Of a DNA stretch of 57,509 nt, positions 1-57,509 are shown piece after piece (within the stretch, counting starts at the first letter, position 1; each line of letters begins with the position of its first letter). Below the pieces are notes generated by a model. The model searched no databases. It saw only the letters and a program-made list of their open reading frames with translations, and was not told where the DNA came from. The position numbers and the translations under genes are program-made. Where the stretch lies: IMG/VR virus record IMGVR_UViG_3300028840_002812, positions 1 to 57,509 of that record; one strand, given 5' to 3'. The DNA is from a virus.

Positions 1-876
1 CCAATCGCAAAGTCGCTTACAGAAATCTCGGTCATTCACATCCAAATCCAGAGCAACACCCTCAAGAATTCTCTGTTCCACAGATGGAGCAGGATAGGAT
101 TGCTCGAAGGTCACCGGGAAACGCTCCAGGAACGCTTCGTTAAGAACATTAGTGCCGATGAACCTACCATCCTCACTACCTTTACCTTTAGTGTTCGCAG
201 TCGCAATCACATTAAATCCAGCAGCAGGTTTAACGAAGCGACCAATCTTCTTCAGGAAGACACCCTTACCTTCCAGAATGGATTGAAGACAAAGGATTTT
301 ATTAGACGCAAGGTCAATCTCATCCAGCAACAGAACCGCACCACGCTCTAGTGCTTCCACCACAGGACCATTATGCCACGCCGTTTCACCATTCACAAGA
401 CGAAATCCACCAATCAAATCATCCTCATCTGTTTCAATAGTCACATTCACCCGAATGAGTTCCCGTTTGAGTTGAGAACACGCCTGCTCCACACTAAGCG
501 TTTTACCATTACCCGAAAGACCCGTAATGAATGTAGGATAAAAGAGACGGGATTGAATAATGCGTTTAATATCGTTAAAGTTACCAAACTTGACGAAGGT
601 ATCATCTTTATCAGGAATAAGATTTTGTTGAACTTCAGGAAGAATAGAAACAGAATTATAGTTGCGTTCAATCTCTTCAACTTTTTCTTGCGTCACTTCA
701 AGGTTCCATTTTCCGCGAGAGGTCTTATATTGAGAGAGTTTATTACTTACGGTTTGATAGTTGAGCGAACGGGAGGCACAGAAACCCTTCAGGTCACCAG
801 AGGTAATTTCGGGACCATAAAGTTCTTTGAGTGATTCAATCAGTTGTTCGTCAGTCACAGAAATCTTGCGAGGCAT
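1..876 (-). CDS. cobS: CobS-like MoxR-family AAA+ ATPase (3' end beyond window)
   Basis: The frame opens at ATG 876 and is still open at base 1, so only the first 292 residues are present. Visible motifs are a Walker A GLSGNGKT at about residues 117-125, a Walker B LLLDEID at about 180-187, and a downstream NVIATANT segment typical of MoxR/CobS AAA+ ATPases. In bacteria CobS is the ATPase subunit of aerobic cobaltochelatase and works with CobT. In marine T4-like phages this gene is a well-known auxiliary gene whose true substrate is not settled. A CobT-like VWA protein is encoded just upstream, so the two probably act as an AAA+/VWA pair. The family is clear; the cobalamin role is inference. 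Confidence 0.85.
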   Translation of the reverse strand, partial: MPRKISVTDEQLIESLKELYGPEITSGDLKGFCASRSLNYQTVSNKLSQYKTSRGKWNLEVTQEKVEEIERNYNSVSILPEVQQNLIPDKDDTFVKFGNFNDIKRIIQSRLFYPTFITGLSGNGKTLSVEQACSQLKRELIRVNVTIETDEDDLIGGFRLVNGETAWHNGPVVEALERGAVLLLDEIDLASNKILCLQSILEGKGVFLKKIGRFVKPAAGFNVIATANTKGKGSEDGRFIGTNVLNEAFLERFPVTFEQSYPAPSVEQRILEGVALDLDVNDRDFCKRLCDW

Positions 877-909
877 GATGTAGTTAGGTTGTTTTGTTTA
901 ACTGAAGTT

Positions 910-915
910 ATTATA
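910..915 (-). promoter_or_regulatory. -10 box upstream of cobS
   Basis: On the minus strand the sequence reads TATAAT 34 bases before the cobS ATG and directly after a terminator T-tract. No good -35 hexamer lies 16-18 bases upstream, so this may be a -10-only promoter or need a phage factor. Confidence 0.45.
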
Positions 916-919
916 CAAC

Positions 920-943
920 AAAAAAGGGGGTCGTGGGACGCCC
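920..943 (-). terminator. Rho-independent terminator after the 62-residue gene
   Basis: The minus strand folds as GGGCGTC-CCAC-GACCCCC, with one C/C mismatch in the stem, followed by six T. It lies 12 bases past the stop of the gene at 956-1144 and just before the cobS -10 box, so it would insulate cobS from upstream transcription. Confidence 0.7.
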
Positions 944-955
944 TTTGTGCCAGTT

Positions 956-1144
956 TTATGATTGGTCCTGCCGATTGCGAAGTGTCTCCAAATACTCCTT
1001 ACTACCACAATGACCAGTATATCCAGGATAATACTTTTCAACCATAGCACGAATACCCATAGCAGTAATCGCACTATCACACTTCACCCAAACTTCTTTG
1101 GTGTCATATTTAACAACGTGTTCTAGAGGAAACTTATATTTCAT
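956..1144 (-). CDS. Small hypothetical protein (62 aa)
   Basis: A 62-residue protein starting MKYKFPLEHVVKYDTKEVW. It starts 17 bases after the stop of the CobT-like gene and is followed by a clear terminator, so it is probably the last gene of that transcript. It has no signal peptide or membrane segment. Two cysteines (about residues 22 and 46) lie far apart and do not form an obvious metal site. I do not recognise the family. It reads like a real small phage gene because it fills the gap between two conserved genes with normal codon use. Confidence 0.6.
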   Translation of the reverse strand: MKYKFPLEHVVKYDTKEVWVKCDSAITAMGIRAMVEKYYPGYTGHCGSKEYLETLRNRQDQS

Positions 1145-1161
1145 AGTTTTTTTCCTATTTA

Positions 1162-3312
1162 TTATGCGACCAAAGAAATGAACTCACCAAGAATACGCTT
1201 ATTCATTTTCTTACTCTTCAAACTCTTCACAAAAGCATTTTTGATTTGAGTTTTATTAGCATCTTCGGCAACAGAGAACTCGGTATCTTGTGAGAGAGTG
1301 CTTGAAGAAATACCGAAGTAAGTATGATAACCAGAGTTTTTGAGAGAGAAGGACTTTTCCTTTTTCCAAGAACTCATCGCTTTCTCATACTCAGCACCGT
1401 GATAACCACAGTAACTACGAATAAAATACCCGGCATCACGACCTTCAATCACACGAATACCAATAAAGTTAATATCCTCAAACTTATCTCTTAGATTTTT
1501 AAGAAGAGTATTTGTAAAATCCTGATGATTTCCATTCAAGGAATAGGTGTTTCCGGTCTTACGGTCACGCAAAAATGTATCGGCACCAACATAAGCAGTT
1601 CCAAGATAATTTTTTTGTCCGTCCCAATCACGCCTAATTTCACGATGATACTTGGGATTAGACCCTTCCCCATCAGTCAAAATTACACATTGAACTTTTT
1701 GTAGTTTATTTTCTTTCTTAAACTTTGGCAAAATATGATGTAGAGAAGCAATTGACTCATTCAAAGGAGTTCCAGAAAGACCCAGACCACCAGGAATTGG
1801 AAACCGGCAAATATAAGGAGAACCAAAGGCACAGGCAAGACGAAAAATATTCTTCATCTGTTCTTCCAAAGTTCTACTGTTTGATTTGCTGGTAAGTAAG
1901 TTCAACATACTAAACCATTCCCCAACTTGAACGAGACCATCCTTTGGCGTATAAGAAATTTGGCGAAGATTTGCCCTACCTTCAACATCATAAGAAACTA
2001 AAGGATAATCATTTGTAAAGGCATAAACCTCAAAAGGAATTGAAACTTTTTTACAGAACCAAATCAAATTGAAGAGTTGCTTTACGGTGTCTAACATTAC
2101 ATTCTGCATCGAGCCAGACCAATCCAGAACAAACACCAGACCGTGATTTTTACCCTCAGCAAGCGTTGTGACCTTCTTAAAGAGGTCTTCATTATACTTA
2201 TAGGTATGAAGGCGAGAACAGTCCAGAATGCCCGTGCGGGCGATTGTGGAGCGAGCATAACTGTCTGCTGCCTTACGACACTCGAACTCCTTTACCAGAT
2301 AATTCACCTCATTTTGAGCGGACTTCTTGAAACTGATATAATTTCTATCAACTTCACCAAAAATAGTTTCTTTGCTGAAATCATGATTTTGGAGATAGCA
2401 ATTCCACTGTTCCTTACATTTAGAATGAATCTCGGCATTTGGAACAATAATTTTTTTCAGGTCAAGTTGAGGAAGTTCCAGATAAACACTTTCGATTCCG
2501 TGATTATTGACGAGTTTCTTAAATGCCTCTTCTAAAGAATTGACAGTCTTTACTTCTGGTTCTAGTTCTTCGCCACCCTGATTATTGGTAGGAGATTGTT
2601 GCTGTTGAGATTTTTCTGCGGTTCCACCATAAGAATCAGTTTCATCAGGTTGCTCCTGATTATTCTCACCTTCCTCTTGGTCGGTAATATCAGGTGAAGA
2701 TTGACTATCGGCACCACTCTGCTGTGATTTAAGATCGTCCTGAGAAATCTTTGTTTCTTCCTTTTGATTTTGCTTACAATACTTGTAGAGTTCTTCTGCC
2801 GCAATCAAAGTATCATCGAAAGTTTCGGCATCAGCAATCAGTTTGATAATTTTTTGTTCTTCTGTATCAAACTCCAGAGATACAAAATTACCAATCTTAA
2901 AGTAAAGATTTGCTCGGTCAGCAAGATTATAAGTTTCCAGATTATCATCGCCAATCTGGAAAAAATCCTCATCAGTAAGTTCTTTATAACCGGCATAAAA
3001 ACTTTTAGGAGAACCAGGATACTTACGCTTACAGAGTTTTTCTACTCGTGCGTCCTCACACACATTTACAAACTGTTGAGGAACTTTGGCGTTTTTAGAC
3101 CAATCCTCATTAGGTGTGAAAAGTGAATGGGAGATTTCGTGAAGAACAAGCATCGTATATACACTATTACTTGCTTTCTCCCACATCGGTAAAGTCAATA
3201 CCCGCGTATGAACGTTGAAGCAAGCGGTCTCTACTTTTTTATGCTCCACTACAAGGTCCTCTGTTGCCAGAAGACGAGCGAGCATTCCTTTAATATCAAG
3301 ATTGACGGTCAT
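1162..3312 (-). CDS. cobT: CobT-like VWA-domain protein
   Basis: This 716-residue protein has an HEISH motif at residues 58-62 (a zinc-peptidase-like HExxH), a low-complexity Gln/Glu/Asp/Ser linker at about 195-265, and a C-terminal von Willebrand A domain with a MIDAS motif (DWSGSM, about residues 394-400) and ILTDGEGS further on. An acidic linker followed by a VWA domain is the architecture of CobT, the cobaltochelatase partner of the CobS ATPase, which is encoded next. HExxH plus VWA also occurs in VWA-containing predicted metallopeptidases, so a peptidase-like partner of a MoxR ATPase is an alternative. The gene has its own -10 box and a terminator just before it. Confidence 0.8.
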   Translation of the reverse strand: MTVNLDIKGMLARLLATEDLVVEHKKVETACFNVHTRVLTLPMWEKASNSVYTMLVLHEISHSLFTPNEDWSKNAKVPQQFVNVCEDARVEKLCKRKYPGSPKSFYAGYKELTDEDFFQIGDDNLETYNLADRANLYFKIGNFVSLEFDTEEQKIIKLIADAETFDDTLIAAEELYKYCKQNQKEETKISQDDLKSQQSGADSQSSPDITDQEEGENNQEQPDETDSYGGTAEKSQQQQSPTNNQGGEELEPEVKTVNSLEEAFKKLVNNHGIESVYLELPQLDLKKIIVPNAEIHSKCKEQWNCYLQNHDFSKETIFGEVDRNYISFKKSAQNEVNYLVKEFECRKAADSYARSTIARTGILDCSRLHTYKYNEDLFKKVTTLAEGKNHGLVFVLDWSGSMQNVMLDTVKQLFNLIWFCKKVSIPFEVYAFTNDYPLVSYDVEGRANLRQISYTPKDGLVQVGEWFSMLNLLTSKSNSRTLEEQMKNIFRLACAFGSPYICRFPIPGGLGLSGTPLNESIASLHHILPKFKKENKLQKVQCVILTDGEGSNPKYHREIRRDWDGQKNYLGTAYVGADTFLRDRKTGNTYSLNGNHQDFTNTLLKNLRDKFEDINFIGIRVIEGRDAGYFIRSYCGYHGAEYEKAMSSWKKEKSFSLKNSGYHTYFGISSSTLSQDTEFSVAEDANKTQIKNAFVKSLKSKKMNKRILGEFISLVA

Positions 3313-3481
3313 AGGTTTGATTTGTTATGAACCTATTATACGAAAAAACCTCCTTTTGAGAGGAGGTCATGTGCCGCTTTTTAAACTGGGCAAGTCGCGC
3401 CTTTGCTTGACGGAGTGCCTGCGGTTTCAGTTTTCGTTTTTGCTCCTTTTTGGAGTGATGGTGGCGATTTGGAACTTGCAT
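3296..3481 (-). CDS. Small basic protein (61 aa), uncertain
   Basis: The frame codes for a very basic protein rich in Lys, Arg, Gln and His (starts MQVPNRHHHSKKEQ). A good sigma-70 promoter lies 22 bases upstream of its ATG, and the local DNA is less AT-rich than its surroundings. Against it, the 3' third of the frame runs through a strong terminator hairpin and the cobT -10 box and overlaps the cobT start by 17 bases. It may be a real short early gene of the host-takeover type, or a leader transcript that happens to be open. I recognise no family. Confidence 0.4.
   Translation of the reverse strand: MQVPNRHHHSKKEQKRKLKPQALRQAKARLAQFKKRHMTSSQKEVFSYNRFITNQTYDRQS
3335..3340 (-). promoter_or_regulatory. 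-10 box upstream of cobT
   Basis: TATAAT on the minus strand, 23 bases before the cobT ATG and right after the T-tract of a terminator. No clear -35 element. The arrangement matches that in front of cobS. Confidence 0.45.
3343..3366 (-). terminator. Rho-independent terminator between gp46 and cobT
   Basis: The minus strand reads CCTCCT-CTCAAA-AGGAGG followed by six T, a perfect 6-bp stem. It would end the transcript that comes from gp47/gp46 or from the small promoter at 3503-3531. Confidence 0.75.
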
Positions 3482-3502
3482 CGATTTTGTGCCTATTAAA
3501 AC

Positions 3503-3531
3503 ACAATACTATCTATACGCCGAAAGGTCAA
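3503..3531 (-). promoter_or_regulatory. Sigma-70-type promoter for the 61-residue gene
   Basis: The minus strand has TTGACC (-35), a 17-base spacer and TATTGT (-10), 22 bases upstream of the ATG at 3481. The -35 matches consensus 5/6 and the -10 matches 4/6. Confidence 0.45.
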
Positions 3532-3553
3532 GGAGTCCAGTTTTCAAAGTGTC

Positions 3554-5269
3554 CTAAGATTCAGTTTTATAAGAAAATCCATTTTTTTTCTCAAACTTAA
3601 TTACGCGGTCAAACTTATCTTGAATGCCATCTTTATGAGAAATCACAAAGATATTAGCATCCTTAATTACATAACGAATAATCTTAAGAAAACTATCTGT
3701 TCCAAATTCATCAAGAGAAGAATCAAAAACTTCATCAAAAATCATAATATTCGTATTAATAGAGTTTTTGATTCTTGCAACCTCACGCCAGGCAAAAACT
3801 AAAGCAAGATTAATTTTTGCCTTTTCACCCTCACTAAAAGAACTGTATGAAAAATCTTCGTGAATAGGAGACTGAATACTTTCATTAAACTCCTCATCAA
3901 GATGAAAATTAATATAGAAATCCATCATCTGCAAATAACGATTGACTTGCTGATTAATGAATGGGAGATACTTTTTGATAATTTTAGTTTTTACGCCGTC
4001 ATCTTTAAGAAGAGAATGGGCAAAATCATAATATGTTATTTGTTCTTTTTTTACCGATAGGTCTTCAATCGTAGTTTGCAACTTTTCTTTAAACTGCTCT
4101 AATTTCTCATGCTCAGTATTTCGATTTTTAAGTTGTTCGGTAAGTTTTTGAATTTCTGATTCAAGATCCCGTATTTGTCGTTGATTAAGAGATATTCGTG
4201 TATTATTTTGAGAAATCCCATGATTAAGTTTAGTAATCTCCTTTGATAGGATTATAAATTGCCGCTCTCGTTCTTCCTCAAACTTTATAGTCTCCTCAAG
4301 ATCTTGAAATCCTTTCTGGAGTTCCTTTGCTTTAGTTTGAGCGTCGGCAATTCTATTTAATCTAAACTCTTCCTCAATAGTTTGAGTGCAGGTGGGACAA
4401 ACCGTATTTTCATTAAAGAACTTGTGCTCTTTAGTAATTACCGATACTTTTTGGGAGATTTTACCTCTAAGATTGTTAAGTTTTCCTAACTTTTCTGCAG
4501 CACCAATCACTTCTTCTTGTTCTTTCGTGTATCTAAAAACATCTTCTTCAATTAGAGCATTTTGATTTGAATATGAATCAACCTCATTCATTAACTTAAC
4601 AATCTTTTGTTGATTGCTATTAATATTGTCCTTTCCACGATTTTCAAGTTCTCCAATAAAGTTTTTTTGCATTTCAACTTTTTCTTTTAGATTCTCTCTC
4701 GAAAGTTCTAATGACTTTATGGATTCTTTTTGTTCTCTTATTTTATCTTTAAGAAGATTATTCATCGCAGAAAAAATACGAATGTCTAATAAATCTTCAA
4801 TAACTTCACGGCGATTTGCGGTTGTAAGTTGCATAAAAGGAACAAAAGTGCTTGAACCCAAAATCACAATTTGAGTGAATGATTTATAATTTACTTTAAG
4901 AATATTTTCTTCAAGTATTTTTTGATTTACCCGATCATCAGATTCTTTGTGGAGAGCACTTCCATTTACTTCAATATCAAAAATATTCGGTTTAATTCCG
5001 CGACGAACGAGATAGTCTCTGTTATTTACAGAAAACTCAACTTCTACAAGACATTCCTTTTCATTTACACTATTAATAAGTTGATTCTTATTAATTTTAC
5101 GAAATGCCTTATTGAATAATGCAAATGTTAGGGCATCAATCAAAGTTGATTTTCCATTACCATTTGATCCAATTAATATATTGGTATTGTTTTTTTGAAA
5201 ATCTATCTCGGTAAAATGTTGTCCGGCACTTAGAAAGTTTTTGTAGCGAATTGTCTTAAAAATAATCAT
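3554..5269 (-). CDS. 46: gp46 recombination endonuclease subunit (Rad50/SbcC-like)
   Basis: This 571-residue ABC-type ATPase has Walker A GSNGNGKST at residues 34-42, a long coiled coil, a CPTC zinc hook near residue 291, a second coiled coil, the SFSEGEKAKINLAL signature near 475 and Walker B IMIFDEVFD near 508. In T4, gp46 and gp47 form the Rad50/Mre11-like complex that resects DNA ends for recombination-dependent replication. Its length matches T4 gp46 (about 560). Its ATG overlaps the stop of the DUF3110 gene by four bases (ATGA), so translation is probably coupled. Confidence 0.95.
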   Translation of the reverse strand: MIIFKTIRYKNFLSAGQHFTEIDFQKNNTNILIGSNGNGKSTLIDALTFALFNKAFRKINKNQLINSVNEKECLVEVEFSVNNRDYLVRRGIKPNIFDIEVNGSALHKESDDRVNQKILEENILKVNYKSFTQIVILGSSTFVPFMQLTTANRREVIEDLLDIRIFSAMNNLLKDKIREQKESIKSLELSRENLKEKVEMQKNFIGELENRGKDNINSNQQKIVKLMNEVDSYSNQNALIEEDVFRYTKEQEEVIGAAEKLGKLNNLRGKISQKVSVITKEHKFFNENTVCPTCTQTIEEEFRLNRIADAQTKAKELQKGFQDLEETIKFEEERERQFIILSKEITKLNHGISQNNTRISLNQRQIRDLESEIQKLTEQLKNRNTEHEKLEQFKEKLQTTIEDLSVKKEQITYYDFAHSLLKDDGVKTKIIKKYLPFINQQVNRYLQMMDFYINFHLDEEFNESIQSPIHEDFSYSSFSEGEKAKINLALVFAWREVARIKNSINTNIMIFDEVFDSSLDEFGTDSFLKIIRYVIKDANIFVISHKDGIQDKFDRVIKFEKKNGFSYKTES

Positions 5270-5529
5270 ACTGGAGGAGGAATTACAATATCATCGGGTG
5301 TAATTACGGCATATTTGTATTGATGCATTTTACAGGTTTTAATCGCAAGTTCATCATCAACTTCAATAACTTCCATTTCTTTTTCATAATCTTCATCTTC
5401 TCCAAGCATCATAGCGTAGCGAGTTGCATCATCTTCTTCTTCAAATAAGAATAAAACTTTTTCACCATATTGATCCTGAACGGCAAATGCCCCATCATCT
5501 TTACGACCTTTAAGAGTAAGCAGAAACAT
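5266..5529 (-). CDS. DUF3110-like small acidic protein (87 aa)
   Basis: The product begins MFLLTLKGRKDDGAFAVQDQ and contains an acidic EEEDDATRYAMMLGEDEDYE stretch and a C-terminal TPDDIVIPPPV. Similar proteins, usually labelled DUF3110, occur in cyanobacteria and sit between gp47 and gp46 in cyanophages. I chose the ATG at 5529, one base after the gp47 stop, rather than one 29 codons upstream that would lie inside gp47. It overlaps gp46 by four bases. Its function is unknown; the fixed position suggests a link to the gp46/gp47 nuclease or co-expression with it. Confidence 0.8.
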   Translation of the reverse strand: MFLLTLKGRKDDGAFAVQDQYGEKVLFLFEEEDDATRYAMMLGEDEDYEKEMEVIEVDDELAIKTCKMHQYKYAVITPDDIVIPPPV

Positions 5530-5530
5530 T

Positions 5531-6568
5531 TTATTCAACTTCGCAAGATTGTTTGTATAAGTCTTGAAAAATAGTCTTGATACGATTTTTATCAAAGTCA
5601 ATTTCTGCTTCATCAATATAACGATTTAGAATTGAAATTGTATTTTCTTCTTCGTCAATTACAAAATCTTCATTTTCTATGATATCAAAGTTTTCAACAA
5701 TTTTCAAATCCTGAACACCGACCTTATATAGTTTATCAATAAACTTCTCAAAGTCTTTTGGTTTAGATTTTTTACGAACAATTACTTTTACAATTTTATT
5801 TTTATATTCAGCAGCATCAAATAGTTGATGCGGAGTATCTTCGTAATAAATGTTATAAAAAAGTTTATAAGGATTATTAATTGGAGTATGCTCTAATGTT
5901 TCAGTATCAAAGATATGAAATCCACGAGTATCATTTACATCAGTCCAATACATTTCATAAGGATTACCGAGATAGAACACAGTTCCATTATTAGAACGAG
6001 TATGGTAATGACCAGAAAATACCTTCGTGAAGTTTGAAAAAAGATTCGGATCCAGTCCATGGTCTTCCATTACAAGATGTTTATTTACACGAAATCCTCT
6101 GAGTTCAAGATGACCCATGGCAACTTTTGCTTTAGATTTTTTAATTATCTTTAAAGTTTTATCGTAATTATCATTACAAATCCACGGAACCATCATCACA
6201 TCCAGATTACCAATCTGTATTGATTGTGGAGAACTATAGGTTTTAATATTTGGATAGTCTTTCAATAAAAGTTCTGGGGCATTTATTTCGGTAGAATCAC
6301 GAAGAAACATATCGTGATTTCCTACAATCATATGAACTTCATATTTTGAGAGGGGATCTAGAACAACTCTTCTGGTCCAATCAAGTCCCCAAAAATCAAT
6401 ACTTTTACGATTATCAAAGGCATCTCCCATATGAATTACTGTAGTAATTTCTTCCTTTTCTAGAGTAGGAAAAAATACATTCTTATAAAAGAGTTCAAAA
6501 TAATCGTGAAGATGTCTAGAAGCTTTTCTTGCTGACCAGTGAGTGTCCGTGATTAAACAAACCTTCAA
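5531..6568 (-). CDS. 47: gp47 recombination endonuclease subunit (Mre11/SbcD-like)
   Basis: A 345-residue metallophosphoesterase. The metal-binding motifs appear in order: DTHWS (residues 8-12), HMGDAFDNR near 46-54, VGNHDMF near 82-88, GHLEL and the late SGHYHTR. The T4 homologue is about 339 residues. It is the nuclease partner of gp46 in processing DNA ends. It overlaps the upstream endonuclease gene by four bases, so in this genome its translation is coupled to a probable mobile gene. Confidence 0.95.
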   Translation of the reverse strand: MKVCLITDTHWSARKASRHLHDYFELFYKNVFFPTLEKEEITTVIHMGDAFDNRKSIDFWGLDWTRRVVLDPLSKYEVHMIVGNHDMFLRDSTEINAPELLLKDYPNIKTYSSPQSIQIGNLDVMMVPWICNDNYDKTLKIIKKSKAKVAMGHLELRGFRVNKHLVMEDHGLDPNLFSNFTKVFSGHYHTRSNNGTVFYLGNPYEMYWTDVNDTRGFHIFDTETLEHTPINNPYKLFYNIYYEDTPHQLFDAAEYKNKIVKVIVRKKSKPKDFEKFIDKLYKVGVQDLKIVENFDIIENEDFVIDEEENTISILNRYIDEAEIDFDKNRIKTIFQDLYKQSCEVE

Positions 6569-7161
6569 AGTTTTTCTCCATTACTACACTTCAAATATAA
6601 CACAGCAGACTCTAAAAAGTCAAGATTATCAAAAAACATTCCCAGACCAATATTGCAATTTTTACATAATAATCCTCTCACTTTACCAGTTTGATGATTG
6701 TGATCTACTGCTAAATCCTTCCCAGTTGGACAAATTTGATTGCATATTTTACATTTATTATTTTGACTTTCTGATAAAGTTATATAATCTTCTAGTGTAA
6801 TATCATAAACTCGTTTTAAATAAGAGTTTTTAACATAAGGTTTGTTATTTTTATAATATTCCCGGCATTTAAGTCTAGATTCATCATTTTTATATTGCTC
6901 TTGATATTTTTCTGGATTTTGTTCTCTCCATTTATCTAATCTTTTTTTTGTCTTCTCCTTTGTCCTATACGGTTTCATCAATTCTTCATTATTAAGTTTT
7001 TCTAAACCAGATTTTATGGTACAAGGAGCACAAGAATTGTTAGAAACATACCTTTCAAAAGAACCACATTTTTTACAAGAAGTTTCACTAATATACTTTT
7101 TTTCTCCGTTTTCTATTGCTTTAAGTCTATTCGCTCTTGATTGAGAATACTGATTAGGCAT
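6565..7161 (-). CDS. Endonuclease VII-type HNH endonuclease, probably free-standing homing
   Basis: This 198-residue protein has an N-terminal CKKC...CAPC zinc pair (about residues 34-54), a Lys-rich middle, and a C-terminal endonuclease VII/HNH core: CKICNQICP, then LAVDHNHQTGKVRGLLC and CKNCNIGLGMF. The two CxxC pairs and DHNH are the zinc-binding and catalytic elements of the recombination endonuclease VII family (T4 gp49). It is not at the gp49 locus but inserted between gp55 and gp47, has its own late promoter and overlaps gp47, so I read it as a homing-type gene. A structural role like gp49 (Holliday-junction resolution) cannot be excluded. Confidence 0.85.
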   Translation of the reverse strand: MPNQYSQSRANRLKAIENGEKKYISETSCKKCGSFERYVSNNSCAPCTIKSGLEKLNNEELMKPYRTKEKTKKRLDKWREQNPEKYQEQYKNDESRLKCREYYKNNKPYVKNSYLKRVYDITLEDYITLSESQNNKCKICNQICPTGKDLAVDHNHQTGKVRGLLCKNCNIGLGMFFDNLDFLESAVLYLKCSNGEKL

Positions 7162-7182
7162 AATGCTCTATAGTGTTTTATT

Positions 7183-7190
7183 TATTTATA
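7183..7190 (-). promoter_or_regulatory. T4-type late promoter box before the HNH gene
   Basis: TATAAATA on the minus strand, 22 bases upstream of the ATG at 7161. This is the exact gp55-dependent late -10 box of T4. It lies between the gp55 stop and the HNH gene. Confidence 0.65.
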
Positions 7191-7202
7191 CACTGTGGTG
7201 CG

Positions 7203-7745
7203 TCATCGATTTCCGTTTCTATACTGAATGGCATCTTTAATTGAATTATAATCAGAATAATTTCCCCCATCGATAGTGTTGTCGTCAGTGAATACATCAG
7301 AATATCCAGAACGCTCAAGAATTTTATTTTTAATTTCCAATTGACGTTTTTCTTTTTGGATACGACGAAGAAAAGCATAATGGATAATTTGTGTGAAATA
7401 CGCAAAAGGATTTTGAGACTTTTCTGGATCAAAATTATGAATATATTGAACGGAGTTTTCAATACCATCAGAAATCATATCTTCCTTGAACATATAGTTC
7501 ACAAAGTTGGGTTTGAAGGAAAGATGATTTGCAATCTTTAAAAAACAATCTCCTATGTATCGAGGGATAACTGGTTTTGTATCCCATCGTGTTGCCCTAT
7601 CAACTCTAGTAGGTTCTCTTCCATACTTTTGAATAAAAGTAATTTCTACATCCTCCCGATACTTAATAAGAGCAGCAAGAAACTCTTTATTATTAACATA
7701 ATGCTCTGACCTCTTTCTTTTGGTCATAACTGTCGTAGATATCAT
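7203..7745 (-). CDS. 55: gp55 late-transcription sigma factor
   Basis: A 180-residue protein close in length to T4 gp55 (185). It starts MISTTVMTKRKRSEHYVNNK and contains the compact sigma-like region with NPFAYFTQIIHYAFLRRI near residues 114-131, which corresponds to sigma region 2. gp55 directs host RNA polymerase to TATAAATA late promoters together with gp33 and the gp45 clamp. Exact TATAAATA boxes occur elsewhere in the window, consistent with this role. A strong sigma-70 promoter is placed just upstream. Confidence 0.93.
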   Translation of the reverse strand: MISTTVMTKRKRSEHYVNNKEFLAALIKYREDVEITFIQKYGREPTRVDRATRWDTKPVIPRYIGDCFLKIANHLSFKPNFVNYMFKEDMISDGIENSVQYIHNFDPEKSQNPFAYFTQIIHYAFLRRIQKEKRQLEIKNKILERSGYSDVFTDDNTIDGGNYSDYNSIKDAIQYRNGNR

Positions 7746-7770
7746 AAGTTTTAATCATTATTATGTAGAT

Positions 7771-7799
7771 ATTATAACACTTAAACAAATATTTGACAA
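7771..7799 (-). promoter_or_regulatory. Sigma-70-type promoter driving gp55
   Basis: TTGTCA, a 17-base spacer and TATAAT on the minus strand, 26 bases upstream of the gp55 ATG. Its -35 overlaps that of an opposing plus-strand promoter. An early or middle promoter in front of the late sigma factor makes biological sense. Confidence 0.7.
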
Positions 7800-7821
7800 G
7801 GTATCCCAAACTGTGTATAAT
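7793..7821 (+). promoter_or_regulatory. Perfect-consensus plus-strand sigma-70 promoter, antisense to genes
   Basis: TTGACA, 17 bases, TATAAT on the plus strand, six out of six in both boxes. It shares its -35 region with the gp55 promoter on the other strand. No convincing plus-strand gene follows, so a transcript would be antisense to the 130-residue gene and uvsW. Confidence 0.6.
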
Positions 7822-7848
7822 TACCTTTGTGAGGTTTGATAAGTGAGC

Positions 7849-8241
7849 TTAGCTACTTCTATAAAGCTTCTCTAGGATCTCTTTAGCATCATTTACATTA
7901 GAAATATAACCCATTCCTCTATTAAGTTTTGTTTGATCAATATCTTTTTTATTTGATTGGCGAATGTAAGATTGGTGCATTACTATCATTTCTATATCTG
8001 AAGATTCTGACATTGTTAAGACATCTTCAAGATTAAGAATAAACATATCATCTGTTGTAGTTTTTAACCAAGGTTCTATTTTATATCCTTCTAACCCTAA
8101 TCTTCCCTTTACTTCTGTTATGATAATAGGATTAAAAACAATTAACAAGATTTTATCGTCTTCTTCAGAAACTGCTACTTTAGCAAATATTTCTTCCCCA
8201 TTCTTCAATTTGATGGTTGAGTAAAAATCATCTTCTGTCAT
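7849..8241 (-). CDS. Conserved cyanophage-type hypothetical protein (130 aa)
   Basis: A 130-residue protein starting MTEDDFYSTIKLKNGEEIFA. The N-terminal half looks like a small beta-barrel (short alternating strands: STIKLKNGEEIFAKVAVSE, then KILLIVFNPIIITEV), followed by an MFILNLEDVLTMSESSDIEM segment. The pattern recalls Sm/LSm-like folds, but this is only a guess from strand spacing. It overlaps the 3' end of uvsW by 14 bases and so is in the uvsW transcript. Proteins of this kind occupy the same place beside uvsW in cyanophages, as I remember them. Function unknown. Confidence 0.75.
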   Translation of the reverse strand: MTEDDFYSTIKLKNGEEIFAKVAVSEEDDKILLIVFNPIIITEVKGRLGLEGYKIEPWLKTTTDDMFILNLEDVLTMSESSDIEMIVMHQSYIRQSNKKDIDQTKLNRGMGYISNVNDAKEILEKLYRSS

Positions 8242-9703
8242 TTGTTTTTAAATTAATTGTAATAATTTCGTAATTAAAGTTCTCTTCGTTATATATTTTG
8301 ATGCGTTCAATGAGGTGATTTAAAGTATAATTTTTTCTTGAGTTAGAAGTGCAATCATCAGCAATATCATAAAGAGTTGCTTTTACTTTATCTTTTCCTT
8401 TTCTGAGGACTCTTCCGATGGATTGGAGATTTCGTATTCTTGATTTACTTGGTGAAGCAAATATAACATTATGAAGATTTCTAATATTGATGCCAGTGGA
8501 AAAAGTACCGTAGGAAGCAACAATGATTGCATTTGTTTCTCTCTCTGTAATTTCTCTAGCTAACTCTCTTTCTTCAGTATCAACACCACCATGAATAAAG
8601 AATACTTTACGATCACCTCGCTTATTAGTATTTATCTGTTCAAAAAGTATTGCTCCGTGTGTTTCTACACGACTATAAAGAACCAGAGTGTTTCCTTTTA
8701 AATCTAAAGAAAGATTTGTAATGAACTTATTTCGTTTTTCATGAGAGATTAAATACTGTATCTCATCTTCATAAGTCTCAAATCTTTGTGGTGAATGTTT
8801 AAGAACAATACAACGTATATCTAATTGAGAAAGATGTCCTTGTTTCATCAATTCATCAGTCTTAGTGACTTTATATGATGGTCCAAACAATCCTTCTAAA
8901 ACCCATTTATGTGTTTGAGTTCCATCAAGTGTTCCAGTAAATCCAAATCTATATTTTGCGTGATGAAGTTTAGTCATTATTTCTATCAATGACTTGCTTT
9001 TAAATAAATGTGCTTCATCGCCTATAATTACATTATATTCCTCAAAGAATGAGCGTTCTAATTTGTATACTGATTGCCATGTTGTAATCGTAACTGGATG
9101 TTCGTTTGTCTTTTCTCTTCCAAAATAAATTCGGTGGCAGTATGTCTCAGCATCCCAACTATAATCCTCAAAATCCTTATACATCTGCTCTACTAGCGAT
9201 GTCGTCGGAACAACTAAAAGAATTTTTTGCCCTTTATCTATATAATATCTCACTATTGAATAAATCATCAGAGATTTGCCTGAGGCAGTTGGTGATATCA
9301 ATAACTTTCGGTTGTGTCTTAGAGCATCATATACTCCCTCTATTTGATATTGACGAGGAGTATGAGAGCAAATAGATTGCATGTAATCTTTTACACCTTC
9401 AAAAGATATACCTTCGTTTATTTCAAATGGTAATCCGTAGAATTTATTTTCTTTAAATTCGTATGTATAATTGTGAAGTTTTAATTTATCAACAATCTTA
9501 TCTAATAATCCAATATAAATTTCTCCAGTATGAGTACTGAGTAGTCTAATTTTTCCATCCCAGTGTCTGCTTCTATACTGGGACATAAATTTTGCAGACT
9601 CTACTTCGAAAGTAAAGTATGGTTGAAGTTCATGTAAAATATGTGGGTCGCAGTTTAATTTTAAATGAACTTCGTTTTTCTTTTCAATTACTACATCTCT
9701 CAT
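8228..9703 (-). CDS. uvsW: UvsW RNA-DNA/DNA helicase
   Basis: This 491-residue superfamily 2 helicase has an N-terminal substrate domain, motif I SPTASGKS near residue 137, the Walker B GDEAH near 227, motif III FGFTGT and motif VI QSIGRVLRKGKDK near the C-terminus. T4 UvsW (about 503 residues) unwinds R-loops and branched DNA, switches off origin-dependent replication and promotes the change to recombination-dependent replication. It follows uvsY and precedes gp55. A GATAAATA late-like box lies about 18 bases upstream. Confidence 0.94.
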   Translation of the reverse strand: MRDVVIEKKNEVHLKLNCDPHILHELQPYFTFEVESAKFMSQYRSRHWDGKIRLLSTHTGEIYIGLLDKIVDKLKLHNYTYEFKENKFYGLPFEINEGISFEGVKDYMQSICSHTPRQYQIEGVYDALRHNRKLLISPTASGKSLMIYSIVRYYIDKGQKILLVVPTTSLVEQMYKDFEDYSWDAETYCHRIYFGREKTNEHPVTITTWQSVYKLERSFFEEYNVIIGDEAHLFKSKSLIEIMTKLHHAKYRFGFTGTLDGTQTHKWVLEGLFGPSYKVTKTDELMKQGHLSQLDIRCIVLKHSPQRFETYEDEIQYLISHEKRNKFITNLSLDLKGNTLVLYSRVETHGAILFEQINTNKRGDRKVFFIHGGVDTEERELAREITERETNAIIVASYGTFSTGINIRNLHNVIFASPSKSRIRNLQSIGRVLRKGKDKVKATLYDIADDCTSNSRKNYTLNHLIERIKIYNEENFNYEIITINLKTNDRR

Positions 9704-9730
9704 AGTATTATAATCACTATGAGTATTTAT

Positions 9731-10168
9731 CTACCCTAAACCAGAAGTAAACTTCATAAAATCAATAGCATTTTTAATTTGGTAGTTTCTTTGAAATAGT
9801 TGCTTTAAAATACTATCAATATAAGACAGTATTACTTCATAATATTCAACTTTTAAAGAAATTTGTGATAATTTTTCATCAGAATCCATATACCCTTGAA
9901 GTGTTTCTTTATCTCTGATTTTTTTCGGAAATGGATTTTCTATATAGACGGTAGGATCTGCTTTTCCCGTAAAGTATTCGTATTTTTGGTGCCTTATATT
10001 TTTTTTCTGTTGTTCTGCTTTTTTCTTTAATAAAAGTGTGTTATTATATAAATCAAAATATTTTGCATGAAGAATCGAAATATTTAGGGATTCTGTGTGA
10101 AGATTATCGATATCAATAATAGAATCTTTTTCCCACATTTTCTGAATTACATCAAGATCAAAACTCAT
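9731..10168 (-). CDS. uvsY: UvsY recombination mediator
   Basis: A 145-residue mostly helical, charged protein (T4 UvsY is 137). It opens MSFDLDVIQKMWEKDSIIDI and has a KARLDYYSG-like segment (HQKYEYFTGKADP) around residues 61-73 and a C-terminal helix ending NYQIKNAIDFMKF. UvsY loads the UvsX recombinase onto gp32-coated single-stranded DNA. Position directly before uvsW, and a four-base overlap with the preceding tail gene, support the call. Sequence similarity to T4 is low, so length, pattern and synteny carry the assignment. Confidence 0.85.
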   Translation of the reverse strand: MSFDLDVIQKMWEKDSIIDIDNLHTESLNISILHAKYFDLYNNTLLLKKKAEQQKKNIRHQKYEYFTGKADPTVYIENPFPKKIRDKETLQGYMDSDEKLSQISLKVEYYEVILSYIDSILKQLFQRNYQIKNAIDFMKFTSGLG

Positions 10169-10713
10169 AAAGGATTTCCGCTCAAATCTACTATATTGTA
10201 AATAGTATACTTGAAACTTACATCTGATGTAAAGTATTGAATATCAGAATCTGTCGCATCAAAAGTCATAGTAGAAAGAGTGTATGGGAAAAGATCTTTG
10301 AAAGATACTTGAAAATTTGGAAGTTGACTACTCGTTAATACTTGTAAAGTTCCATCAGAATAAATGTCTTGTTTACTTTGTACGAATTTTGATCTTATTG
10401 ATTCCGATTGTTCTAATTCTGCAAATTGACTTAATTGCTCAGGAAATCCAAGACCTCTTATCCAGTTTTGAATTTCCATATAATTTTCCAGATTTTCATC
10501 CACTAAAAATCTCAAATTTAAATCGCCAAATTCAATGATATCACCTGGAGTCGGCAACATTTTAGTATACGATGGTTGAATTGCGACTCCAAGATTTAGA
10601 TCTGGAATATTTGCTTGATTGCAAAAGAAAGCAACTTTGGGAGTTCTTGTTAAAGTAAATTTAAATCCTGTTGGGGATAAGAAGTTTCTATTCTCTATCT
10701 GTCCTGCGGTCAT
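10165..10713 (-). CDS. Tail-tube-fold protein, possibly gp3-like tail completion protein
   Basis: A 182-residue protein with the sequence style of contractile-tail tube proteins: an N-terminal strand with FKFTLTRTPKVAFFCNQANIPD, a PGDIIEFGDLNLRFLVDE core, a NYMEIQNWIRGLGFPE helix and a final SFKYTIYNIV strand. This core pattern is shared by tube-related proteins such as gp19, gp48 and gp54. It lies between gp23 and uvsY. In related phages I recall a protein at this place being called gp3 (tail completion and sheath stabilizer), but I cannot confirm that name. A tail role is well supported; the exact one is not. Confidence 0.65.
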   Translation of the reverse strand: MTAGQIENRNFLSPTGFKFTLTRTPKVAFFCNQANIPDLNLGVAIQPSYTKMLPTPGDIIEFGDLNLRFLVDENLENYMEIQNWIRGLGFPEQLSQFAELEQSESIRSKFVQSKQDIYSDGTLQVLTSSQLPNFQVSFKDLFPYTLSTMTFDATDSDIQYFTSDVSFKYTIYNIVDLSGNPL

Positions 10714-10736
10714 TATTTTTTTTTAAGTATTTAGAT

Positions 10737-10766
10737 AAAAAAAAGAGGACCTTTTTGAGGTCCTCT
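10737..10766 (-). terminator. Rho-independent terminator after gp23
   Basis: On the minus strand AGAGGACC, a 7-base loop, GGTCCTCT and a run of eight T form a perfect 8-bp stem 20 bases past the gp23 stop. It would isolate the very highly expressed capsid gene from the tail-tube-like gene and uvsY. Confidence 0.88.
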
Positions 10767-10785
10767 GATAAATCTTCTGTAAGAT

Positions 10786-12207
10786 TCACATAAGATTTTT
10801 GACTTGTACTCTTCTATAGTAACGATTAGAATTAACTTGAAGGCGACCTAGACCCTGATCAGTTCCTTCTGCGAATGGATTAGCAATAAGACCATAACGA
10901 GTCTTAAATCCAATTTTTGGTTGGAAAGAGTTCTCACCAACGGCACGGACCATTTGGAGAGGAACATAGGGGCAGTAGAAGAGTCCAGCGTCATAAGGTG
11001 AAGAACCCTTATAACCGACGACATAATACTGATTACCTGGAGTGCCATTAGCAGCAGTTAGGTTAGCAGAATATGGGTCAATATAAACGCGGAACTTACC
11101 CATTAAAGTACCAGCAAAGGTGTTGCCAGTATCATCAACGTTTAGGTTAGCGTTAAGCGCGGGGGTGTAATCAAGAACACCAGCCATTGTTAGTGCTGAA
11201 GCAACGTCAGCAGAGCACATAACAATATTGCCCTTTCCTCTACGAGTTCTTTGTGCGATTGCGTTAGCATCACGCTCGATTTGGAAAAGAAGACCCTTGA
11301 ACTTCTCAACTGACCAACGACCGTTGGAGTCAACGTCGAGGTCGAAGATACCGGGAGTTGCAACGTTCTGAACAGCACCCTGTTCGGCAACCTTGTAGAT
11401 GGTACGAATAACTTCGCGGTTGATTTCTGCAAGAATCTCAGTTGAGAGAATGTTTGCTAATTCCGCTTCGGCATTCAGACCGTGAATTGCTTTGAGGTCT
11501 TGAGCGAGCTCGAGTGAATACTCAGCTTTCAAGGCACGGGACTTAGCAGTAACAGTGACTTTCTCAATTGAGAATGCCATCTGATTGAAAGCATCAGCGC
11601 CATCACCTTGGAGGTTTTCTGCATCACCAGTGACCATTCCTTGGCCAGTGCTATATGCAAGTTGGTCGCCAGCGCCACCAACGGGATTAAGTACTCCAGG
11701 ATTTGTACCATCCTGAGAAGTAGTACCCATACCAGAAGTAACTGAACTAAATCCTGCAGTTTTATTGAATCCTGCACTTTGTCCAGAGAATGCTGTATCT
11801 ACTTCATTGAAGAATGTTTCATTACCGCTCTGGTTGGTATAACGTGAGCGCATTGCAAAAATGAGTCCAGTAGGACCACTCATTGGTTGAACCCCAGCAA
11901 GGTCATAAGCGACCAGGTTGGGCATTGAACGTCTGATTAAAGAAATCAGAACGGGGTCAAAACCTGCGGTAGGTCCGCCAGCAGCGGAACTGCCACTAAA
12001 TCCACCAGTTCCTGTGGAATTAGTGGGTGATTCCATCAGGTTGGTGATACCACCTGAGTTAAATGCGGATTCTTCTCTTAAAAATCTTTCTTGGTTTTCT
12101 AACAGGACAGCGGTGACAGCTCTACGATGAGAATCTTTGATTGAATCAAGACCCTGATAGTCTAAAAGAGGTGCCCACTTTTCCTGCAGATGCTCGGAAT
12201 TGAACAT
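10786..12207 (-). CDS. 23: gp23 major capsid protein
   Basis: A 473-residue HK97-fold capsid protein (T4 gp23 is 521). It begins MFNSEHLQEKWAPLLDYQGL and has the typical gp23 phrases SLIRRSMPNLVAYDLAGVQPM near residues 89-109, a long inserted Gly/Thr/Ser-rich region, and SRALKAEYSLELAQDLKAIH near 226-246. In T4 the first about 65 residues are removed by the gp21 protease; here a similar N-terminal propeptide seems present, with gp21 encoded close by. It follows gp22 and ends at a strong terminator. Confidence 0.96.
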   Translation of the reverse strand: MFNSEHLQEKWAPLLDYQGLDSIKDSHRRAVTAVLLENQERFLREESAFNSGGITNLMESPTNSTGTGGFSGSSAAGGPTAGFDPVLISLIRRSMPNLVAYDLAGVQPMSGPTGLIFAMRSRYTNQSGNETFFNEVDTAFSGQSAGFNKTAGFSSVTSGMGTTSQDGTNPGVLNPVGGAGDQLAYSTGQGMVTGDAENLQGDGADAFNQMAFSIEKVTVTAKSRALKAEYSLELAQDLKAIHGLNAEAELANILSTEILAEINREVIRTIYKVAEQGAVQNVATPGIFDLDVDSNGRWSVEKFKGLLFQIERDANAIAQRTRRGKGNIVMCSADVASALTMAGVLDYTPALNANLNVDDTGNTFAGTLMGKFRVYIDPYSANLTAANGTPGNQYYVVGYKGSSPYDAGLFYCPYVPLQMVRAVGENSFQPKIGFKTRYGLIANPFAEGTDQGLGRLQVNSNRYYRRVQVKNLM

Positions 12208-12261
12208 TTGCGTTTACCTTTTGTTAAGTGTTTGTTTTGGTTTGAATTATATTAAATTCAA

Positions 12262-13425
12262 TTATTTGCTGAATGCTGAAAGAGTCTTAAGATAACTAGC
12301 CATTGGACCAGAAATAGTTTCTGGAGCACTGTCTACGCCCTCGGACAAAGTTTCAGTTCTTGCAGATGGAGAAATTGTTCTTGAAGGAAAATATGATTCC
12401 CTCAAAGTCTCCAGTTTTTCACGATATTCTACTTCACTTTCAAACTCAACACTTTCGGCAAGTGAAGCGAGCTTGTCTTTCTGAGTAGCCGCAAGACCAT
12501 CAGATACTTGTTCAAAGATTCCGTCAGCAACCGACTCTGAGAGACGCTTGTTGAGTGAAACGTTTTTCTCAATTTGCTCGTTGAGTTTTGTCTCCATTTC
12601 ATCAAGTTTTTCTACCATATTCTCAAGTACATCATATTTTTCTTCAGGGATTGATACATAATGTTCTTCAAAAAGACCTTTCATTCCTTGGAGGAATGAT
12701 TCAGTCATTTCAGTCTTAAGACCTTGTTCGATGACGAGTGCATTTTCTTGAATCCACTCATCAGCAACATACTCAAGATATGCGTCTACACGTTCCGCAA
12801 GTTCAGTCTTAATTTCTTCGACTTCTTCTGCAAGAACATTGGCATATTGAACTTCGAGAGTTTCTTTAATTTCAGAAATTTTAGATCTAAGAGCAGCTTC
12901 AAAGATGGTACGTGCTTTTACTTGAAACTCTTCAGATAGTTCTTCGCCTTCTAGGAGAGCATTAACATCTTCATCAATGTTAAACTCTTCCTTCATTTCA
13001 TCATCTTCTTCTTCATCTTCATCACCATCTTCTTCATCTTCTTTGTCTTCATCAGATTTTTCTTTTTCTTTTTCGTGTTTCGCTTCTACAATTTCATCCT
13101 CAGTCTCCTCTTCAATTAGATCCTCATCATCTAATTCTTCCTCTTCCTTCATACCCTTCATAGGATCTGCTGCTTTTGCACCCTTATTAACAACATCTTT
13201 TACTTGCTTAAGAGTTGCGCCGGGGGTTTTAAGTTTTGCCGAGTCATCATCGGTTTTATAATTTTCAGGTGTTGGACCACCTAAATCTTCCCAACTAGCA
13301 GTTTGGCCGTCTGGAATATTTCCAGATAGTTTGGGCATTGAATCCGCTGCTTTTGCGTTTGCATTGACAGCAGTTCGGGATTGCTTTGTGCCTACTTCCA
13401 TTTCTTGTAAATCTCCACGAGACAT
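12262..13425 (-). CDS. 22: gp22 prohead core scaffold protein
   Basis: A 387-residue, very acidic and mostly helical protein. The stretch at about residues 95-150 is almost entirely Glu, Asp and Lys, followed by long coiled-coil-like helices. It forms the inner core of the prohead and is cleaved by gp21 before DNA packaging. It is longer than T4 gp22 (269), mainly because of the acidic region and an extra N-terminal part with repeated KAADSM/KAADPM motifs. Position between gp21 and gp23 is the T4 order. A TATAAATA box lies 38 bases upstream. Confidence 0.9.
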   Translation of the reverse strand: MSRGDLQEMEVGTKQSRTAVNANAKAADSMPKLSGNIPDGQTASWEDLGGPTPENYKTDDDSAKLKTPGATLKQVKDVVNKGAKAADPMKGMKEEEELDDEDLIEEETEDEIVEAKHEKEKEKSDEDKEDEEDGDEDEEEDDEMKEEFNIDEDVNALLEGEELSEEFQVKARTIFEAALRSKISEIKETLEVQYANVLAEEVEEIKTELAERVDAYLEYVADEWIQENALVIEQGLKTEMTESFLQGMKGLFEEHYVSIPEEKYDVLENMVEKLDEMETKLNEQIEKNVSLNKRLSESVADGIFEQVSDGLAATQKDKLASLAESVEFESEVEYREKLETLRESYFPSRTISPSARTETLSEGVDSAPETISGPMASYLKTLSAFSK

Positions 13426-13462
13426 TTGAACTCTCCGTTTAACCTTTGTTATTAACTATATT

Positions 13463-13470
13463 TATTTATA
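13463..13470 (-). promoter_or_regulatory. T4-type late promoter box before gp22
   Basis: TATAAATA on the minus strand, 38 bases upstream of the gp22 ATG, in the short gap after gp21. It could give high expression of gp22 and gp23. Confidence 0.7.
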
Positions 13471-13480
13471 ATTAAATAAA

Positions 13481-14128
13481 TTACAATGAATTTAAGAACT
13501 CATTGAATAATGATAACTTATACTCTTCAAGAACATTTTGATTGACCATAGTATTTATTTTACTTTTAGTATTTTCAATTAACCAATCATTTCTTGAAGC
13601 ATCGTAAATCCATTCAACACCTTCCATAATTCCCTGAACGAATGCATCAGGTGCAGATGGATCGGCAACAATATCTGCAGCAGTAGCAAGCATAAAATCT
13701 TCACCAACTTCTTTATATCCATTACGATTTTCTCTAAGGGAACCAATACCCCGAGAAGAAACACCGAGGCATACACCGGAATTTAAAAGTGATTCTGCAA
13801 TTTTACCCATAGGAGTTGGTAAGATTTGTGCTTTTCCTATAAAATTATTTCCCTCTTGATGAAGAGAAACAATTCTATGAGAAACGCGATCCAAATTTAC
13901 TGTTGGTCCATCGGGGTGTCCTAGTTCTCCTAGAGCACGGCCCCTATCCACATATTGTTCAGTATATCTCTTTACTTCTCTTTCCATAATCGCCATCGGA
14001 TACATACGTCCATTACGATTTACGCATTCTGCTTGTAAAAAGGGTCCGGTAATATAGAGTTGCTTGCTTTTCCCAACCCCTTCAGTAATGACTTTTACTG
14101 ATTCAATTTCTTCGGTGATGAGTTTCAT
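13481..14128 (-). CDS. 21: gp21 prohead core protease
   Basis: A 215-residue serine protease of the phage prohead/herpes assemblin type (T4 gp21 is 212). The catalytic His lies in GELGHPDGP (near residue 70) and the Ser in LGVSSRGIGSL (near 124). N-terminal sequence MKLITEEIESVKVITEG and the NGRMYP segment are typical for this family. It matures the head by cleaving gp22, gp23 and other core proteins. It sits directly upstream of gp22, as in T4. Confidence 0.95.
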   Translation of the reverse strand: MKLITEEIESVKVITEGVGKSKQLYITGPFLQAECVNRNGRMYPMAIMEREVKRYTEQYVDRGRALGELGHPDGPTVNLDRVSHRIVSLHQEGNNFIGKAQILPTPMGKIAESLLNSGVCLGVSSRGIGSLRENRNGYKEVGEDFMLATAADIVADPSAPDAFVQGIMEGVEWIYDASRNDWLIENTKSKINTMVNQNVLEEYKLSLFNEFLNSL

Positions 14129-14133
14129 TTTTC

Positions 14134-14400
14134 TTAGTTGGTAAATCCTACTTTTGACGCTTTAATTGCTGCGGATGTCCAAATAACATCAGTTGGAAGT
14201 TTCTCTAAAAACTCAACTGAATTTGCTGGCATTGAAAAATAATTTGTAGTTGCGGCACCAACAATTGTTGAAACTCCGACAGTAACAATACTAGAAGTGC
14301 TATTATGGAGTCTTACGCAGGTAGAATTAGAAATACTAGATGCTAGACCAGCAGATGTTCCCGTATCAACTTCAGTTTCAATTATTTTTGTTCTTTGCAT
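14134..14400 (-). CDS. Small conserved hypothetical head-region protein (88 aa)
   Basis: An 88-residue protein starting MQRTKIIETEVDTGTSAGLA, rich in Ser, Thr, Val and Asn, with short predicted beta strands (CVRLHNSTSSIVTVGVS). It ends five bases before the gp21 ATG. In T4 this position holds gp68, but this sequence is not charged and helical like a core protein. The beta-rich pattern suggests a small virion decoration or structural protein, which is inference. Not recognised beyond that. Confidence 0.65.
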   Translation of the reverse strand: MQRTKIIETEVDTGTSAGLASSISNSTCVRLHNSTSSIVTVGVSTIVGAATTNYFSMPANSVEFLEKLPTDVIWTSAAIKASKVGFTN

Positions 14401-14490
14401 TGTATGAAAGATTATTATTAGTTATTTATTATTTCTTATAATTCATCTTTAAACTTCAATATAACAAAAACGGAAGTATACGTACAATTA

Positions 14491-14658
14491 CTATTCTTCG
14501 TAAGTTTCTTCTACCCCATTATCAAATAAAGAGTTCGCAACTTCCGGACGAAAACTGTCGATTTTTTCGGATGCTTTTGCAAAGAGAAGATCTTTAATTT
14601 TATCACTAATCTGCGAAGGAGATTCGTCAGTAGCAATCATATCCATTAAATCATCCAT
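14491..14658 (-). CDS. 67: gp67-like prohead core peptide precursor (55 aa)
   Basis: A 55-residue acidic protein starting MDDLMDMIATDESPSQISDK and ending in an acidic tail (NGVEETYEE). It lies between portal gp20 and gp21, where T4 has gp67, the precursor of the internal peptide of the prohead core. The phrase IKDLLFAKASEKIDSFRP is similar to core proteins I recall from cyanophages at this place. T4 gp67 is 80 residues, so this is a short form. A TATAAATA box lies 29 bases upstream. Call rests on position, charge and pattern. Confidence 0.75.
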   Translation of the reverse strand: MDDLMDMIATDESPSQISDKIKDLLFAKASEKIDSFRPEVANSLFDNGVEETYEE

Positions 14659-14686
14659 TATTATATACCAGATTGATAATCGTCAT

Positions 14687-14694
14687 TATTTATA
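14687..14694 (-). promoter_or_regulatory. T4-type late promoter box before the gp67-like gene
   Basis: TATAAATA on the minus strand, overlapping the gp20 stop and 29 bases upstream of the ATG at 14658. Confidence 0.65.
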
Positions 14695-16378
14695 TTTCCC
14701 CACCCTTGGGCATTTCTACTGCTTTAGTGTCTACTTGAGTTGCTTTTACATCTGTTCTCAAATCTGGTTCCATTACTGGTTGCCCAAGATTCATTTGTGC
14801 ATTTGGATCCATAGGCATACCTGTTGCCGGATCTACAGGAATGCTTGGATCTGGAATAATACCATCTTTAATTTCTTTTTTAATAATAGTATCTTGTTCG
14901 ATGATTTCGATATCAGTTTGCCTAAGAATTTTACGTCTCACATAATCTTGGGAAAAATACTTACCAATATAAGGTTCTGCGACTTGAACCATATTTAATC
15001 TCTCATTGAGCAACTCTGCATCTTTAAGTTCCGCAAAGTGATTATCATATAGAAAATCGTATTGGATATGTTCATCCATTATTCTCCAATCTTCTGGTGT
15101 AATAATGTTCTTGAGAATTAGTTGAGTTCTTAACATATCACTAAACATTGCCGAGAATCTTTTCCTCAGACGAGAAACAAATTTACTGAACTTAACTTCA
15201 TCACGAAGAATTTCTGAAGATCTGCCAAGATTAAAACCACCTTCCCCATCCATTCTTGAAGGTGGGACGTTTAATGAACTGTAAAGTTTTTTCTTGAAAT
15301 ATTCAATGTCTGTGATTTCTCCAAGATTTTGCCCACCAGGAAGAGTTGTAATTTCTGTTCCACGACCACCTTCTCTCCGTGGAAGCCAAAAATCTTCGAG
15401 CATACTCATAAATTTTTTATCGTCACGAATCTCCCCAGTATTTGCATCATAGACAAGTTTGTTACGATAACGCATCATAACATCACGAAGATATTGTTCT
15501 GCTTTTACTTTGGGCAAGTTTCCTACGTCAATATAAAAAATTCTGCGTTCCGGTGCTCTTGATAGGCGATAGATAACCAAAGAATCTTCAATCATTCGTA
15601 ATTGGTTGAGTGATTTGATTGCTTTATGTAAATAAGAAAGAGTTGATCCCTTATTTCTATCTACAAGACCTGATGTGCAATATGTAATGGAATCTTTTGT
15701 CATTCTGATTCCAGAATTTGAACCACCAAGAGATCCAGGAGATGGAGTTCCTGTTGGATAACTCATTTTTGGTTCATAAATAAAATATTCTTCAATTTCA
15801 GGAAAATCATAATCCATAGGATTATCGATCATTCTATTTGAAATTTTATATTTGTCCGAATCTTTTTTTCTTGCTTGACGAACATATCTCATCTTCATCG
15901 CATCGATGTATCTTAATTCTTGTATTCCTACCTCAGGTTTTTTAAGATCTACAACTTTATGATAGTAAAGTCTACCATCAACATACCAATTTCTATAAAT
16001 TTCGTGGGATTTTTTATCAAAGTCTAAAAGTTCTAGGATATATTTAAATTCTTCTCTTATTTTTTTCTTAATACCGTCACTTGCACTTAGATTATCTAAA
16101 TCAATTTGAACAGGACTGTCATTGGTATCTGATACAATAGCCTCATTTACAATATCTTCTATAGCACTATCACATTCCGGATGTAGTGCCATTTCACGAT
16201 ATCTTTTGATTAAATCAAATTCTGTTCTGTAAACACCTTCAATATCTACATAGGATCCGAAAAAACCACTGGTCAAATAATGATCAACCCCGTCCTCCTT
16301 ATTCGGAGGGACGGGGGAAACCACACCTTTAGATAATTCTTCAGTATCTTCAATAGAAAAACCAAATAGTTTTGCCAT
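14690..16378 (-). CDS. 20: gp20 portal vertex protein
   Basis: A 562-residue portal protein (T4 gp20 is 524). Recognisable conserved phrases include VDHYLTSGFFGSYVDIEG, HPECDSAIEDIVNEAIV near residue 78, RLSRAPERRIFYIDVGNLP near 270 and PREGGRGTEI-type text (LPRREGGRGTEITTLPGG) near 336. It forms the dodecameric ring through which DNA is packaged and to which the neck binds. The C-terminal tail is Pro/Asp/Met-rich (DPATGMPMDPNAQM), a common variable end. It is followed by the core and protease genes as in T4. Confidence 0.96.
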   Translation of the reverse strand: MAKLFGFSIEDTEELSKGVVSPVPPNKEDGVDHYLTSGFFGSYVDIEGVYRTEFDLIKRYREMALHPECDSAIEDIVNEAIVSDTNDSPVQIDLDNLSASDGIKKKIREEFKYILELLDFDKKSHEIYRNWYVDGRLYYHKVVDLKKPEVGIQELRYIDAMKMRYVRQARKKDSDKYKISNRMIDNPMDYDFPEIEEYFIYEPKMSYPTGTPSPGSLGGSNSGIRMTKDSITYCTSGLVDRNKGSTLSYLHKAIKSLNQLRMIEDSLVIYRLSRAPERRIFYIDVGNLPKVKAEQYLRDVMMRYRNKLVYDANTGEIRDDKKFMSMLEDFWLPRREGGRGTEITTLPGGQNLGEITDIEYFKKKLYSSLNVPPSRMDGEGGFNLGRSSEILRDEVKFSKFVSRLRKRFSAMFSDMLRTQLILKNIITPEDWRIMDEHIQYDFLYDNHFAELKDAELLNERLNMVQVAEPYIGKYFSQDYVRRKILRQTDIEIIEQDTIIKKEIKDGIIPDPSIPVDPATGMPMDPNAQMNLGQPVMEPDLRTDVKATQVDTKAVEMPKGGEI

Positions 16379-16411
16379 AATTTATTTTATGTTTAATCTT
16401 TAGACTATTTA

Positions 16412-16978
16412 TTATGCTTCTTCGGTAGAGGGTGTCCAATATTGAACTTGAAATTCTACCGTAAATTCTTCGATAGTATCGGAAGAATCATAAGAAAGAT
16501 CAATTGCTGCAATATTTGTTGGAAAAATGTCAAAAAACTTATATGTTGCTGCAGTTTCCAATCCATTACCAACCGACGTATTTTTGCCTGTTGTACTAGA
16601 ACCTCTTCTAAATTGTTTAACGAAAGCATCACACATATAATCTGATGGGTCAGTAGCACCACTACCATCAGCATATTGTCCTATGGATTGCATCCAGAGT
16701 TCCATGGCATCCCTGATAAGGAAGTCTTGGTCGTTAATAACAGTAATTGTCCAAGTATCAAATGTACGATCACCTGCAACCTTAAAAATCCTTCCTCTGA
16801 AAGGAACATCGATTGACGCAATATTTGATGCGGGAAGTGCGGCAGATTTACACAAGATTGGAAAATTATTTGTGAGATTTACTCCAGCTGGTGGTGCTGG
16901 GATTGACACCTCAAATAAATTGGGGCGAGCGCCACCACCAATGAGTGCTGATTTAAAATCTTGAATAGAGTGTGGCAT
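16412..16978 (-). CDS. 19: gp19 tail tube protein
   Basis: A 188-residue tube subunit (T4 gp19 is 163). It contains ARPNLFEVSIP at residues 17-27, the FKVAGDRTFDTWTITVINDQD segment near 65-86 that matches T4 gp19 closely, and a final EEFTVEFQVQYWTP strand. Stacked hexamers form the inner tube of the contractile tail. It lies 33 bases after the gp18 stop. Confidence 0.95.
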   Translation of the reverse strand: MPHSIQDFKSALIGGGARPNLFEVSIPAPPAGVNLTNNFPILCKSAALPASNIASIDVPFRGRIFKVAGDRTFDTWTITVINDQDFLIRDAMELWMQSIGQYADGSGATDPSDYMCDAFVKQFRRGSSTTGKNTSVGNGLETAATYKFFDIFPTNIAAIDLSYDSSDTIEEFTVEFQVQYWTPSTEEA

Positions 16979-17011
16979 TTTTTAATTCCTCCTAGGTGTT
17001 TTAAATTAATA

Positions 17012-19210
17012 TCAAACAGTACCAGCAACTTCTTCAAAACTTACTCCAGTACGAGTAGCAACAAAAGTAAGAGTTACATAGTTAATTGACTTCGCAGGCT
17101 TCAAGAAGATGTCTGCTCTAAATTCATTGTTATCTATAACATCTGGAGTGTTATTTGAAGAATCACAAACTACCAAGAAACCATAAAGACCGCGTTTTGC
17201 TTGAACATCACGCAGATATGGTTCGACAATGTTTCTAAAGTTTGCTCTAGTAATTTCATCATTTAATTCAAACAACTGCGCTTGGGCACTTCTTTGTAGT
17301 GACTGTTCGACAGTAAGAAAGAGGCGACGAACGTTAATTCTATCAAATGCTGATGCATATCCAAGAGCAGTCTTATCACCAAAGAGAAGAATTCCTATGC
17401 CAGGTTGATTAACGATTGAATTAATTCTTAAAGGATAAAGTTGATCTCTTTGTGCCTTATTTGGGTTATATGCAAGTTTAATTGCGTTGTTTAGTATCCC
17501 TCTCTGCTGACCAGCAGGAGAGAACCAAGGATATGCGACAATACTTGTTCTAACCATTAATCCCGCAACGTCTGCATTGCAAGGAATATATCTAAACTTG
17601 TTATTAAAACGATCATAGGTATACTTGTATCCACTATCAAATACTGCATATGAGGAAGAGGAAAGTGGTGAGAAAAATTCTAAAATATTATCGGTTTGTG
17701 TATCAGTATTAGTGATATCGACAACAGAAGCACGATGTGGTGAGATTACTGCAATACAATCCTTTCTTGAATTTGCAATGGAAATGAGTTGATTTGCTTT
17801 TGCTTGTGATTCGAATTTGTTATTTAAACCTGGGCCCATAATCAAATAATCAACTTCAATTTCGTCGGTATTTGAAAATAAGTTGTATGCGGTAAATAGA
17901 TCTCCAAGAGTGGCACTCATACCCCCAGAGTTACTATAATCTTTACCTCCAGTTAATGTGTAAACTACATTTCCAAGTGCACTGTAAGTTTTATTTTGTG
18001 CTGGAATATTCCAAAGACCTTCAGAAGTTGTATAACTGGTAAATGAAGTAGAAAATCCTGTGGGAACGACATCTTCGTTGGCATTAATATCATCTGATGG
18101 ATTGTCTCCAACATAGACATAGTTCGAATAAATTGCAAGATATTCTTTCCACCAAATTTTTTGAGGTGAATTAACCGCAGAAATTGCATCTGTTGCTTTC
18201 GAAAGGCCAAGATGCGTTTCTATAAGATTACCTTGAATTCCAGTGACTGTTCCAGTATCATCAATAACTACAACATGAATCTCATCACTTTTTCCATTTC
18301 GATTTGCTGCATGTTGTGAAGTGCCTGGTTTTGGTGCAATAGAACTCCAAAAAATTGAAGTATTTGTTAAACTTAAAGTTTGTTGATCATACCAATCAAG
18401 AATTGGATTAGAACCAGTATTAATAGTTGTTGATGCTGTTGCAACACCACTACTAGTAATAAGATTAACCGTTAAGTTTCCGCCACCAGTAGATGCAGTA
18501 AATGACGCTAATTGTGATTTTTGTGCATATGTTGTTGGAGTTTCAACGCCTGCGGTTGAAACTAATGAATTAATTTTAACCTCAATAATGCTTGCTCCAA
18601 TGCCTGTAATGATTCCTTTGAGATAACCATTAAATACTGAAGTAGTTCCTATTCCTGATGAAGTGACGTTAGTAAGAGTGGTAGTTACTCCCATCCCAAT
18701 TGATGCCACTGACGTAAATGCAGATCCAACGGATAAAATTTGATCCGATTTATCGTCAATAACACATACTTTTAAGTTGTTTGCCCAAGAACCAGGATTC
18801 TTTGCTGCGAAAATATAATTTGCAATATCATCTGTATAATTTGCCTCATAGTCATCATAATTCTTGATTTTGAGTGTAGGTTCTCCGGCAGTCGAAACTC
18901 CAGCAGAATTTCGAATAGCATTGGCATTTACTAAATTACCCCCATCCACTCTTGCAACTTTAAGAATTCCGCCATAGGAAAGGAATGATGATGCACTCAT
19001 CCAATATTCATACTGTGCATCCGTAGAAAGGGGTTTTCCAAATACATTAATAAGATCTCTTTCTGTAGTAATATCAATTGGTTGTTCGATTGGTCCGATT
19101 GCAAAAGGACCAGCAATCGCTCCAATGTTATCTAAAACATTATCTGCTCTTCCTATTGTTAAATCAACCTCTCTGACGAGTACGCCTGGAGATAATTGAG
19201 GAGTCGCCAT
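17012..19210 (-). CDS. 18: gp18 contractile tail sheath protein
   Basis: A 732-residue sheath protein (T4 gp18 is 659). The N-terminus MATPQLSPGVLVREVDLT and the C-terminal part RRLFLTVEQSLQRSAQAQLFELND followed by NNEFRADIFLKPAKSINYV are classic sheath-family motifs. The extra length is in the middle (about residues 150-300), a Ser/Thr/Gly-rich variable region that would face outward. A purine-rich GGAG ribosome site precedes the ATG. It forms the outer contractile cylinder around gp19. Confidence 0.96.
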   Translation of the reverse strand: MATPQLSPGVLVREVDLTIGRADNVLDNIGAIAGPFAIGPIEQPIDITTERDLINVFGKPLSTDAQYEYWMSASSFLSYGGILKVARVDGGNLVNANAIRNSAGVSTAGEPTLKIKNYDDYEANYTDDIANYIFAAKNPGSWANNLKVCVIDDKSDQILSVGSAFTSVASIGMGVTTTLTNVTSSGIGTTSVFNGYLKGIITGIGASIIEVKINSLVSTAGVETPTTYAQKSQLASFTASTGGGNLTVNLITSSGVATASTTINTGSNPILDWYDQQTLSLTNTSIFWSSIAPKPGTSQHAANRNGKSDEIHVVVIDDTGTVTGIQGNLIETHLGLSKATDAISAVNSPQKIWWKEYLAIYSNYVYVGDNPSDDINANEDVVPTGFSTSFTSYTTSEGLWNIPAQNKTYSALGNVVYTLTGGKDYSNSGGMSATLGDLFTAYNLFSNTDEIEVDYLIMGPGLNNKFESQAKANQLISIANSRKDCIAVISPHRASVVDITNTDTQTDNILEFFSPLSSSSYAVFDSGYKYTYDRFNNKFRYIPCNADVAGLMVRTSIVAYPWFSPAGQQRGILNNAIKLAYNPNKAQRDQLYPLRINSIVNQPGIGILLFGDKTALGYASAFDRINVRRLFLTVEQSLQRSAQAQLFELNDEITRANFRNIVEPYLRDVQAKRGLYGFLVVCDSSNNTPDVIDNNEFRADIFLKPAKSINYVTLTFVATRTGVSFEEVAGTV

Positions 19211-19291
19211 TTTTTTCTCCGTAAGTCTCAGTTTATCTACAAAATATTTATTAAAATCTTACTTTACATATGGGAAATGGGACGTGAATAT

Positions 19292-19522
19292 CTACCAATC
19301 AGGATATTCCCAACTAACCAACGTCAAATTATTCTTTCTACTTTGTGTAACTCTTTTTACTGTACACTCTTTACATTCATATGCGTATGATGACAATACT
19401 GGACCTCTATCTTTACGAGTTCTGTAAAAACCATCAATTAAATTTTTTGTTTCACTACATACTCTGCATTTTCTATCTGTTAGTAATAAATGTCCTAAGT
19501 TTATTTGTTTATCCAAATCCAT
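19292..19522 (-). CDS. Small zinc-ribbon-like protein (76 aa) after gp17
   Basis: I chose the ATG at 19522, which overlaps the gp17 stop codon by one base (TAATG); an ATG eight codons further up would lie inside gp17. The product contains CRVC (residues 29-32) and CKEC (about 54-57), a four-cysteine zinc-binding set, followed by basic residues and a C-terminal WEYPDW. The layout resembles the N-terminal zinc part of endonuclease VII-type HNH proteins without a nuclease core. It may be a stand-alone DNA-binding protein or the remnant of a homing gene. I recall similar small proteins between gp17 and gp18 in cyanophages. Confidence 0.65.
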   Translation of the reverse strand: MDLDKQINLGHLLLTDRKCRVCSETKNLIDGFYRTRKDRGPVLSSYAYECKECTVKRVTQSRKNNLTLVSWEYPDW

Positions 19523-20697
19523 TAATATTTCCACATATAATCCCATTCATTAGATCTATCACCATATTCGTCAAGATGCCACCTATCCCCATCTTTATCA
19601 ACAAAACTCGGTTCATCATGTAATCCATCATTTAAAAATCCAAATGGCGACATATCTTGTTCTATTTGATCTCTTTGATCTTCATATAATCTCTTACGAA
19701 CATCCTGATCAGTAAGTTCTTTGAAATAATCTTGTGCTACTAACCAAGCATAAATTACAAGACACATTGCCAGATCATCATTACAACCTTCTTCCGCTTC
19801 GAAGGAATTGTGTTTTTGTATGAAAGTTGTGAGCTCACTAATTATCTCATAATCATTAAGATATAGTTTATCTTCCTCAATCATCGTCTTGAGATTTAAG
19901 CAACCAATTTTTTTTACTGTTTTGGACATCTTAACTCCAAGTTGAGTTTTCTTTCCAGAAAATCCTTGACCAACTATTTGACCTGCTCTCCCTCTCATAG
20001 AGCACATAAGAAGATTATTATATTCTAAATCATATTGGAGAATTGATGCTACTTGATCTCCTACATCATTTACTTCACATAAGATGTATGCATCATTATA
20101 ACTTTTTGCTACATCGTAAATGACACTTGGAAATAACATTGGTTTAATTTCATTATTTCTATACTTCCCAACAACTTTATGGGGAAATTCGGTAATGTCT
20201 ACTACGGCAAACGCGGAGTAATCACTTCCTACGCCTCTAGCAACGTCTACAGTGATCAAATAGTCGTGTTCTTTGATTGGATCTACATAAACGTCTAAAC
20301 CCGCGCTACGGGTCTTAGGATGGTCATATACGAGAGTTCTAAGCTTGCTTGGGGCAATTAAAGTATCTACGGAACCTAAAAATTCGCAATTGTGTGAGAT
20401 AATATTATTTGAGTAATAAAGATTATCATCCCCAACATCAAGTAGATCATAAAGATATATTCCTTTTTCTACAATTTCATTATATGCAACTTTTTTTCCT
20501 TGTATAATGTCATCTACTTTTATTAAATCTGCCCTTATTTTTTCCACTCCAAAGGAATGTTTATCTGAACATTTTATTTCAGTGCCATCTTCAAAAATTA
20601 TTTGGTGATAAAATGGTTTATAGACTTTTTGAATTCCTGAAAAATATTTAAATCCCGTTGGAGTTTTTACTTGAAACTTTTTATTAAGTTTAAACAT
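19522..20697 (-). CDS. 17: gp17 large terminase, C-terminal half with split C-intein
   Basis: This 391-residue protein has two parts. Residues 1-103 are a C-intein ending in SHN, and the extein starts at Cys104 with CEFLGSVDTLIAPSKLRTL. Residues 104-391 are the C-terminal half of the T4-type large terminase, with the RNase H-fold nuclease motif TVDVARG carrying the first catalytic Asp. The missing N-terminal half (ATPase) is the separate gene at 21288-23156, which ends in the matching N-intein. After trans-splicing the halves would join at FE-CEFLG. The start overlaps the GIY-YIG gene by eight bases. Confidence 0.9.
   Translation of the reverse strand: MFKLNKKFQVKTPTGFKYFSGIQKVYKPFYHQIIFEDGTEIKCSDKHSFGVEKIRADLIKVDDIIQGKKVAYNEIVEKGIYLYDLLDVGDDNLYYSNNIISHNCEFLGSVDTLIAPSKLRTLVYDHPKTRSAGLDVYVDPIKEHDYLITVDVARGVGSDYSAFAVVDITEFPHKVVGKYRNNEIKPMLFPSVIYDVAKSYNDAYILCEVNDVGDQVASILQYDLEYNNLLMCSMRGRAGQIVGQGFSGKKTQLGVKMSKTVKKIGCLNLKTMIEEDKLYLNDYEIISELTTFIQKHNSFEAEEGCNDDLAMCLVIYAWLVAQDYFKELTDQDVRKRLYEDQRDQIEQDMSPFGFLNDGLHDEPSFVDKDGDRWHLDEYGDRSNEWDYMWKY
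20389..20697 (-). other. C-intein of a split intein (AceL-TerL type)
   Basis: A 103-residue C-intein at the start of the second gp17 gene. It begins MFKLNKKFQVKTPTGFKYFS and contains GIQKVYKPFYHQIIFEDGTEI, a CSDKHSFG block-B-like motif and a terminal YYSNNIISHN followed by Cys+1. Length, start and end match the AceL-TerL split intein as I remember it (N-part about 25, C-part about 104 residues, in a phage terminase). Confidence 0.85.
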
Positions 20698-21259
20698 TTT
20701 TCCAACACTCCCCCAAAATAATTTTTTTCATTCCCTGTGGAGTTATACTGTATTTGCCACAATATTCTTTACAAAATGATTGTATGTACGACATTTCTTT
20801 ACCATTTTTCATTATCAAACCAACATTATTCAAATGAGGCTTTTTTTCGTATAAATGTCTTATTTCTTTAATTTGATCATCAGTTATCTTTCTACTAAAA
20901 ACTCTACCTTTTCTTGTAGATTTCATTTTGTTGATTGTCTCTTCGGAAAAACAATTCTTAACATTTTTATTCCAAGGTATATTTCCTCTCTTTACTCCAC
21001 CAATACCACTTCTATCATAATTTTCAAATCCTTCTCCTCCCGTTGATTTATTCCATCCATTTCTATAAGTATTATATTTTTCTATATATCCTATTTCTAA
21101 ATTTTTTGCTTCCAATGCAACATGAATTTGCTCCACCAATTCGAAAGTATGAGGTGGTTTATTTCTCTTATGTTCTCTTTTTCTAGTATCTGGATTTTGA
21201 GTTTGTCCAATATACTGAATTTTGTTATTTAAATCTTTAAGAAAATATATATAATACAT
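20690..21259 (-). CDS. GIY-YIG homing endonuclease inside the fractured gp17
   Basis: A 189-residue protein with the GIY-YIG core at its N-terminus: YYIYFLKD (residues 2-9), YIGQT (16-20), a conserved Arg in TRKREHKR, and a Glu in IEKYNTYRNGWNKSTGGEG near 58-77. The C-terminal part is basic and holds repeated helix segments such as ITDDQIKEIRHLYE, which fit a modular DNA-binding region. It lies exactly between the two gp17 genes, 28 bases after the first and overlapping the second by eight bases. It presumably cuts intein-less gp17 alleles and so spreads the split arrangement. It has its own late promoter. Confidence 0.9.
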   Translation of the reverse strand: MYYIYFLKDLNNKIQYIGQTQNPDTRKREHKRNKPPHTFELVEQIHVALEAKNLEIGYIEKYNTYRNGWNKSTGGEGFENYDRSGIGGVKRGNIPWNKNVKNCFSEETINKMKSTRKGRVFSRKITDDQIKEIRHLYEKKPHLNNVGLIMKNGKEMSYIQSFCKEYCGKYSITPQGMKKIILGECWKNV

Positions 21260-21268
21260 TTTTATTAT

Positions 21269-21276
21269 TATTTATA
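21269..21276 (-). promoter_or_regulatory. T4-type late promoter box inside the gp17 break
   Basis: TATAAATA on the minus strand in the 28-base gap between the first gp17 gene and the GIY-YIG gene, 9 bases before the ATG at 21259. Spacing is short for a leader, so the transcript would have almost no untranslated region. It could also serve the second gp17 half. Confidence 0.6.
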
Positions 21277-21287
21277 ATCCAAGAAAT

Positions 21288-23156
21288 TCACATTCTATCA
21301 TATAAATCTTCCATAGATATTTTACTAATGCTTTCATTATCATCTTGTATTTCTATTAAAGTTTCGCCCCCCAAACATTCAAATTCGACCTTAAATTGCT
21401 GATCACTAGTATTTGCAATAGTTTGTTTTTTCCATTCTTCATCGCGTCCTGGAACTTCGCTCCAGTGAACATCAGTAAAGATATATTCATTTTTACCTTT
21501 TTCTGCATCGTGCCACATTCGGTAGAAATGATTCATACCGTGTGGAGTGGAAACTATAATAACTTTGGTATTCTTACCGGATGTAATCGTTGGATAAACT
21601 GACGCGAAGAATGAATCTGCAATATGATTGGGAACAAAAGCAAATTCGTCCAAAAATAAAATATTGAATGACATACCGCGAACTGCAGAAGCAGAAGTAG
21701 AAGCAGCTAAGATCTTACTTCCATTCTCCAATTCGAGAGATCCTTTATTCCAAGATATAATACCTTGTTGCATCCACTTTGGTAGATTTTCATACGCAGT
21801 CTGAAGTCTATCTAAAAGTTCTCTTGCAGTTGCTGCTTTGTTTGCGAGAATACCAATATTTACGTTATCGTTAAAAACTGCATAATGAAGTAAATATGCA
21901 ACAACAGTGGTTGAATTATGCGTCGGTATAAAGGTTTTTCCACATAAAAATAAATGATTATCACTATCGACTTGGATACAAGCAACTGGAACACTATCAA
22001 TTTTTTCTATTTTATGAATATAGTGCCTATCTTCCTGAGGTCTAATAGATCTTTGTGAGTCGCAAACATCAATTTTTCTTGGAAGATTGAAAACTTTATG
22101 TTTTGTCGTAAAAGATACTGTATGATAATAATTATCTTTTATTTTTTTATGCCTTATGTTTGATTTGATACCCAAACTTGACAATAATTCCACAAATTGT
22201 AATATAAACTCATAATTTTTTTGATAAAATTCATAAGATCTCGTATTTCTTTTTACAGATCCATCAGTATCCATTAATCCACGAAGAAGTTCCATTCGGT
22301 CATCAATTGATGATCTTAAATACTCTATTGGAATATGTTTATTTTTTAAAAGATTATATGATTTTAGATTTAAATATAAGTCTCTAACCTTAAATCTAAT
22401 ACAGTTATTAGTATCTCTTTCATATTCTACATCTATTTTTGTTTTGTAAAAATTAAAATCATCTTTATGTGATATTATTCTCCCATCTGCAGAATACCCA
22501 TCCCCCAACCAAACTCCCAAAAGATAGGGATCAATATTTAAATTATTTTTTGTAAATTTGACTGGTTTTGATTTGTGGACAAATAAAGAACCTTCAACAC
22601 CTTTTCCTCTTTTATTATTTGTTTTTGTTTTATAAATTTCGTAAATTTGTTTTGAAGTTATAACTTTTTTATTAGTTCTCCAATAAGAACTATCAACTTC
22701 CCATAGATGCTCGGCATCTGCAATTATTTCTTCGCCGTTATCAAAATATAATTTATAACAATCATGATTGTGCATGATCTCAGTTTTCATTGTTATTGAA
22801 ACATTATTGCCATCAGGAGAAAGAATAATATCTCCAACCTTAAGATCTCCCATTGTCGTCCAACCCTCTGGCGTTGGAATTGGAGTATCTAAGGATAAGG
22901 CTTTGCCCGTCTGCCTGGGCATCTTACAAATATTAAATCTGTGCTTATGGAAATTTTTAATTAATTTTTCTTGAAAATTGTAAGGTTGGAAGTTTTTTAA
23001 ACCATAATCAAGAGTAACAATTTTTACGTAATTTTTAGCAAAATAAACCGGATCATCCTGACATTTAACAAACTCAAGAATTTGTTCTTCAGTAAATTCA
23101 ATCGGCGTATTTGCCTTTTTTAAGAGCGGATTTCCTAAATAGACATCATTTGACAT
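21288..23156 (-). CDS. 17: gp17 large terminase, N-terminal half with two inteins
   Basis: A 622-residue protein. Residues 1-85 are the terminase N-terminus up to PRQTGK of Walker A. Residues 86-414 are a full intein. Residues 415-593 continue the ATPase (STTVVAYLLHYAVF, then the Walker B FLDEFAFVP and the coupling motif STPHGMNHFYRMW). Residues 594-622 are an N-intein starting CLGGETLIEI. The extein joins as PRQTGK-STTVV, an intact Walker A, when intein 1 is removed. With the second gene this predicts a mature protein of 85+179+288 = 552 residues. gp17 is the packaging motor and headful nuclease, so its activity depends on both splicing events. Confidence 0.92.
   Translation of the reverse strand: MSNDVYLGNPLLKKANTPIEFTEEQILEFVKCQDDPVYFAKNYVKIVTLDYGLKNFQPYNFQEKLIKNFHKHRFNICKMPRQTGKALSLDTPIPTPEGWTTMGDLKVGDIILSPDGNNVSITMKTEIMHNHDCYKLYFDNGEEIIADAEHLWEVDSSYWRTNKKVITSKQIYEIYKTKTNNKRGKGVEGSLFVHKSKPVKFTKNNLNIDPYLLGVWLGDGYSADGRIISHKDDFNFYKTKIDVEYERDTNNCIRFKVRDLYLNLKSYNLLKNKHIPIEYLRSSIDDRMELLRGLMDTDGSVKRNTRSYEFYQKNYEFILQFVELLSSLGIKSNIRHKKIKDNYYHTVSFTTKHKVFNLPRKIDVCDSQRSIRPQEDRHYIHKIEKIDSVPVACIQVDSDNHLFLCGKTFIPTHNSTTVVAYLLHYAVFNDNVNIGILANKAATARELLDRLQTAYENLPKWMQQGIISWNKGSLELENGSKILAASTSASAVRGMSFNILFLDEFAFVPNHIADSFFASVYPTITSGKNTKVIIVSTPHGMNHFYRMWHDAEKGKNEYIFTDVHWSEVPGRDEEWKKQTIANTSDQQFKVEFECLGGETLIEIQDDNESISKISMEDLYDRM
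21291..21377 (-). other. N-intein of a split intein (29 residues, atypically short)
   Basis: The last 29 residues of the first gp17 gene, from Cys594 (CLGGETLIEIQDD) to EDLYDRM and the stop. The start CLGGETLI is an intein block A. Natural split inteins usually have an N-part near 100 residues. A part this short is known from AceL-TerL, whose N-part also ends in an EDLYKR-like segment. Confidence 0.85.
21915..22901 (-). other. Intein with LAGLIDADG endonuclease in gp17 Walker A (class 3-like)
   Basis: A 329-residue in-frame intein, from Ala1 (ALSLDTPIPTPEGWTTMGDL) to THN, followed by Ser+1. The endonuclease motifs are LLGVWLGDG (127-135) and LLRGLMDTDG (205-214). There is no nucleophile at position 1. 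Instead Trp67 (EHLW, block B), Cys308 (VACIQVD, block F) and Thr327 (PTHN, block G) form the W-C-T set that defines class 3 inteins, which start splicing from the block F Cys. Confidence 0.88.
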
Positions 23157-23173
23157 AATAAACTCCTTTTATA

Positions 23174-25081
23174 TCAACAGTTCCAAGCTCTAAGTGATTT
23201 ATTAATTCTGGAATCCGGATCGTTTGCAGTTTTTGCTGAAGTTAATTTTTTCTTCATGCCTTTCATGCGAGCACAGAAAGAATTTCTGCGCGTTCCACCT
23301 TCTGGTTGAGGTCTTTTTAAATCACTGCCAGGATTCTCTCTTTCATAGGACTTACGACCCTTTTCATTTAAACCACCAGATTCCGACTTTCCTTCTTTCC
23401 TTTGCCAAGCAGCAACCTCTTCTATTTTTTCTTCTCCAATTGTTCGATTATTGAGAAGATAATTCTTTGATTTTGAATTTATGACTTGAATCAATGGCAT
23501 TCCTGGTCGAATATCCGAAACATTATATTGAAGAACTTGTGCCCCCGGATATACTTTTTGAATTTCGAAAGTCACATCTTTTCTGGATGGCATTCCTACT
23601 TGAGGAAAGAACATTCTAATAGAATATGTCTTTCCTCTCCAAGAAAGAATTGCTACAATAACATTACCAGTTTCTGACTGGAGACGAGTTGCCTCTTCAA
23701 TTTGAGATTTAAAACCTTTGATTGGTTCTGGTTGAATCAAATCAACAACCTCAGCAAAAGTATTACCCTCAGCATCTTCAATTGTTACATCCTCTGCTTT
23801 TACACACCTGTTATATTTTTTACCAAAAAGTTTTTGAGTTCCTTTCTTCTTATACCCAGGCCAACATTTCATTTCGTCCATAATTTTTTCAACTAACTTT
23901 TGTTCCACCATTTCACCACTTGTCACATAATCTGCAGCAGTGTCAATGTAATCCGCTGCCTTCGTGATCTTTGATTGAACCCACGCTTCTAAATCGCCTT
24001 CACCCTTACCGACCTTTTGTTCTAATCTCTTAAGTGCATTGTGAATGGTTTTTAATTCTGATCTTGCCATCGAGTACTCTTCATCCTTTACTGAAACTTT
24101 ATCCCATGCTTTTTCTCCATAGGAACATTGGGATCTTGTCTCTCTTTTGTTGCATAAAGGACAGTATCTTTCTTCTTCGTGCATAGTTGCCTCCGATTTA
24201 GTTCCCCATTTATCTGCACCAACTTTACGACATTTAACAAGTGCTCCTGATGCATATGCACTAGGCCAAACATCATAACGAGACTTTACTTTATGATAGC
24301 AAGCATCTTTTTTTCCAGACTTTTTCTTTTCTTGTAATTCCATCTCTTCGGTTCTTACATTGGTTGGTTTTGCTGAGTTATTTTTTTGTGGTTGATTTGG
24401 ATCTTTTCTATTCTTTCTTTCAAATGCTTCATCCTCTTCTTCTGGAGAAAGATTTGATGCCATTTTAGAACTTCCACATTTTGGGGTTGAAGTTTGTCCC
24501 GGTTGCCGTGCGCAAGGAGCACCAGCAAATGGACCTCCAAGTTGGCGCCATCCCTTTACATTTTTTCCAGTTTTGGGATCTGTTCCGCTAGATTTTTTGA
24601 ACCAATCGCGAAGACCTTCATCTCCGGATTTGGTTTCTTCTTTTAAATTTTTAATCCATTCATCTGGTGTTTTATCATGCTTCCTTACAAAAGAATTATG
24701 AAGTTGTTCAGCAGTCATATCATTTTTTTCCATAATATTGCGCATTAGATTATCAATTGATTGATAAGAAATATCACTTAATTTCTTAAGACCAATCTCC
24801 AGTTCTTTAGTAGCGTCTTCTTCACATCCACAGTGCTCTTTCACATCTTTAAATTTTTTATGATGTCTTTTAGCGTCTGCTTCCATCTTTTTCAAACGTG
24901 TATAATAATCTGGAATTTCATCAAGATGTTGAAGAGCAATATCCATTGCTAAATTGTGATCTTTTGTATGCTCATGTTCAATAGGTTCTCCCATATCAAG
25001 TTGCTTTTGTATGAAAGAAACATCCATTCGATGCTTCCTTGCAATTTGTTCAACCGTCTTATGAGATTTAAATTTATTCAT
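23174..25081 (-). CDS. 635-residue multi-module cysteine-rich protein between gp16 and gp17
   Basis: The N-terminal 70 residues (KTVEQIARKHRMDVSFIQKQ, then NLAMDIALQHLDEIPDYYTRL) resemble the family I know as DUF5661. Later modules are a GWRQLGGPFAGAPCARQPG segment near 180, CYHKVKSRYDVWPSAYASGA near 259, a CPLCNKRETRSQC zinc-like motif near 306, a KCWPGYKKKGTQKLFGKK module near 403, and a C-terminus from GGLNEKGRKSYEREN (about 567) to the end that recalls DUF6321. Each module carries paired cysteines and basic residues. In T4, genes 16 and 17 are adjacent; here this gene separates them by 1.9 kb. It could be a virion or packaging accessory protein. Function unknown. Confidence 0.8.
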   Translation of the reverse strand: MNKFKSHKTVEQIARKHRMDVSFIQKQLDMGEPIEHEHTKDHNLAMDIALQHLDEIPDYYTRLKKMEADAKRHHKKFKDVKEHCGCEEDATKELEIGLKKLSDISYQSIDNLMRNIMEKNDMTAEQLHNSFVRKHDKTPDEWIKNLKEETKSGDEGLRDWFKKSSGTDPKTGKNVKGWRQLGGPFAGAPCARQPGQTSTPKCGSSKMASNLSPEEEDEAFERKNRKDPNQPQKNNSAKPTNVRTEEMELQEKKKSGKKDACYHKVKSRYDVWPSAYASGALVKCRKVGADKWGTKSEATMHEEERYCPLCNKRETRSQCSYGEKAWDKVSVKDEEYSMARSELKTIHNALKRLEQKVGKGEGDLEAWVQSKITKAADYIDTAADYVTSGEMVEQKLVEKIMDEMKCWPGYKKKGTQKLFGKKYNRCVKAEDVTIEDAEGNTFAEVVDLIQPEPIKGFKSQIEEATRLQSETGNVIVAILSWRGKTYSIRMFFPQVGMPSRKDVTFEIQKVYPGAQVLQYNVSDIRPGMPLIQVINSKSKNYLLNNRTIGEEKIEEVAAWQRKEGKSESGGLNEKGRKSYERENPGSDLKRPQPEGGTRRNSFCARMKGMKKKLTSAKTANDPDSRINKSLRAWNC

Positions 25082-25105
25082 TAGTTAAACGAACCCTTGA
25101 TTTAT

Positions 25106-25534
25106 TTATTGTTCTAATTGATTTTGAGATTGTTGCTTTAAAAGTTTTGCCAATTCTGTAGTAGAACCGACAAAAAGAGCATTATTAACTGTTGTTGGTC
25201 CTTTTGGAATGTCCTCTTCTATATCTTTTTTTATTTTATGTAGTGCCATAAGTTTTTCTGTCGTTTCAGTGGTAGTTTTAATTAACTGCCCAAGAACCTC
25301 ATATGCCCTAGGCATTTCACTTTCTTGTGCCAATTCTAACATTCCGTTAATTGCTTCTTGTCCCTTCTCCACTAAAGAATATAAATTGCCTCTTGCATAA
25401 TCATAATCTTTTTTAATATCATCAGCATCTGAAGTATATTTTTGTATTTTTTCAGCAACTTTTTCTTCCTCGACCGGAACTATTTCCGCATCTACATTGA
25501 ATGTTTCGTTTAATTTGTCAAATTTTTTTACCAT
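25106..25534 (-). CDS. 16: gp16 small terminase
   Basis: A 142-residue helical protein (T4 gp16 is 164). It contains DDIKKDYDYARGNLYSLVEKG near residues 37-57, then EMPRAYEVLGQLIKTTTETTEK, matching the T4 pattern [21 protein letters not shown], and a C-terminal NNALFVGSTTELAKLL like T4 NATVFMGSPTELM. It recognises DNA and stimulates the gp17 ATPase and cutting. It ends 24 bases before the inserted 635-residue gene. Confidence 0.92.
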   Translation of the reverse strand: MVKKFDKLNETFNVDAEIVPVEEEKVAEKIQKYTSDADDIKKDYDYARGNLYSLVEKGQEAINGMLELAQESEMPRAYEVLGQLIKTTTETTEKLMALHKIKKDIEEDIPKGPTTVNNALFVGSTTELAKLLKQQSQNQLEQ

Positions 25535-25547
25535 TTTTTATACTCTA

Positions 25548-26549
25548 TCAAAATGTAGAACCACTAAATCCGAAATCATCTCCAGTTTCTATAAGTCGAT
25601 TATCGGTACTTGTGATTGACTTGATTGCCGCCCCTGCTAGGTGTGAAGTAATTGATGTCCCATCTTTTCCTCTTTCGACAGTAAGTACATTTCCCGATAT
25701 AAGTTTTACAAGTATCTCTTCCCCTTCAATATCAAGATATGTATTTGGTAAAATTGAAGTTGTATCATTTACCGTAATTAGTGTATCCTCGGTACTAATA
25801 TCATTTGTTATATTTGTTACGACAATTCCTGTATAATTTTTAATTGCTCTTGGTTCTGCAGAATAAACCACCTCCCTAGTTGGAGTATTTGTAGTATCTC
25901 CAGTAATATAACTGATAGTAGTTTTTTTGATGATATCTTTTGATGCGGAAGATGTCGGGCCGAACAAGTAAGTTTTTACGGTAAATCTTAATGTATAAAT
26001 TAAAACTCTTCTGGTTGTGAAATCACCCTCATAATCATCTTGCATTGTGATGTTCTCTAGAATTACAGGAACATCTCTTTTTTCATTAATTTCATCTATT
26101 AATTCAACAGTCATTGTATATGCTGGTTGGAAGTATGGTAAAATTTGTTCTATAATTTGAAGAGCATCGTCATTTAATTTTGACATAATGCTGACCTCAA
26201 ATTGCAAATTATACGGAACCGGCAAATAAACTTTTTTTGTTTCCCTTCCGTCAGTTATTGACTTTGTAGTAAAAGTTTGAGTTGTGGTGGATTTTCTTGT
26301 TGAATCATATGTTAAACCAGTAAATTCAAATGACATTCTCGGTAATGTAATTTGAATTGGTTTGTTTAAATCTGGTGATTGATTAAGTCTTGCAAGAAAT
26401 TTTTGAGTTGGTCCATATGAAAAAGGAACTTTAATCACGCTTACCACGTCATTAGAGTTATTTTTGTGTTTAATAGTAATAGTATTAAACAAAGAACCAA
26501 ACGAAACTATAGTATTTCGTAAAATTTCGTGATAGAAGTATTCAAACAT
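25548..26549 (-). CDS. 15: gp15 tail sheath stabilizer / terminator
   Basis: A 333-residue protein (T4 gp15 is 272). It starts MFEYFYHEILRNTIVSFGSL, and has VPFSYGPTQKFLARLNQ near residue 40 and the conserved DDALQIIEQILPYFQPAYTM near 130, which matches T4 almost word for word (QIVEQILPYFQP). It caps the tail and joins it to the neck. The C-terminal 80 residues contain an added DTLITVNDTTSILPNTYLDIE domain of the kind also seen in the large baseplate proteins of this window. Confidence 0.93.
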   Translation of the reverse strand: MFEYFYHEILRNTIVSFGSLFNTITIKHKNNSNDVVSVIKVPFSYGPTQKFLARLNQSPDLNKPIQITLPRMSFEFTGLTYDSTRKSTTTQTFTTKSITDGRETKKVYLPVPYNLQFEVSIMSKLNDDALQIIEQILPYFQPAYTMTVELIDEINEKRDVPVILENITMQDDYEGDFTTRRVLIYTLRFTVKTYLFGPTSSASKDIIKKTTISYITGDTTNTPTREVVYSAEPRAIKNYTGIVVTNITNDISTEDTLITVNDTTSILPNTYLDIEGEEILVKLISGNVLTVERGKDGTSITSHLAGAAIKSITSTDNRLIETGDDFGFSGSTF

Positions 26550-26611
26550 ATGATTTAATTTATAATACTATTATTTAATCGATTAATAATAAATATTTAT
26601 CTATCTATAAG

Positions 26612-28036
26612 TTATGGCATACCAAAAGGATTATTTTCACTAAAATCTATGATTGTATCTGCTTCATCTTCAATTTCTTCATTTGCAGCATAACCATCCT
26701 TTACTGCATAAACATTAATTGATCTCAAATAGTGAGATGCACTTGACGAACTTCCAACTATATTTTCTCCAGTAATGAACTCGCCCGTAACTTTAGATAC
26801 TTGAAGGACATTTGTAATAGAACTCCAAGATTTAACTCTTGCAGTTACACCACTTTGAGTTCCGGTTACGAGTTCATTGAATATAAAATTACCAGTCGAA
26901 TTTAAAGATGGATTTCCAATTATAATTCCTGGTGGTAGTGTATAACCAAGACCCGCATTCGTAATACGAATTGAAGTAATTGTTCCTGCAGTTGAGACTT
27001 TTGCAGTTGCGGCAGCAGAAATGGTGGATATTCCAGTAAAAATAATAGTAGGAGCATTTACATATCCTGAACCTACATTTGTTAGTGTAATAATACCGAC
27101 TATACCGTCTCCTAACGTTGCAGTAGCAGTTGCGCCATTTCCGCCCCCACCAATAAATCTTACTCCAGGTGTTATTGTATACCCAAACCCAGCATTTGTT
27201 AATGAAACACTTTGAACTGATTGAGCCTTCGGATTTGTATTGTCATTACATACGACAATACCACCAATCATATCTGCAATAGCACTTGCAGTTCCTCCGC
27301 CCACAGGAGCAGAAGAAATGCCAACTGTCGGAACATTAGTGTACCCCCCACCTCTATTTGTAACAGTAATAAATCTTATACCGCCATTTACAATTGAAGC
27401 AGATGCAGTTGCAGTAATACCTACTCCAATCATAGTAAGATTCGTTAGATTGCCTACCGCAATTTGATCTGGTTTTGATGAGTCTTCTCCACTAATATTA
27501 TCATCAATTTCGCCAATTCCGGTATCGATAAGTTCATCCTCGTATCTAAAGAGTTCACATCTTAACTCATATGTATATAATCCTTGAAGTTGATAAAAAG
27601 GTTTTTCGTGCTCAACGTACTTAATTTCGAATAAACGATCTCCGAGAGGAAAATAAATTAAATCCCCCTCTTTAGGTCTAGATGATAATTTGATGTCAGA
27701 TTGATTTTTAATCAATGGTGAAATATAATTTTTAAATCTTTCTCTCGAAATTACTAGAGTAATTTCATTTAATGCTTGAATTCCAAATTTTGATAAAATG
27801 GTTGGATTATTTCCATATCCTTCAACAGTATCGACATATGCTTCTATAGGATAAGCATTATTGAATTCTGATTCTATAACTTCTTTTATGACTGTTTTTT
27901 CCGTAATGTATTGGCGAGGTAGATAATAAACTTCTACACCGTACATTCTTAATTGCTCATTGATTAAATCTTGGATTAATCCTTGTTCTGCTTTAGACCC
28001 CTGAAGAAAAAATGGATTTAACATATTTTCAACCAA
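26612..28036 (-). CDS. 14: gp14 neck protein with Gly-rich repeat insertion
   Basis: A 474-residue version of gp14 (T4: 256). The N-terminal 190 residues match T4 well: QLRMYGVEVYYLPRQYITEKT and SRPKEGDLIYFPLGDRLFEI, followed by EKPFYQLQG. Between about residues 195 and 380 lies an insertion of at least three GxGY..P repeats (GGGYTNVPTV, GFGYTITPGV, GSGYVNAPTI, GLGYTLPPGI). The C-terminal EIEDEADTIIDFSENNPFG returns to a gp14-like acidic end (T4 SSPFDNDFMD). It overlaps gp13 by eight bases. The role is head completion and neck assembly; the insertion would protrude from the neck. Confidence 0.93.
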   Translation of the reverse strand: MVENMLNPFFLQGSKAEQGLIQDLINEQLRMYGVEVYYLPRQYITEKTVIKEVIESEFNNAYPIEAYVDTVEGYGNNPTILSKFGIQALNEITLVISRERFKNYISPLIKNQSDIKLSSRPKEGDLIYFPLGDRLFEIKYVEHEKPFYQLQGLYTYELRCELFRYEDELIDTGIGEIDDNISGEDSSKPDQIAVGNLTNLTMIGVGITATASASIVNGGIRFITVTNRGGGYTNVPTVGISSAPVGGGTASAIADMIGGIVVCNDNTNPKAQSVQSVSLTNAGFGYTITPGVRFIGGGGNGATATATLGDGIVGIITLTNVGSGYVNAPTIIFTGISTISAAATAKVSTAGTITSIRITNAGLGYTLPPGIIIGNPSLNSTGNFIFNELVTGTQSGVTARVKSWSSITNVLQVSKVTGEFITGENIVGSSSSASHYLRSINVYAVKDGYAANEEIEDEADTIIDFSENNPFGMP

Positions 28037-28874
28037 TCATATCATAGGGAGGAAGTTCATAAGTATTGGACATTTTTTCCATTAAAACATCAATTTCTCT
28101 TTGAGCATCATCGTACATTTGTCTTCCATTTAACTCAACACCACCAGGAAGTTTAACTCCAGTAAATTTCATCATATTTTGGCCCCATTGCCTTTTAATC
28201 AATGAAGTTAAGTATGGTTTAATAAAGGAATCATTCCAAACTCTCGAATAATCATTCGGATCTAAAGTTGAATAACAATCTATGATGACGTATTGACCAT
28301 TTCTTAAAGATGACCAATCGACATCAAGATATAGTCTATCTTGTCTTTTATTGAAACGTATTTGTTTTTGTGTATTTAAAAGAAAATCCAAATCTTCCAG
28401 GTATGTTTTAACCATTGCATAACTAAGAAGTTCTGTTGTTCCCCAATAGTAGATATCATTTAGAAATAATTGATACTTAACACTAAACATACTGCTAGTG
28501 ATGGTATTTGCACCATCAAACATAAAAATTTTATTGATTCCAATTACATTTGGGGGAACTTGTAAATAATTGCTATTTTCAAAATAAGTAAATGTGGTAG
28601 CAGTACCGACTATGTTTGTAGTTACTGATGTGGACGCTATACCTACGGATCCTCCACTATATCCTGCTCTACCACGTTCAATATCATTTTGTGTAATTTT
28701 GTACTTATAAAATGTAGGATATACGCCATCAAAATGTCTTTCTTGGAAAAACTGGACAGCATCATCTACTAAATCTTCGATTTGCTCATCAGCAACATTA
28801 ATCTCTAATACTGGAGCACCCAATTTTCTTTTACAATATTCTATAAGTTCTTGCCTAGAAGATGGTTGTGCCAT
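28029..28874 (-). CDS. 13: gp13 neck protein
   Basis: A 281-residue neck protein (T4 gp13 is 309). It starts MAQPSSRQELIEYCKRKLGA and contains VADEQIEDLVDDAVQFFQERH near residues 22-43 and a middle YYWGTTELLSYAMVKTYLED segment typical of gp13. The C-terminus has KFTGVKLPGGVELNGRQMYDD. With gp14 it completes the head and accepts the tail. The ATG is preceded by GGAGGATAG on the minus strand, a good ribosome site. Confidence 0.93.
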   Translation of the reverse strand: MAQPSSRQELIEYCKRKLGAPVLEINVADEQIEDLVDDAVQFFQERHFDGVYPTFYKYKITQNDIERGRAGYSGGSVGIASTSVTTNIVGTATTFTYFENSNYLQVPPNVIGINKIFMFDGANTITSSMFSVKYQLFLNDIYYWGTTELLSYAMVKTYLEDLDFLLNTQKQIRFNKRQDRLYLDVDWSSLRNGQYVIIDCYSTLDPNDYSRVWNDSFIKPYLTSLIKRQWGQNMMKFTGVKLPGGVELNGRQMYDDAQREIDVLMEKMSNTYELPPYDMIG

Positions 28875-28899
28875 TTGTGCTATCCTCCAATAATAATAT

Positions 28900-29082
28900 T
28901 TATGATTGTGGTATTACCCACTCAGAAACTAATTCTTGTTGTTTTAAATAAAGTTTAAAATAGCACTTTGCGAGAGTTCTAATATCATCAATATTATCAA
29001 TATTATCAATTTGATTACTGAATTTTACATACTCAAAATTTTTTGTCAAGTTTGAAAGTTCTATAGTATCAGGATTCATCAA
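28900..29082 (-). CDS. Small conserved hypothetical protein (60 aa)
   Basis: A 60-residue protein starting MMNPDTIELSNLTKNFEYVK (start at 29082 or the next ATG at 29079). It contains RTLAKCYFKLYLKQQELVSEW, a helix with one cysteine. It overlaps the upstream 74-residue gene by 14 bases and lies before gp13, a position where I recall similar small proteins in cyanophages. A role in neck or tail assembly is only a guess from position. Confidence 0.7.
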   Translation of the reverse strand: MMNPDTIELSNLTKNFEYVKFSNQIDNIDNIDDIRTLAKCYFKLYLKQQELVSEWVIPQS

Positions 29083-29293
29083 TCAATCTCCTAAGTAAAA
29101 ATTTAATTTCATTTAAGTCTTCTTTCATATTTGTGATATCAGATTCGAGATTATTTACCCTTTCATTTTCTTTTAGTTTAGAATCTCTTCTAGAAAGATA
29201 TTCAGCGTATTCTGACATATTAGTATTAATAATAGAATTTGTTTTAGGATCTCGAATCAGATGATCATACCCTTTCACTTTAATATAATCCAT
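29069..29293 (-). CDS. Small coiled-coil protein (74 aa)
   Basis: A 74-residue protein starting MDYIKVKGYDHLIRDPKTNS. The N-terminal part (GYDHLIRDPKTNSIINTNMSEY) is a pattern common in cyanophage virion genes. Residues 35-74 form a charged coiled coil (NNLESDITNMKEDLNEIKFL). It starts one base after the 2576-residue gene ends. A coiled coil at this locus could be a short whisker or chaperone-like subunit (T4 has wac fibritin here), but that is inference. Confidence 0.7.
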   Translation of the reverse strand: MDYIKVKGYDHLIRDPKTNSIINTNMSEYAEYLSRRDSKLKENERVNNLESDITNMKEDLNEIKFLLRRLIDES

Positions 29294-29294
29294 A

Positions 29295-32200
29295 TCAAGC
29301 TAGTGTAATTACTCGTAAGTTTCTTACTCTAGGAACATAAACTTGGTTAGTAGATGTCATAATAAGTTTAATTCTATAAGATCTAAATGGTGGCAGTTGA
29401 TCTGAAGTAAACCCATATTCTCTGTATTCAAGTTCAGGAGAAGTAAATCCAATAGAGTTTGATTGTGATATAAATTTATCAGATAAACCACTATTATCCT
29501 CAAAGTTTATAATCTCTCCTCTTGAATTGAGATTCGCATATCCAGGAAATGGGGTAAAGATAGGATCGAAGTTTTGATTTTCACTAATCGCATATAATGC
29601 TCGAATATCCGAATACAGATTAATATGTGCGTCAAGAATAATCTTGATTGAAGAAGCAGGATTTTCTAAAGTAATTTCCTTTGAAATATATTGAAATGCT
29701 GATGGGTCTCCATTAATTGTATCGACTCTTGCATCAGTAGCATAATTTTCAATCACGCTATTGATTCTATTTGAAGTTAATATGGTGCTTATTCTTTGAG
29801 TATCTAAAACCGGAGAGAGTCTTGTATCGGTTGTGCCTAAAGTTAATCTCATATTCATTGACTTATTGCCAGGTAAATCGGTCAATTTATTATCTTCGTT
29901 TACTTTTGATGCAATAATTCTTGTGCTATCTAGATAATTTGGAGAATTAATCGTAATAGGCTCAAAACCAACATCAGTAAATGGTATTTCATTTCCACTG
30001 ATACTAGAACCAGTAATAGTCCTCACTTCAGCACTTAATGAAGTACCTTGCACAGTAAGATTTTGAATAAGAGGCGTAATAATTTCAAAGGGCATATTTT
30101 GTGATGCTCTAGTGTTATATCCACCAGTTGATTTTGTTTGATTTGCGTAAAGAGTTGGGAAACTAGTTCCAACACTTCTATCAACACCATCACTAGTCAT
30201 ATCAAGTTTAATGTGATAGGAATCAAAAGTAATAGGATCTGTAATAGTTACATCATTTAAATCGTGAGTTTTATTAATTCTTTTTAGTGAAACGCCATTC
30301 AATTCATATTTGTAGACAGGAGATCCGATTGGATGAGATGTGGAATTGGGTCCTCTAATAATATTTCCACCAATAACTCCTCCCGATATTGAAGTATATT
30401 CAATAACCTCGTCACCAATAAGTAAATATCCAGAGTTTGTTTCTCCAACTCCAACATTTTCAAACATACCGAAAGCACTAGAATCATCAACTGATATTGA
30501 TCCTGTAGAATCTGCCGCAAGTTGAATGCTCAATTTAGTTGGTTTGATATCTGATTCTACATTAGAAATTGTAACTAAGTTATCTTGAAAATACATTCCG
30601 TGATTTTTATGATCTATCTTAATATGTCTTCCGTCAGTTTCTGTAATTATTTCATTAACAAATACACCAGTTCCATTTAGAGATGTTGTAATACCTAAAC
30701 TATTCACAAACTGAATTGTTTTGGATTCACCAACAACAAAGTCTCCTTGAATATTATCTACTATAATTTGATTAAGATTGGAAATGTTTGGAAGTGAGAA
30801 TCTTGCATTTATTCCGACATTAAATGCTCCAATATTAGAAATTCCAAGAACGTCTCCAATTTGGTATCCACTTCCCCCAGAAGTAATAGTTGCTCCAATT
30901 GCGACTCCATTGTTTATGGTAATCGTAGCAGTTGCATCTCTACCCTTACCAGTAATTGTTTGTAAACTAATTCCAGTGAAAGTTGCAATACCAGAAGATG
31001 GAGTATATCCAATACCAGCATTAATAATATTTAATGAACCCGTTGCAATTCCTGCATTTCCCACATAGTTTCCTGATGCGTTTGTTCCACTTTGTAAAAT
31101 AGTATTTCCGATAACAAAGTTTGAATCATTAATTGTGGATGCTAAACTTATTCTAACTTTTTTAGAATTAAAGTTAAGAGAATTTGGTATTAATTTAGCA
31201 ATTTGATTATTACCTTCAGTAAGTTGGGGATTATAAACTTCTACAGTTCCAGATTCAATAAAATCTGCACGATAAAGCGTAAACTTAAGATCCTCCCACT
31301 GACTTGGTTCCCAAGTTGAAGCATTTTGTGATTTAAATAGTGATCCAAGGTAGGGTTGGTTAGAAATAAAGGTTTGTGTTATTAAATCATTTTCACCAAC
31401 TCTTGAAATGTAAACACTGTACTTTGTTGAATTTGAAAGTAAGCAAACGCAATATTCCTTTCCACCTTCAAGGTAAATTGGAGATTTAAATACTACTGGT
31501 GTTGCAATAGTTGAATCATTAGAAATTTGAACCTCATCGGGATCTAATACAATTTCAGAAAACGGAAGTACAAACTCTGAAGGTAATCCATTCTGTATGG
31601 TTCTTATTTGAATTGTGACTGGAACATCAGTATCATCTTTAGTTCTAAAGAAAACATCGCATCTTGTGAGAAAAATTCCAGTGCTCTCATCAATTATGAA
31701 TGATTGTGCTAATGGATCGTTATAACATCCAGGAGAAAAAGGATTTTGATATATACTCGTTTGAGGCTTTGTTGCAGGAGCAACAACTTTACCTATATTA
31801 GGATTGACCCCCCAAGTACTAACTGCACCTTGTCCAACTACGATAGGTCTTCCAGTAGCTTGAGCAGCTGCAACTGCTGCAGCAGCGTTTCCTCCATAAG
31901 TATTACGAATTAAGTCTCCTGTAATATAAACTGGAGAACTACTGGGTGCTGGTGAAGGTGCTGAAGGTGCTGAAGGCGGAGGAGGTGGTGGGTAGTTAGT
32001 AACGCTTGAAGAAGATAGAACAGTGCTACTAACCACTTTAGTCCCTGTGGATCTTGAAATTTGTTTTGCTTCAGTCAGAACTCTACTTTCAATTCTCGCA
32101 TTTCTAATAGAAATGATATTTTCCTGAACTGTCTGTAAAGTGCCGCTAGAAGAAAAGTTTTCTTCGGCAATAGTTGTAGCAAAATTTTGATCATTAAATG

Positions 32201-35200
32201 TATTATTAGTAAAAGTTAATGACTTAGTTCCAGACTCAAATCTCGGATGTATATTACTATTTGGATTCGGTATAAACAAACTCCCAATTAAAGTTGCTGA
32301 TAAATCTGATACTAATCTAATATTTGTAATAGAAGCTTGAGCACCACTAATACTTCCAGTTAAAACCATTCCACTTCCTATCCACCCATTAAATAATCCT
32401 TGGGGTTCATTTGAAAGCGAAAAAGTATCAATATTCAATATTGATGATGTTGAAGAATATGTTGCAGGTAATACTTGGTTTGTGTAAGGATTTTTTGAAA
32501 ATACTTTATTAGGAACATTATATGGTCCTTCTTTATGATTTGATTGCGACACTCTAAAAGTAATTTTGGGAGATTCATTAGATAAATCTGAACCCAATCC
32601 AGTTGCTCGTATCCTACCAATTACAGTTTCTCCGACCTGAAATACGCCAGAAATCATATTAATTTCAAGTAATTTTGGAACGCAATATTTTGTTACGTCT
32701 ACCCCATCAAAAAATGCATATAATTGTGTTAATGGTTTTACTTGCTTCAATATGAACTGAAGATTTCTAGATCTCATAAATGCAACAAGATCTCTATTTA
32801 CAACTCTATCACCAAATGATGTTTTATCAAATTGCTCACTTACTATAGTTCTCAGTCCACTTCTATTTGATACTCCAGTGTCTATAACCTCTAACAAATT
32901 ATCCTGAATAACACTTGTGGTAGTTGTTGGATAAGTTCCGAAGCGACCATAGATGTCTCGTGAACCCATTGCCACGCCGGCACTTAAAGGGTTGTGCGTT
33001 ACACCTGTTCCGTGTGTAGTTTCCGTTCTATTTTTCGTAGATTCTACTCTTTCCTGTCCAGTCCAAACATCAACCCAAGAATTCCATACTGTTGGACCAA
33101 ATCCAGTTTGAGGATCTACATTTAAAGTTGATAAAGTTTGTGCATAATTTCCTTCTTGCGTAATAACTTTAGATTCTAAACGAACAGTATCTACCCAGGT
33201 ATCAGAAGGCGGAGTAATTTCGAGAGTTCCTTTCCAAAAGTTAACTAAAAAGGGCGTAACACTTTCTGTTCTTGTTGCAAAAGGTTGTTTTAACCATTCT
33301 AATTCAGCATAATCTAACGTAACAATGTCTCCAGATTTTCTAACATTGATACCCTCAATTGATGAGAATGCTAAATCATCAGTTGGATCCGTATTTTCTA
33401 CTGGACCAAAAATCAAATCAATCGAATTAGTATAATGTTTTGGTCTTAACTCTTTATTTTTAGGATCAATACTATTCTTTATTTCGGCATCATTTTCTTG
33501 AGATAAAGTAGTTGTAAAGTTATCGACAAAAAATCCAGATTTAAATCTATTCAATCCATTTGAATCTGAAATAAAAAGATTTGCTGTGTTTGTTTCTAAA
33601 AGAGACAATGCAGTATAATACTCTAAATTTTTAATTCTACTTTCAAGATTCCTAATGTCGGACATTTTATATCCTTTATGCTCCAAAAATTGAATGGAAG
33701 CATCTGATACTGAATAAAGATATGGAGGCAATTCTATAGAGAATAACTCTAAAGAATCATCAGAAGAAGATGGTTTTTCTGGTTTTTCTGATGGTGTTCC
33801 ATATTTGACTTGAAATTTACCATCTTTCGCAAGATAAACGCTATCAATTCTACCCAAGTAGAATGAAAAGTTACTTAAAATTTCCTCATCCGATGCCAAA
33901 ATATTTGTTGCCGAATTTCCCGAAGCATTGAATAATCTTCCAAAAAATTCAAATGGCGATCTTGAATTTTCAGTAACTGTATATAGAGAAACTCTTGGTC
34001 TAATATCAATAATATCAGTATTTCTAACTCCATTAATAGTTCTTATTTCATTAGTATAATCATAAGTATTGTATGACTCTACTGTTGTAATATCCCCATC
34101 ATCTGAAGAATCATAAAATCCACTAGAAAAATAGATTTTTATTTTTTTGTTTGGTTCTTCTGAATTTAATTTTCTAGTAATAAATCCATAATCATAAAAA
34201 GTTCCTTTTTGTCCAATAGAAAATGTATAGTTAAATGATATATTGAAACTTGGTGAATCTAATGTTACAATAACTGCTTGAATATTGGATTCTCTAAATG
34301 TTACCGTCTCCCCTTCTTTAAAATTATTTTGATTTTTATAAACAAATAATATTTGGGATGAAGTTAATTTTTCGGCAACTATACCAATAGTATCGCCATT
34401 TTGACTTACAATTTGTTCACCAATAATTAAGTCTGATGTTGTGTTAGTTGGACCATTGATAGACGAAAGAACCATTTTCGGCGCAGAAGGGGAAGCAGTA
34501 TCTGCCGACTCAAAAATTCCATGTATCTCAATAATATCAGGAACGTTTAGAGATATATTTTTATCTTGAACTCTTGTTCCATAAGCATAATTTCCAAATT
34601 CAAGACCATCATTCAAGGTGGTTCCTCCAATACCAGATCCCACATATTTTGACTTATCAATTATAATACTATTAACCCTATTTTTTCTTTTTGCTTTTGC
34701 TTTTGGTTTAATTTTTCTAAGAGTTGTAATTAAGGTTGCACCAGCATTATTGGATCCTAGGTTAAAAATTTGGAGTTGAGCGCCACCATTAATAAAGGAA
34801 AATTTATCTGAAGTTAATAATTCGGTAGAACCATCAGATCTAATTAAAGAATATCTTTCCTCATCAAAGGGTAAAAATGTTTCATTTGTTCCGGCACTCA
34901 CTGTGTCGGATAGTTGGTTTGATATGATATTGACAGTGAATGACTTTCTAATGGTGATATTTGCATTATTTAAATCTACATTAGAAATATTACTTTTTGG
35001 GAATGATGTATATAGTGTGTTGTCCGTTGATGATTCTAAATTTGTCGTTAATATTTTAAGATCAGTAACCTCCAATGTTGCAGTTGGTAGTTTTCCTTGA
35101 GCAATGCCAGTAACAGTAGTAACTCCGGCAATTGTAATTTCGGTAGACCCTACACTTACAACTTTTGCAATAACTGGATCTGCCAGAGAAGTATCACTGT

Positions 35201-37025
35201 AAGAAATTAAATTATCTCTTTTAACAAGATTTCCCGGAAATAGAACATTAGTACTTGTAATAGTACTAATGCCTAAAGATTCTGGTGAAATACGTGCGAT
35301 CCCAATGTTAGATTTTATAGATTGTACCGAATCTGCGGAAAATGTTGATGAAGATCCGACTAAACCATAAACTGATTTGACATCAGAAATACTATATGAA
35401 GTTACTGCTACAGCAACATGTCCGGATTCAATTCCATCAAAAATAAATGATTCGTTTTTTAAAAAACTACCTTTGATATCATATAAAGTAATGAGAGTGT
35501 TATTAGAAACTGCATCCTTAATAAACCCACTTGCACCACTATTTACTCCCTCAACAAAGGTTGGTACTGATAATGTGATAGGTTCATTTAAAGTTATCTC
35601 GGTAGTAGTTTGAACATCATATAATGAAATGCCCCATTCATTTATATTTTGATTTGTAAAACTATAAGAACCAAATTCTAATCTAAAGTCATAAACTCTA
35701 GCAACTCCAATTTCTTTCCCTGGTGCAGTAACTTTGGAGGTGCCAACTCTTTCATCTCTCAAACTTAAAATATAAGTATTTCCAATTCCAATAACAGGAG
35801 TTCCGTAAACATTATTTAAAGATAATGTTGGACCCGTATTATAGTTGATTGATTGATTTTCTAATTTTTTAATTGTTCTTGGTTTTTGTACATCCAAGAA
35901 TGTTGTACTTATAGTTTCTACGTCATATCCACGAATAACTGCTTTACCTGAAGATACTTGATATATAACCAGATCGTCGGATGGAGTTTCTCCCCCATAA
36001 GTAAATTGATTTAAATTAAAAATTCCCTGATTTCCTAAATTATTATTCAAAGATTCTTTTATTGAAACATCAAAGGGTTTAACAATATAATCGCCAGATT
36101 CGCTATATGTTCTTCTTGCTAATTCGTCAGCAATTAAATTATATTCGGTTGTGATAACTTTTGACCTTAATACTCCGTCATTTATTGTTGCCAATTCGAC
36201 AAAATTATTATCATCAAAATCTGACAAACTTTTTTTAAATAATGATACGGAAATTTTTAACCTATCAGCACCTGGTGCCGCATAATTATTAAACCCCTGA
36301 GAATTATCACTCAAAGACTCATCAATATCAGAATTAATAACCTCCTCATTTACAAATAAACCAACTCTATAACTTGGTGTATTATTATATTGATTTAAGA
36401 CTAAAGTTTCCGAGTTTACATTTACGAATTGTCCACGAATAAAATAAATTCCATCAGAAATTGAAAATGCCGATCCAACTGTTGAAGAATTATTTGATGT
36501 AGTAACAGCGAATGGTTGTCCAGCAACAATAGAAGTATTTCCTAAAAGACCTGAAGTAATTGTAATATTTGAAATCAATGATTCTCCATCAAAAAATTGT
36601 TGAGTTGAATTATTTTGAACACTTGAACTTAAATAATTTATATAAAGAGTTAAATTTCCTCTTTCCGAGTCTTGTGGAAGAAGAACTTTATCTACAGTAG
36701 CGGTTACGCCAGAAGTTTGTCCTGTAATTTTACTTCCGACAAGTTGATCTGCGTATGCAGAAACAGAGACTCCAAGAAAAGTATTTTGAAGTTGAACACA
36801 ATAATATAATTGAGTGTATGAAGTATTTCCTGGTATTACTTTTGCGCCTTCTTTAAAAAAGTGTTGCCCAAACTTTTCAATTTGGTTTTGGAGAATTGAC
36901 TGAAGAGTTGTTAGTTCTCTTGCTTGAACAGGAACTCCTGGTTTAAAAAGAACTTTATGATAGTCATTATTTGCGTCAAAATCATCAAAATATGGTGATA
37001 CATTGAGATTGGTTTGTTGAGACAT
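29295..37025 (-). CDS. Giant baseplate/tail structural protein with DUF4815 domain (2576 aa)
   Basis: The N-terminal 100 residues (NVSPYFDDFDANNDYHKVLF, then FKPGVPVQARELTTLQSILQ) are a DUF4815-type start seen in large marine phage tail proteins. The rest is a long series of beta-rich domains. A PPPPPP/SAPSAPSPAPSS linker lies near residue 1680, after which comes a C-terminal half with GxGY repeats near 1995-2070 and a final RSYRIKLIMTS strand. T4 has gp9, gp10, gp11 and gp12 in this place; none of them is seen here. It is probably the peripheral baseplate or fibre-bearing component. There is no recognisable receptor-binding domain, so host contact is uncertain. Confidence 0.85.
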   Translation of the reverse strand: MSQQTNLNVSPYFDDFDANNDYHKVLFKPGVPVQARELTTLQSILQNQIEKFGQHFFKEGAKVIPGNTSYTQLYYCVQLQNTFLGVSVSAYADQLVGSKITGQTSGVTATVDKVLLPQDSERGNLTLYINYLSSSVQNNSTQQFFDGESLISNITITSGLLGNTSIVAGQPFAVTTSNNSSTVGSAFSISDGIYFIRGQFVNVNSETLVLNQYNNTPSYRVGLFVNEEVINSDIDESLSDNSQGFNNYAAPGADRLKISVSLFKKSLSDFDDNNFVELATINDGVLRSKVITTEYNLIADELARRTYSESGDYIVKPFDVSIKESLNNNLGNQGIFNLNQFTYGGETPSDDLVIYQVSSGKAVIRGYDVETISTTFLDVQKPRTIKKLENQSINYNTGPTLSLNNVYGTPVIGIGNTYILSLRDERVGTSKVTAPGKEIGVARVYDFRLEFGSYSFTNQNINEWGISLYDVQTTTEITLNEPITLSVPTFVEGVNSGASGFIKDAVSNNTLITLYDIKGSFLKNESFIFDGIESGHVAVAVTSYSISDVKSVYGLVGSSSTFSADSVQSIKSNIGIARISPESLGISTITSTNVLFPGNLVKRDNLISYSDTSLADPVIAKVVSVGSTEITIAGVTTVTGIAQGKLPTATLEVTDLKILTTNLESSTDNTLYTSFPKSNISNVDLNNANITIRKSFTVNIISNQLSDTVSAGTNETFLPFDEERYSLIRSDGSTELLTSDKFSFINGGAQLQIFNLGSNNAGATLITTLRKIKPKAKAKRKNRVNSIIIDKSKYVGSGIGGTTLNDGLEFGNYAYGTRVQDKNISLNVPDIIEIHGIFESADTASPSAPKMVLSSINGPTNTTSDLIIGEQIVSQNGDTIGIVAEKLTSSQILFVYKNQNNFKEGETVTFRESNIQAVIVTLDSPSFNISFNYTFSIGQKGTFYDYGFITRKLNSEEPNKKIKIYFSSGFYDSSDDGDITTVESYNTYDYTNEIRTINGVRNTDIIDIRPRVSLYTVTENSRSPFEFFGRLFNASGNSATNILASDEEILSNFSFYLGRIDSVYLAKDGKFQVKYGTPSEKPEKPSSSDDSLELFSIELPPYLYSVSDASIQFLEHKGYKMSDIRNLESRIKNLEYYTALSLLETNTANLFISDSNGLNRFKSGFFVDNFTTTLSQENDAEIKNSIDPKNKELRPKHYTNSIDLIFGPVENTDPTDDLAFSSIEGINVRKSGDIVTLDYAELEWLKQPFATRTESVTPFLVNFWKGTLEITPPSDTWVDTVRLESKVITQEGNYAQTLSTLNVDPQTGFGPTVWNSWVDVWTGQERVESTKNRTETTHGTGVTHNPLSAGVAMGSRDIYGRFGTYPTTTTSVIQDNLLEVIDTGVSNRSGLRTIVSEQFDKTSFGDRVVNRDLVAFMRSRNLQFILKQVKPLTQLYAFFDGVDVTKYCVPKLLEINMISGVFQVGETVIGRIRATGLGSDLSNESPKITFRVSQSNHKEGPYNVPNKVFSKNPYTNQVLPATYSSTSSILNIDTFSLSNEPQGLFNGWIGSGMVLTGSISGAQASITNIRLVSDLSATLIGSLFIPNPNSNIHPRFESGTKSLTFTNNTFNDQNFATTIAEENFSSSGTLQTVQENIISIRNARIESRVLTEAKQISRSTGTKVVSSTVLSSSSVTNYPPPPPPSAPSAPSPAPSSSPVYITGDLIRNTYGGNAAAAVAAAQATGRPIVVGQGAVSTWGVNPNIGKVVAPATKPQTSIYQNPFSPGCYNDPLAQSFIIDESTGIFLTRCDVFFRTKDDTDVPVTIQIRTIQNGLPSEFVLPFSEIVLDPDEVQISNDSTIATPVVFKSPIYLEGGKEYCVCLLSNSTKYSVYISRVGENDLITQTFISNQPYLGSLFKSQNASTWEPSQWEDLKFTLYRADFIESGTVEVYNPQLTEGNNQIAKLIPNSLNFNSKKVRISLASTINDSNFVIGNTILQSGTNASGNYVGNAGIATGSLNIINAGIGYTPSSGIATFTGISLQTITGKGRDATATITINNGVAIGATITSGGSGYQIGDVLGISNIGAFNVGINARFSLPNISNLNQIIVDNIQGDFVVGESKTIQFVNSLGITTSLNGTGVFVNEIITETDGRHIKIDHKNHGMYFQDNLVTISNVESDIKPTKLSIQLAADSTGSISVDDSSAFGMFENVGVGETNSGYLLIGDEVIEYTSISGGVIGGNIIRGPNSTSHPIGSPVYKYELNGVSLKRINKTHDLNDVTITDPITFDSYHIKLDMTSDGVDRSVGTSFPTLYANQTKSTGGYNTRASQNMPFEIITPLIQNLTVQGTSLSAEVRTITGSSISGNEIPFTDVGFEPITINSPNYLDSTRIIASKVNEDNKLTDLPGNKSMNMRLTLGTTDTRLSPVLDTQRISTILTSNRINSVIENYATDARVDTINGDPSAFQYISKEITLENPASSIKIILDAHINLYSDIRALYAISENQNFDPIFTPFPGYANLNSRGEIINFEDNSGLSDKFISQSNSIGFTSPELEYREYGFTSDQLPPFRSYRIKLIMTSTNQVYVPRVRNLRVITLA

Positions 37026-37031
37026 AATTTT

Positions 37032-38582
37032 TTAAAACTGCAAAATGACTTTAATATCTTCTTTTTGATTCGGAGATCTTGTAATTGATGGTCTATTATC
37101 TACGTAAATAATATTTCCAGAGTATTTTTTTACTTCAGGATTTGCAAGACCACTTGAAAAAGATTGTCCAAGGTAATACGTCCTATTATTTATCACGGTA
37201 GATATACCCGTAAAAGTAGTATCAATTGTTAATGGAAGTGACCCACCAGTAATTACAAGACTTCCTTCAGTGGTAGGGGAACTTGAAAATTCAACTCGAT
37301 CAAATCCGAAAGGTGGATTAGTTACCGCGGTACCGGCAGTAGTAAATCCTGCCATTGACCTATCCTGCCAGTACTTTAAGACTCCAGTAATTTGATCATA
37401 ACTGATGACTTTACCTACTGCAGTTGTTGCAGTCGCAACTGTCTGTGTGATGAATGAATCTGCAGTATATATTGCAGTTTCAACTCCAATTCCCGTCAAC
37501 TTAAGTGCGTAAACAGCACTTGCCTTATCTAAAGTTAAAATTTGATTTGAACCAAAAGATTCTGGATTTTCTACAATTCCAATTCTCGCGATTTGGTTTC
37601 CGGTAATAAAATCTGGATTTTGGTTATCATTTTCTATTCTGGAGTACATTAGAACATTATATGCCCCAAGTTCCCGGTAAATATCTGCTCCGTGCCCTCC
37701 TTGTGGTGGAATAATTACATCAAAAGTTGGTCTAGTAGTTCCCGTAGGTACATTTCCTGCAACTAAATCTACATTTCCGAACGTATATCCGGAACCTTGA
37801 TTTGATACTATAATTGATTCTACTTTTTGATCATTATTTATCACAATAGTGCATTCTGCACCAGTACCATCACCACGAATAGGAACTCTTGTATAAGTTC
37901 TATTTGCAGTCCCTACACCAACACCTCTATTAGTGATAGTAACAATTTTAATAGAACCGTCAACGGCATTATTTTTTACCTCTGCATTATCATCACTTGT
38001 TTCCCAGTTAGCAGGAACCGGCATAAATTCGGTTGATTCAAACTTAATAATGTCAACCGGTTTAATAGTGTAAAGATACTTCCAGATATATCCATCTCCA
38101 CTAGATCCGGCAGATCTTGGTTCTAAATCCGTAAATCTAGGTTCATCTAGTGATGGCCTCCCTCTCAAATTATCTGCATCTATTCCATTGTATAAACAAA
38201 TATAAACTCTATAATCACTATTTAAAACATAATAAGATGCTGAATATAAATTAGTTGCACCAGAAACTATAGCAGTTTTTGATCTACTATAATCGTGACG
38301 ATACATATCATAAGATGTACCTGATGACCAAACTCTTTTTTGTACAACTTGCCTAACGTCACTTGCATTTATTTTTTTCAATGCAATCATCGTATCCCAA
38401 TAACCATTTTCTTCATCAAAACTATCTTTTGGGGCTGGTGGATTTCTATCCCAGTCAGGTTGAATATCAGTTGAATTTGATAATCCTACAAAAGAATAAT
38501 AAGAATTGGTAGTGGTACTTAATCCAGCAACAAAGTTTTTTGCATTTAGTATTCTAATCTGATCAGTTATAATTGCTGCCAT
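37032..38582 (-). CDS. 8: gp8 baseplate wedge protein
   Basis: A 516-residue gp8 (T4: 334). The N-terminus runs SYYSFVGLSNSTDIQPDWDR, then a WDTMIALKKINASDVRQVV segment and SGDGYIWKYLYTIKPVDII near residue 177, matching T4 GDGYVWEYLFEIPPDVS. The end, IIYVDNRPSITRSPNQKEDI, matches T4 MIYMENRPPIIMAMDQTEEI. An insertion at about 205-300 holds two GxGY/GxGV Gly-rich repeats, the same module as in gp14 and the giant proteins. It links wedge components in the baseplate. Confidence 0.93.
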   Translation of the reverse strand: MAAIITDQIRILNAKNFVAGLSTTTNSYYSFVGLSNSTDIQPDWDRNPPAPKDSFDEENGYWDTMIALKKINASDVRQVVQKRVWSSGTSYDMYRHDYSRSKTAIVSGATNLYSASYYVLNSDYRVYICLYNGIDADNLRGRPSLDEPRFTDLEPRSAGSSGDGYIWKYLYTIKPVDIIKFESTEFMPVPANWETSDDNAEVKNNAVDGSIKIVTITNRGVGVGTANRTYTRVPIRGDGTGAECTIVINNDQKVESIIVSNQGSGYTFGNVDLVAGNVPTGTTRPTFDVIIPPQGGHGADIYRELGAYNVLMYSRIENDNQNPDFITGNQIARIGIVENPESFGSNQILTLDKASAVYALKLTGIGVETAIYTADSFITQTVATATTAVGKVISYDQITGVLKYWQDRSMAGFTTAGTAVTNPPFGFDRVEFSSSPTTEGSLVITGGSLPLTIDTTFTGISTVINNRTYYLGQSFSSGLANPEVKKYSGNIIYVDNRPSITRSPNQKEDIKVILQF

Positions 38583-38602
38583 TTTGTGAGTTTTTTATCT
38601 AT

Positions 38603-41600
38603 TTATGTGATATATGTTGAGAACTTTAGTGGATTAGTTCTTTTTAAAATTGTGCTAGTAGTTATCCCAGCAAATCCATTTAATGTATAGGAATTAAACT
38701 CTTTATTTTTTGTTCTACTACTTAACAGTATCCTGCCCCAACTATATTCTCCAAAGAAATTATTGGAATTAATTCCAATTAATGAATCGTGATTTTGCAC
38801 ACTTGTAGATACTCTGGTTACATACGTAATCCCAATACCAATAACTGTAGTTTGCGCTATTGATACTGAAGATGCTTGATAAACATTATCTATAAAGGTT
38901 GTACCTATTCCAACAATACCATTAAAATCTAATGAAGTTGTTGCTTCTCCGATATTTGAGTTATATACTACAAAATAATAACCGGTTTGTATTCCACTAA
39001 TTGTAGTGACTCCTGTTACAGAAGCGTCTCTTAAGAAAGAATTTTTTGGAATATAAAAATCAAATACTATTACTGTTGATGCAACGCCAATAGATCCTGT
39101 AGAAATTCCTACAATAGTTCCAAAATCACCTTCGTAAGACTCTACAGAGTTAACCTCTTTTGTTAAAGCTGGGGGTTCAATTAATATGATAGGGGAATTT
39201 GTGAATGTATACCCAACTCCGGGGTTAATAATATCAATTGATGACACATTTCCTGAAGTTATGGATGATATTGCGATTGCATTTATTGGAATTGTAGTTC
39301 CGATTCCAACTGAATTTTGAATTGTAACTACTGGTGGCGAGAGATAACCCTCTCCACCATCGACAATTTGAATAGATGCAATAGTACCCGCAACGGACAC
39401 TATTGCTGACGCAGCTGCGCCAACTTTAGATTCTTGTGAGATAAATGTTATTGAATTTTGGAATGATAGTGAAATATTATTTTCATTAATTTGATTAAAG
39501 AATGGTCTAATACTATCGACATAAACAATAGTAGACCCAACACCAACCGGTTGAATTAGATATGCAGTTGGATTGATTACCGAATTATACAAAATTCTAT
39601 CTTTCGCAATTTCTTGTTCGTTAATAATTCTATCCTCAGTTTGTCTACACCAAGTTACCGATCTTTCTAGATTTTCATCATCAGTATTTCCTGGTCCAAA
39701 ATACGGATTGGTATTCACATTATCAGTAGAATTAATACTCGTCACTGTACGTGCTTCTTCTTGTAGTGTTGGAGATTGGCCAGTAGAAGAATCGTATCCA
39801 ATTGTTAAATTATCTCCAACCTTTACAGTTTCTAATATGTTCACATCAATAACATCAACGTTTTTAGTTCCTCTGTAGAATAAAATCTTAGAAGTATCTC
39901 CAATTTTAGGTGGTTCTGTAAATTTAATTGAACTGCCCCCGTTAAAGAGGTAACTTTCTCCAGGAACCTGTAGAATATCATTGATGAATACTAATAAAGT
40001 ATCCTGAACGTTAATGCCCGAACCTTTTGAGGAGCGAATTGAAATTAAATTACCTGCAACGGTAAGTGGGAATCTAGATATCTTTCCGTTGAACTTATCA
40101 TTTAATTTATCGAGAACTTGAAGTTCTCCAATTGACCACCCAGCAAACTTATCGGAAGTTGTTTTTTGAATTGAAATTTGGAATTCTCTGAATGAAGATC
40201 CTGTGGTGGGAATTCCAATTACTCCCCCAACCGGAACTGTTAAAATTTGATCTTCACCGTACCCATATCCAGTATTAACAATTTCAAAATCAATAACGCT
40301 AGATCCCTGACCAACAACTATATTAATCTTTGCTCCAGTACCAACTCCAGAAGATGAAGAACTATAAACCAATGGGATGTTTGTATACGATAGTGGGTCA
40401 TCAAATATTACATAGGGTGGATTTGTAGAAGTGTATCCAGATCCAGGATTTGATATATCAATACTTACAACGTGTCCTCCACTTACAACAGCAGTTCCAA
40501 TAAATTCAATATTCGGAGTTTCTATAGATAATGATGTAACACCAACATTTACAACCTGTACTACTTCTCTATATCCAGAACCACTGTTCCCAACACTAAT
40601 AAAAGAAATAGTTCCTGCAACTGAAACAACTGCAGTTCCTCCAGCAGAAACTAAAGGTTGGTATCCAAATCCCTCAGTTGAACCAACAGAAACAATAATC
40701 CCACCGCGAGGAATACTTGCAGTATTTACATCATAAGAAACAGATTCTGCAGTTCCAGTAAAAGTAATTGATGTGATTCCCAAATATTCTGAGAGATTGT
40801 AGTCATTAGTTAATCCTGGACCTTGAAATATTTCGTTGACTAGAATTATTGCATTTTCATCTTCTATTCCTAAAACATCCGAACCATTTGAAGATAATCT
40901 AAAATCTTTCATAAATCCATCAAACTCTGACGAAATGTCGTCAAAAATATAATTTTTAGAATAAGTTTCTTCGGAAGAATTTGGAGTTCCAGATCTCGTA
41001 AAGGTTCTTCCTTGGAATGTAGACCTGGAGGATAGTCCTTCCCAATCCCTTTCATCTGGCATATTTGTAGTGCTACTCAATGGTATATTTCCATAAGGTG
41101 CAGTAACAAAATTAATCACATTATCTATAATATTGTAATTACCATTTATCTTTTTGATTAAAGATCCGGTAGAGTGCCCTACAAGAGAAGATCCCATCCA
41201 AGGTCTACGAACTTGGATTGCATTAGTACTTCCAATACCAATACTCTCAATTTTCATAATTTCTTCCCCAATTCTTATTAGATCACCACCAAAAAATGAG
41301 GTAATTCCAGTAAAATAGATTATATTATCTGTGGTGGCAACGTTAGTTGCTAAGGTGGATGTGATTTCTGTCGAAATAATTGGAGATTGAATTATATTAT
41401 CAATAGCAACAACTACTTTCGAATTTTGATTTGTAGATGTAAATCTGTGGGCAGAACCAATACCAACGCTAGTAATTGATAAAGTTTTTGGTGTTATTTT
41501 TAGAGCATCCTGAGCAGTTCTTGCTAGTTTAATTGTGTTCACATCAACCTTGACGATAAACACTTCATTCGGTAGTTTATCGGTTAATCCAATCCCAGCA

Positions 41601-44600
41601 AAACTAGTTGTAGCAATTCCGATAGATTGCTCCGATCCTTCAGCACCATTATCATATCTAACTAATTCCCCGCTTACAAAGAAGTGATTTGGGATTGTAA
41701 TAGAACTTGATGCAATACTAACTATCGAAGAATTTTCGCCAATAAAATATCTTTCGAAAATAGGAGCATTTTTATGAGTCAGATTAAAAGATCTCTTAAT
41801 ATCAGTTTCAGTTCCTTCGTATGATGCGTGATCTGTTTGAATTTCAGAGTTTATAAAACTAATTATATCCTTCTCATCATCTTGATTTCTTAAAGCATTG
41901 AGATAAATTTTTACATTTACATCAATGTCCGGAAGTGGTGTAAATGTAATAATTACTGCTGAAGATGACTTATATGCCCCAACAGTGCCCAATCCAGATA
42001 AAGTATTTAAAATTCCATATTCAGTAATGTAAACACCATTGTCATTATCGACAGCAGCAACTTCAGAAATTTGATGTATATTATTTGTATTATCGGAAAC
42101 TTGGATTACTAAATATGCCCCATCATAAAGATCAGGATATTCGCAAATTTCTATTGGAATCGGGGCAGATGTTGATGCAATAGAAACAGATCTACCTTGT
42201 AACAATGCGTGTTTCATTTCATAAGTACCAATACCAACAGATAACGTACTTCCAAACAACACACTGATTGTATTGATAGTCACTGCAATTCCAACATTTG
42301 ATATGAAATCAACATTCAATTGAGCGTCAGAAATATATGAATAATAAGTTCCCAACCCAGAATATGAGAAAGAATCTGTGGAGTGATTTGTTAGTTGCCC
42401 ATATTCCAATAGTTCTACATTTATCCCATCGTGAATTAATGTTAGTTCATCAAATTCATATTTTCCATTTTCAGCAGCAATAGAAACTAAAACTTTTGCT
42501 GCCCTATAAGTTGTTGCAATACCAACAATAGTAGTTGATCCGGAGGAAACGGAAACGCTACTGGATTGGATATTAACAACTTCACCAAAAGAGGTGTTTC
42601 CTATAGAAGAAAGAACGTCATTAATATTATAAGATAATGACGTGATATAAAAATCATTAATAGCAAACTTAATTGGATAAAAACGAAGAATTCCCTCTGA
42701 ACCATCAATCGAAAGATCAAATGACCCCATATCATAAGTACTTTCAACTCTTGCATATTGATTAAGATAAGTATTTCCTAAATCATCTATTAATGTGGTA
42801 ATAACTAAAAGTTGTCTTTCATTAAAAAATCTTTTGTCGGTTACATATGTGATATATTTTTGGGATCTGACATCCGTAAGATTAAATCTATGAACTTCTG
42901 CGTATCTTGTTGGTCTTGGATTGCTGTTAAACTCTGAACTTATATCATCAATAGAAAGAACTCTATTTCCTATAGATTCTGAATAATCAGTTAAAATTTT
43001 ATTGGAAAAAATAATTTCATCGGAAAGTATTTTATTTCCAATTTGTAGCGCATTCTCTCTTACTAAATCAAAGTCATAAACGCAATTAAGATTTACTACT
43101 CCAATAAGATCAGATACAACTTCTATTGATGCAAATCCGATAGAAGTTGTATCTATCCCAACAGTCGATTCTAATTGATAATCAGAAAACTTTTTAAATC
43201 CTGATGTGTGGTTCAATGTACTAACCACATCATTCCAAGTATCGAAATCAACTCTAGATTTCAGCGAATATGAGAAGTTTTGGTAATAAAAACTATCTTG
43301 AATTCTTTGGATATTATCATTTAAAAATCCTGCCGAAGATTGCCATCCATTCTCAAATCTCGAAGATGAACCGAGATTTATAAATGCCTCAAATGCAGAA
43401 ACTGAAGATGCAATACCTTGAGTTCTTGATGATGATCCTTTAACTAAATCTCCAACTTTAAAATTATCTTTAGATATTATACTTACAAGATTGATTTTTT
43501 GATCCCAAGATTCAACTGTCCCAATTGAAGAATCTGAAATAACAGTTTCTCCGATGATATAATCATTTTTTTTAAGTGAAATTTTAAAGGTTGGAAAATA
43601 TTTTTCCGGAATAATTCTTCCAGAAGAATTAGTTGGTTCAAACTCTCCTGGAAATTCTGCATCATTTAAAAATTCGCTTAGGTTATAAGTTACAGATCCA
43701 ATGCCACCAATATTTGAATCTACTGAAGTAATTGTGAATAACTGATAATTATAATCCTCAGAATTAAATCCACTTCCTGATGCTACTATTCCAATATTTT
43801 CAACTAAAACTTTATCATTAACTGCGAATGGGAATGCACTTACCGTACTAAAACCAACTGATAAAGTTACGAACACATCTTTCGTAATATCATTAAATTC
43901 TACATTTGAAATTCCTACACCATTGGAATTTTGTGTTGGTAAAATTGTAGGTGTTATAGGATTTAATGCAAAAGTATTTTCTAGTATTTCTACTTTATTG
44001 TCTCCTAAAGTAAATTTCAAATCCGCTTCGGGGATAACTTGGTTAGTTTTGCCATCCAATACTAAAAGTTTTGGAGCAGTTGTATATCCTCTACCGAATG
44101 AAGTTACTTCAACAGAATCTAGAGAAGAAAGAGGATCGATTTTTAGTATTTGTGGAATTGATACACTAGGTTTTAATGTGAAATCTGCGGGGAAATTAAA
44201 TCCAATATTGTTGATTCTTGTCTTTTTAATTTTCCCAATAGAAGTACTAGATGCTTCAAGTATTGCATTTTTTCCTTCTAATGAATTTACTAAGGAAATT
44301 TTTGGTAAAGAATAGTAGTTTTGACCTTTGTTTACTATTTTTGTTTTGGATATAGATCCTGTAATAAATCGTGAAGTTGTTTCGTAAGTAATTTTAGAAG
44401 AATATGAATTGTAGGAGTTATTTTCCGGAATAAATGGAATATTATACGTAAATGAAGTTCCTGAAGTGGAAATTACGTTATATACTCCATTATATCTACT
44501 AAATTGCACATTAATTTGATTGTTTCCAACAACTTCAGTATCAATGTTAATCAATCTCTTAGATTCTGGAAGATTGCTATCATATACGGGAACTAAGGTA

Positions 44601-47600
44601 TAGTATAGATTTTCTGGTGTTTTTTCATTTATAGTTAAAATAACTCTAGCATCACTTGTAATTCCTACAGAACCTATTTTTTGAACTTCAAATACAGAAT
44701 CTTCTTCATTATTAATATAAGGTTCTGTAAAATTAGCATCCTTGAAAAATTTTAAATCAAATCCACTATAAGCAGATGATTGCCTTACATACCCTAAAGA
44801 TGAATCCGAAACATCAAACACCAATGTCGAATTTTTATATGCATTTATTTGTGAGTTTATCTTTGTTAAAGTTCCTGATGATGCACTATGAATACTTACA
44901 ACTTCTGGATTTGAATTAAGTGAGTCGTAATAACTATTAGTTAATTTGACGGTATTTTCGTCTACAATAAAAATATAATATTCTTTATTATTTTGAAGAC
45001 CATTTGAGGGTAAAGATGAAGTATAAACTATCTTTTGCCCAGATCTAAATCCGTGGTCATTAATAGAAATAGTATTATTGGTAGTATTAACGTCAGATGT
45101 CTCAAAGTCTTTAGGATCTACTAATGTCTTTCTATTGAAATCATTATATTTTAAAACTACTGTAGTTGCAATTGAAGGATTTACTGTAATAAAAACAGTT
45201 TCATTATTTAAAAGACCGTGAGATTGTGCAGTTGAAACAGTCACTTCATTTTTAAATATATTGCCTGCTAATACCTCATATGTTGTTTTTAAACTATGAT
45301 ATTCTCCGGAACCAAAATCAGTAAAATAAAGTAAACCATAAGTGTTAGTAGCACTTGTTAATCCAACAAAAGTTCCTCCAGTTCCAAGACCAACTATAAA
45401 TGTGGAAATACCAATTAAATCATCGGTTAGTTTAGCAACATAAAGTATAGATTGATCATTCAGAACCAATGAATTTGATATTCCATTTGTAGATACACCG
45501 ATTGGAGAACCGCCATTGAACGAGTAAATTAACTTATCCCCAGTTTGTAATCTGTGATTTGGGATGTAAATTGATCTTGTTGGTATGAAAATTTCAGTAA
45601 GTCCAGCACCTGGATTGGAGAATACTATTGTAGAACCAATACCAATTCCTACCATAGTTCCCAATCCGACAGAATCAATTGGATTGAAATATAGTTCACG
45701 GTTAACTTTATAATTATATTGTGTTGTTATACGACTATTAATTGTTAATTTTCTGGGAATTTCATATAAAACTTCAGTAACACTATATGCAAACCCAACA
45801 GTTCCATCAACTTCCCTTAAAACTCTAATTCTGGAAGATCTTTGGTCAACATTTAAAACTTTAACTCTTTCAGTACCTATCCCCAAGATATCATTTTCTC
45901 GAATATTTGGGTAATTTAAATTACCTGCAACTGAAAAATAAGTAACAATTCCAGTTACGGAAGTACTACCGATTCCTGAGGTAAGTGCAATTGTATTTGT
46001 GGATACGCCTATCCTATAAGATCCTTCAATTGAAGAAGATGTTGTATTAAAACCAGCGATAGATATTAGTTCTACATTCTGCAAATTATGCGGATTTGGG
46101 GAAAATAATAAAAAGTCACCTCGGTTTCCACTGGGATAAAATTCAACATTAAAAATTGATGTTGATGCAACACTAATAGAATTCACAGGTTTACCAAAAA
46201 TTCTTTCAACTTCTGCTGATGCATTGAATCCATCTGTCCCTTCATCATCAAAAGCAAGTTGATCCCCAATTCTATAATCAGATCCGCCAAAAATAATATC
46301 AATTTTTTCAATAGATCCTGGAGAAGCAAATTTGATATCTATTGATTGTTCTAATTCATTCGGAAGTTCTAAGTATGAATATGAATTTTTCCCTTCAGTT
46401 AAATTGTAAGGAGTAGTGTTTCTAGACCAATTAGTTTGATTTAAATCAATAGTATCTTGATTAGATGATTTGGTAAAATTAAATTGATTAGGTCTTGATT
46501 TAAATCTATTTCCAATAAGGAAAGGAAATACTGGTTTCTTATAACCAGAAAAAGTACCAGAAGTTTCTGCATCCAAATTACTAATTGTTGCAAAATATGC
46601 ATAAGTTCCATTTGGAAATTCCGGTGTTATACAAAATCTTCCATTGTATTGATCGAGAACCGATTGATCCGAAACATTAAAATGTGTATAGTCTTCAATA
46701 AAAAATCCTAAAGGAAAACTAGATACTGGTGGTCTATTTGACTTTGGAGATTCATCTTCCCTATATCCAGACTTCATTTGAACAGCATCTCCACCCTGAA
46801 TAGAAGAATAACCATAAGGTCCATAAATTGGATTTCCGTCGTATGCCCATCCTATGATGGGGGAGTGGTCAATTGAAGTAATCTCTCCATTTGAACCTTT
46901 TCTTAAGTCTTTTCTTCCATATAAAATATTACCATCTTGATCATTCGCATAAACAATTTCTCTAAGTTTTCTTGGGACATAAAGATGAGCATATTCCAAC
47001 TCGTATTCTTCATTAAGTCCTTCTGCTAATATACCATCATCATCTGCGATTAATGATAAGGATTTTTGAAATAGATTTACATTCCAAGTTTGAATCTTCG
47101 CAACAAATTCTGCTAAGGATCCTGCAGGAGTAATTAATATTGTGGTGTTATTTGGTAAGTATCCAATACCAGATTCTATAACTTTGATTTTGGTTAATCT
47201 CCCATTTTCAATAATTGGTGTGAGAACGGCACCAATACCATCACCAATAATTTCTAAATTTGGAGCTGAGTTATAATCTCTACCTGAAGTATTAATTAAA
47301 ACTTCTACAATTCTTCCATTCGAGATAATAGGTGTGACTTGGGCACCAAATCCACTATTCAATCTAAATGATGGTTGCCTATTATAATTTAAAATTTGAG
47401 AAGCACCATATCCAACACCACCCGATTCTAGATGAACTGAAGTAATTTCGCCTCTGAATATGGGTTGGACGATTGCTTTAAATTGTACTGCACCACTAAC
47501 ATTACCAATGACCTCTACCGAAATTTCTGGATAATTAAAAGTGTGAATTCCGGAACCGATGGAAGTAAAGTCAATAAACTGCTTTGTACTAAAGAAAAAG

Positions 47601-50600
47601 TCTTTGGGTTGTGTTCCAGATCCTGTTTGAGATAATTTAAAATTGTTGTCATCGACCACATTTACATAATATTCATTGTTATTGGTCAATCCGCCAATTT
47701 CATTTCCACTTGATAAATATTTTACAATTTCTCCAGTTTTAAAATCATGATTTAAAATATTAATCTGATTGATGGATGTGTTTATTCCGGATATGGTACT
47801 AGATACTGTTCTTTTTTTATTTTCATATCCAAATCCAGAATTTTCAACATTAATTGAACCGATTACTGATTTTTTATTGAATGATGTCAATGCGTGATTA
47901 CCAATACCAAAAGATGTTAATTGTATTGTATTAATTCCAGCAACTGCATCGTCTAATGTATTATGAAGTTTAATAAGTATTGGAGATTGGACCGCAACAT
48001 AATACGAAGAGTCTGTAGATATCCCGCCAACACTTTTTTGTCCATTTGTTTTGTAGATTATTCTTTCCGCATTTCTAAACTTATGAAATGTAGTAAATCC
48101 TATAGAATTATTTGTAATAGATACTTGGGCAGCATTAATTTCAGAATTGAACTGAGATTCGTGATCTACTAGTTTCATATTTGCAAAAGCATTTGCACCT
48201 ATGCCGTTTCCTCCAGTAATTTTAATAACGGGTGTTTCGGCATAATCAAAACCTGGATCAATAATTCTAATTTCATTCAAAGAACCCTTTACTGCACAGA
48301 ATGCAGATGAACCAGAACCGATTGGGTCAACAATGGATAAAATTGGTGGATGGATAATATCATAACCAGTTCCTTGAGCAACAACATCCACTTCATTTAA
48401 TTTTCCAGAATAAACCGTATCCTTTGATTTATAATTTAAAATTTCAACCCCATTAATCAAAATGCCGATAAACCCTGGTTCTGTATCATAAATTCCTCCG
48501 TCATTTGAAGGCAAAGAAATTTCTCTTAAGAGTTTTTGTGAATTTAAAGTTTTATCTTTAAAATTAAAAAGTTCAATTTTATTTGAAGTTACTGTAATGG
48601 GAGTATCTGTATAAACTGAAACAAATTTTGATTTATATTTGATGGGATCAGACAAAGCAAGGTAAATATCTGCTCTACTTAAGGCAAATTTGACTGTTGT
48701 TTCGTTTACTCTATGGATATAATAAATTCCCTCGTCAAATACTTTACTTAGTATTTTATTTCCCGATTTCTGGGGAGTGTAATAAATTGCATCTCCGGTA
48801 TAAAAACCATGATCACGTAACCGACTATCTAAATCTATAATAGTAAATTCATCGGAATTAAAGGTTCCTTTGAATATTATTTCCCTAGAAGTAATTTCGA
48901 GATCTTGGCTATCATAATATGGTAGTGAAGACGATGCGACTAAAAGTTTATTTTTATCCTTATATACATTTTGAATATTTGCACTAATGACTGATGTACT
49001 TGAAAATGTAGATGAATTAACTTTTGGTATATTACGGATTACGGTATAAGTATCAGTTGTTGATAAAATTCCCTGTTCTCCGATAATAAAGGATTTCTCG
49101 GAAATTACATCAAATATGACAGATTCTACCTCTATTCCAGCACTATTTTTAATTCTGAGAGTATCACCTATTCTAAAAATGTGATTTGAAGATGTATTAA
49201 TTCTATATGTACTACTCGAACTATCTACCAATAAAATTGATTCTACTTTATAATTTGTAGGTGCATTAAAAAACCAATTATTAGAAATGGAATCTTTTGG
49301 GTTTACTCCCAAAGTTTTGATTTTAGACTCATACCCTTTCTTCAAATAAAATGTGTCGCTTACGATATCGAAATCTTTTAATACCGAAGTAATTCTGACT
49401 TTAATTATTTCGTTTTGATTAATAAAAGAATTTCCATATGCAAACACGTTAAGACTTATTGAAGAAGAATCTTCAATTATTCCTACCATATTTGAACATC
49501 CAAAAAATTGAGTAATGTTTTTAGATGTGTAAAATACTATCCCTTCAGACCCATCATTGTAGATTACTGAAAGTTCTCCGCTTTCTGGAAATCCTATTGT
49601 TGAATCAACATCGATTGATGTTGAATTTGGAGCATATTTGCCAATTACTTTTGTTTGCGGATGGATTTTAAATTCTCCATATATCGCACCATCAACTCTA
49701 ATATCTCTGTCATAATTTGCATCAATACTTAATTTATAATATTCTTTACCATCTTTAGATATAATTTTTTCAACTTTAGTAATAGGTGCATATGCACTAG
49801 TAAATCCAACATATTCTTTTTGGTATAATGTAGAATTTTCTAGATTTTCAGGATTTCCCTCAATACGTTCTACTACAAAATCTCTTGTAATTTGAAATTG
49901 TGCGTCTGATGGTCTAAAAAGATAATCTCTTGGTTTGATTATGCTTACATTCTCTCCATATAAAGATTTAAACAATATTTCAAAAGATTGATCTGTACCT
50001 TTACTGCGATAAAAATCTTTTGATTGTTTAATGAATAGTGATTGATTTAAATCTTCTATTAAATTTCTATTTTCAAATCCTGGTATTAATTGATGTTTAA
50101 TTTTTAATAAAAATTCTTTTAAAAATAAAGAACTTAAATTTGTGATTGTAGATCCGACAAAGTGATCAGAAGATGTGGTTTTTGAAAATACTAATTGTTC
50201 TGAATCGGTGGGAGATATGTAAGAACTAATGCCACTAAATCCTCTTATGCATCCGACAAAAGAATCAAATGTTTTTCCCGTATAAGTGATGATTTCTTCA
50301 TCGATTCTTATGAGACCATACTTTTCAGGAAATCCTTGAGTTCCAGAAGTGGATTTAGAAATATCTACAAAAATGGTATCATCAAATGAAGAAATGTCGT
50401 GCAATAAAACAACATAATCAATCTGATCAGTTACATTATCTACCTTAATATAATTATCAATATTTTGAATTAAATCGATAGGAGCTCCCTGAAACTCTTG
50501 AGATATGTAATATTGTGATAAAAATTCAGATATTAATGGAAACTCTTCTGTAACGTAAGAAGGAAGTTGATTTTTAACAATATTGTTAAATTGGATTCTT

Positions 50601-50611
50601 TTCTCTGGCAT
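38603..50611 (-). CDS. 7: Giant gp7-like baseplate wedge protein (4002 aa)
   Basis: A 4002-residue protein in the T4 gp7 position between gp6 and gp8. Residues near 220 (SKDFYRSKGTDQSFEILFKS) match the C-terminal part of T4 gp7 as I recall it (YDFYSTKGIEASYKFLFKV). T4 gp7 has 1032 residues, so this is a core with very large additions. After about residue 500 it is built of repeats: GxGY..P Gly-rich modules (near 750, 1080, 3330, 3730) and HGF.tG..v.Y modules (near 600, 955, 1683, 1852, 2973). A YHYH-type segment (GWAYDGNPIYGPYGY) lies near 1254. No stop or frameshift interrupts the 12 kb frame. It should form the wedge and a large peripheral structure. Confidence 0.85.
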   Translation of the reverse strand: MPEKRIQFNNIVKNQLPSYVTEEFPLISEFLSQYYISQEFQGAPIDLIQNIDNYIKVDNVTDQIDYVVLLHDISSFDDTIFVDISKSTSGTQGFPEKYGLIRIDEEIITYTGKTFDSFVGCIRGFSGISSYISPTDSEQLVFSKTTSSDHFVGSTITNLSSLFLKEFLLKIKHQLIPGFENRNLIEDLNQSLFIKQSKDFYRSKGTDQSFEILFKSLYGENVSIIKPRDYLFRPSDAQFQITRDFVVERIEGNPENLENSTLYQKEYVGFTSAYAPITKVEKIISKDGKEYYKLSIDANYDRDIRVDGAIYGEFKIHPQTKVIGKYAPNSTSIDVDSTIGFPESGELSVIYNDGSEGIVFYTSKNITQFFGCSNMVGIIEDSSSISLNVFAYGNSFINQNEIIKVRITSVLKDFDIVSDTFYLKKGYESKIKTLGVNPKDSISNNWFFNAPTNYKVESILLVDSSSSTYRINTSSNHIFRIGDTLRIKNSAGIEVESVIFDVISEKSFIIGEQGILSTTDTYTVIRNIPKVNSSTFSSTSVISANIQNVYKDKNKLLVASSSLPYYDSQDLEITSREIIFKGTFNSDEFTIIDLDSRLRDHGFYTGDAIYYTPQKSGNKILSKVFDEGIYYIHRVNETTVKFALSRADIYLALSDPIKYKSKFVSVYTDTPITVTSNKIELFNFKDKTLNSQKLLREISLPSNDGGIYDTEPGFIGILINGVEILNYKSKDTVYSGKLNEVDVVAQGTGYDIIHPPILSIVDPIGSGSSAFCAVKGSLNEIRIIDPGFDYAETPVIKITGGNGIGANAFANMKLVDHESQFNSEINAAQVSITNNSIGFTTFHKFRNAERIIYKTNGQKSVGGISTDSSYYVAVQSPILIKLHNTLDDAVAGINTIQLTSFGIGNHALTSFNKKSVIGSINVENSGFGYENKKRTVSSTISGINTSINQINILNHDFKTGEIVKYLSSGNEIGGLTNNNEYYVNVVDDNNFKLSQTGSGTQPKDFFFSTKQFIDFTSIGSGIHTFNYPEISVEVIGNVSGAVQFKAIVQPIFRGEITSVHLESGGVGYGASQILNYNRQPSFRLNSGFGAQVTPIISNGRIVEVLINTSGRDYNSAPNLEIIGDGIGAVLTPIIENGRLTKIKVIESGIGYLPNNTTILITPAGSLAEFVAKIQTWNVNLFQKSLSLIADDDGILAEGLNEEYELEYAHLYVPRKLREIVYANDQDGNILYGRKDLRKGSNGEITSIDHSPIIGWAYDGNPIYGPYGYSSIQGGDAVQMKSGYREDESPKSNRPPVSSFPLGFFIEDYTHFNVSDQSVLDQYNGRFCITPEFPNGTYAYFATISNLDAETSGTFSGYKKPVFPFLIGNRFKSRPNQFNFTKSSNQDTIDLNQTNWSRNTTPYNLTEGKNSYSYLELPNELEQSIDIKFASPGSIEKIDIIFGGSDYRIGDQLAFDDEGTDGFNASAEVERIFGKPVNSISVASTSIFNVEFYPSGNRGDFLLFSPNPHNLQNVELISIAGFNTTSSSIEGSYRIGVSTNTIALTSGIGSTSVTGIVTYFSVAGNLNYPNIRENDILGIGTERVKVLNVDQRSSRIRVLREVDGTVGFAYSVTEVLYEIPRKLTINSRITTQYNYKVNRELYFNPIDSVGLGTMVGIGIGSTIVFSNPGAGLTEIFIPTRSIYIPNHRLQTGDKLIYSFNGGSPIGVSTNGISNSLVLNDQSILYVAKLTDDLIGISTFIVGLGTGGTFVGLTSATNTYGLLYFTDFGSGEYHSLKTTYEVLAGNIFKNEVTVSTAQSHGLLNNETVFITVNPSIATTVVLKYNDFNRKTLVDPKDFETSDVNTTNNTISINDHGFRSGQKIVYTSSLPSNGLQNNKEYYIFIVDENTVKLTNSYYDSLNSNPEVVSIHSASSGTLTKINSQINAYKNSTLVFDVSDSSLGYVRQSSAYSGFDLKFFKDANFTEPYINNEEDSVFEVQKIGSVGITSDARVILTINEKTPENLYYTLVPVYDSNLPESKRLINIDTEVVGNNQINVQFSRYNGVYNVISTSGTSFTYNIPFIPENNSYNSYSSKITYETTSRFITGSISKTKIVNKGQNYYSLPKISLVNSLEGKNAILEASSTSIGKIKKTRINNIGFNFPADFTLKPSVSIPQILKIDPLSSLDSVEVTSFGRGYTTAPKLLVLDGKTNQVIPEADLKFTLGDNKVEILENTFALNPITPTILPTQNSNGVGISNVEFNDITKDVFVTLSVGFSTVSAFPFAVNDKVLVENIGIVASGSGFNSEDYNYQLFTITSVDSNIGGIGSVTYNLSEFLNDAEFPGEFEPTNSSGRIIPEKYFPTFKISLKKNDYIIGETVISDSSIGTVESWDQKINLVSIISKDNFKVGDLVKGSSSRTQGIASSVSAFEAFINLGSSSRFENGWQSSAGFLNDNIQRIQDSFYYQNFSYSLKSRVDFDTWNDVVSTLNHTSGFKKFSDYQLESTVGIDTTSIGFASIEVVSDLIGVVNLNCVYDFDLVRENALQIGNKILSDEIIFSNKILTDYSESIGNRVLSIDDISSEFNSNPRPTRYAEVHRFNLTDVRSQKYITYVTDKRFFNERQLLVITTLIDDLGNTYLNQYARVESTYDMGSFDLSIDGSEGILRFYPIKFAINDFYITSLSYNINDVLSSIGNTSFGEVVNIQSSSVSVSSGSTTIVGIATTYRAAKVLVSIAAENGKYEFDELTLIHDGINVELLEYGQLTNHSTDSFSYSGLGTYYSYISDAQLNVDFISNVGIAVTINTISVLFGSTLSVGIGTYEMKHALLQGRSVSIASTSAPIPIEICEYPDLYDGAYLVIQVSDNTNNIHQISEVAAVDNDNGVYITEYGILNTLSGLGTVGAYKSSSAVIITFTPLPDIDVNVKIYLNALRNQDDEKDIISFINSEIQTDHASYEGTETDIKRSFNLTHKNAPIFERYFIGENSSIVSIASSSITIPNHFFVSGELVRYDNGAEGSEQSIGIATTSFAGIGLTDKLPNEVFIVKVDVNTIKLARTAQDALKITPKTLSITSVGIGSAHRFTSTNQNSKVVVAIDNIIQSPIISTEITSTLATNVATTDNIIYFTGITSFFGGDLIRIGEEIMKIESIGIGSTNAIQVRRPWMGSSLVGHSTGSLIKKINGNYNIIDNVINFVTAPYGNIPLSSTTNMPDERDWEGLSSRSTFQGRTFTRSGTPNSSEETYSKNYIFDDISSEFDGFMKDFRLSSNGSDVLGIEDENAIILVNEIFQGPGLTNDYNLSEYLGITSITFTGTAESVSYDVNTASIPRGGIIVSVGSTEGFGYQPLVSAGGTAVVSVAGTISFISVGNSGSGYREVVQVVNVGVTSLSIETPNIEFIGTAVVSGGHVVSIDISNPGSGYTSTNPPYVIFDDPLSYTNIPLVYSSSSSGVGTGAKINIVVGQGSSVIDFEIVNTGYGYGEDQILTVPVGGVIGIPTTGSSFREFQISIQKTTSDKFAGWSIGELQVLDKLNDKFNGKISRFPLTVAGNLISIRSSKGSGINVQDTLLVFINDILQVPGESYLFNGGSSIKFTEPPKIGDTSKILFYRGTKNVDVIDVNILETVKVGDNLTIGYDSSTGQSPTLQEEARTVTSINSTDNVNTNPYFGPGNTDDENLERSVTWCRQTEDRIINEQEIAKDRILYNSVINPTAYLIQPVGVGSTIVYVDSIRPFFNQINENNISLSFQNSITFISQESKVGAAASAIVSVAGTIASIQIVDGGEGYLSPPVVTIQNSVGIGTTIPINAIAISSITSGNVSSIDIINPGVGYTFTNSPIILIEPPALTKEVNSVESYEGDFGTIVGISTGSIGVASTVIVFDFYIPKNSFLRDASVTGVTTISGIQTGYYFVVYNSNIGEATTSLDFNGIVGIGTTFIDNVYQASSVSIAQTTVIGIGITYVTRVSTSVQNHDSLIGINSNNFFGEYSWGRILLSSRTKNKEFNSYTLNGFAGITTSTILKRTNPLKFSTYIT

Positions 50612-50615
50612 TTTG

Positions 50616-52553
50616 TTATGTTCTTACTAGATTTCCGTTTACGTAACTTGAAGATATGATATAATTTGATGCTGAAGGGTCAAGACCAGATGATATTTCA
50701 TCTATAATCATTTCAAAATTACTCTTACTAATATCTAGTTGCAAATATAAATCCTGCAATCCAATTACATCATTTGACTTCGGGGTTGTAGAAATTTCAA
50801 GAATTGCTTGTCCATCCTTTACTTTTTCTGTAGAAAGTATATTAAGTGGATTTAAAGTGATAATACCTTTTTTATAATTAATATTTCCGAGATTACGCCT
50901 AACGATTGTGGGTGTTGTAGAATTAATTGACGGCACAGTAAATAAAAATAAAGATCCAGTTTCTCGGTCTGTGCTTGGAACATCGCTAAGATAAACCTCT
51001 TGCGAAATATCAGAAACTCTGAATGATGAAGTTTTTATATTATATCCGTCCATACTCTTAACGTGAAATTCATTTCCAAATCCAATTTGATATTCCACAA
51101 ACGTATTCAATACAACCCTCAAATCTCTCCTTATTTGGATAGTTGTAATATTTGATGTTATTGCTTCATGGCTATCATCAATAATTTTAAGAAATTTACT
51201 ATACTTAAATCTAGCACCATATCTATTTAATTCAGTTGATTCTGCGTATCTATTCACATTATTCTGGATAATACTCGAAATAAACTCTGCACTTGGAGCT
51301 AAATTTGTAGTGTAATAAACTTTTGAATTTACTTCAACGTAAAGATATTTTAAATCTAAAATTTCTGGAACAATTCCTGCCACGGCATATTTTTTGAGTT
51401 TTGATTTTATATTTTCTTTAGTTAAATTTGGAAGAAAGTCACCAAATCTAGGTTTAATACTTATGAATACTTTACCATACTGCGGTGGAATTAATTCTTC
51501 TCCACCAAATACCGAAATTGATTCAGTTTCTGGATAAATTTTTGCAGGTATTAAAGTTTCATAATCATTGGCAGTTAGTGCTCTATTTTGCGATGCATAA
51601 ATTCTTGGTGCATATTTTTTTATAGATTCGACCGGTTCAATATTCTCCCCACCTGAAGCGATTAATCCGGTTGTAAGAAGGGAGATTCCGGAAGTAACGG
51701 TATATTCAATAGAATTTCTATTGAATGTAAGTCTTCCGGCAAAATTAAATTGACTTACTCCATTAGCACTATCGCCATTTGAAGTAATGTAATTGACGTT
51801 TATAAAATTACCTTCTTCAAGTTTTTTTCCAAAAAATCCATCACCAAAAATAAGTTCATATCTTTCATCTTCAATTTCTTGTAGGAAGAAAACTTTTGAT
51901 TCTTTATCAATATCAAAAAGACTATCTTGGAGACTATATTTTATAGAAATTGTCGATTCCTCATTATTTCTTACAATAACAGAAATTAGGTCAGTATCAA
52001 TACCACTATTTGGTAAAATAAATCGTTGATTTGGATTATTGGAACTAAAAGTAAAACTATTTGTAAGTAAAGATCCTTCATAAATTTTAAGATCTTCGAA
52101 TACTGCAATATTATTAAATACCGGAACAGTAACATCATCTAAAATAGAGAAGATGAATGACTGATTGCCAAAACTTCCTGAAGTGCTTGCTACAGGACCT
52201 TTACGAAGTGTTATTGTAGATGGAGATATATTATTTAATGCTGCTGAAGAAGTATCTACAAAGAAACTAACAGTTGCCGTTGCTGATTTTTTAGATCTTG
52301 GGATGTATCCAATATTTCTTGATAGTGCAACAACATTCTCTCTTAAAGTTGCACTATCAAGAAATACTTCATTTGCAACCATATTGGCATTATATGATGT
52401 GATATACGTGTTATATGCCAGAACATCAAGAATTGTTGAGAGATTAGAACCCTCAAAATCATAATCAGTGAAATTTGAATTTGCCCTTAAGTAATCCTTA
52501 AGAGTTGTTTTAATCTGATTGAAATCTAGATTAGAAAAATTGACTAATGGCAT
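50616..52553 (-). CDS. 6: gp6 baseplate wedge protein
   Basis: A 645-residue protein (T4 gp6 is 660). I chose the ATG at 52553, giving MPLVNFSNLDFNQIKTTLKD, because it begins two bases after the gp25 stop; an earlier ATG eight codons up would overlap gp25. Typical wedge J-like phrases are DFEGSNLSTILDVLAYNTYI near residue 35, NANMVANEVFLDSATLRENV near 56 and RALTANDYETLIPAKIYPE near 320. It forms the inner ring of the baseplate with gp7 and gp53. The order gp25-gp6-gp7-gp8 agrees with T4 baseplate genes. Confidence 0.94.
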   Translation of the reverse strand: MPLVNFSNLDFNQIKTTLKDYLRANSNFTDYDFEGSNLSTILDVLAYNTYITSYNANMVANEVFLDSATLRENVVALSRNIGYIPRSKKSATATVSFFVDTSSAALNNISPSTITLRKGPVASTSGSFGNQSFIFSILDDVTVPVFNNIAVFEDLKIYEGSLLTNSFTFSSNNPNQRFILPNSGIDTDLISVIVRNNEESTISIKYSLQDSLFDIDKESKVFFLQEIEDERYELIFGDGFFGKKLEEGNFINVNYITSNGDSANGVSQFNFAGRLTFNRNSIEYTVTSGISLLTTGLIASGGENIEPVESIKKYAPRIYASQNRALTANDYETLIPAKIYPETESISVFGGEELIPPQYGKVFISIKPRFGDFLPNLTKENIKSKLKKYAVAGIVPEILDLKYLYVEVNSKVYYTTNLAPSAEFISSIIQNNVNRYAESTELNRYGARFKYSKFLKIIDDSHEAITSNITTIQIRRDLRVVLNTFVEYQIGFGNEFHVKSMDGYNIKTSSFRVSDISQEVYLSDVPSTDRETGSLFLFTVPSINSTTPTIVRRNLGNINYKKGIITLNPLNILSTEKVKDGQAILEISTTPKSNDVIGLQDLYLQLDISKSNFEMIIDEISSGLDPSASNYIISSSYVNGNLVRT

Positions 52554-52554
52554 T

Positions 52555-52956
52555 TTACCTAGTTGGTTGCAAAACAAATTCTAATTGCTGAGCAGGTACA
52601 TCTGCTCCGATAATCTCATATATGATAGTAACGTCAAAACTGCCATTATCATAGTCTGGAAATGATTGTACACTAATTAATTGAACTCTAGGTTCGTAAT
52701 TTATAATTGATTGCCTAATTTCATCTACAACGATAGAGGCAGATATATCATCAACATTTTCAAAAAGAGTTCTTGATATATTTGATCCGAAGTTTTCATT
52801 AAAAAATTTTTCACCAGGAAGAGTAAATACAATATTTCGAATAGAACGAGAAATTGCATTTTCATTTTTAAGTACAATTAAGTCACTTGTCAGAGGATTG
52901 CTCTGAAAAGTCATACTAATATCTTTAAATCCTTGACTTACTCTTTCAAGAGGCAT
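52555..52956 (-). CDS. 25: gp25 baseplate wedge protein (lysozyme-like fold)
   Basis: A 133-residue protein, length as T4 gp25 (132). It has the conserved KNENAISRSIRNIVFTLPGE segment near residues 29-48, then FFNENFGSNISRTLFENVDD, matching the EPR-type gp25 family of contractile tails. It joins the sheath base to the wedge. It follows an AATAAATA late-like box. Confidence 0.94.
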   Translation of the reverse strand: MPLERVSQGFKDISMTFQSNPLTSDLIVLKNENAISRSIRNIVFTLPGEKFFNENFGSNISRTLFENVDDISASIVVDEIRQSIINYEPRVQLISVQSFPDYDNGSFDVTIIYEIIGADVPAQQLEFVLQPTR

Positions 52957-52982
52957 GAAGTATTATAATTCTATCTTATTTA

Positions 52983-53228
52983 TTAAAGATTTTTTGATTC
53001 GTAAAGAGGTTCTGTACCATACTCCCAGTCATCATAATCTTCATCATTGCGAATTTTCTCATGAATTTCATTTTGAATAGCAAAATCATGTTTTTTAGGT
53101 ACTAAAATATCATTATTAATTTCTCGAAGCATCTTTTTTTCACCTAAAGAACCATAATCAGTAATTAATGTCTCAGTTCCCCACATTTGTCTCATAAATT
53201 CAGTATTTCTATCGGAAGGTTGTCCCAT
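52983..53228 (-). CDS. Small conserved hypothetical protein (81 aa)
   Basis: An 81-residue acidic protein starting MGQPSDRNTEFMRQMWGTET and ending DDWEYGTEPLYESKNL. A central LREINNDILVPKKHDFAIQN helix region follows. It lies directly upstream of gp25 in the same transcript. I recall similar short proteins before gp25 in cyanophages but no known function. No membrane segment or metal motif is seen. Confidence 0.65.
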   Translation of the reverse strand: MGQPSDRNTEFMRQMWGTETLITDYGSLGEKKMLREINNDILVPKKHDFAIQNEIHEKIRNDEDYDDWEYGTEPLYESKNL

Positions 53229-53260
53229 TTTTAACTCCTGATGTGTAAGATCAGAACTTT

Positions 53261-53282
53261 TTAAGGGGTTTCTATCCCTTAA
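53261..53282 (-). other. Hairpin overlapping a stop codon
   Basis: A 7-bp inverted repeat (TTAAGGG / CCCTTAA, 8-base loop) covers the stop of the gene at 53279 and lies before the 81-residue gene. No T-tract follows on the minus strand, so it is not a classic terminator; it may protect or slow the message. Confidence 0.4.
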
Positions 53283-53875
53283 CCAATTAAAAATCCTTTT
53301 CTATGGTAGTCTTCGTCTTTTATATACTGGTATTTACTATCTATAATAATATTTTCTTCCCAAACCGGAATAGCAATAGTATTTCCGTAACGAAAATCAG
53401 AATTTCTTCGAAAATGTACTTCTATAAGATTATCTCCAATAAACTCACAATTAATCCAATCATAATTGCCTACTAATTTTTCTAAGATACTTGGAAATTT
53501 TACTTTTTTTTCTATTTTTTCCCACCTAGACCATTTATATAGAGGTGAATTCGATTCCCTTATACCTTTAACAACTAAAGAACTTTGCTTCTTATAATAA
53601 TCTACACTTAGATGTTCTCCTACAAACACTTCACACCAAAATTCAGAAGGGTGTAAATTCTCTGTATTGTTTTCCAAGTATTCAATGCGAGAAAAACGAC
53701 CCATACCCAAGACATTCATAGATGGCCTTACAATATAAAAATCAGGTCTTGGAACTGAGACACCCGCAGGACCACAGTTATACTCCAAAACCCGACTTAA
53801 AAATAATTTATTATAAACCCAGAGGTCTTCATTGTGAATAAAATTCCACTCTTCAGAAGACTCTGAGAAATACAT
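53279..53875 (-). CDS. Conserved phage hypothetical protein (198 aa), weak ATP-grasp-like pattern
   Basis: I prefer the ATG at 53875, which overlaps the previous stop by one base (TGATG); a TTG lies one codon earlier. Readable phrases are YNCGPAGVSVPRPDFYIVRP near residue 33 and NYDWINCEFIGDNLIEVHFR near 137. An INxEFIG..LIEVHxR strand pair recalls the C-terminal part of ATP-grasp enzymes, but no clear ATP site is visible, so this is a weak guess. It lies in an accessory stretch between a tail block and a glycosyltransferase-like gene. Confidence 0.65.
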   Translation of the reverse strand: MYFSESSEEWNFIHNEDLWVYNKLFLSRVLEYNCGPAGVSVPRPDFYIVRPSMNVLGMGRFSRIEYLENNTENLHPSEFWCEVFVGEHLSVDYYKKQSSLVVKGIRESNSPLYKWSRWEKIEKKVKFPSILEKLVGNYDWINCEFIGDNLIEVHFRRNSDFRYGNTIAIPVWEENIIIDSKYQYIKDEDYHRKGFLIG

Positions 53876-54021
53876 CAACCTTTCCCTTGTCCTCTATACT
53901 TTTTTTTACTTCCATTACGAGATGTTGCTGAAAGAAGTGTTCGAGCACTTTTTCCTTGACGAGTTTTCTTCGGTGCCCCCTGTTCAAACACCGTTTTATT
54001 CATACCACCTTTAGATGCCAT
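53875..54021 (-). CDS. Small basic conserved phage protein (48 aa)
   Basis: A 48-residue protein starting MASKGGMNKTVFEQGAPKKT and ending KKKYRGQGKG. It is rich in Lys, Arg, Gly and Ser and looks disordered and nucleic-acid binding. I recall close relatives in many marine T4-like phages. It overlaps the next gene by one base and follows the glycosyltransferase-like gene by 26 bases, so all three are one transcript. Confidence 0.75.
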   Translation of the reverse strand: MASKGGMNKTVFEQGAPKKTRQGKSARTLLSATSRNGSKKKYRGQGKG

Positions 54022-54047
54022 TTAAATTTCCTCCAAATAAAATTACA

Positions 54048-54815
54048 TCAAATAATACGAGTCTTTTCGTGCCCTACCCGAATACGAGGATCGCACCAGA
54101 TTTTATGACCTTTTTCAATTGCGTCAAGACAAAATGACACATCTTCTCCGCACATATCCTGAACCGCACCTGATTCGAATACTTGCATCTTTGGTGCAAA
54201 CCAAGGATATTCGAGATTCTCAAAGACACCTTTTTTAATCAGTACCCAACCAAAACCAGTGTAATCTACTGTGAATGGTTTTTTACGTTTTGAGATGCTC
54301 TCCACAGTTTCGTGATTCATTACACCACCATTCTTACGAAAATCATCTTCTTCCAACCAGTGTGCAACCGAGGTTGTGTGTCCATCTTCTGTTGCGTACC
54401 AACCTCCGACAATTTCACGCTCCTCCCCTTCTGCAGGCAATGCCATATCACAGAGTTGCCAGAACTTATTGGAATCAAAAACAATATCACTATCAATCCA
54501 AAGTTGATAATCATATTGTAATTTACCGTCCCAGGGAATTTGTTTAGGTCCACGAAGAACATTTGCACCAAGAACTTTACAACGTGCAAAGTTTACCATT
54601 GATGAGTAATCTTGAGAAATCTGAATACTCATTCCATTTTGTACTAAATCAAAGCAAAGTTGTACAAATGCTTTGAGGAAAATAAAAGAGCAACCTCGGC
54701 CAGGAAGACAAAAAACAATTGACTTTCCTTTCATTCTTTCTTTAATTGCTGCAATATCCCATTCTTCAGTTTTGGGAATGGGTGCTGCTGCTTTTACTGT
54801 GAAACCCTTTGCCAT
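54048..54815 (-). CDS. Glycosyltransferase-like (GT-A fold) protein
   Basis: A 255-residue protein. Residues 31-40 (KSIVFCLPGR) form a first strand, QLWIDSDIVFD near 105 is the DxD metal and sugar-nucleotide motif, and FGWVLIKKGVFENLEYPWFAP near 189 and CGEDVSFCLDAIEKGHKIWCD near 223 are typical acceptor-side elements of family 2-like transferases. It could modify DNA or virion proteins; the substrate is unknown. A consensus sigma-70 promoter is located 26 bases upstream of the ATG, so expression is probably early or middle. Confidence 0.8.
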   Translation of the reverse strand: MAKGFTVKAAAPIPKTEEWDIAAIKERMKGKSIVFCLPGRGCSFIFLKAFVQLCFDLVQNGMSIQISQDYSSMVNFARCKVLGANVLRGPKQIPWDGKLQYDYQLWIDSDIVFDSNKFWQLCDMALPAEGEEREIVGGWYATEDGHTTSVAHWLEEDDFRKNGGVMNHETVESISKRKKPFTVDYTGFGWVLIKKGVFENLEYPWFAPKMQVFESGAVQDMCGEDVSFCLDAIEKGHKIWCDPRIRVGHEKTRII

Positions 54816-54840
54816 AAAATTTAATCAACCATCACTTTCA

Positions 54841-54869
54841 ATTTTAACAGTTTATTTATTGTTTGTCAA
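54841..54869 (-). promoter_or_regulatory. Strong sigma-70 promoter before the glycosyltransferase-like gene
   Basis: TTGACA, 17-base spacer, TAAAAT on the minus strand, 26 bases upstream of the ATG at 54815. It matches consensus 6/6 at -35 and 5/6 at -10. Confidence 0.75.
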
Positions 54870-55014
54870 CTTATGATACTTTTGAAGTAAATCAATCATT
54901 CTGTGTATCATTTCCCATATTTTCAGAAAATTTTTCCTCTGATAAATTGGGATATGTGCACTTATTTTTTCTTTTGTAATGCTCAAAAATTTTGGGAAAT
55001 TTTTTAAATGACTT
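54870..55014 (-). other. AT-rich gap, no clear gene
   Basis: About 145 AT-rich bases. On the minus strand a frame stays open for about 40 codons directly after the stop of the 47-residue membrane protein and in the same frame, but it has no good start codon. I see no terminator with a strong stem. Confidence 0.4.
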
Positions 55015-55158
55015 TTATTTCGTTAACGCATTATATATTAACACTATGATTATTCCGAGGGGGATTCCGAGAATTCTAAACATCTTCCCAGGATATCGTA
55101 TCGTCCATCCTGCGAGAATAACTCTCCAGAAATTCCAGTAAGGTTGTGTGCGTCTCAT
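55015..55158 (-). CDS. Small membrane protein (47 aa)
   Basis: A 47-residue protein starting MRRTQPYWNFWRVILAGWTI. The N-terminus is aromatic and basic; residues 28-45 (RILGIPLGIIIVLIYNAL) form one hydrophobic segment long enough to cross a membrane. It overlaps the previous gene by four bases (ATGA), so it is translated with it. The role is unknown; small membrane proteins in early phage regions often act on the host envelope, which is inference. Confidence 0.65.
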   Translation of the reverse strand: MRRTQPYWNFWRVILAGWTIRYPGKMFRILGIPLGIIIVLIYNALTK

Positions 55159-55238
55159 TTTTTCTTTCCACCACCTTTCTTAATAGTTCTTTTATCGGGT
55201 CGCGAATACCCCCCTTTATGAATCCATTTGACTCCCAT
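55155..55238 (-). CDS. Very small basic protein (27 aa)
   Basis: A 27-residue protein, MGVKWIHKGGYSRPDKRTIK and a GGGKKK tail. It overlaps the membrane-protein gene by four bases, which favours real translation. A purine-rich GGAG lies nine bases before the ATG. No family recognised. Confidence 0.5.
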   Translation of the reverse strand: MGVKWIHKGGYSRPDKRTIKKGGGKKK

Positions 55239-55392
55239 TTTTTACTCCGAAAATTTTTAAAAGTAGAGTGATATAGACATCGAAAAAGACATACAGTGTA
55301 GGTTAGGGTAGTGGTGCGTTTTTATATACGGTACGCCCGCCCAACGCCATAAGAAACCGCCAGAAAACACTGTCGGATCACTGCTCTTCAAC
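55239..55392 (-). other. Long untranslated leader
   Basis: About 150 bases between the promoter at 55393-55421 and the first ATG at 55238, less AT-rich than its surroundings. ACAGTGT and ACACTGT about 70 bases apart could pair and enclose the middle. It may be a structured 5' leader. I match it to no known riboswitch. Confidence 0.35.
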
Positions 55393-55421
55393 ATCATAAC
55401 ATAAGTGCCCTCCAGCGTCAA
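55393..55421 (-). promoter_or_regulatory. Sigma-70-type promoter overlapping a palindrome
   Basis: TTGACG, 17-base spacer, TATGAT on the minus strand. The -35 lies in the loop of the inverted repeat at 55405-55432, so a protein or hairpin there would interfere with polymerase. Confidence 0.6.
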
Positions 55422-55432
55422 CCAGAGGGCAC
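55405..55432. promoter_or_regulatory. 8-bp inverted repeat, possible operator or hairpin
   Basis: GTGCCCTC, 12 bases, GAGGGCAC: a perfect 8-bp stem 14 bases past the stop of the 44-residue gene's neighbour region and across the -35 of a promoter. No T-tract follows on either strand, so it is more likely an operator than a terminator. Confidence 0.5.
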
Positions 55433-55446
55433 ACACAAAGTATCAA

Positions 55447-55581
55447 TCAGACCTCAAAGACCTCCGCACAATCGTTAATGCCTTCTTGCTCAAGATCAGC
55501 AACCAGAGTATCCAGAATTTCAAGAATCTGTGCACCAGTGTTACCTTGTGCAAGCAGAGAAAGAGCAACCGAACGAGTCAT
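55447..55581 (-). CDS. Small conserved cyanophage-type protein (44 aa)
   Basis: I chose the ATG at 55581 (MTRSVALSLLAQGNTGAQIL), because the 22 residues upstream of it in the same frame look like untranslated sequence. The product is a small helical, acidic protein ending DCAEVFEV. I recall similar 'LLAQGNTGDEIL' proteins in cyanophages. Function unknown. The gene is followed by the 8-bp inverted repeat and a promoter for the next genes. Confidence 0.65.
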   Translation of the reverse strand: MTRSVALSLLAQGNTGAQILEILDTLVADLEQEGINDCAEVFEV

Positions 55582-55631
55582 AATAAAAAAGAAAAGTGTA
55601 ATGAACTGTAAGATGCGAGAAGTATATTTAA

Positions 55632-55654
55632 TGACCCCTTCCCTCAATGGGTCA
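55632..55654 (-). other. Hairpin between two small genes
   Basis: TGACCC / GGGTCA with an 11-base loop. On the minus strand it is followed by TTAAATATACTT, too weak for a sure terminator. It separates the 52- and 44-residue genes. Confidence 0.4.
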
Positions 55655-55690
55655 GTGATACTTAAGATCTAGAAGTCAAAGACATCAGAG

Positions 55691-55849
55691 TTAAGTTGGA
55701 TCACCGAAGGTTTCATAATCACCACATTCTTGAGCAAGGAGATACAAACCCTCATCATTGTTGATCCACAGTGCTACATTCCAGGTCTGATAGTTCTCCC
55801 AACCGTTATAGGAGATATCGAGAGCATTGGACTGGTAGGTAGAAGTCAT
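55691..55849 (-). CDS. Small conserved cyanophage protein (52 aa, NGWENYQTWNVALW family)
   Basis: A 52-residue protein, MTSTYQSNALDISYNGWENY, then QTWNVALWINNDEGLYLLAQ. This NGW.NYETWNVALWIGND-type motif is common in small proteins of cyanophages and some other phages and bacteria, where it has no settled function. It is preceded by the 43-bp tandem duplication, and its leader shares an ACCAACTTTC element with the 55-residue gene at 56253-56420. Confidence 0.75.
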   Translation of the reverse strand: MTSTYQSNALDISYNGWENYQTWNVALWINNDEGLYLLAQECGDYETFGDPT

Positions 55850-55858
55850 TTTAGGAAA

Positions 55859-55944
55859 GTTGGTTTAATAAGTGTTAGTCAGTGAGAAGGAGTTTCAGTC
55901 AGTTGGTTTAATAAGTGTTAGTCAGTGAGAAGGAGTTTCAGTCA
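55859..55944. repeat. Perfect tandem duplication of 43 bp (two copies)
   Basis: Copies lie at 55859-55901 and 55902-55944, starting GTTGGTTTAATAAGTGTTAG, with no mismatch. The second copy includes the last two codons and the stop of the 61-residue gene (stop at 55938). It looks like a recent slippage event in a leader region. Confidence 0.9.
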
Positions 55945-56123
55945 ACTTGTCCTTCAAATCCCCAGTTTTGAACAAGGAAAGTAGGATTGAGTTCTGCACA
56001 CTTGTTCCAAGCATCTTGTGCAGTAGGTGCCATATAGGCAAGACGAGTAGAGTAGTTTTTGTCAGTGAAGATACCCCGGAAGGAATAGGATTGTTCGATC
56101 ATCTTGGTTTGATTGGTGTTCAT
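55938..56123 (-). CDS. Small hypothetical protein (61 aa)
   Basis: A 61-residue protein starting MNTNQTKMIEQSYSFRGIFT and ending NWGFEGQVD. The order of strands and one helix (TAQDAWNKCAELNPTF) looks like a small alpha/beta fold. It shares a 29-base leader including the start codon with the gene at 56457-56654. Not recognised. Confidence 0.65.
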   Translation of the reverse strand: MNTNQTKMIEQSYSFRGIFTDKNYSTRLAYMAPTAQDAWNKCAELNPTFLVQNWGFEGQVD

Positions 56124-56149
56124 ACTACTGATGCACTTTCAGGGGCCCA
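56121..56149 (-). repeat. Shared 29-base leader, copy 1
   Basis: On the minus strand it reads GGGCCCCTGAAAGTGCATCA and ends AGTAGTATG, where ATG is the start of the 61-residue gene. It differs from copy 2 at 56652-56680 at two positions. It contains the palindrome GGGCCC. Confidence 0.8.
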
Positions 56150-56160
56150 GTGATGATTGA

Positions 56161-56256
56161 TCAGTGCGCTGTGAGATACTCTGCTGCCTCTGTGGCTGCC
56201 TTGCGATTTGTATAGAGTGTAAGGACACCAGAGACATAATAATTCCTTGTGATCAC
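56161..56256 (-). CDS. Very small protein with GTG start (31 aa)
   Basis: The frame starts GTG at 56256, four bases overlapping the previous stop (GTGA), and codes for VITRNYYVSGVLTLYTNRKA then ATEAAEYLTAH. It reads as two strands and one helix and is coupled to the 55-residue gene. Short, so moderate confidence only. Confidence 0.45.
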   Translation of the reverse strand: MITRNYYVSGVLTLYTNRKAATEAAEYLTAH

Positions 56257-56420
56257 CTACAGAGAATGTCGTTCATTCGTTGGCGAAACCTATCAGCATC
56301 TACCACACAATCATGAGACAGCTGTATATCTTCGATGTCATACTGTTTCAACTCCAGAGTGTTAATTATGTCACCCATAATTTCAGTTAATGCGAAAAGT
56401 TTGTCTTCTTCAGTCATCAT
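56253..56420 (-). CDS. Small acidic helical protein (55 aa)
   Basis: A 55-residue protein starting MMTEEDKLFALTEIMGDIIN and ending DADRFRQRMNDILCR (an alternative start is the second ATG at 56417). It is acidic and mostly helical. Its leader shares ACCAACTTTC with that of the 52-residue gene. No family recognised. Confidence 0.6.
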   Translation of the reverse strand: MMTEEDKLFALTEIMGDIINTLELKQYDIEDIQLSHDCVVDADRFRQRMNDILCR

Positions 56421-56456
56421 AGTTTTGAGAAAGTTGGTCTTTACAGTATAGTAGTC

Positions 56457-56654
56457 TTAAGCGAAGACTTCTGCGAGTTTGTTAAACTTACCAAGTCGCA
56501 CTTCATAAACATTTACACGTGACCCAGAAAGTTCTACACTCCAATCAAATGCACTATCGTAAGCTGCATCGAGATCAGAGAACCATTCTGCATCATCTTT
56601 GCAGAAATCTTCGTTAGTTGGGAGAATAGCGAACATTTGGAATTCAGTGGTCAT
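56457..56654 (-). CDS. Small acidic protein (65 aa)
   Basis: A 65-residue protein starting MTTEFQMFAILPTNEDFCKD, with EWFSDLDAAYDSAFDWSVEL and a C-terminal VYEVRLGKFNKLAEVFA. The length and strand-helix-strand pattern resemble small early proteins in cyanophages. It uses the shared 29-base leader. Function unknown. Confidence 0.65.
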   Translation of the reverse strand: MTTEFQMFAILPTNEDFCKDDAEWFSDLDAAYDSAFDWSVELSGSRVNVYEVRLGKFNKLAEVFA

Positions 56655-56680
56655 ACTACTGATGCACTTTGAGGGGCCCC
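56652..56680 (-). repeat. Shared 29-base leader, copy 2
   Basis: On the minus strand GGGGCCCCTCAAAGTGCATC ending AGTAGTATG, with ATG being the start of the 65-residue gene. The 8-bp palindrome GGGGCCCC is complete here. Confidence 0.8.
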
Positions 56681-57036
56681 AGTTAGTATTACCTATGAGT
56701 TCTTGTATTATATTCAGACACTAAAAAATTTCCGAAAAGTCTTATACTTTTTCAGTCTAAAGTTATTGGGGTTCGTCTGTATTCTATTGTGTCACTTTGT
56801 TTGGTTTCAAGGTGGGTTAACACCTTACGATTTTATTGCGCCGGAGACCGCGTTCTAACTCCCTCTTTTTATCACAAATTGTACTCATAAGATAGTAACA
56901 TTTACTGACGGAATGTAGCAGGGAATTCTATAGATCCAAAGCGAGAGACTTACCTCACCGGGTGAACAGACTGTTGTGCTCTCTAGGTATAGAATTGTGC
57001 TGAAGTTTCTGTCCTTAAGTGTTGTATCTTATGAGT
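56681..57036. other. 356-base intergenic stretch with palindromes, no clear gene
   Basis: No frame here looks like a gene on either strand. The stretch contains an AAGGTG-GGTTAA-CACCTT hairpin at 56809-56826, an AAAAGT/ACTTTT pair near 56735-56752, a TATAAT box at 56707-56712 (minus strand, no -35) and two adjacent palindromes at 56955-56975. I tried to fold a tRNA or a known riboswitch and did not succeed. Confidence 0.5.
56955..56975. promoter_or_regulatory. Two adjoining 11-bp palindromes, operator-like
   Basis: TCACCGGGTGA (56955-56965) and AACAGACTGTT (56965-56975) are both 5-1-5 perfect palindromes and share one base. Side-by-side dyads of this size are typical of repressor sites. Confidence 0.45.
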
Positions 57037-57044
57037 TATTTATA
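57037..57044 (-). promoter_or_regulatory. T4-type late promoter box
   Basis: TATAAATA on the minus strand just past the stop of the 53-residue gene and some 380 bases before the next gene. It could give a long leader or a non-coding transcript. Confidence 0.4.
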
Positions 57045-57047
57045 CAC

Positions 57048-57209
57048 TCACCAGTCGCTAAAATCCTCCACGTATGCATCAACACTCTCAGCTGGTTCCA
57101 ACTTGAATACCCTCTCCCAATCAATGTTGTGAGCATTGAAATCATCGAAAACATTAAAGTCCAATGTAACACGTATACGCTTCTTTGATGCAATCTGATA
57201 GGAAACCAT
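57048..57209 (-). CDS. Small conserved phage protein (53 aa)
   Basis: A 53-residue protein starting MVSYQIASKKRIRVTLDFNV and ending ESVDAYVEDFSDW. It looks like a short beta hairpin followed by helices (DFNAHNIDWERVFKLEP). I recall similar 'RVTLDFDVLDDF' proteins in cyanophages. It is the first gene after a perfect sigma-70 promoter, so it is probably expressed at once after infection. Confidence 0.7.
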   Translation of the reverse strand: MVSYQIASKKRIRVTLDFNVFDDFNAHNIDWERVFKLEPAESVDAYVEDFSDW

Positions 57210-57240
57210 AAGAACCCTCTCTGTCTTGTGTTATAGGGAC

Positions 57241-57269
57241 ATTATAGGACTTCTGGGAGCAGTTGTCAA
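57241..57269 (-). promoter_or_regulatory. Perfect sigma-70 promoter for the small early genes
   Basis: TTGACA, 17 bases, TATAAT on the minus strand, 32 bases before the ATG at 57209. Six out of six in both boxes. Confidence 0.82.
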
Positions 57270-57387
57270 TGTCTTGGAGAGTATTTATTCGGGGTTCTTA
57301 TGGGTTTTTGAGGTATGTGGGGGTTTTGTGATACTTTGGGGTCTTGACATTCTTTGAAATCTCGTGTAAGCTGGGCGTTAAAGATAA

Positions 57388-57509
57388 CAAGGATCTGAAG
57401 GATTAAAAGACCTTAAGTTACAAGGATCTGAAGGATTAAAAGACCTTAAGTTACAAGGATCTGAAGGATTAAAAGACCTTAAGTTACAAGGATCTGAAGG
57501 ATTAAAAGA
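57388..57509. repeat. 33-bp tandem repeat running to the window end
   Basis: Three full identical copies (57388-57420, 57421-57453, 57454-57486) and 23 bases of a fourth; unit starts CAAGGATCTGAAGGATTAAA. One plus frame is open as QGSEGLKDLKL per unit but is preceded by TAA and has no start. One minus frame is open (SFNPSDPCNLR) and ends in a stop at the left edge of the array. More copies may follow outside the window. Confidence 0.95.

Follow-up and report, generated by a model that had tools for sequence, protein, structure and literature searches.

Two inteins in the large terminase gene of an uncultured cyanophage: a class 3 cis intein and a mobile split-intein cassette with a putative autorepressor operator

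The large terminase (TerL) gene of an uncultured T4-type cyanophage, the source of the 57,509-nucleotide contig analyzed here in full (the window; IMG/VR record IMGVR_UViG_3300028840_002812), has probably been invaded twice. One invader would be a class 3 cis intein and the other a mobile split-intein cassette bearing a GIY-YIG homing enzyme that is expected to repress its own promoter. The sequence itself establishes the anatomy of the locus, the intein families, a recent transfer of the cassette, and the conservation and position of the operator copy, promoter, and stop/start overlap; splicing, target cleavage, repression, and translational coupling are predictions. The combination of a cis and a split intein in TerL is not unique. 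What is new here is the mobile cassette, the operator copy at a late promoter, the overlap found in 28/28 loci, and the joint loss of endonuclease, promoter, and operator.

Architecture of the terL locus

The terL frame is made up of two genes by ORF analysis, and the parts of the locus are as follows.

21288..23156, (-): terL gene 1, 622 aa, extein N1 + cis intein + extein N2 + N-intein (ORF calls, measured parts)
22902..23156, (-): extein N1, residues 1-85, ending in the P-loop ...PRQTGK (gp17 alignment)
21915..22901, (-): cis intein, residues 86-414, 329 aa, between PRQTGK and STTVVA (Pfam, measured parts, class 3 alignment)
21378..21914, (-): extein N2, Terminase_6N, Walker B ILFLDEFAF, ending ...FKVEFE (Pfam, gp17 alignment)
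21291..21377, (-): N-intein, residues 594-622, 29 aa, Cys1, AceL/Cat-TerL type, after FKVEFE (Cat alignment, measured parts)
21288-21290, (-): stop codon TGA of the N-intein
21277..21292, (-): 16-bp copy of the C-extein start, TGTGAATTTCTTGGAT, with C-E-F-L-G one frame over; proposed autorepressor operator
21269..21276, (-): late promoter of T4/cyanophage type, TATAAATA, immediately preceding the endonuclease ORF
20690..21259, (-): predicted GIY-YIG homing endonuclease gene, 189 aa (Pfam, relatives, predicted structure)
20690..20697, (-): 8-nt overlap of the C-intein start codon with the endonuclease stop codon, ATGTTTAA
19522..20697, (-): terL gene 2, 391 aa, C-intein + C-extein (ORF calls, measured parts)
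20389..20697, (-): C-intein, residues 1-103 of gene 2, ending ...IISHN before Cys+1, before CEFLGS (Cat alignment, measured parts)
19522..20388, (-): C-extein, Terminase_6C (RNase H-like nuclease domain), starting CEFLGS (Pfam, gp17 alignment)

The joined exteins form a T4 gp17-type large terminase with ATPase and RNase H-like nuclease domains, P-loop, and Walker B. Their 552 aa align to T4 gp17 over residues 5-495 (3ezk, E=2.3e-101; 3cpe, E=6.8e-100). The original prediction of genes of 622 and 391 residues with intein parts of 329, 29, and 103 residues was right to the residue by ORFs and measured parts, and the complete terminase of about 552 residues that it foresaw is recovered. The exteins are intact, the C-extein being 77-82% identical to those of cyanophage isolates, and a second TerL was found neither in the window nor in six related contigs (one of 188 kb). 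A complete motor protein would need the removal of both inteins, and the proposed dependence of the motor on one cis and one trans event is thereby supported at the level of sequence. The arrangement is that of a fractured gene, with an endonuclease ORF between the half genes, one intein half on each, and unsplit homologues elsewhere.

The cis intein in the P-loop

The cis intein lacks a nucleophile at position 1 (Ala1) and contains a WCT triplet, with W in ...AEHLWEV, C in ...PVACIQV, and T in ...PTHN, followed by Ser as the next extein residue. By the published criteria for class 3 inteins (PMC7891396), this sequence signature points to a class 3 assignment. The class 3 DnaB inteins 6bs8 and 6rix align to it at both splicing ends, and it contains LAGLIDADG motifs and an endonuclease domain. 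Insertion of this element between Lys and Ser of the P-loop would represent one of the two invasions of gp17. Being inside the P-loop, the intein should keep the ATPase dead until it excises itself.

The split intein

Both parts of this intein match chains of the Cat intein, the C-part 6dsl_B (E=2.9e-50) and the N-part 6dsl_A (E=6.5e-5), in agreement with the predicted kinship to AceL-TerL. The class 1 residues are present, with a nucleophile at position 1 (CLGGET...) and a His-Asn end before Cys+1 (...IISHN|CEFLGS). These features indicate an atypical class 1 split intein of the AceL/GOS/Cat-TerL type, which would join the TerL halves in trans. Dozens of loci retain the splicing residues (Cys1, SHN/Cys+1). 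Six loci (L048-L053) have a GOS-TerL-like 37-aa Ser1 N-part with a 115-aa C-part.

The endonuclease and the mobile cassette

The ORF in the break is a GIY-YIG homing endonuclease by domain and predicted fold, and it probably cleaves intein-free terL. Its Pfam match (E=2.6e-7) scores 31.3 bits against a curated cut-off of 22.6, and the domain is found in all 29 relatives. A CHASE9 Pfam match fell below cut-off and was dismissed as spurious. The layout comprises a catalytic domain, a linker (NUMOD3 in relatives) modeled with low confidence, and a predicted C-terminal helical domain. In a structural search with the predicted enzyme the top match was the I-TevI catalytic domain 1ln0 (prob 1.00, E=0.05), and no solved DNA-binding fold matched the C-terminal domain; a profile search of PDB sequences gave nothing significant. 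The enzyme (P0003) also had no match in phage records, so no isolate in that collection carries it. Neither this ORF nor its late promoter and the adjoining insertion-site copy had been noticed in the original prediction.

The cassette would run from N-intein through late promoter with operator and GIY-YIG endonuclease to C-intein, placed between Glu and Cys of ...VEFE|CEFLG... and thereby splitting the gene in two. N-intein, endonuclease, and C-intein (~989 bp) behave as one mobile unit. Between two loci (L030 and L039) the endonuclease is 99.8% and the C-intein 100% identical, while the flanking terL extein DNA, as far as both junctions, shows ~78% identity. This argues for a mobile cassette that was recently transferred, presumably by homing, in which the enzyme would cut intein-free terL and repair would copy the cassette in. 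The combination of cis and split intein occurs in eight other IMG/VR loci, and four loci carry two split inteins, leaving TerL in three genes. Loci without the endonuclease are also without the promoter and operator, and one is re-fused.

The C-half start codon overlaps the endonuclease stop, with ATG at -8, in 28/28 nonredundant loci, so that the C-half is probably translated by coupling; its message would come from read-through mRNA and from the late promoter. It is possible, though doubtful, that self-regulation of the selfish gene, through the autorepressed promoter and the overlap, sets the amount of the terminase C-half and so tunes the supply of packaging motors. A T4-like RNA hairpin that would mask the start of the endonuclease was rejected, the signal being weak and inconsistent over four loci (z -0.5, -3.1, +2.1, -0.3).

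An insertion-site copy beside the late promoter

The late motif of cyanophages is NATAAATA (PMC2984593). The operator copy adjoins TATAAATA in 104/106 endonuclease-bearing loci, and in 31 nonredundant loci its 16-mer carries 1.69 bits/position compared with 1.14 in the adjoining N-intein codons. When a matrix of these 16-mers was run over intein-free terL contigs, the exact insertion junction ranked first of ~14,000 16-mers in 117/120 contigs and second in the other 3/120. Column-permuted matrices reached the top 3 in 0/200 trials (one contig). Because the 120 intein-free alleles are related, these matches amount to a single similarity event observed repeatedly. The similarity spans -3 to +15 and then stops, only the C-extein half being copied. 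The copy is degenerate, with 11-13/16 positions matching the carrier's own extein by eye and up to 15/16 matching the commonest intein-free sequence.

The exact 24-mer of the operator region occurs only between N-intein and endonuclease (173/173 locus records, including overlapping records of 91 contigs). The copy is absent from 95/95 other TATAAATA sites in 0.95 Mb and from the other four in the window, and no operator adjoins the intein in five of five endonuclease-less split loci or in the re-fused locus. L043 retains it although the enzyme there has just 48% identity, and in both L007 and L043 its position relative to the promoter is kept while the distance to the N-intein stop varies.

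A homing-site-like sequence at a late promoter before the enzyme ORF is the layout known from I-TevI, which binds an operator that resembles its homing site and overlaps its late promoter, and cuts this operator ~100-fold less (PMC2988022). Here the late promoter lies next to a copy of the homing site's C-extein half, so that the enzyme would most likely bind at this copy without cutting and repress the promoter, as I-TevI does. By this analogy, the copy suggests a mobile element that switches itself off.

Alternative explanations

The copy could instead be a relic of the endonuclease's first entry and not a working operator, which would leave anatomy and splicing unchanged. At the very end of the N-intein it spells C-E-F-L-G in another frame, as leftover duplicated target DNA would. 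However, it is more conserved than the adjoining coding DNA, outlasts the divergence of the L043 enzyme, follows the promoter and not the N-intein stop, and vanishes together with the enzyme, and we consider a relic unlikely. Alternatively, the near-constant adjacency to TATAAATA would suit an upstream element for late transcription that resembles the homing site by chance. This is very improbable, as the block is missing at the other late promoters and the insertion junction is what it matches best in intein-free terL contigs; a generic late-promoter motif as the origin of the 16-mer was also rejected on the 95 sites without it.

TerL might also work as two noncovalently associated halves with trans-splicing weak or absent, as is reported for the mobE-split NrdA of phage Aeh1, and there are known examples of genes-in-pieces proteins that function unligated (the mobE case is cited in PMC10448857 and PMC3322345). 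Yet the splicing residues are conserved, the Cat consensus of the same AceL/GOS/Cat-TerL family splices fast (PMC11766414), and the cis intein would still occupy the P-loop, all of which make this highly unlikely. The window is a record of 57.5 kb that may be incomplete, and an assembly artefact or a decayed terL with an intact copy elsewhere in the genome could be imagined. Misassembly is very unlikely and was rejected because dozens of contigs, drawn from many different metagenomes, show this same arrangement; with intact exteins and only one TerL in each of the six related contigs, the probability left to artefact or decay is negligible. An autorepressed split-intein cassette beside a class 3 cis intein remains the preferred reading.

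Implications

If the operator is real, autorepression through a homing-site copy would be common to split-intein cassettes and not peculiar to T4 group I introns, suggesting that the control of homing enzymes residing in essential genes has converged. This family of loci shows life stages of a split intein, with the endonuclease present, lost from a gene still split, or lost from one re-fused, and together with the three-piece TerL genes it provides natural material on how genes become, and stop being, split. Whether packaging depends on trans-splicing can be tested directly in cultured phages with split TerL (Escherichia phage PD112 and Vibrio phage VP-1); the promoter/operator layout was not seen in either gene, which speaks against the preferred reading.

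Comparison with known systems

The suggestion that no such combination has been described is not supported, given the eight IMG/VR loci and two phage precedents. TerL of the cultured Vibrio phage VP-1 (deposited genome MH363700) has a P-loop cis intein and, at the homologous ...EYD|CSFLGS site, a split intein with a GIY-YIG endonuclease. Its P-loop intein is a class 1 mini-intein (Cys1), unlike the class 3 intein here, and its GIY-YIG domain and N-intein form an in-frame fusion, with no separate late promoter or operator copy seen. The Campylobacter phages vB_CcoM-IBB_35 and CP21 also have more than one splicing element in terL, but at different sites; for IBB_35, a 2012 report described the gene as carrying two interruptions, an intein and an 'intron' with a homing endonuclease inside it (PMC3322345).

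In fractured genes (Dassa et al. 2009, as cited in PMC10448857, PMC6892783, and PMC7891396) an endonuclease ORF likewise divides the gene and each extein carries half of a split intein, and in AceL NrdHF a GIY-YIG ORF also lies in the break (PMC7891396). An operator copy with late promoter, or a second, mechanistically different intein, is not mentioned for them in these texts. I-TevI of the phage T4 td intron shares the GIY-YIG fold and a homing-site-like operator over a T4 late promoter just before the ORF (PMC2988022), whereas the present enzyme lies inside a split intein instead of a group I intron and has no detectable sequence similarity beyond the catalytic fold.

The class 3 inteins of DnaB and of mycobacteriophage terminases (P-loop site TerL1-a) share Ala1, the WCT triplet, insertion at Lys|Ser/Thr of the P-loop, and a LAGLIDADG endonuclease, but here such an intein is combined with a downstream split intein; Synechococcus phage B23 carries the same cis intein in an otherwise unsplit TerL. 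The closest relatives of the split intein, AceL-TerL, GOS-TerL, and Cat-TerL, have the same host protein, N-parts of 25, 37, and 30 aa against 29 here, and C-parts of ~103-115 aa, with Cys1/Cys+1 as in AceL and Cat. The present example differs from them in lying on a 57.5-kb phage contig, in having its break occupied by a GIY-YIG gene with promoter and operator copy, and in sharing its host protein with a second intein.

Anatomy of the terL Region

The 57.5-kb window contains T4-type head, tail, and baseplate genes, and its baseplate gene region includes a 4002-aa ORF (38603-50611, minus strand). DNA matches of the window are limited to cyanophage records and marine single-cell virus records, and a Photo_RC (psbA/psbD-type) gene is found in two contigs related to it. 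The large terminase gene, terL, is divided in two, with a third ORF in the break:

21288-23156, minus strand: terL gene 1, ORF of 622 aa (extein, residues 1-85; cis intein, 86-414; extein, 415-593; N-intein, 594-622)
20690-21259, minus strand: GIY-YIG endonuclease, the middle ORF, 189 aa
19522-20697, minus strand: terL gene 2, ORF of 391 aa (C-intein, residues 1-103, then C-extein)

The joined exteins amount to 552 residues, with an alignment to T4 gp17 that spans residues 5-495 (E=2.3e-101). The original prediction had partitioned both genes into exteins and inteins, which proved exact when measured on the sequence, and the two splicing events that it thought necessary for TerL are the likeliest reading. 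The cis intein lies at the terminase P-loop, a classic intein site (PMC5050341). Its first residue is Ala, and the class 3 positions (as defined in PMC7891396) are occupied by W, C, and T; it aligns at both splicing ends to class 3 DnaB inteins and holds a LAGLIDADG endonuclease in its middle. Both parts of the split intein match the Cat intein, which is the consensus of the AceL/GOS-TerL family (PMC11766414).

Two neighboring ORFs are also seen. A 635-aa ORF of unknown function (phrog_727; 23174-25081, minus strand) separates terL from the small terminase gene, and an 84-aa ORF matching PHROG 4723 (endonuclease VII-like, E=3.8e-36; 19292-19546, minus strand) overlaps the 3' end of terL; a similar small ORF comes after terL in the related loci L155 and L161.

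An Operator-Like Copy at the Endonuclease Promoter

The middle ORF is identified as a GIY-YIG endonuclease by family match. Structure prediction gives, from N to C terminus, a GIY-YIG domain, a poorly ordered linker, and C-terminal helices, a modeled order that is the same as that of I-TevI, and a NUMOD3 motif is present in the linker of 16 of 29 relatives. The last N-intein codon is followed by TGTGAATTTCTTGGAT, then by TATAAATA, and nine bases on by the endonuclease ATG. TATAAATA is the T4 late promoter, while that of cyanophages is NATAAATA (PMC2984593). In 104 of the 106 endonuclease loci whose upstream sequence was long enough, TATAAATA is located 8-21 nt upstream of the ATG; the remaining two have one-base variants.

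The first 15 bases of TGTGAATTTCTTGGAT, read in a shifted frame, encode C-E-F-L-G, with which the C-extein starts. Across 31 nonredundant loci, this 16-mer is conserved at 1.69 bits/position, compared with 1.14 in the codons next to it, and most of its variation falls at positions synonymous in CEFLG. When a matrix of the 16-mer was scanned over 120 intein-free terL contigs (~14,000 16-mers per contig), the exact insertion junction ranked first in 117 and second in 3, although a junction-peptide pattern was used to retrieve these related contigs, so the match is one similarity met many times and not 120 independent proofs. Permuted matrices never came near this ranking. Nothing like the 16-mer was found at 95 other TATAAATA sites used as a control, and the full 24-mer of copy and promoter occurs only in this N-intein/endonuclease setting.

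I-TevI of T4 binds an operator over its own late promoter that is identical to the homing site at 15 of 20 positions, and cuts it ~100-fold less (PMC2988022). By analogy, the copy is best read as an I-TevI-like operator at the enzyme's own late promoter, a putative site of binding and repression. As the target is represented in the copy by its C-extein half alone, the GIY-YIG enzyme could bind the copy without cutting.

In the window and in all 28 nonredundant loci checked, the ATG of the C-intein and the stop of the endonuclease share an 8-nt overlap, which predicts that translation of the C-half is coupled to that of the endonuclease. A GGAG-like stretch ~12 nt upstream of this ATG is usual. 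The overlap also predicts that the C-half is supplied from two sources, read-through and the internal late promoter.

Mobility and Decay of the Cassette

Kinship judged by extein DNA conflicts with kinship judged by cassette DNA. The exteins of two related loci, L030 and L039, are 78% identical, compared with 99.8% for the endonuclease and 100% for the C-intein, and in 60-nt bins identity falls to ~0.80-0.85 at both junctions. The window and L003 display the same pattern more weakly (80% versus 93%). Because extein and cassette identities disagree in both pairs, the N-intein, endonuclease, and C-intein move as one, with little co-conversion of the flanks.

Several loci (L006, L024, and L029/L031/L034) have no endonuclease, yet terL is still split; loss of the endonuclease goes with loss of the promoter and operator-like copy. 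In L029, the N-intein stop is followed a few nucleotides on by the C-part ATG. In L038 (3330-3707), the same intein forms a continuous mini-intein of 126 aa, and its closest relatives are split forms. It is likely re-fused rather than ancestral, as judged from its near-identity in sequence to the split L026-L039 group.

Distribution of Multi-Intein TerL

Retrieval from IMG/VR yielded 60 loci by C-intein search, 80 by endonuclease search, and 91 contigs by DNA pattern. A class-3-type cis intein accompanies a split intein with a GIY-YIG gene in 9 of the 74 distinct loci with a readable P-loop site (L002, L005, L008, L098, L111, L129, L171, L190, and the window). The original prediction that this combination was novel is therefore too strong, given these eight other loci and an equivalent in Vibrio phage VP-1. 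Three more loci (L049-L051) pair a P-loop cis intein, 44% identical and starting with Gln, with a split intein of GOS type that has Ser1.

A second split intein occupies the P-loop of four loci (L016, L048, L155, and L161). L161 (985-5070) is complete, with TerL in three genes of 124, 323, and 393 aa; its P-loop break contains a DUF559/Vsr-like nuclease ORF and its second break a GIY-YIG gene. L155 is arranged likewise. L048 also has a three-gene TerL with two split inteins, but its second break is without GIY-YIG. In L016 (2782-4410), the P-loop break contains nothing beyond a remnant (90 aa) of the Vsr-like nuclease, making this element a cassette in decay next to a GIY-YIG cassette that is intact. 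Separately, in TerL of L059 (1706-5463), a P-loop split intein is joined by a further break ahead of the Walker B region (…GGSFN|CVMMDEFA), at which a GIY-YIG endonuclease apparently forms an in-frame fusion with the N-intein. Of greater interest than the combination itself are the homing cassette, whose promoter/operator is I-TevI-like, and the spread of TerL genes made of several pieces.

Comparison with Cultured Phages

For TerL of IBB_35, the literature describes an intein together with an intron that bears an endonuclease (PMC3322345); TerL of Campylobacter phage CP21 apparently has three inteins. In Campylobacter phage CP39 (L226, 3998-5326), the C-part of TerL starts with a C-intein and lies beside gp13. 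The 8.3-kb stretch examined has no N-part, and the genome may therefore carry the halves at widely separated positions. In VP-1, a cis mini-intein occupies the P-loop and the homologous second site holds a split intein; the annotated second terL gene start (4142; L224, 3900-4142) falls within the C-intein, whose frame opens farther upstream, within the end of the first terL gene. In Escherichia phage PD112 (L227, 115-2706), a cultured T4-group E. coli phage, gp17 is divided at YIDE|CAF, and the break contains a TnsA-like nuclease ORF. The split carries no intein annotation, and the phage can be used in laboratory strains.
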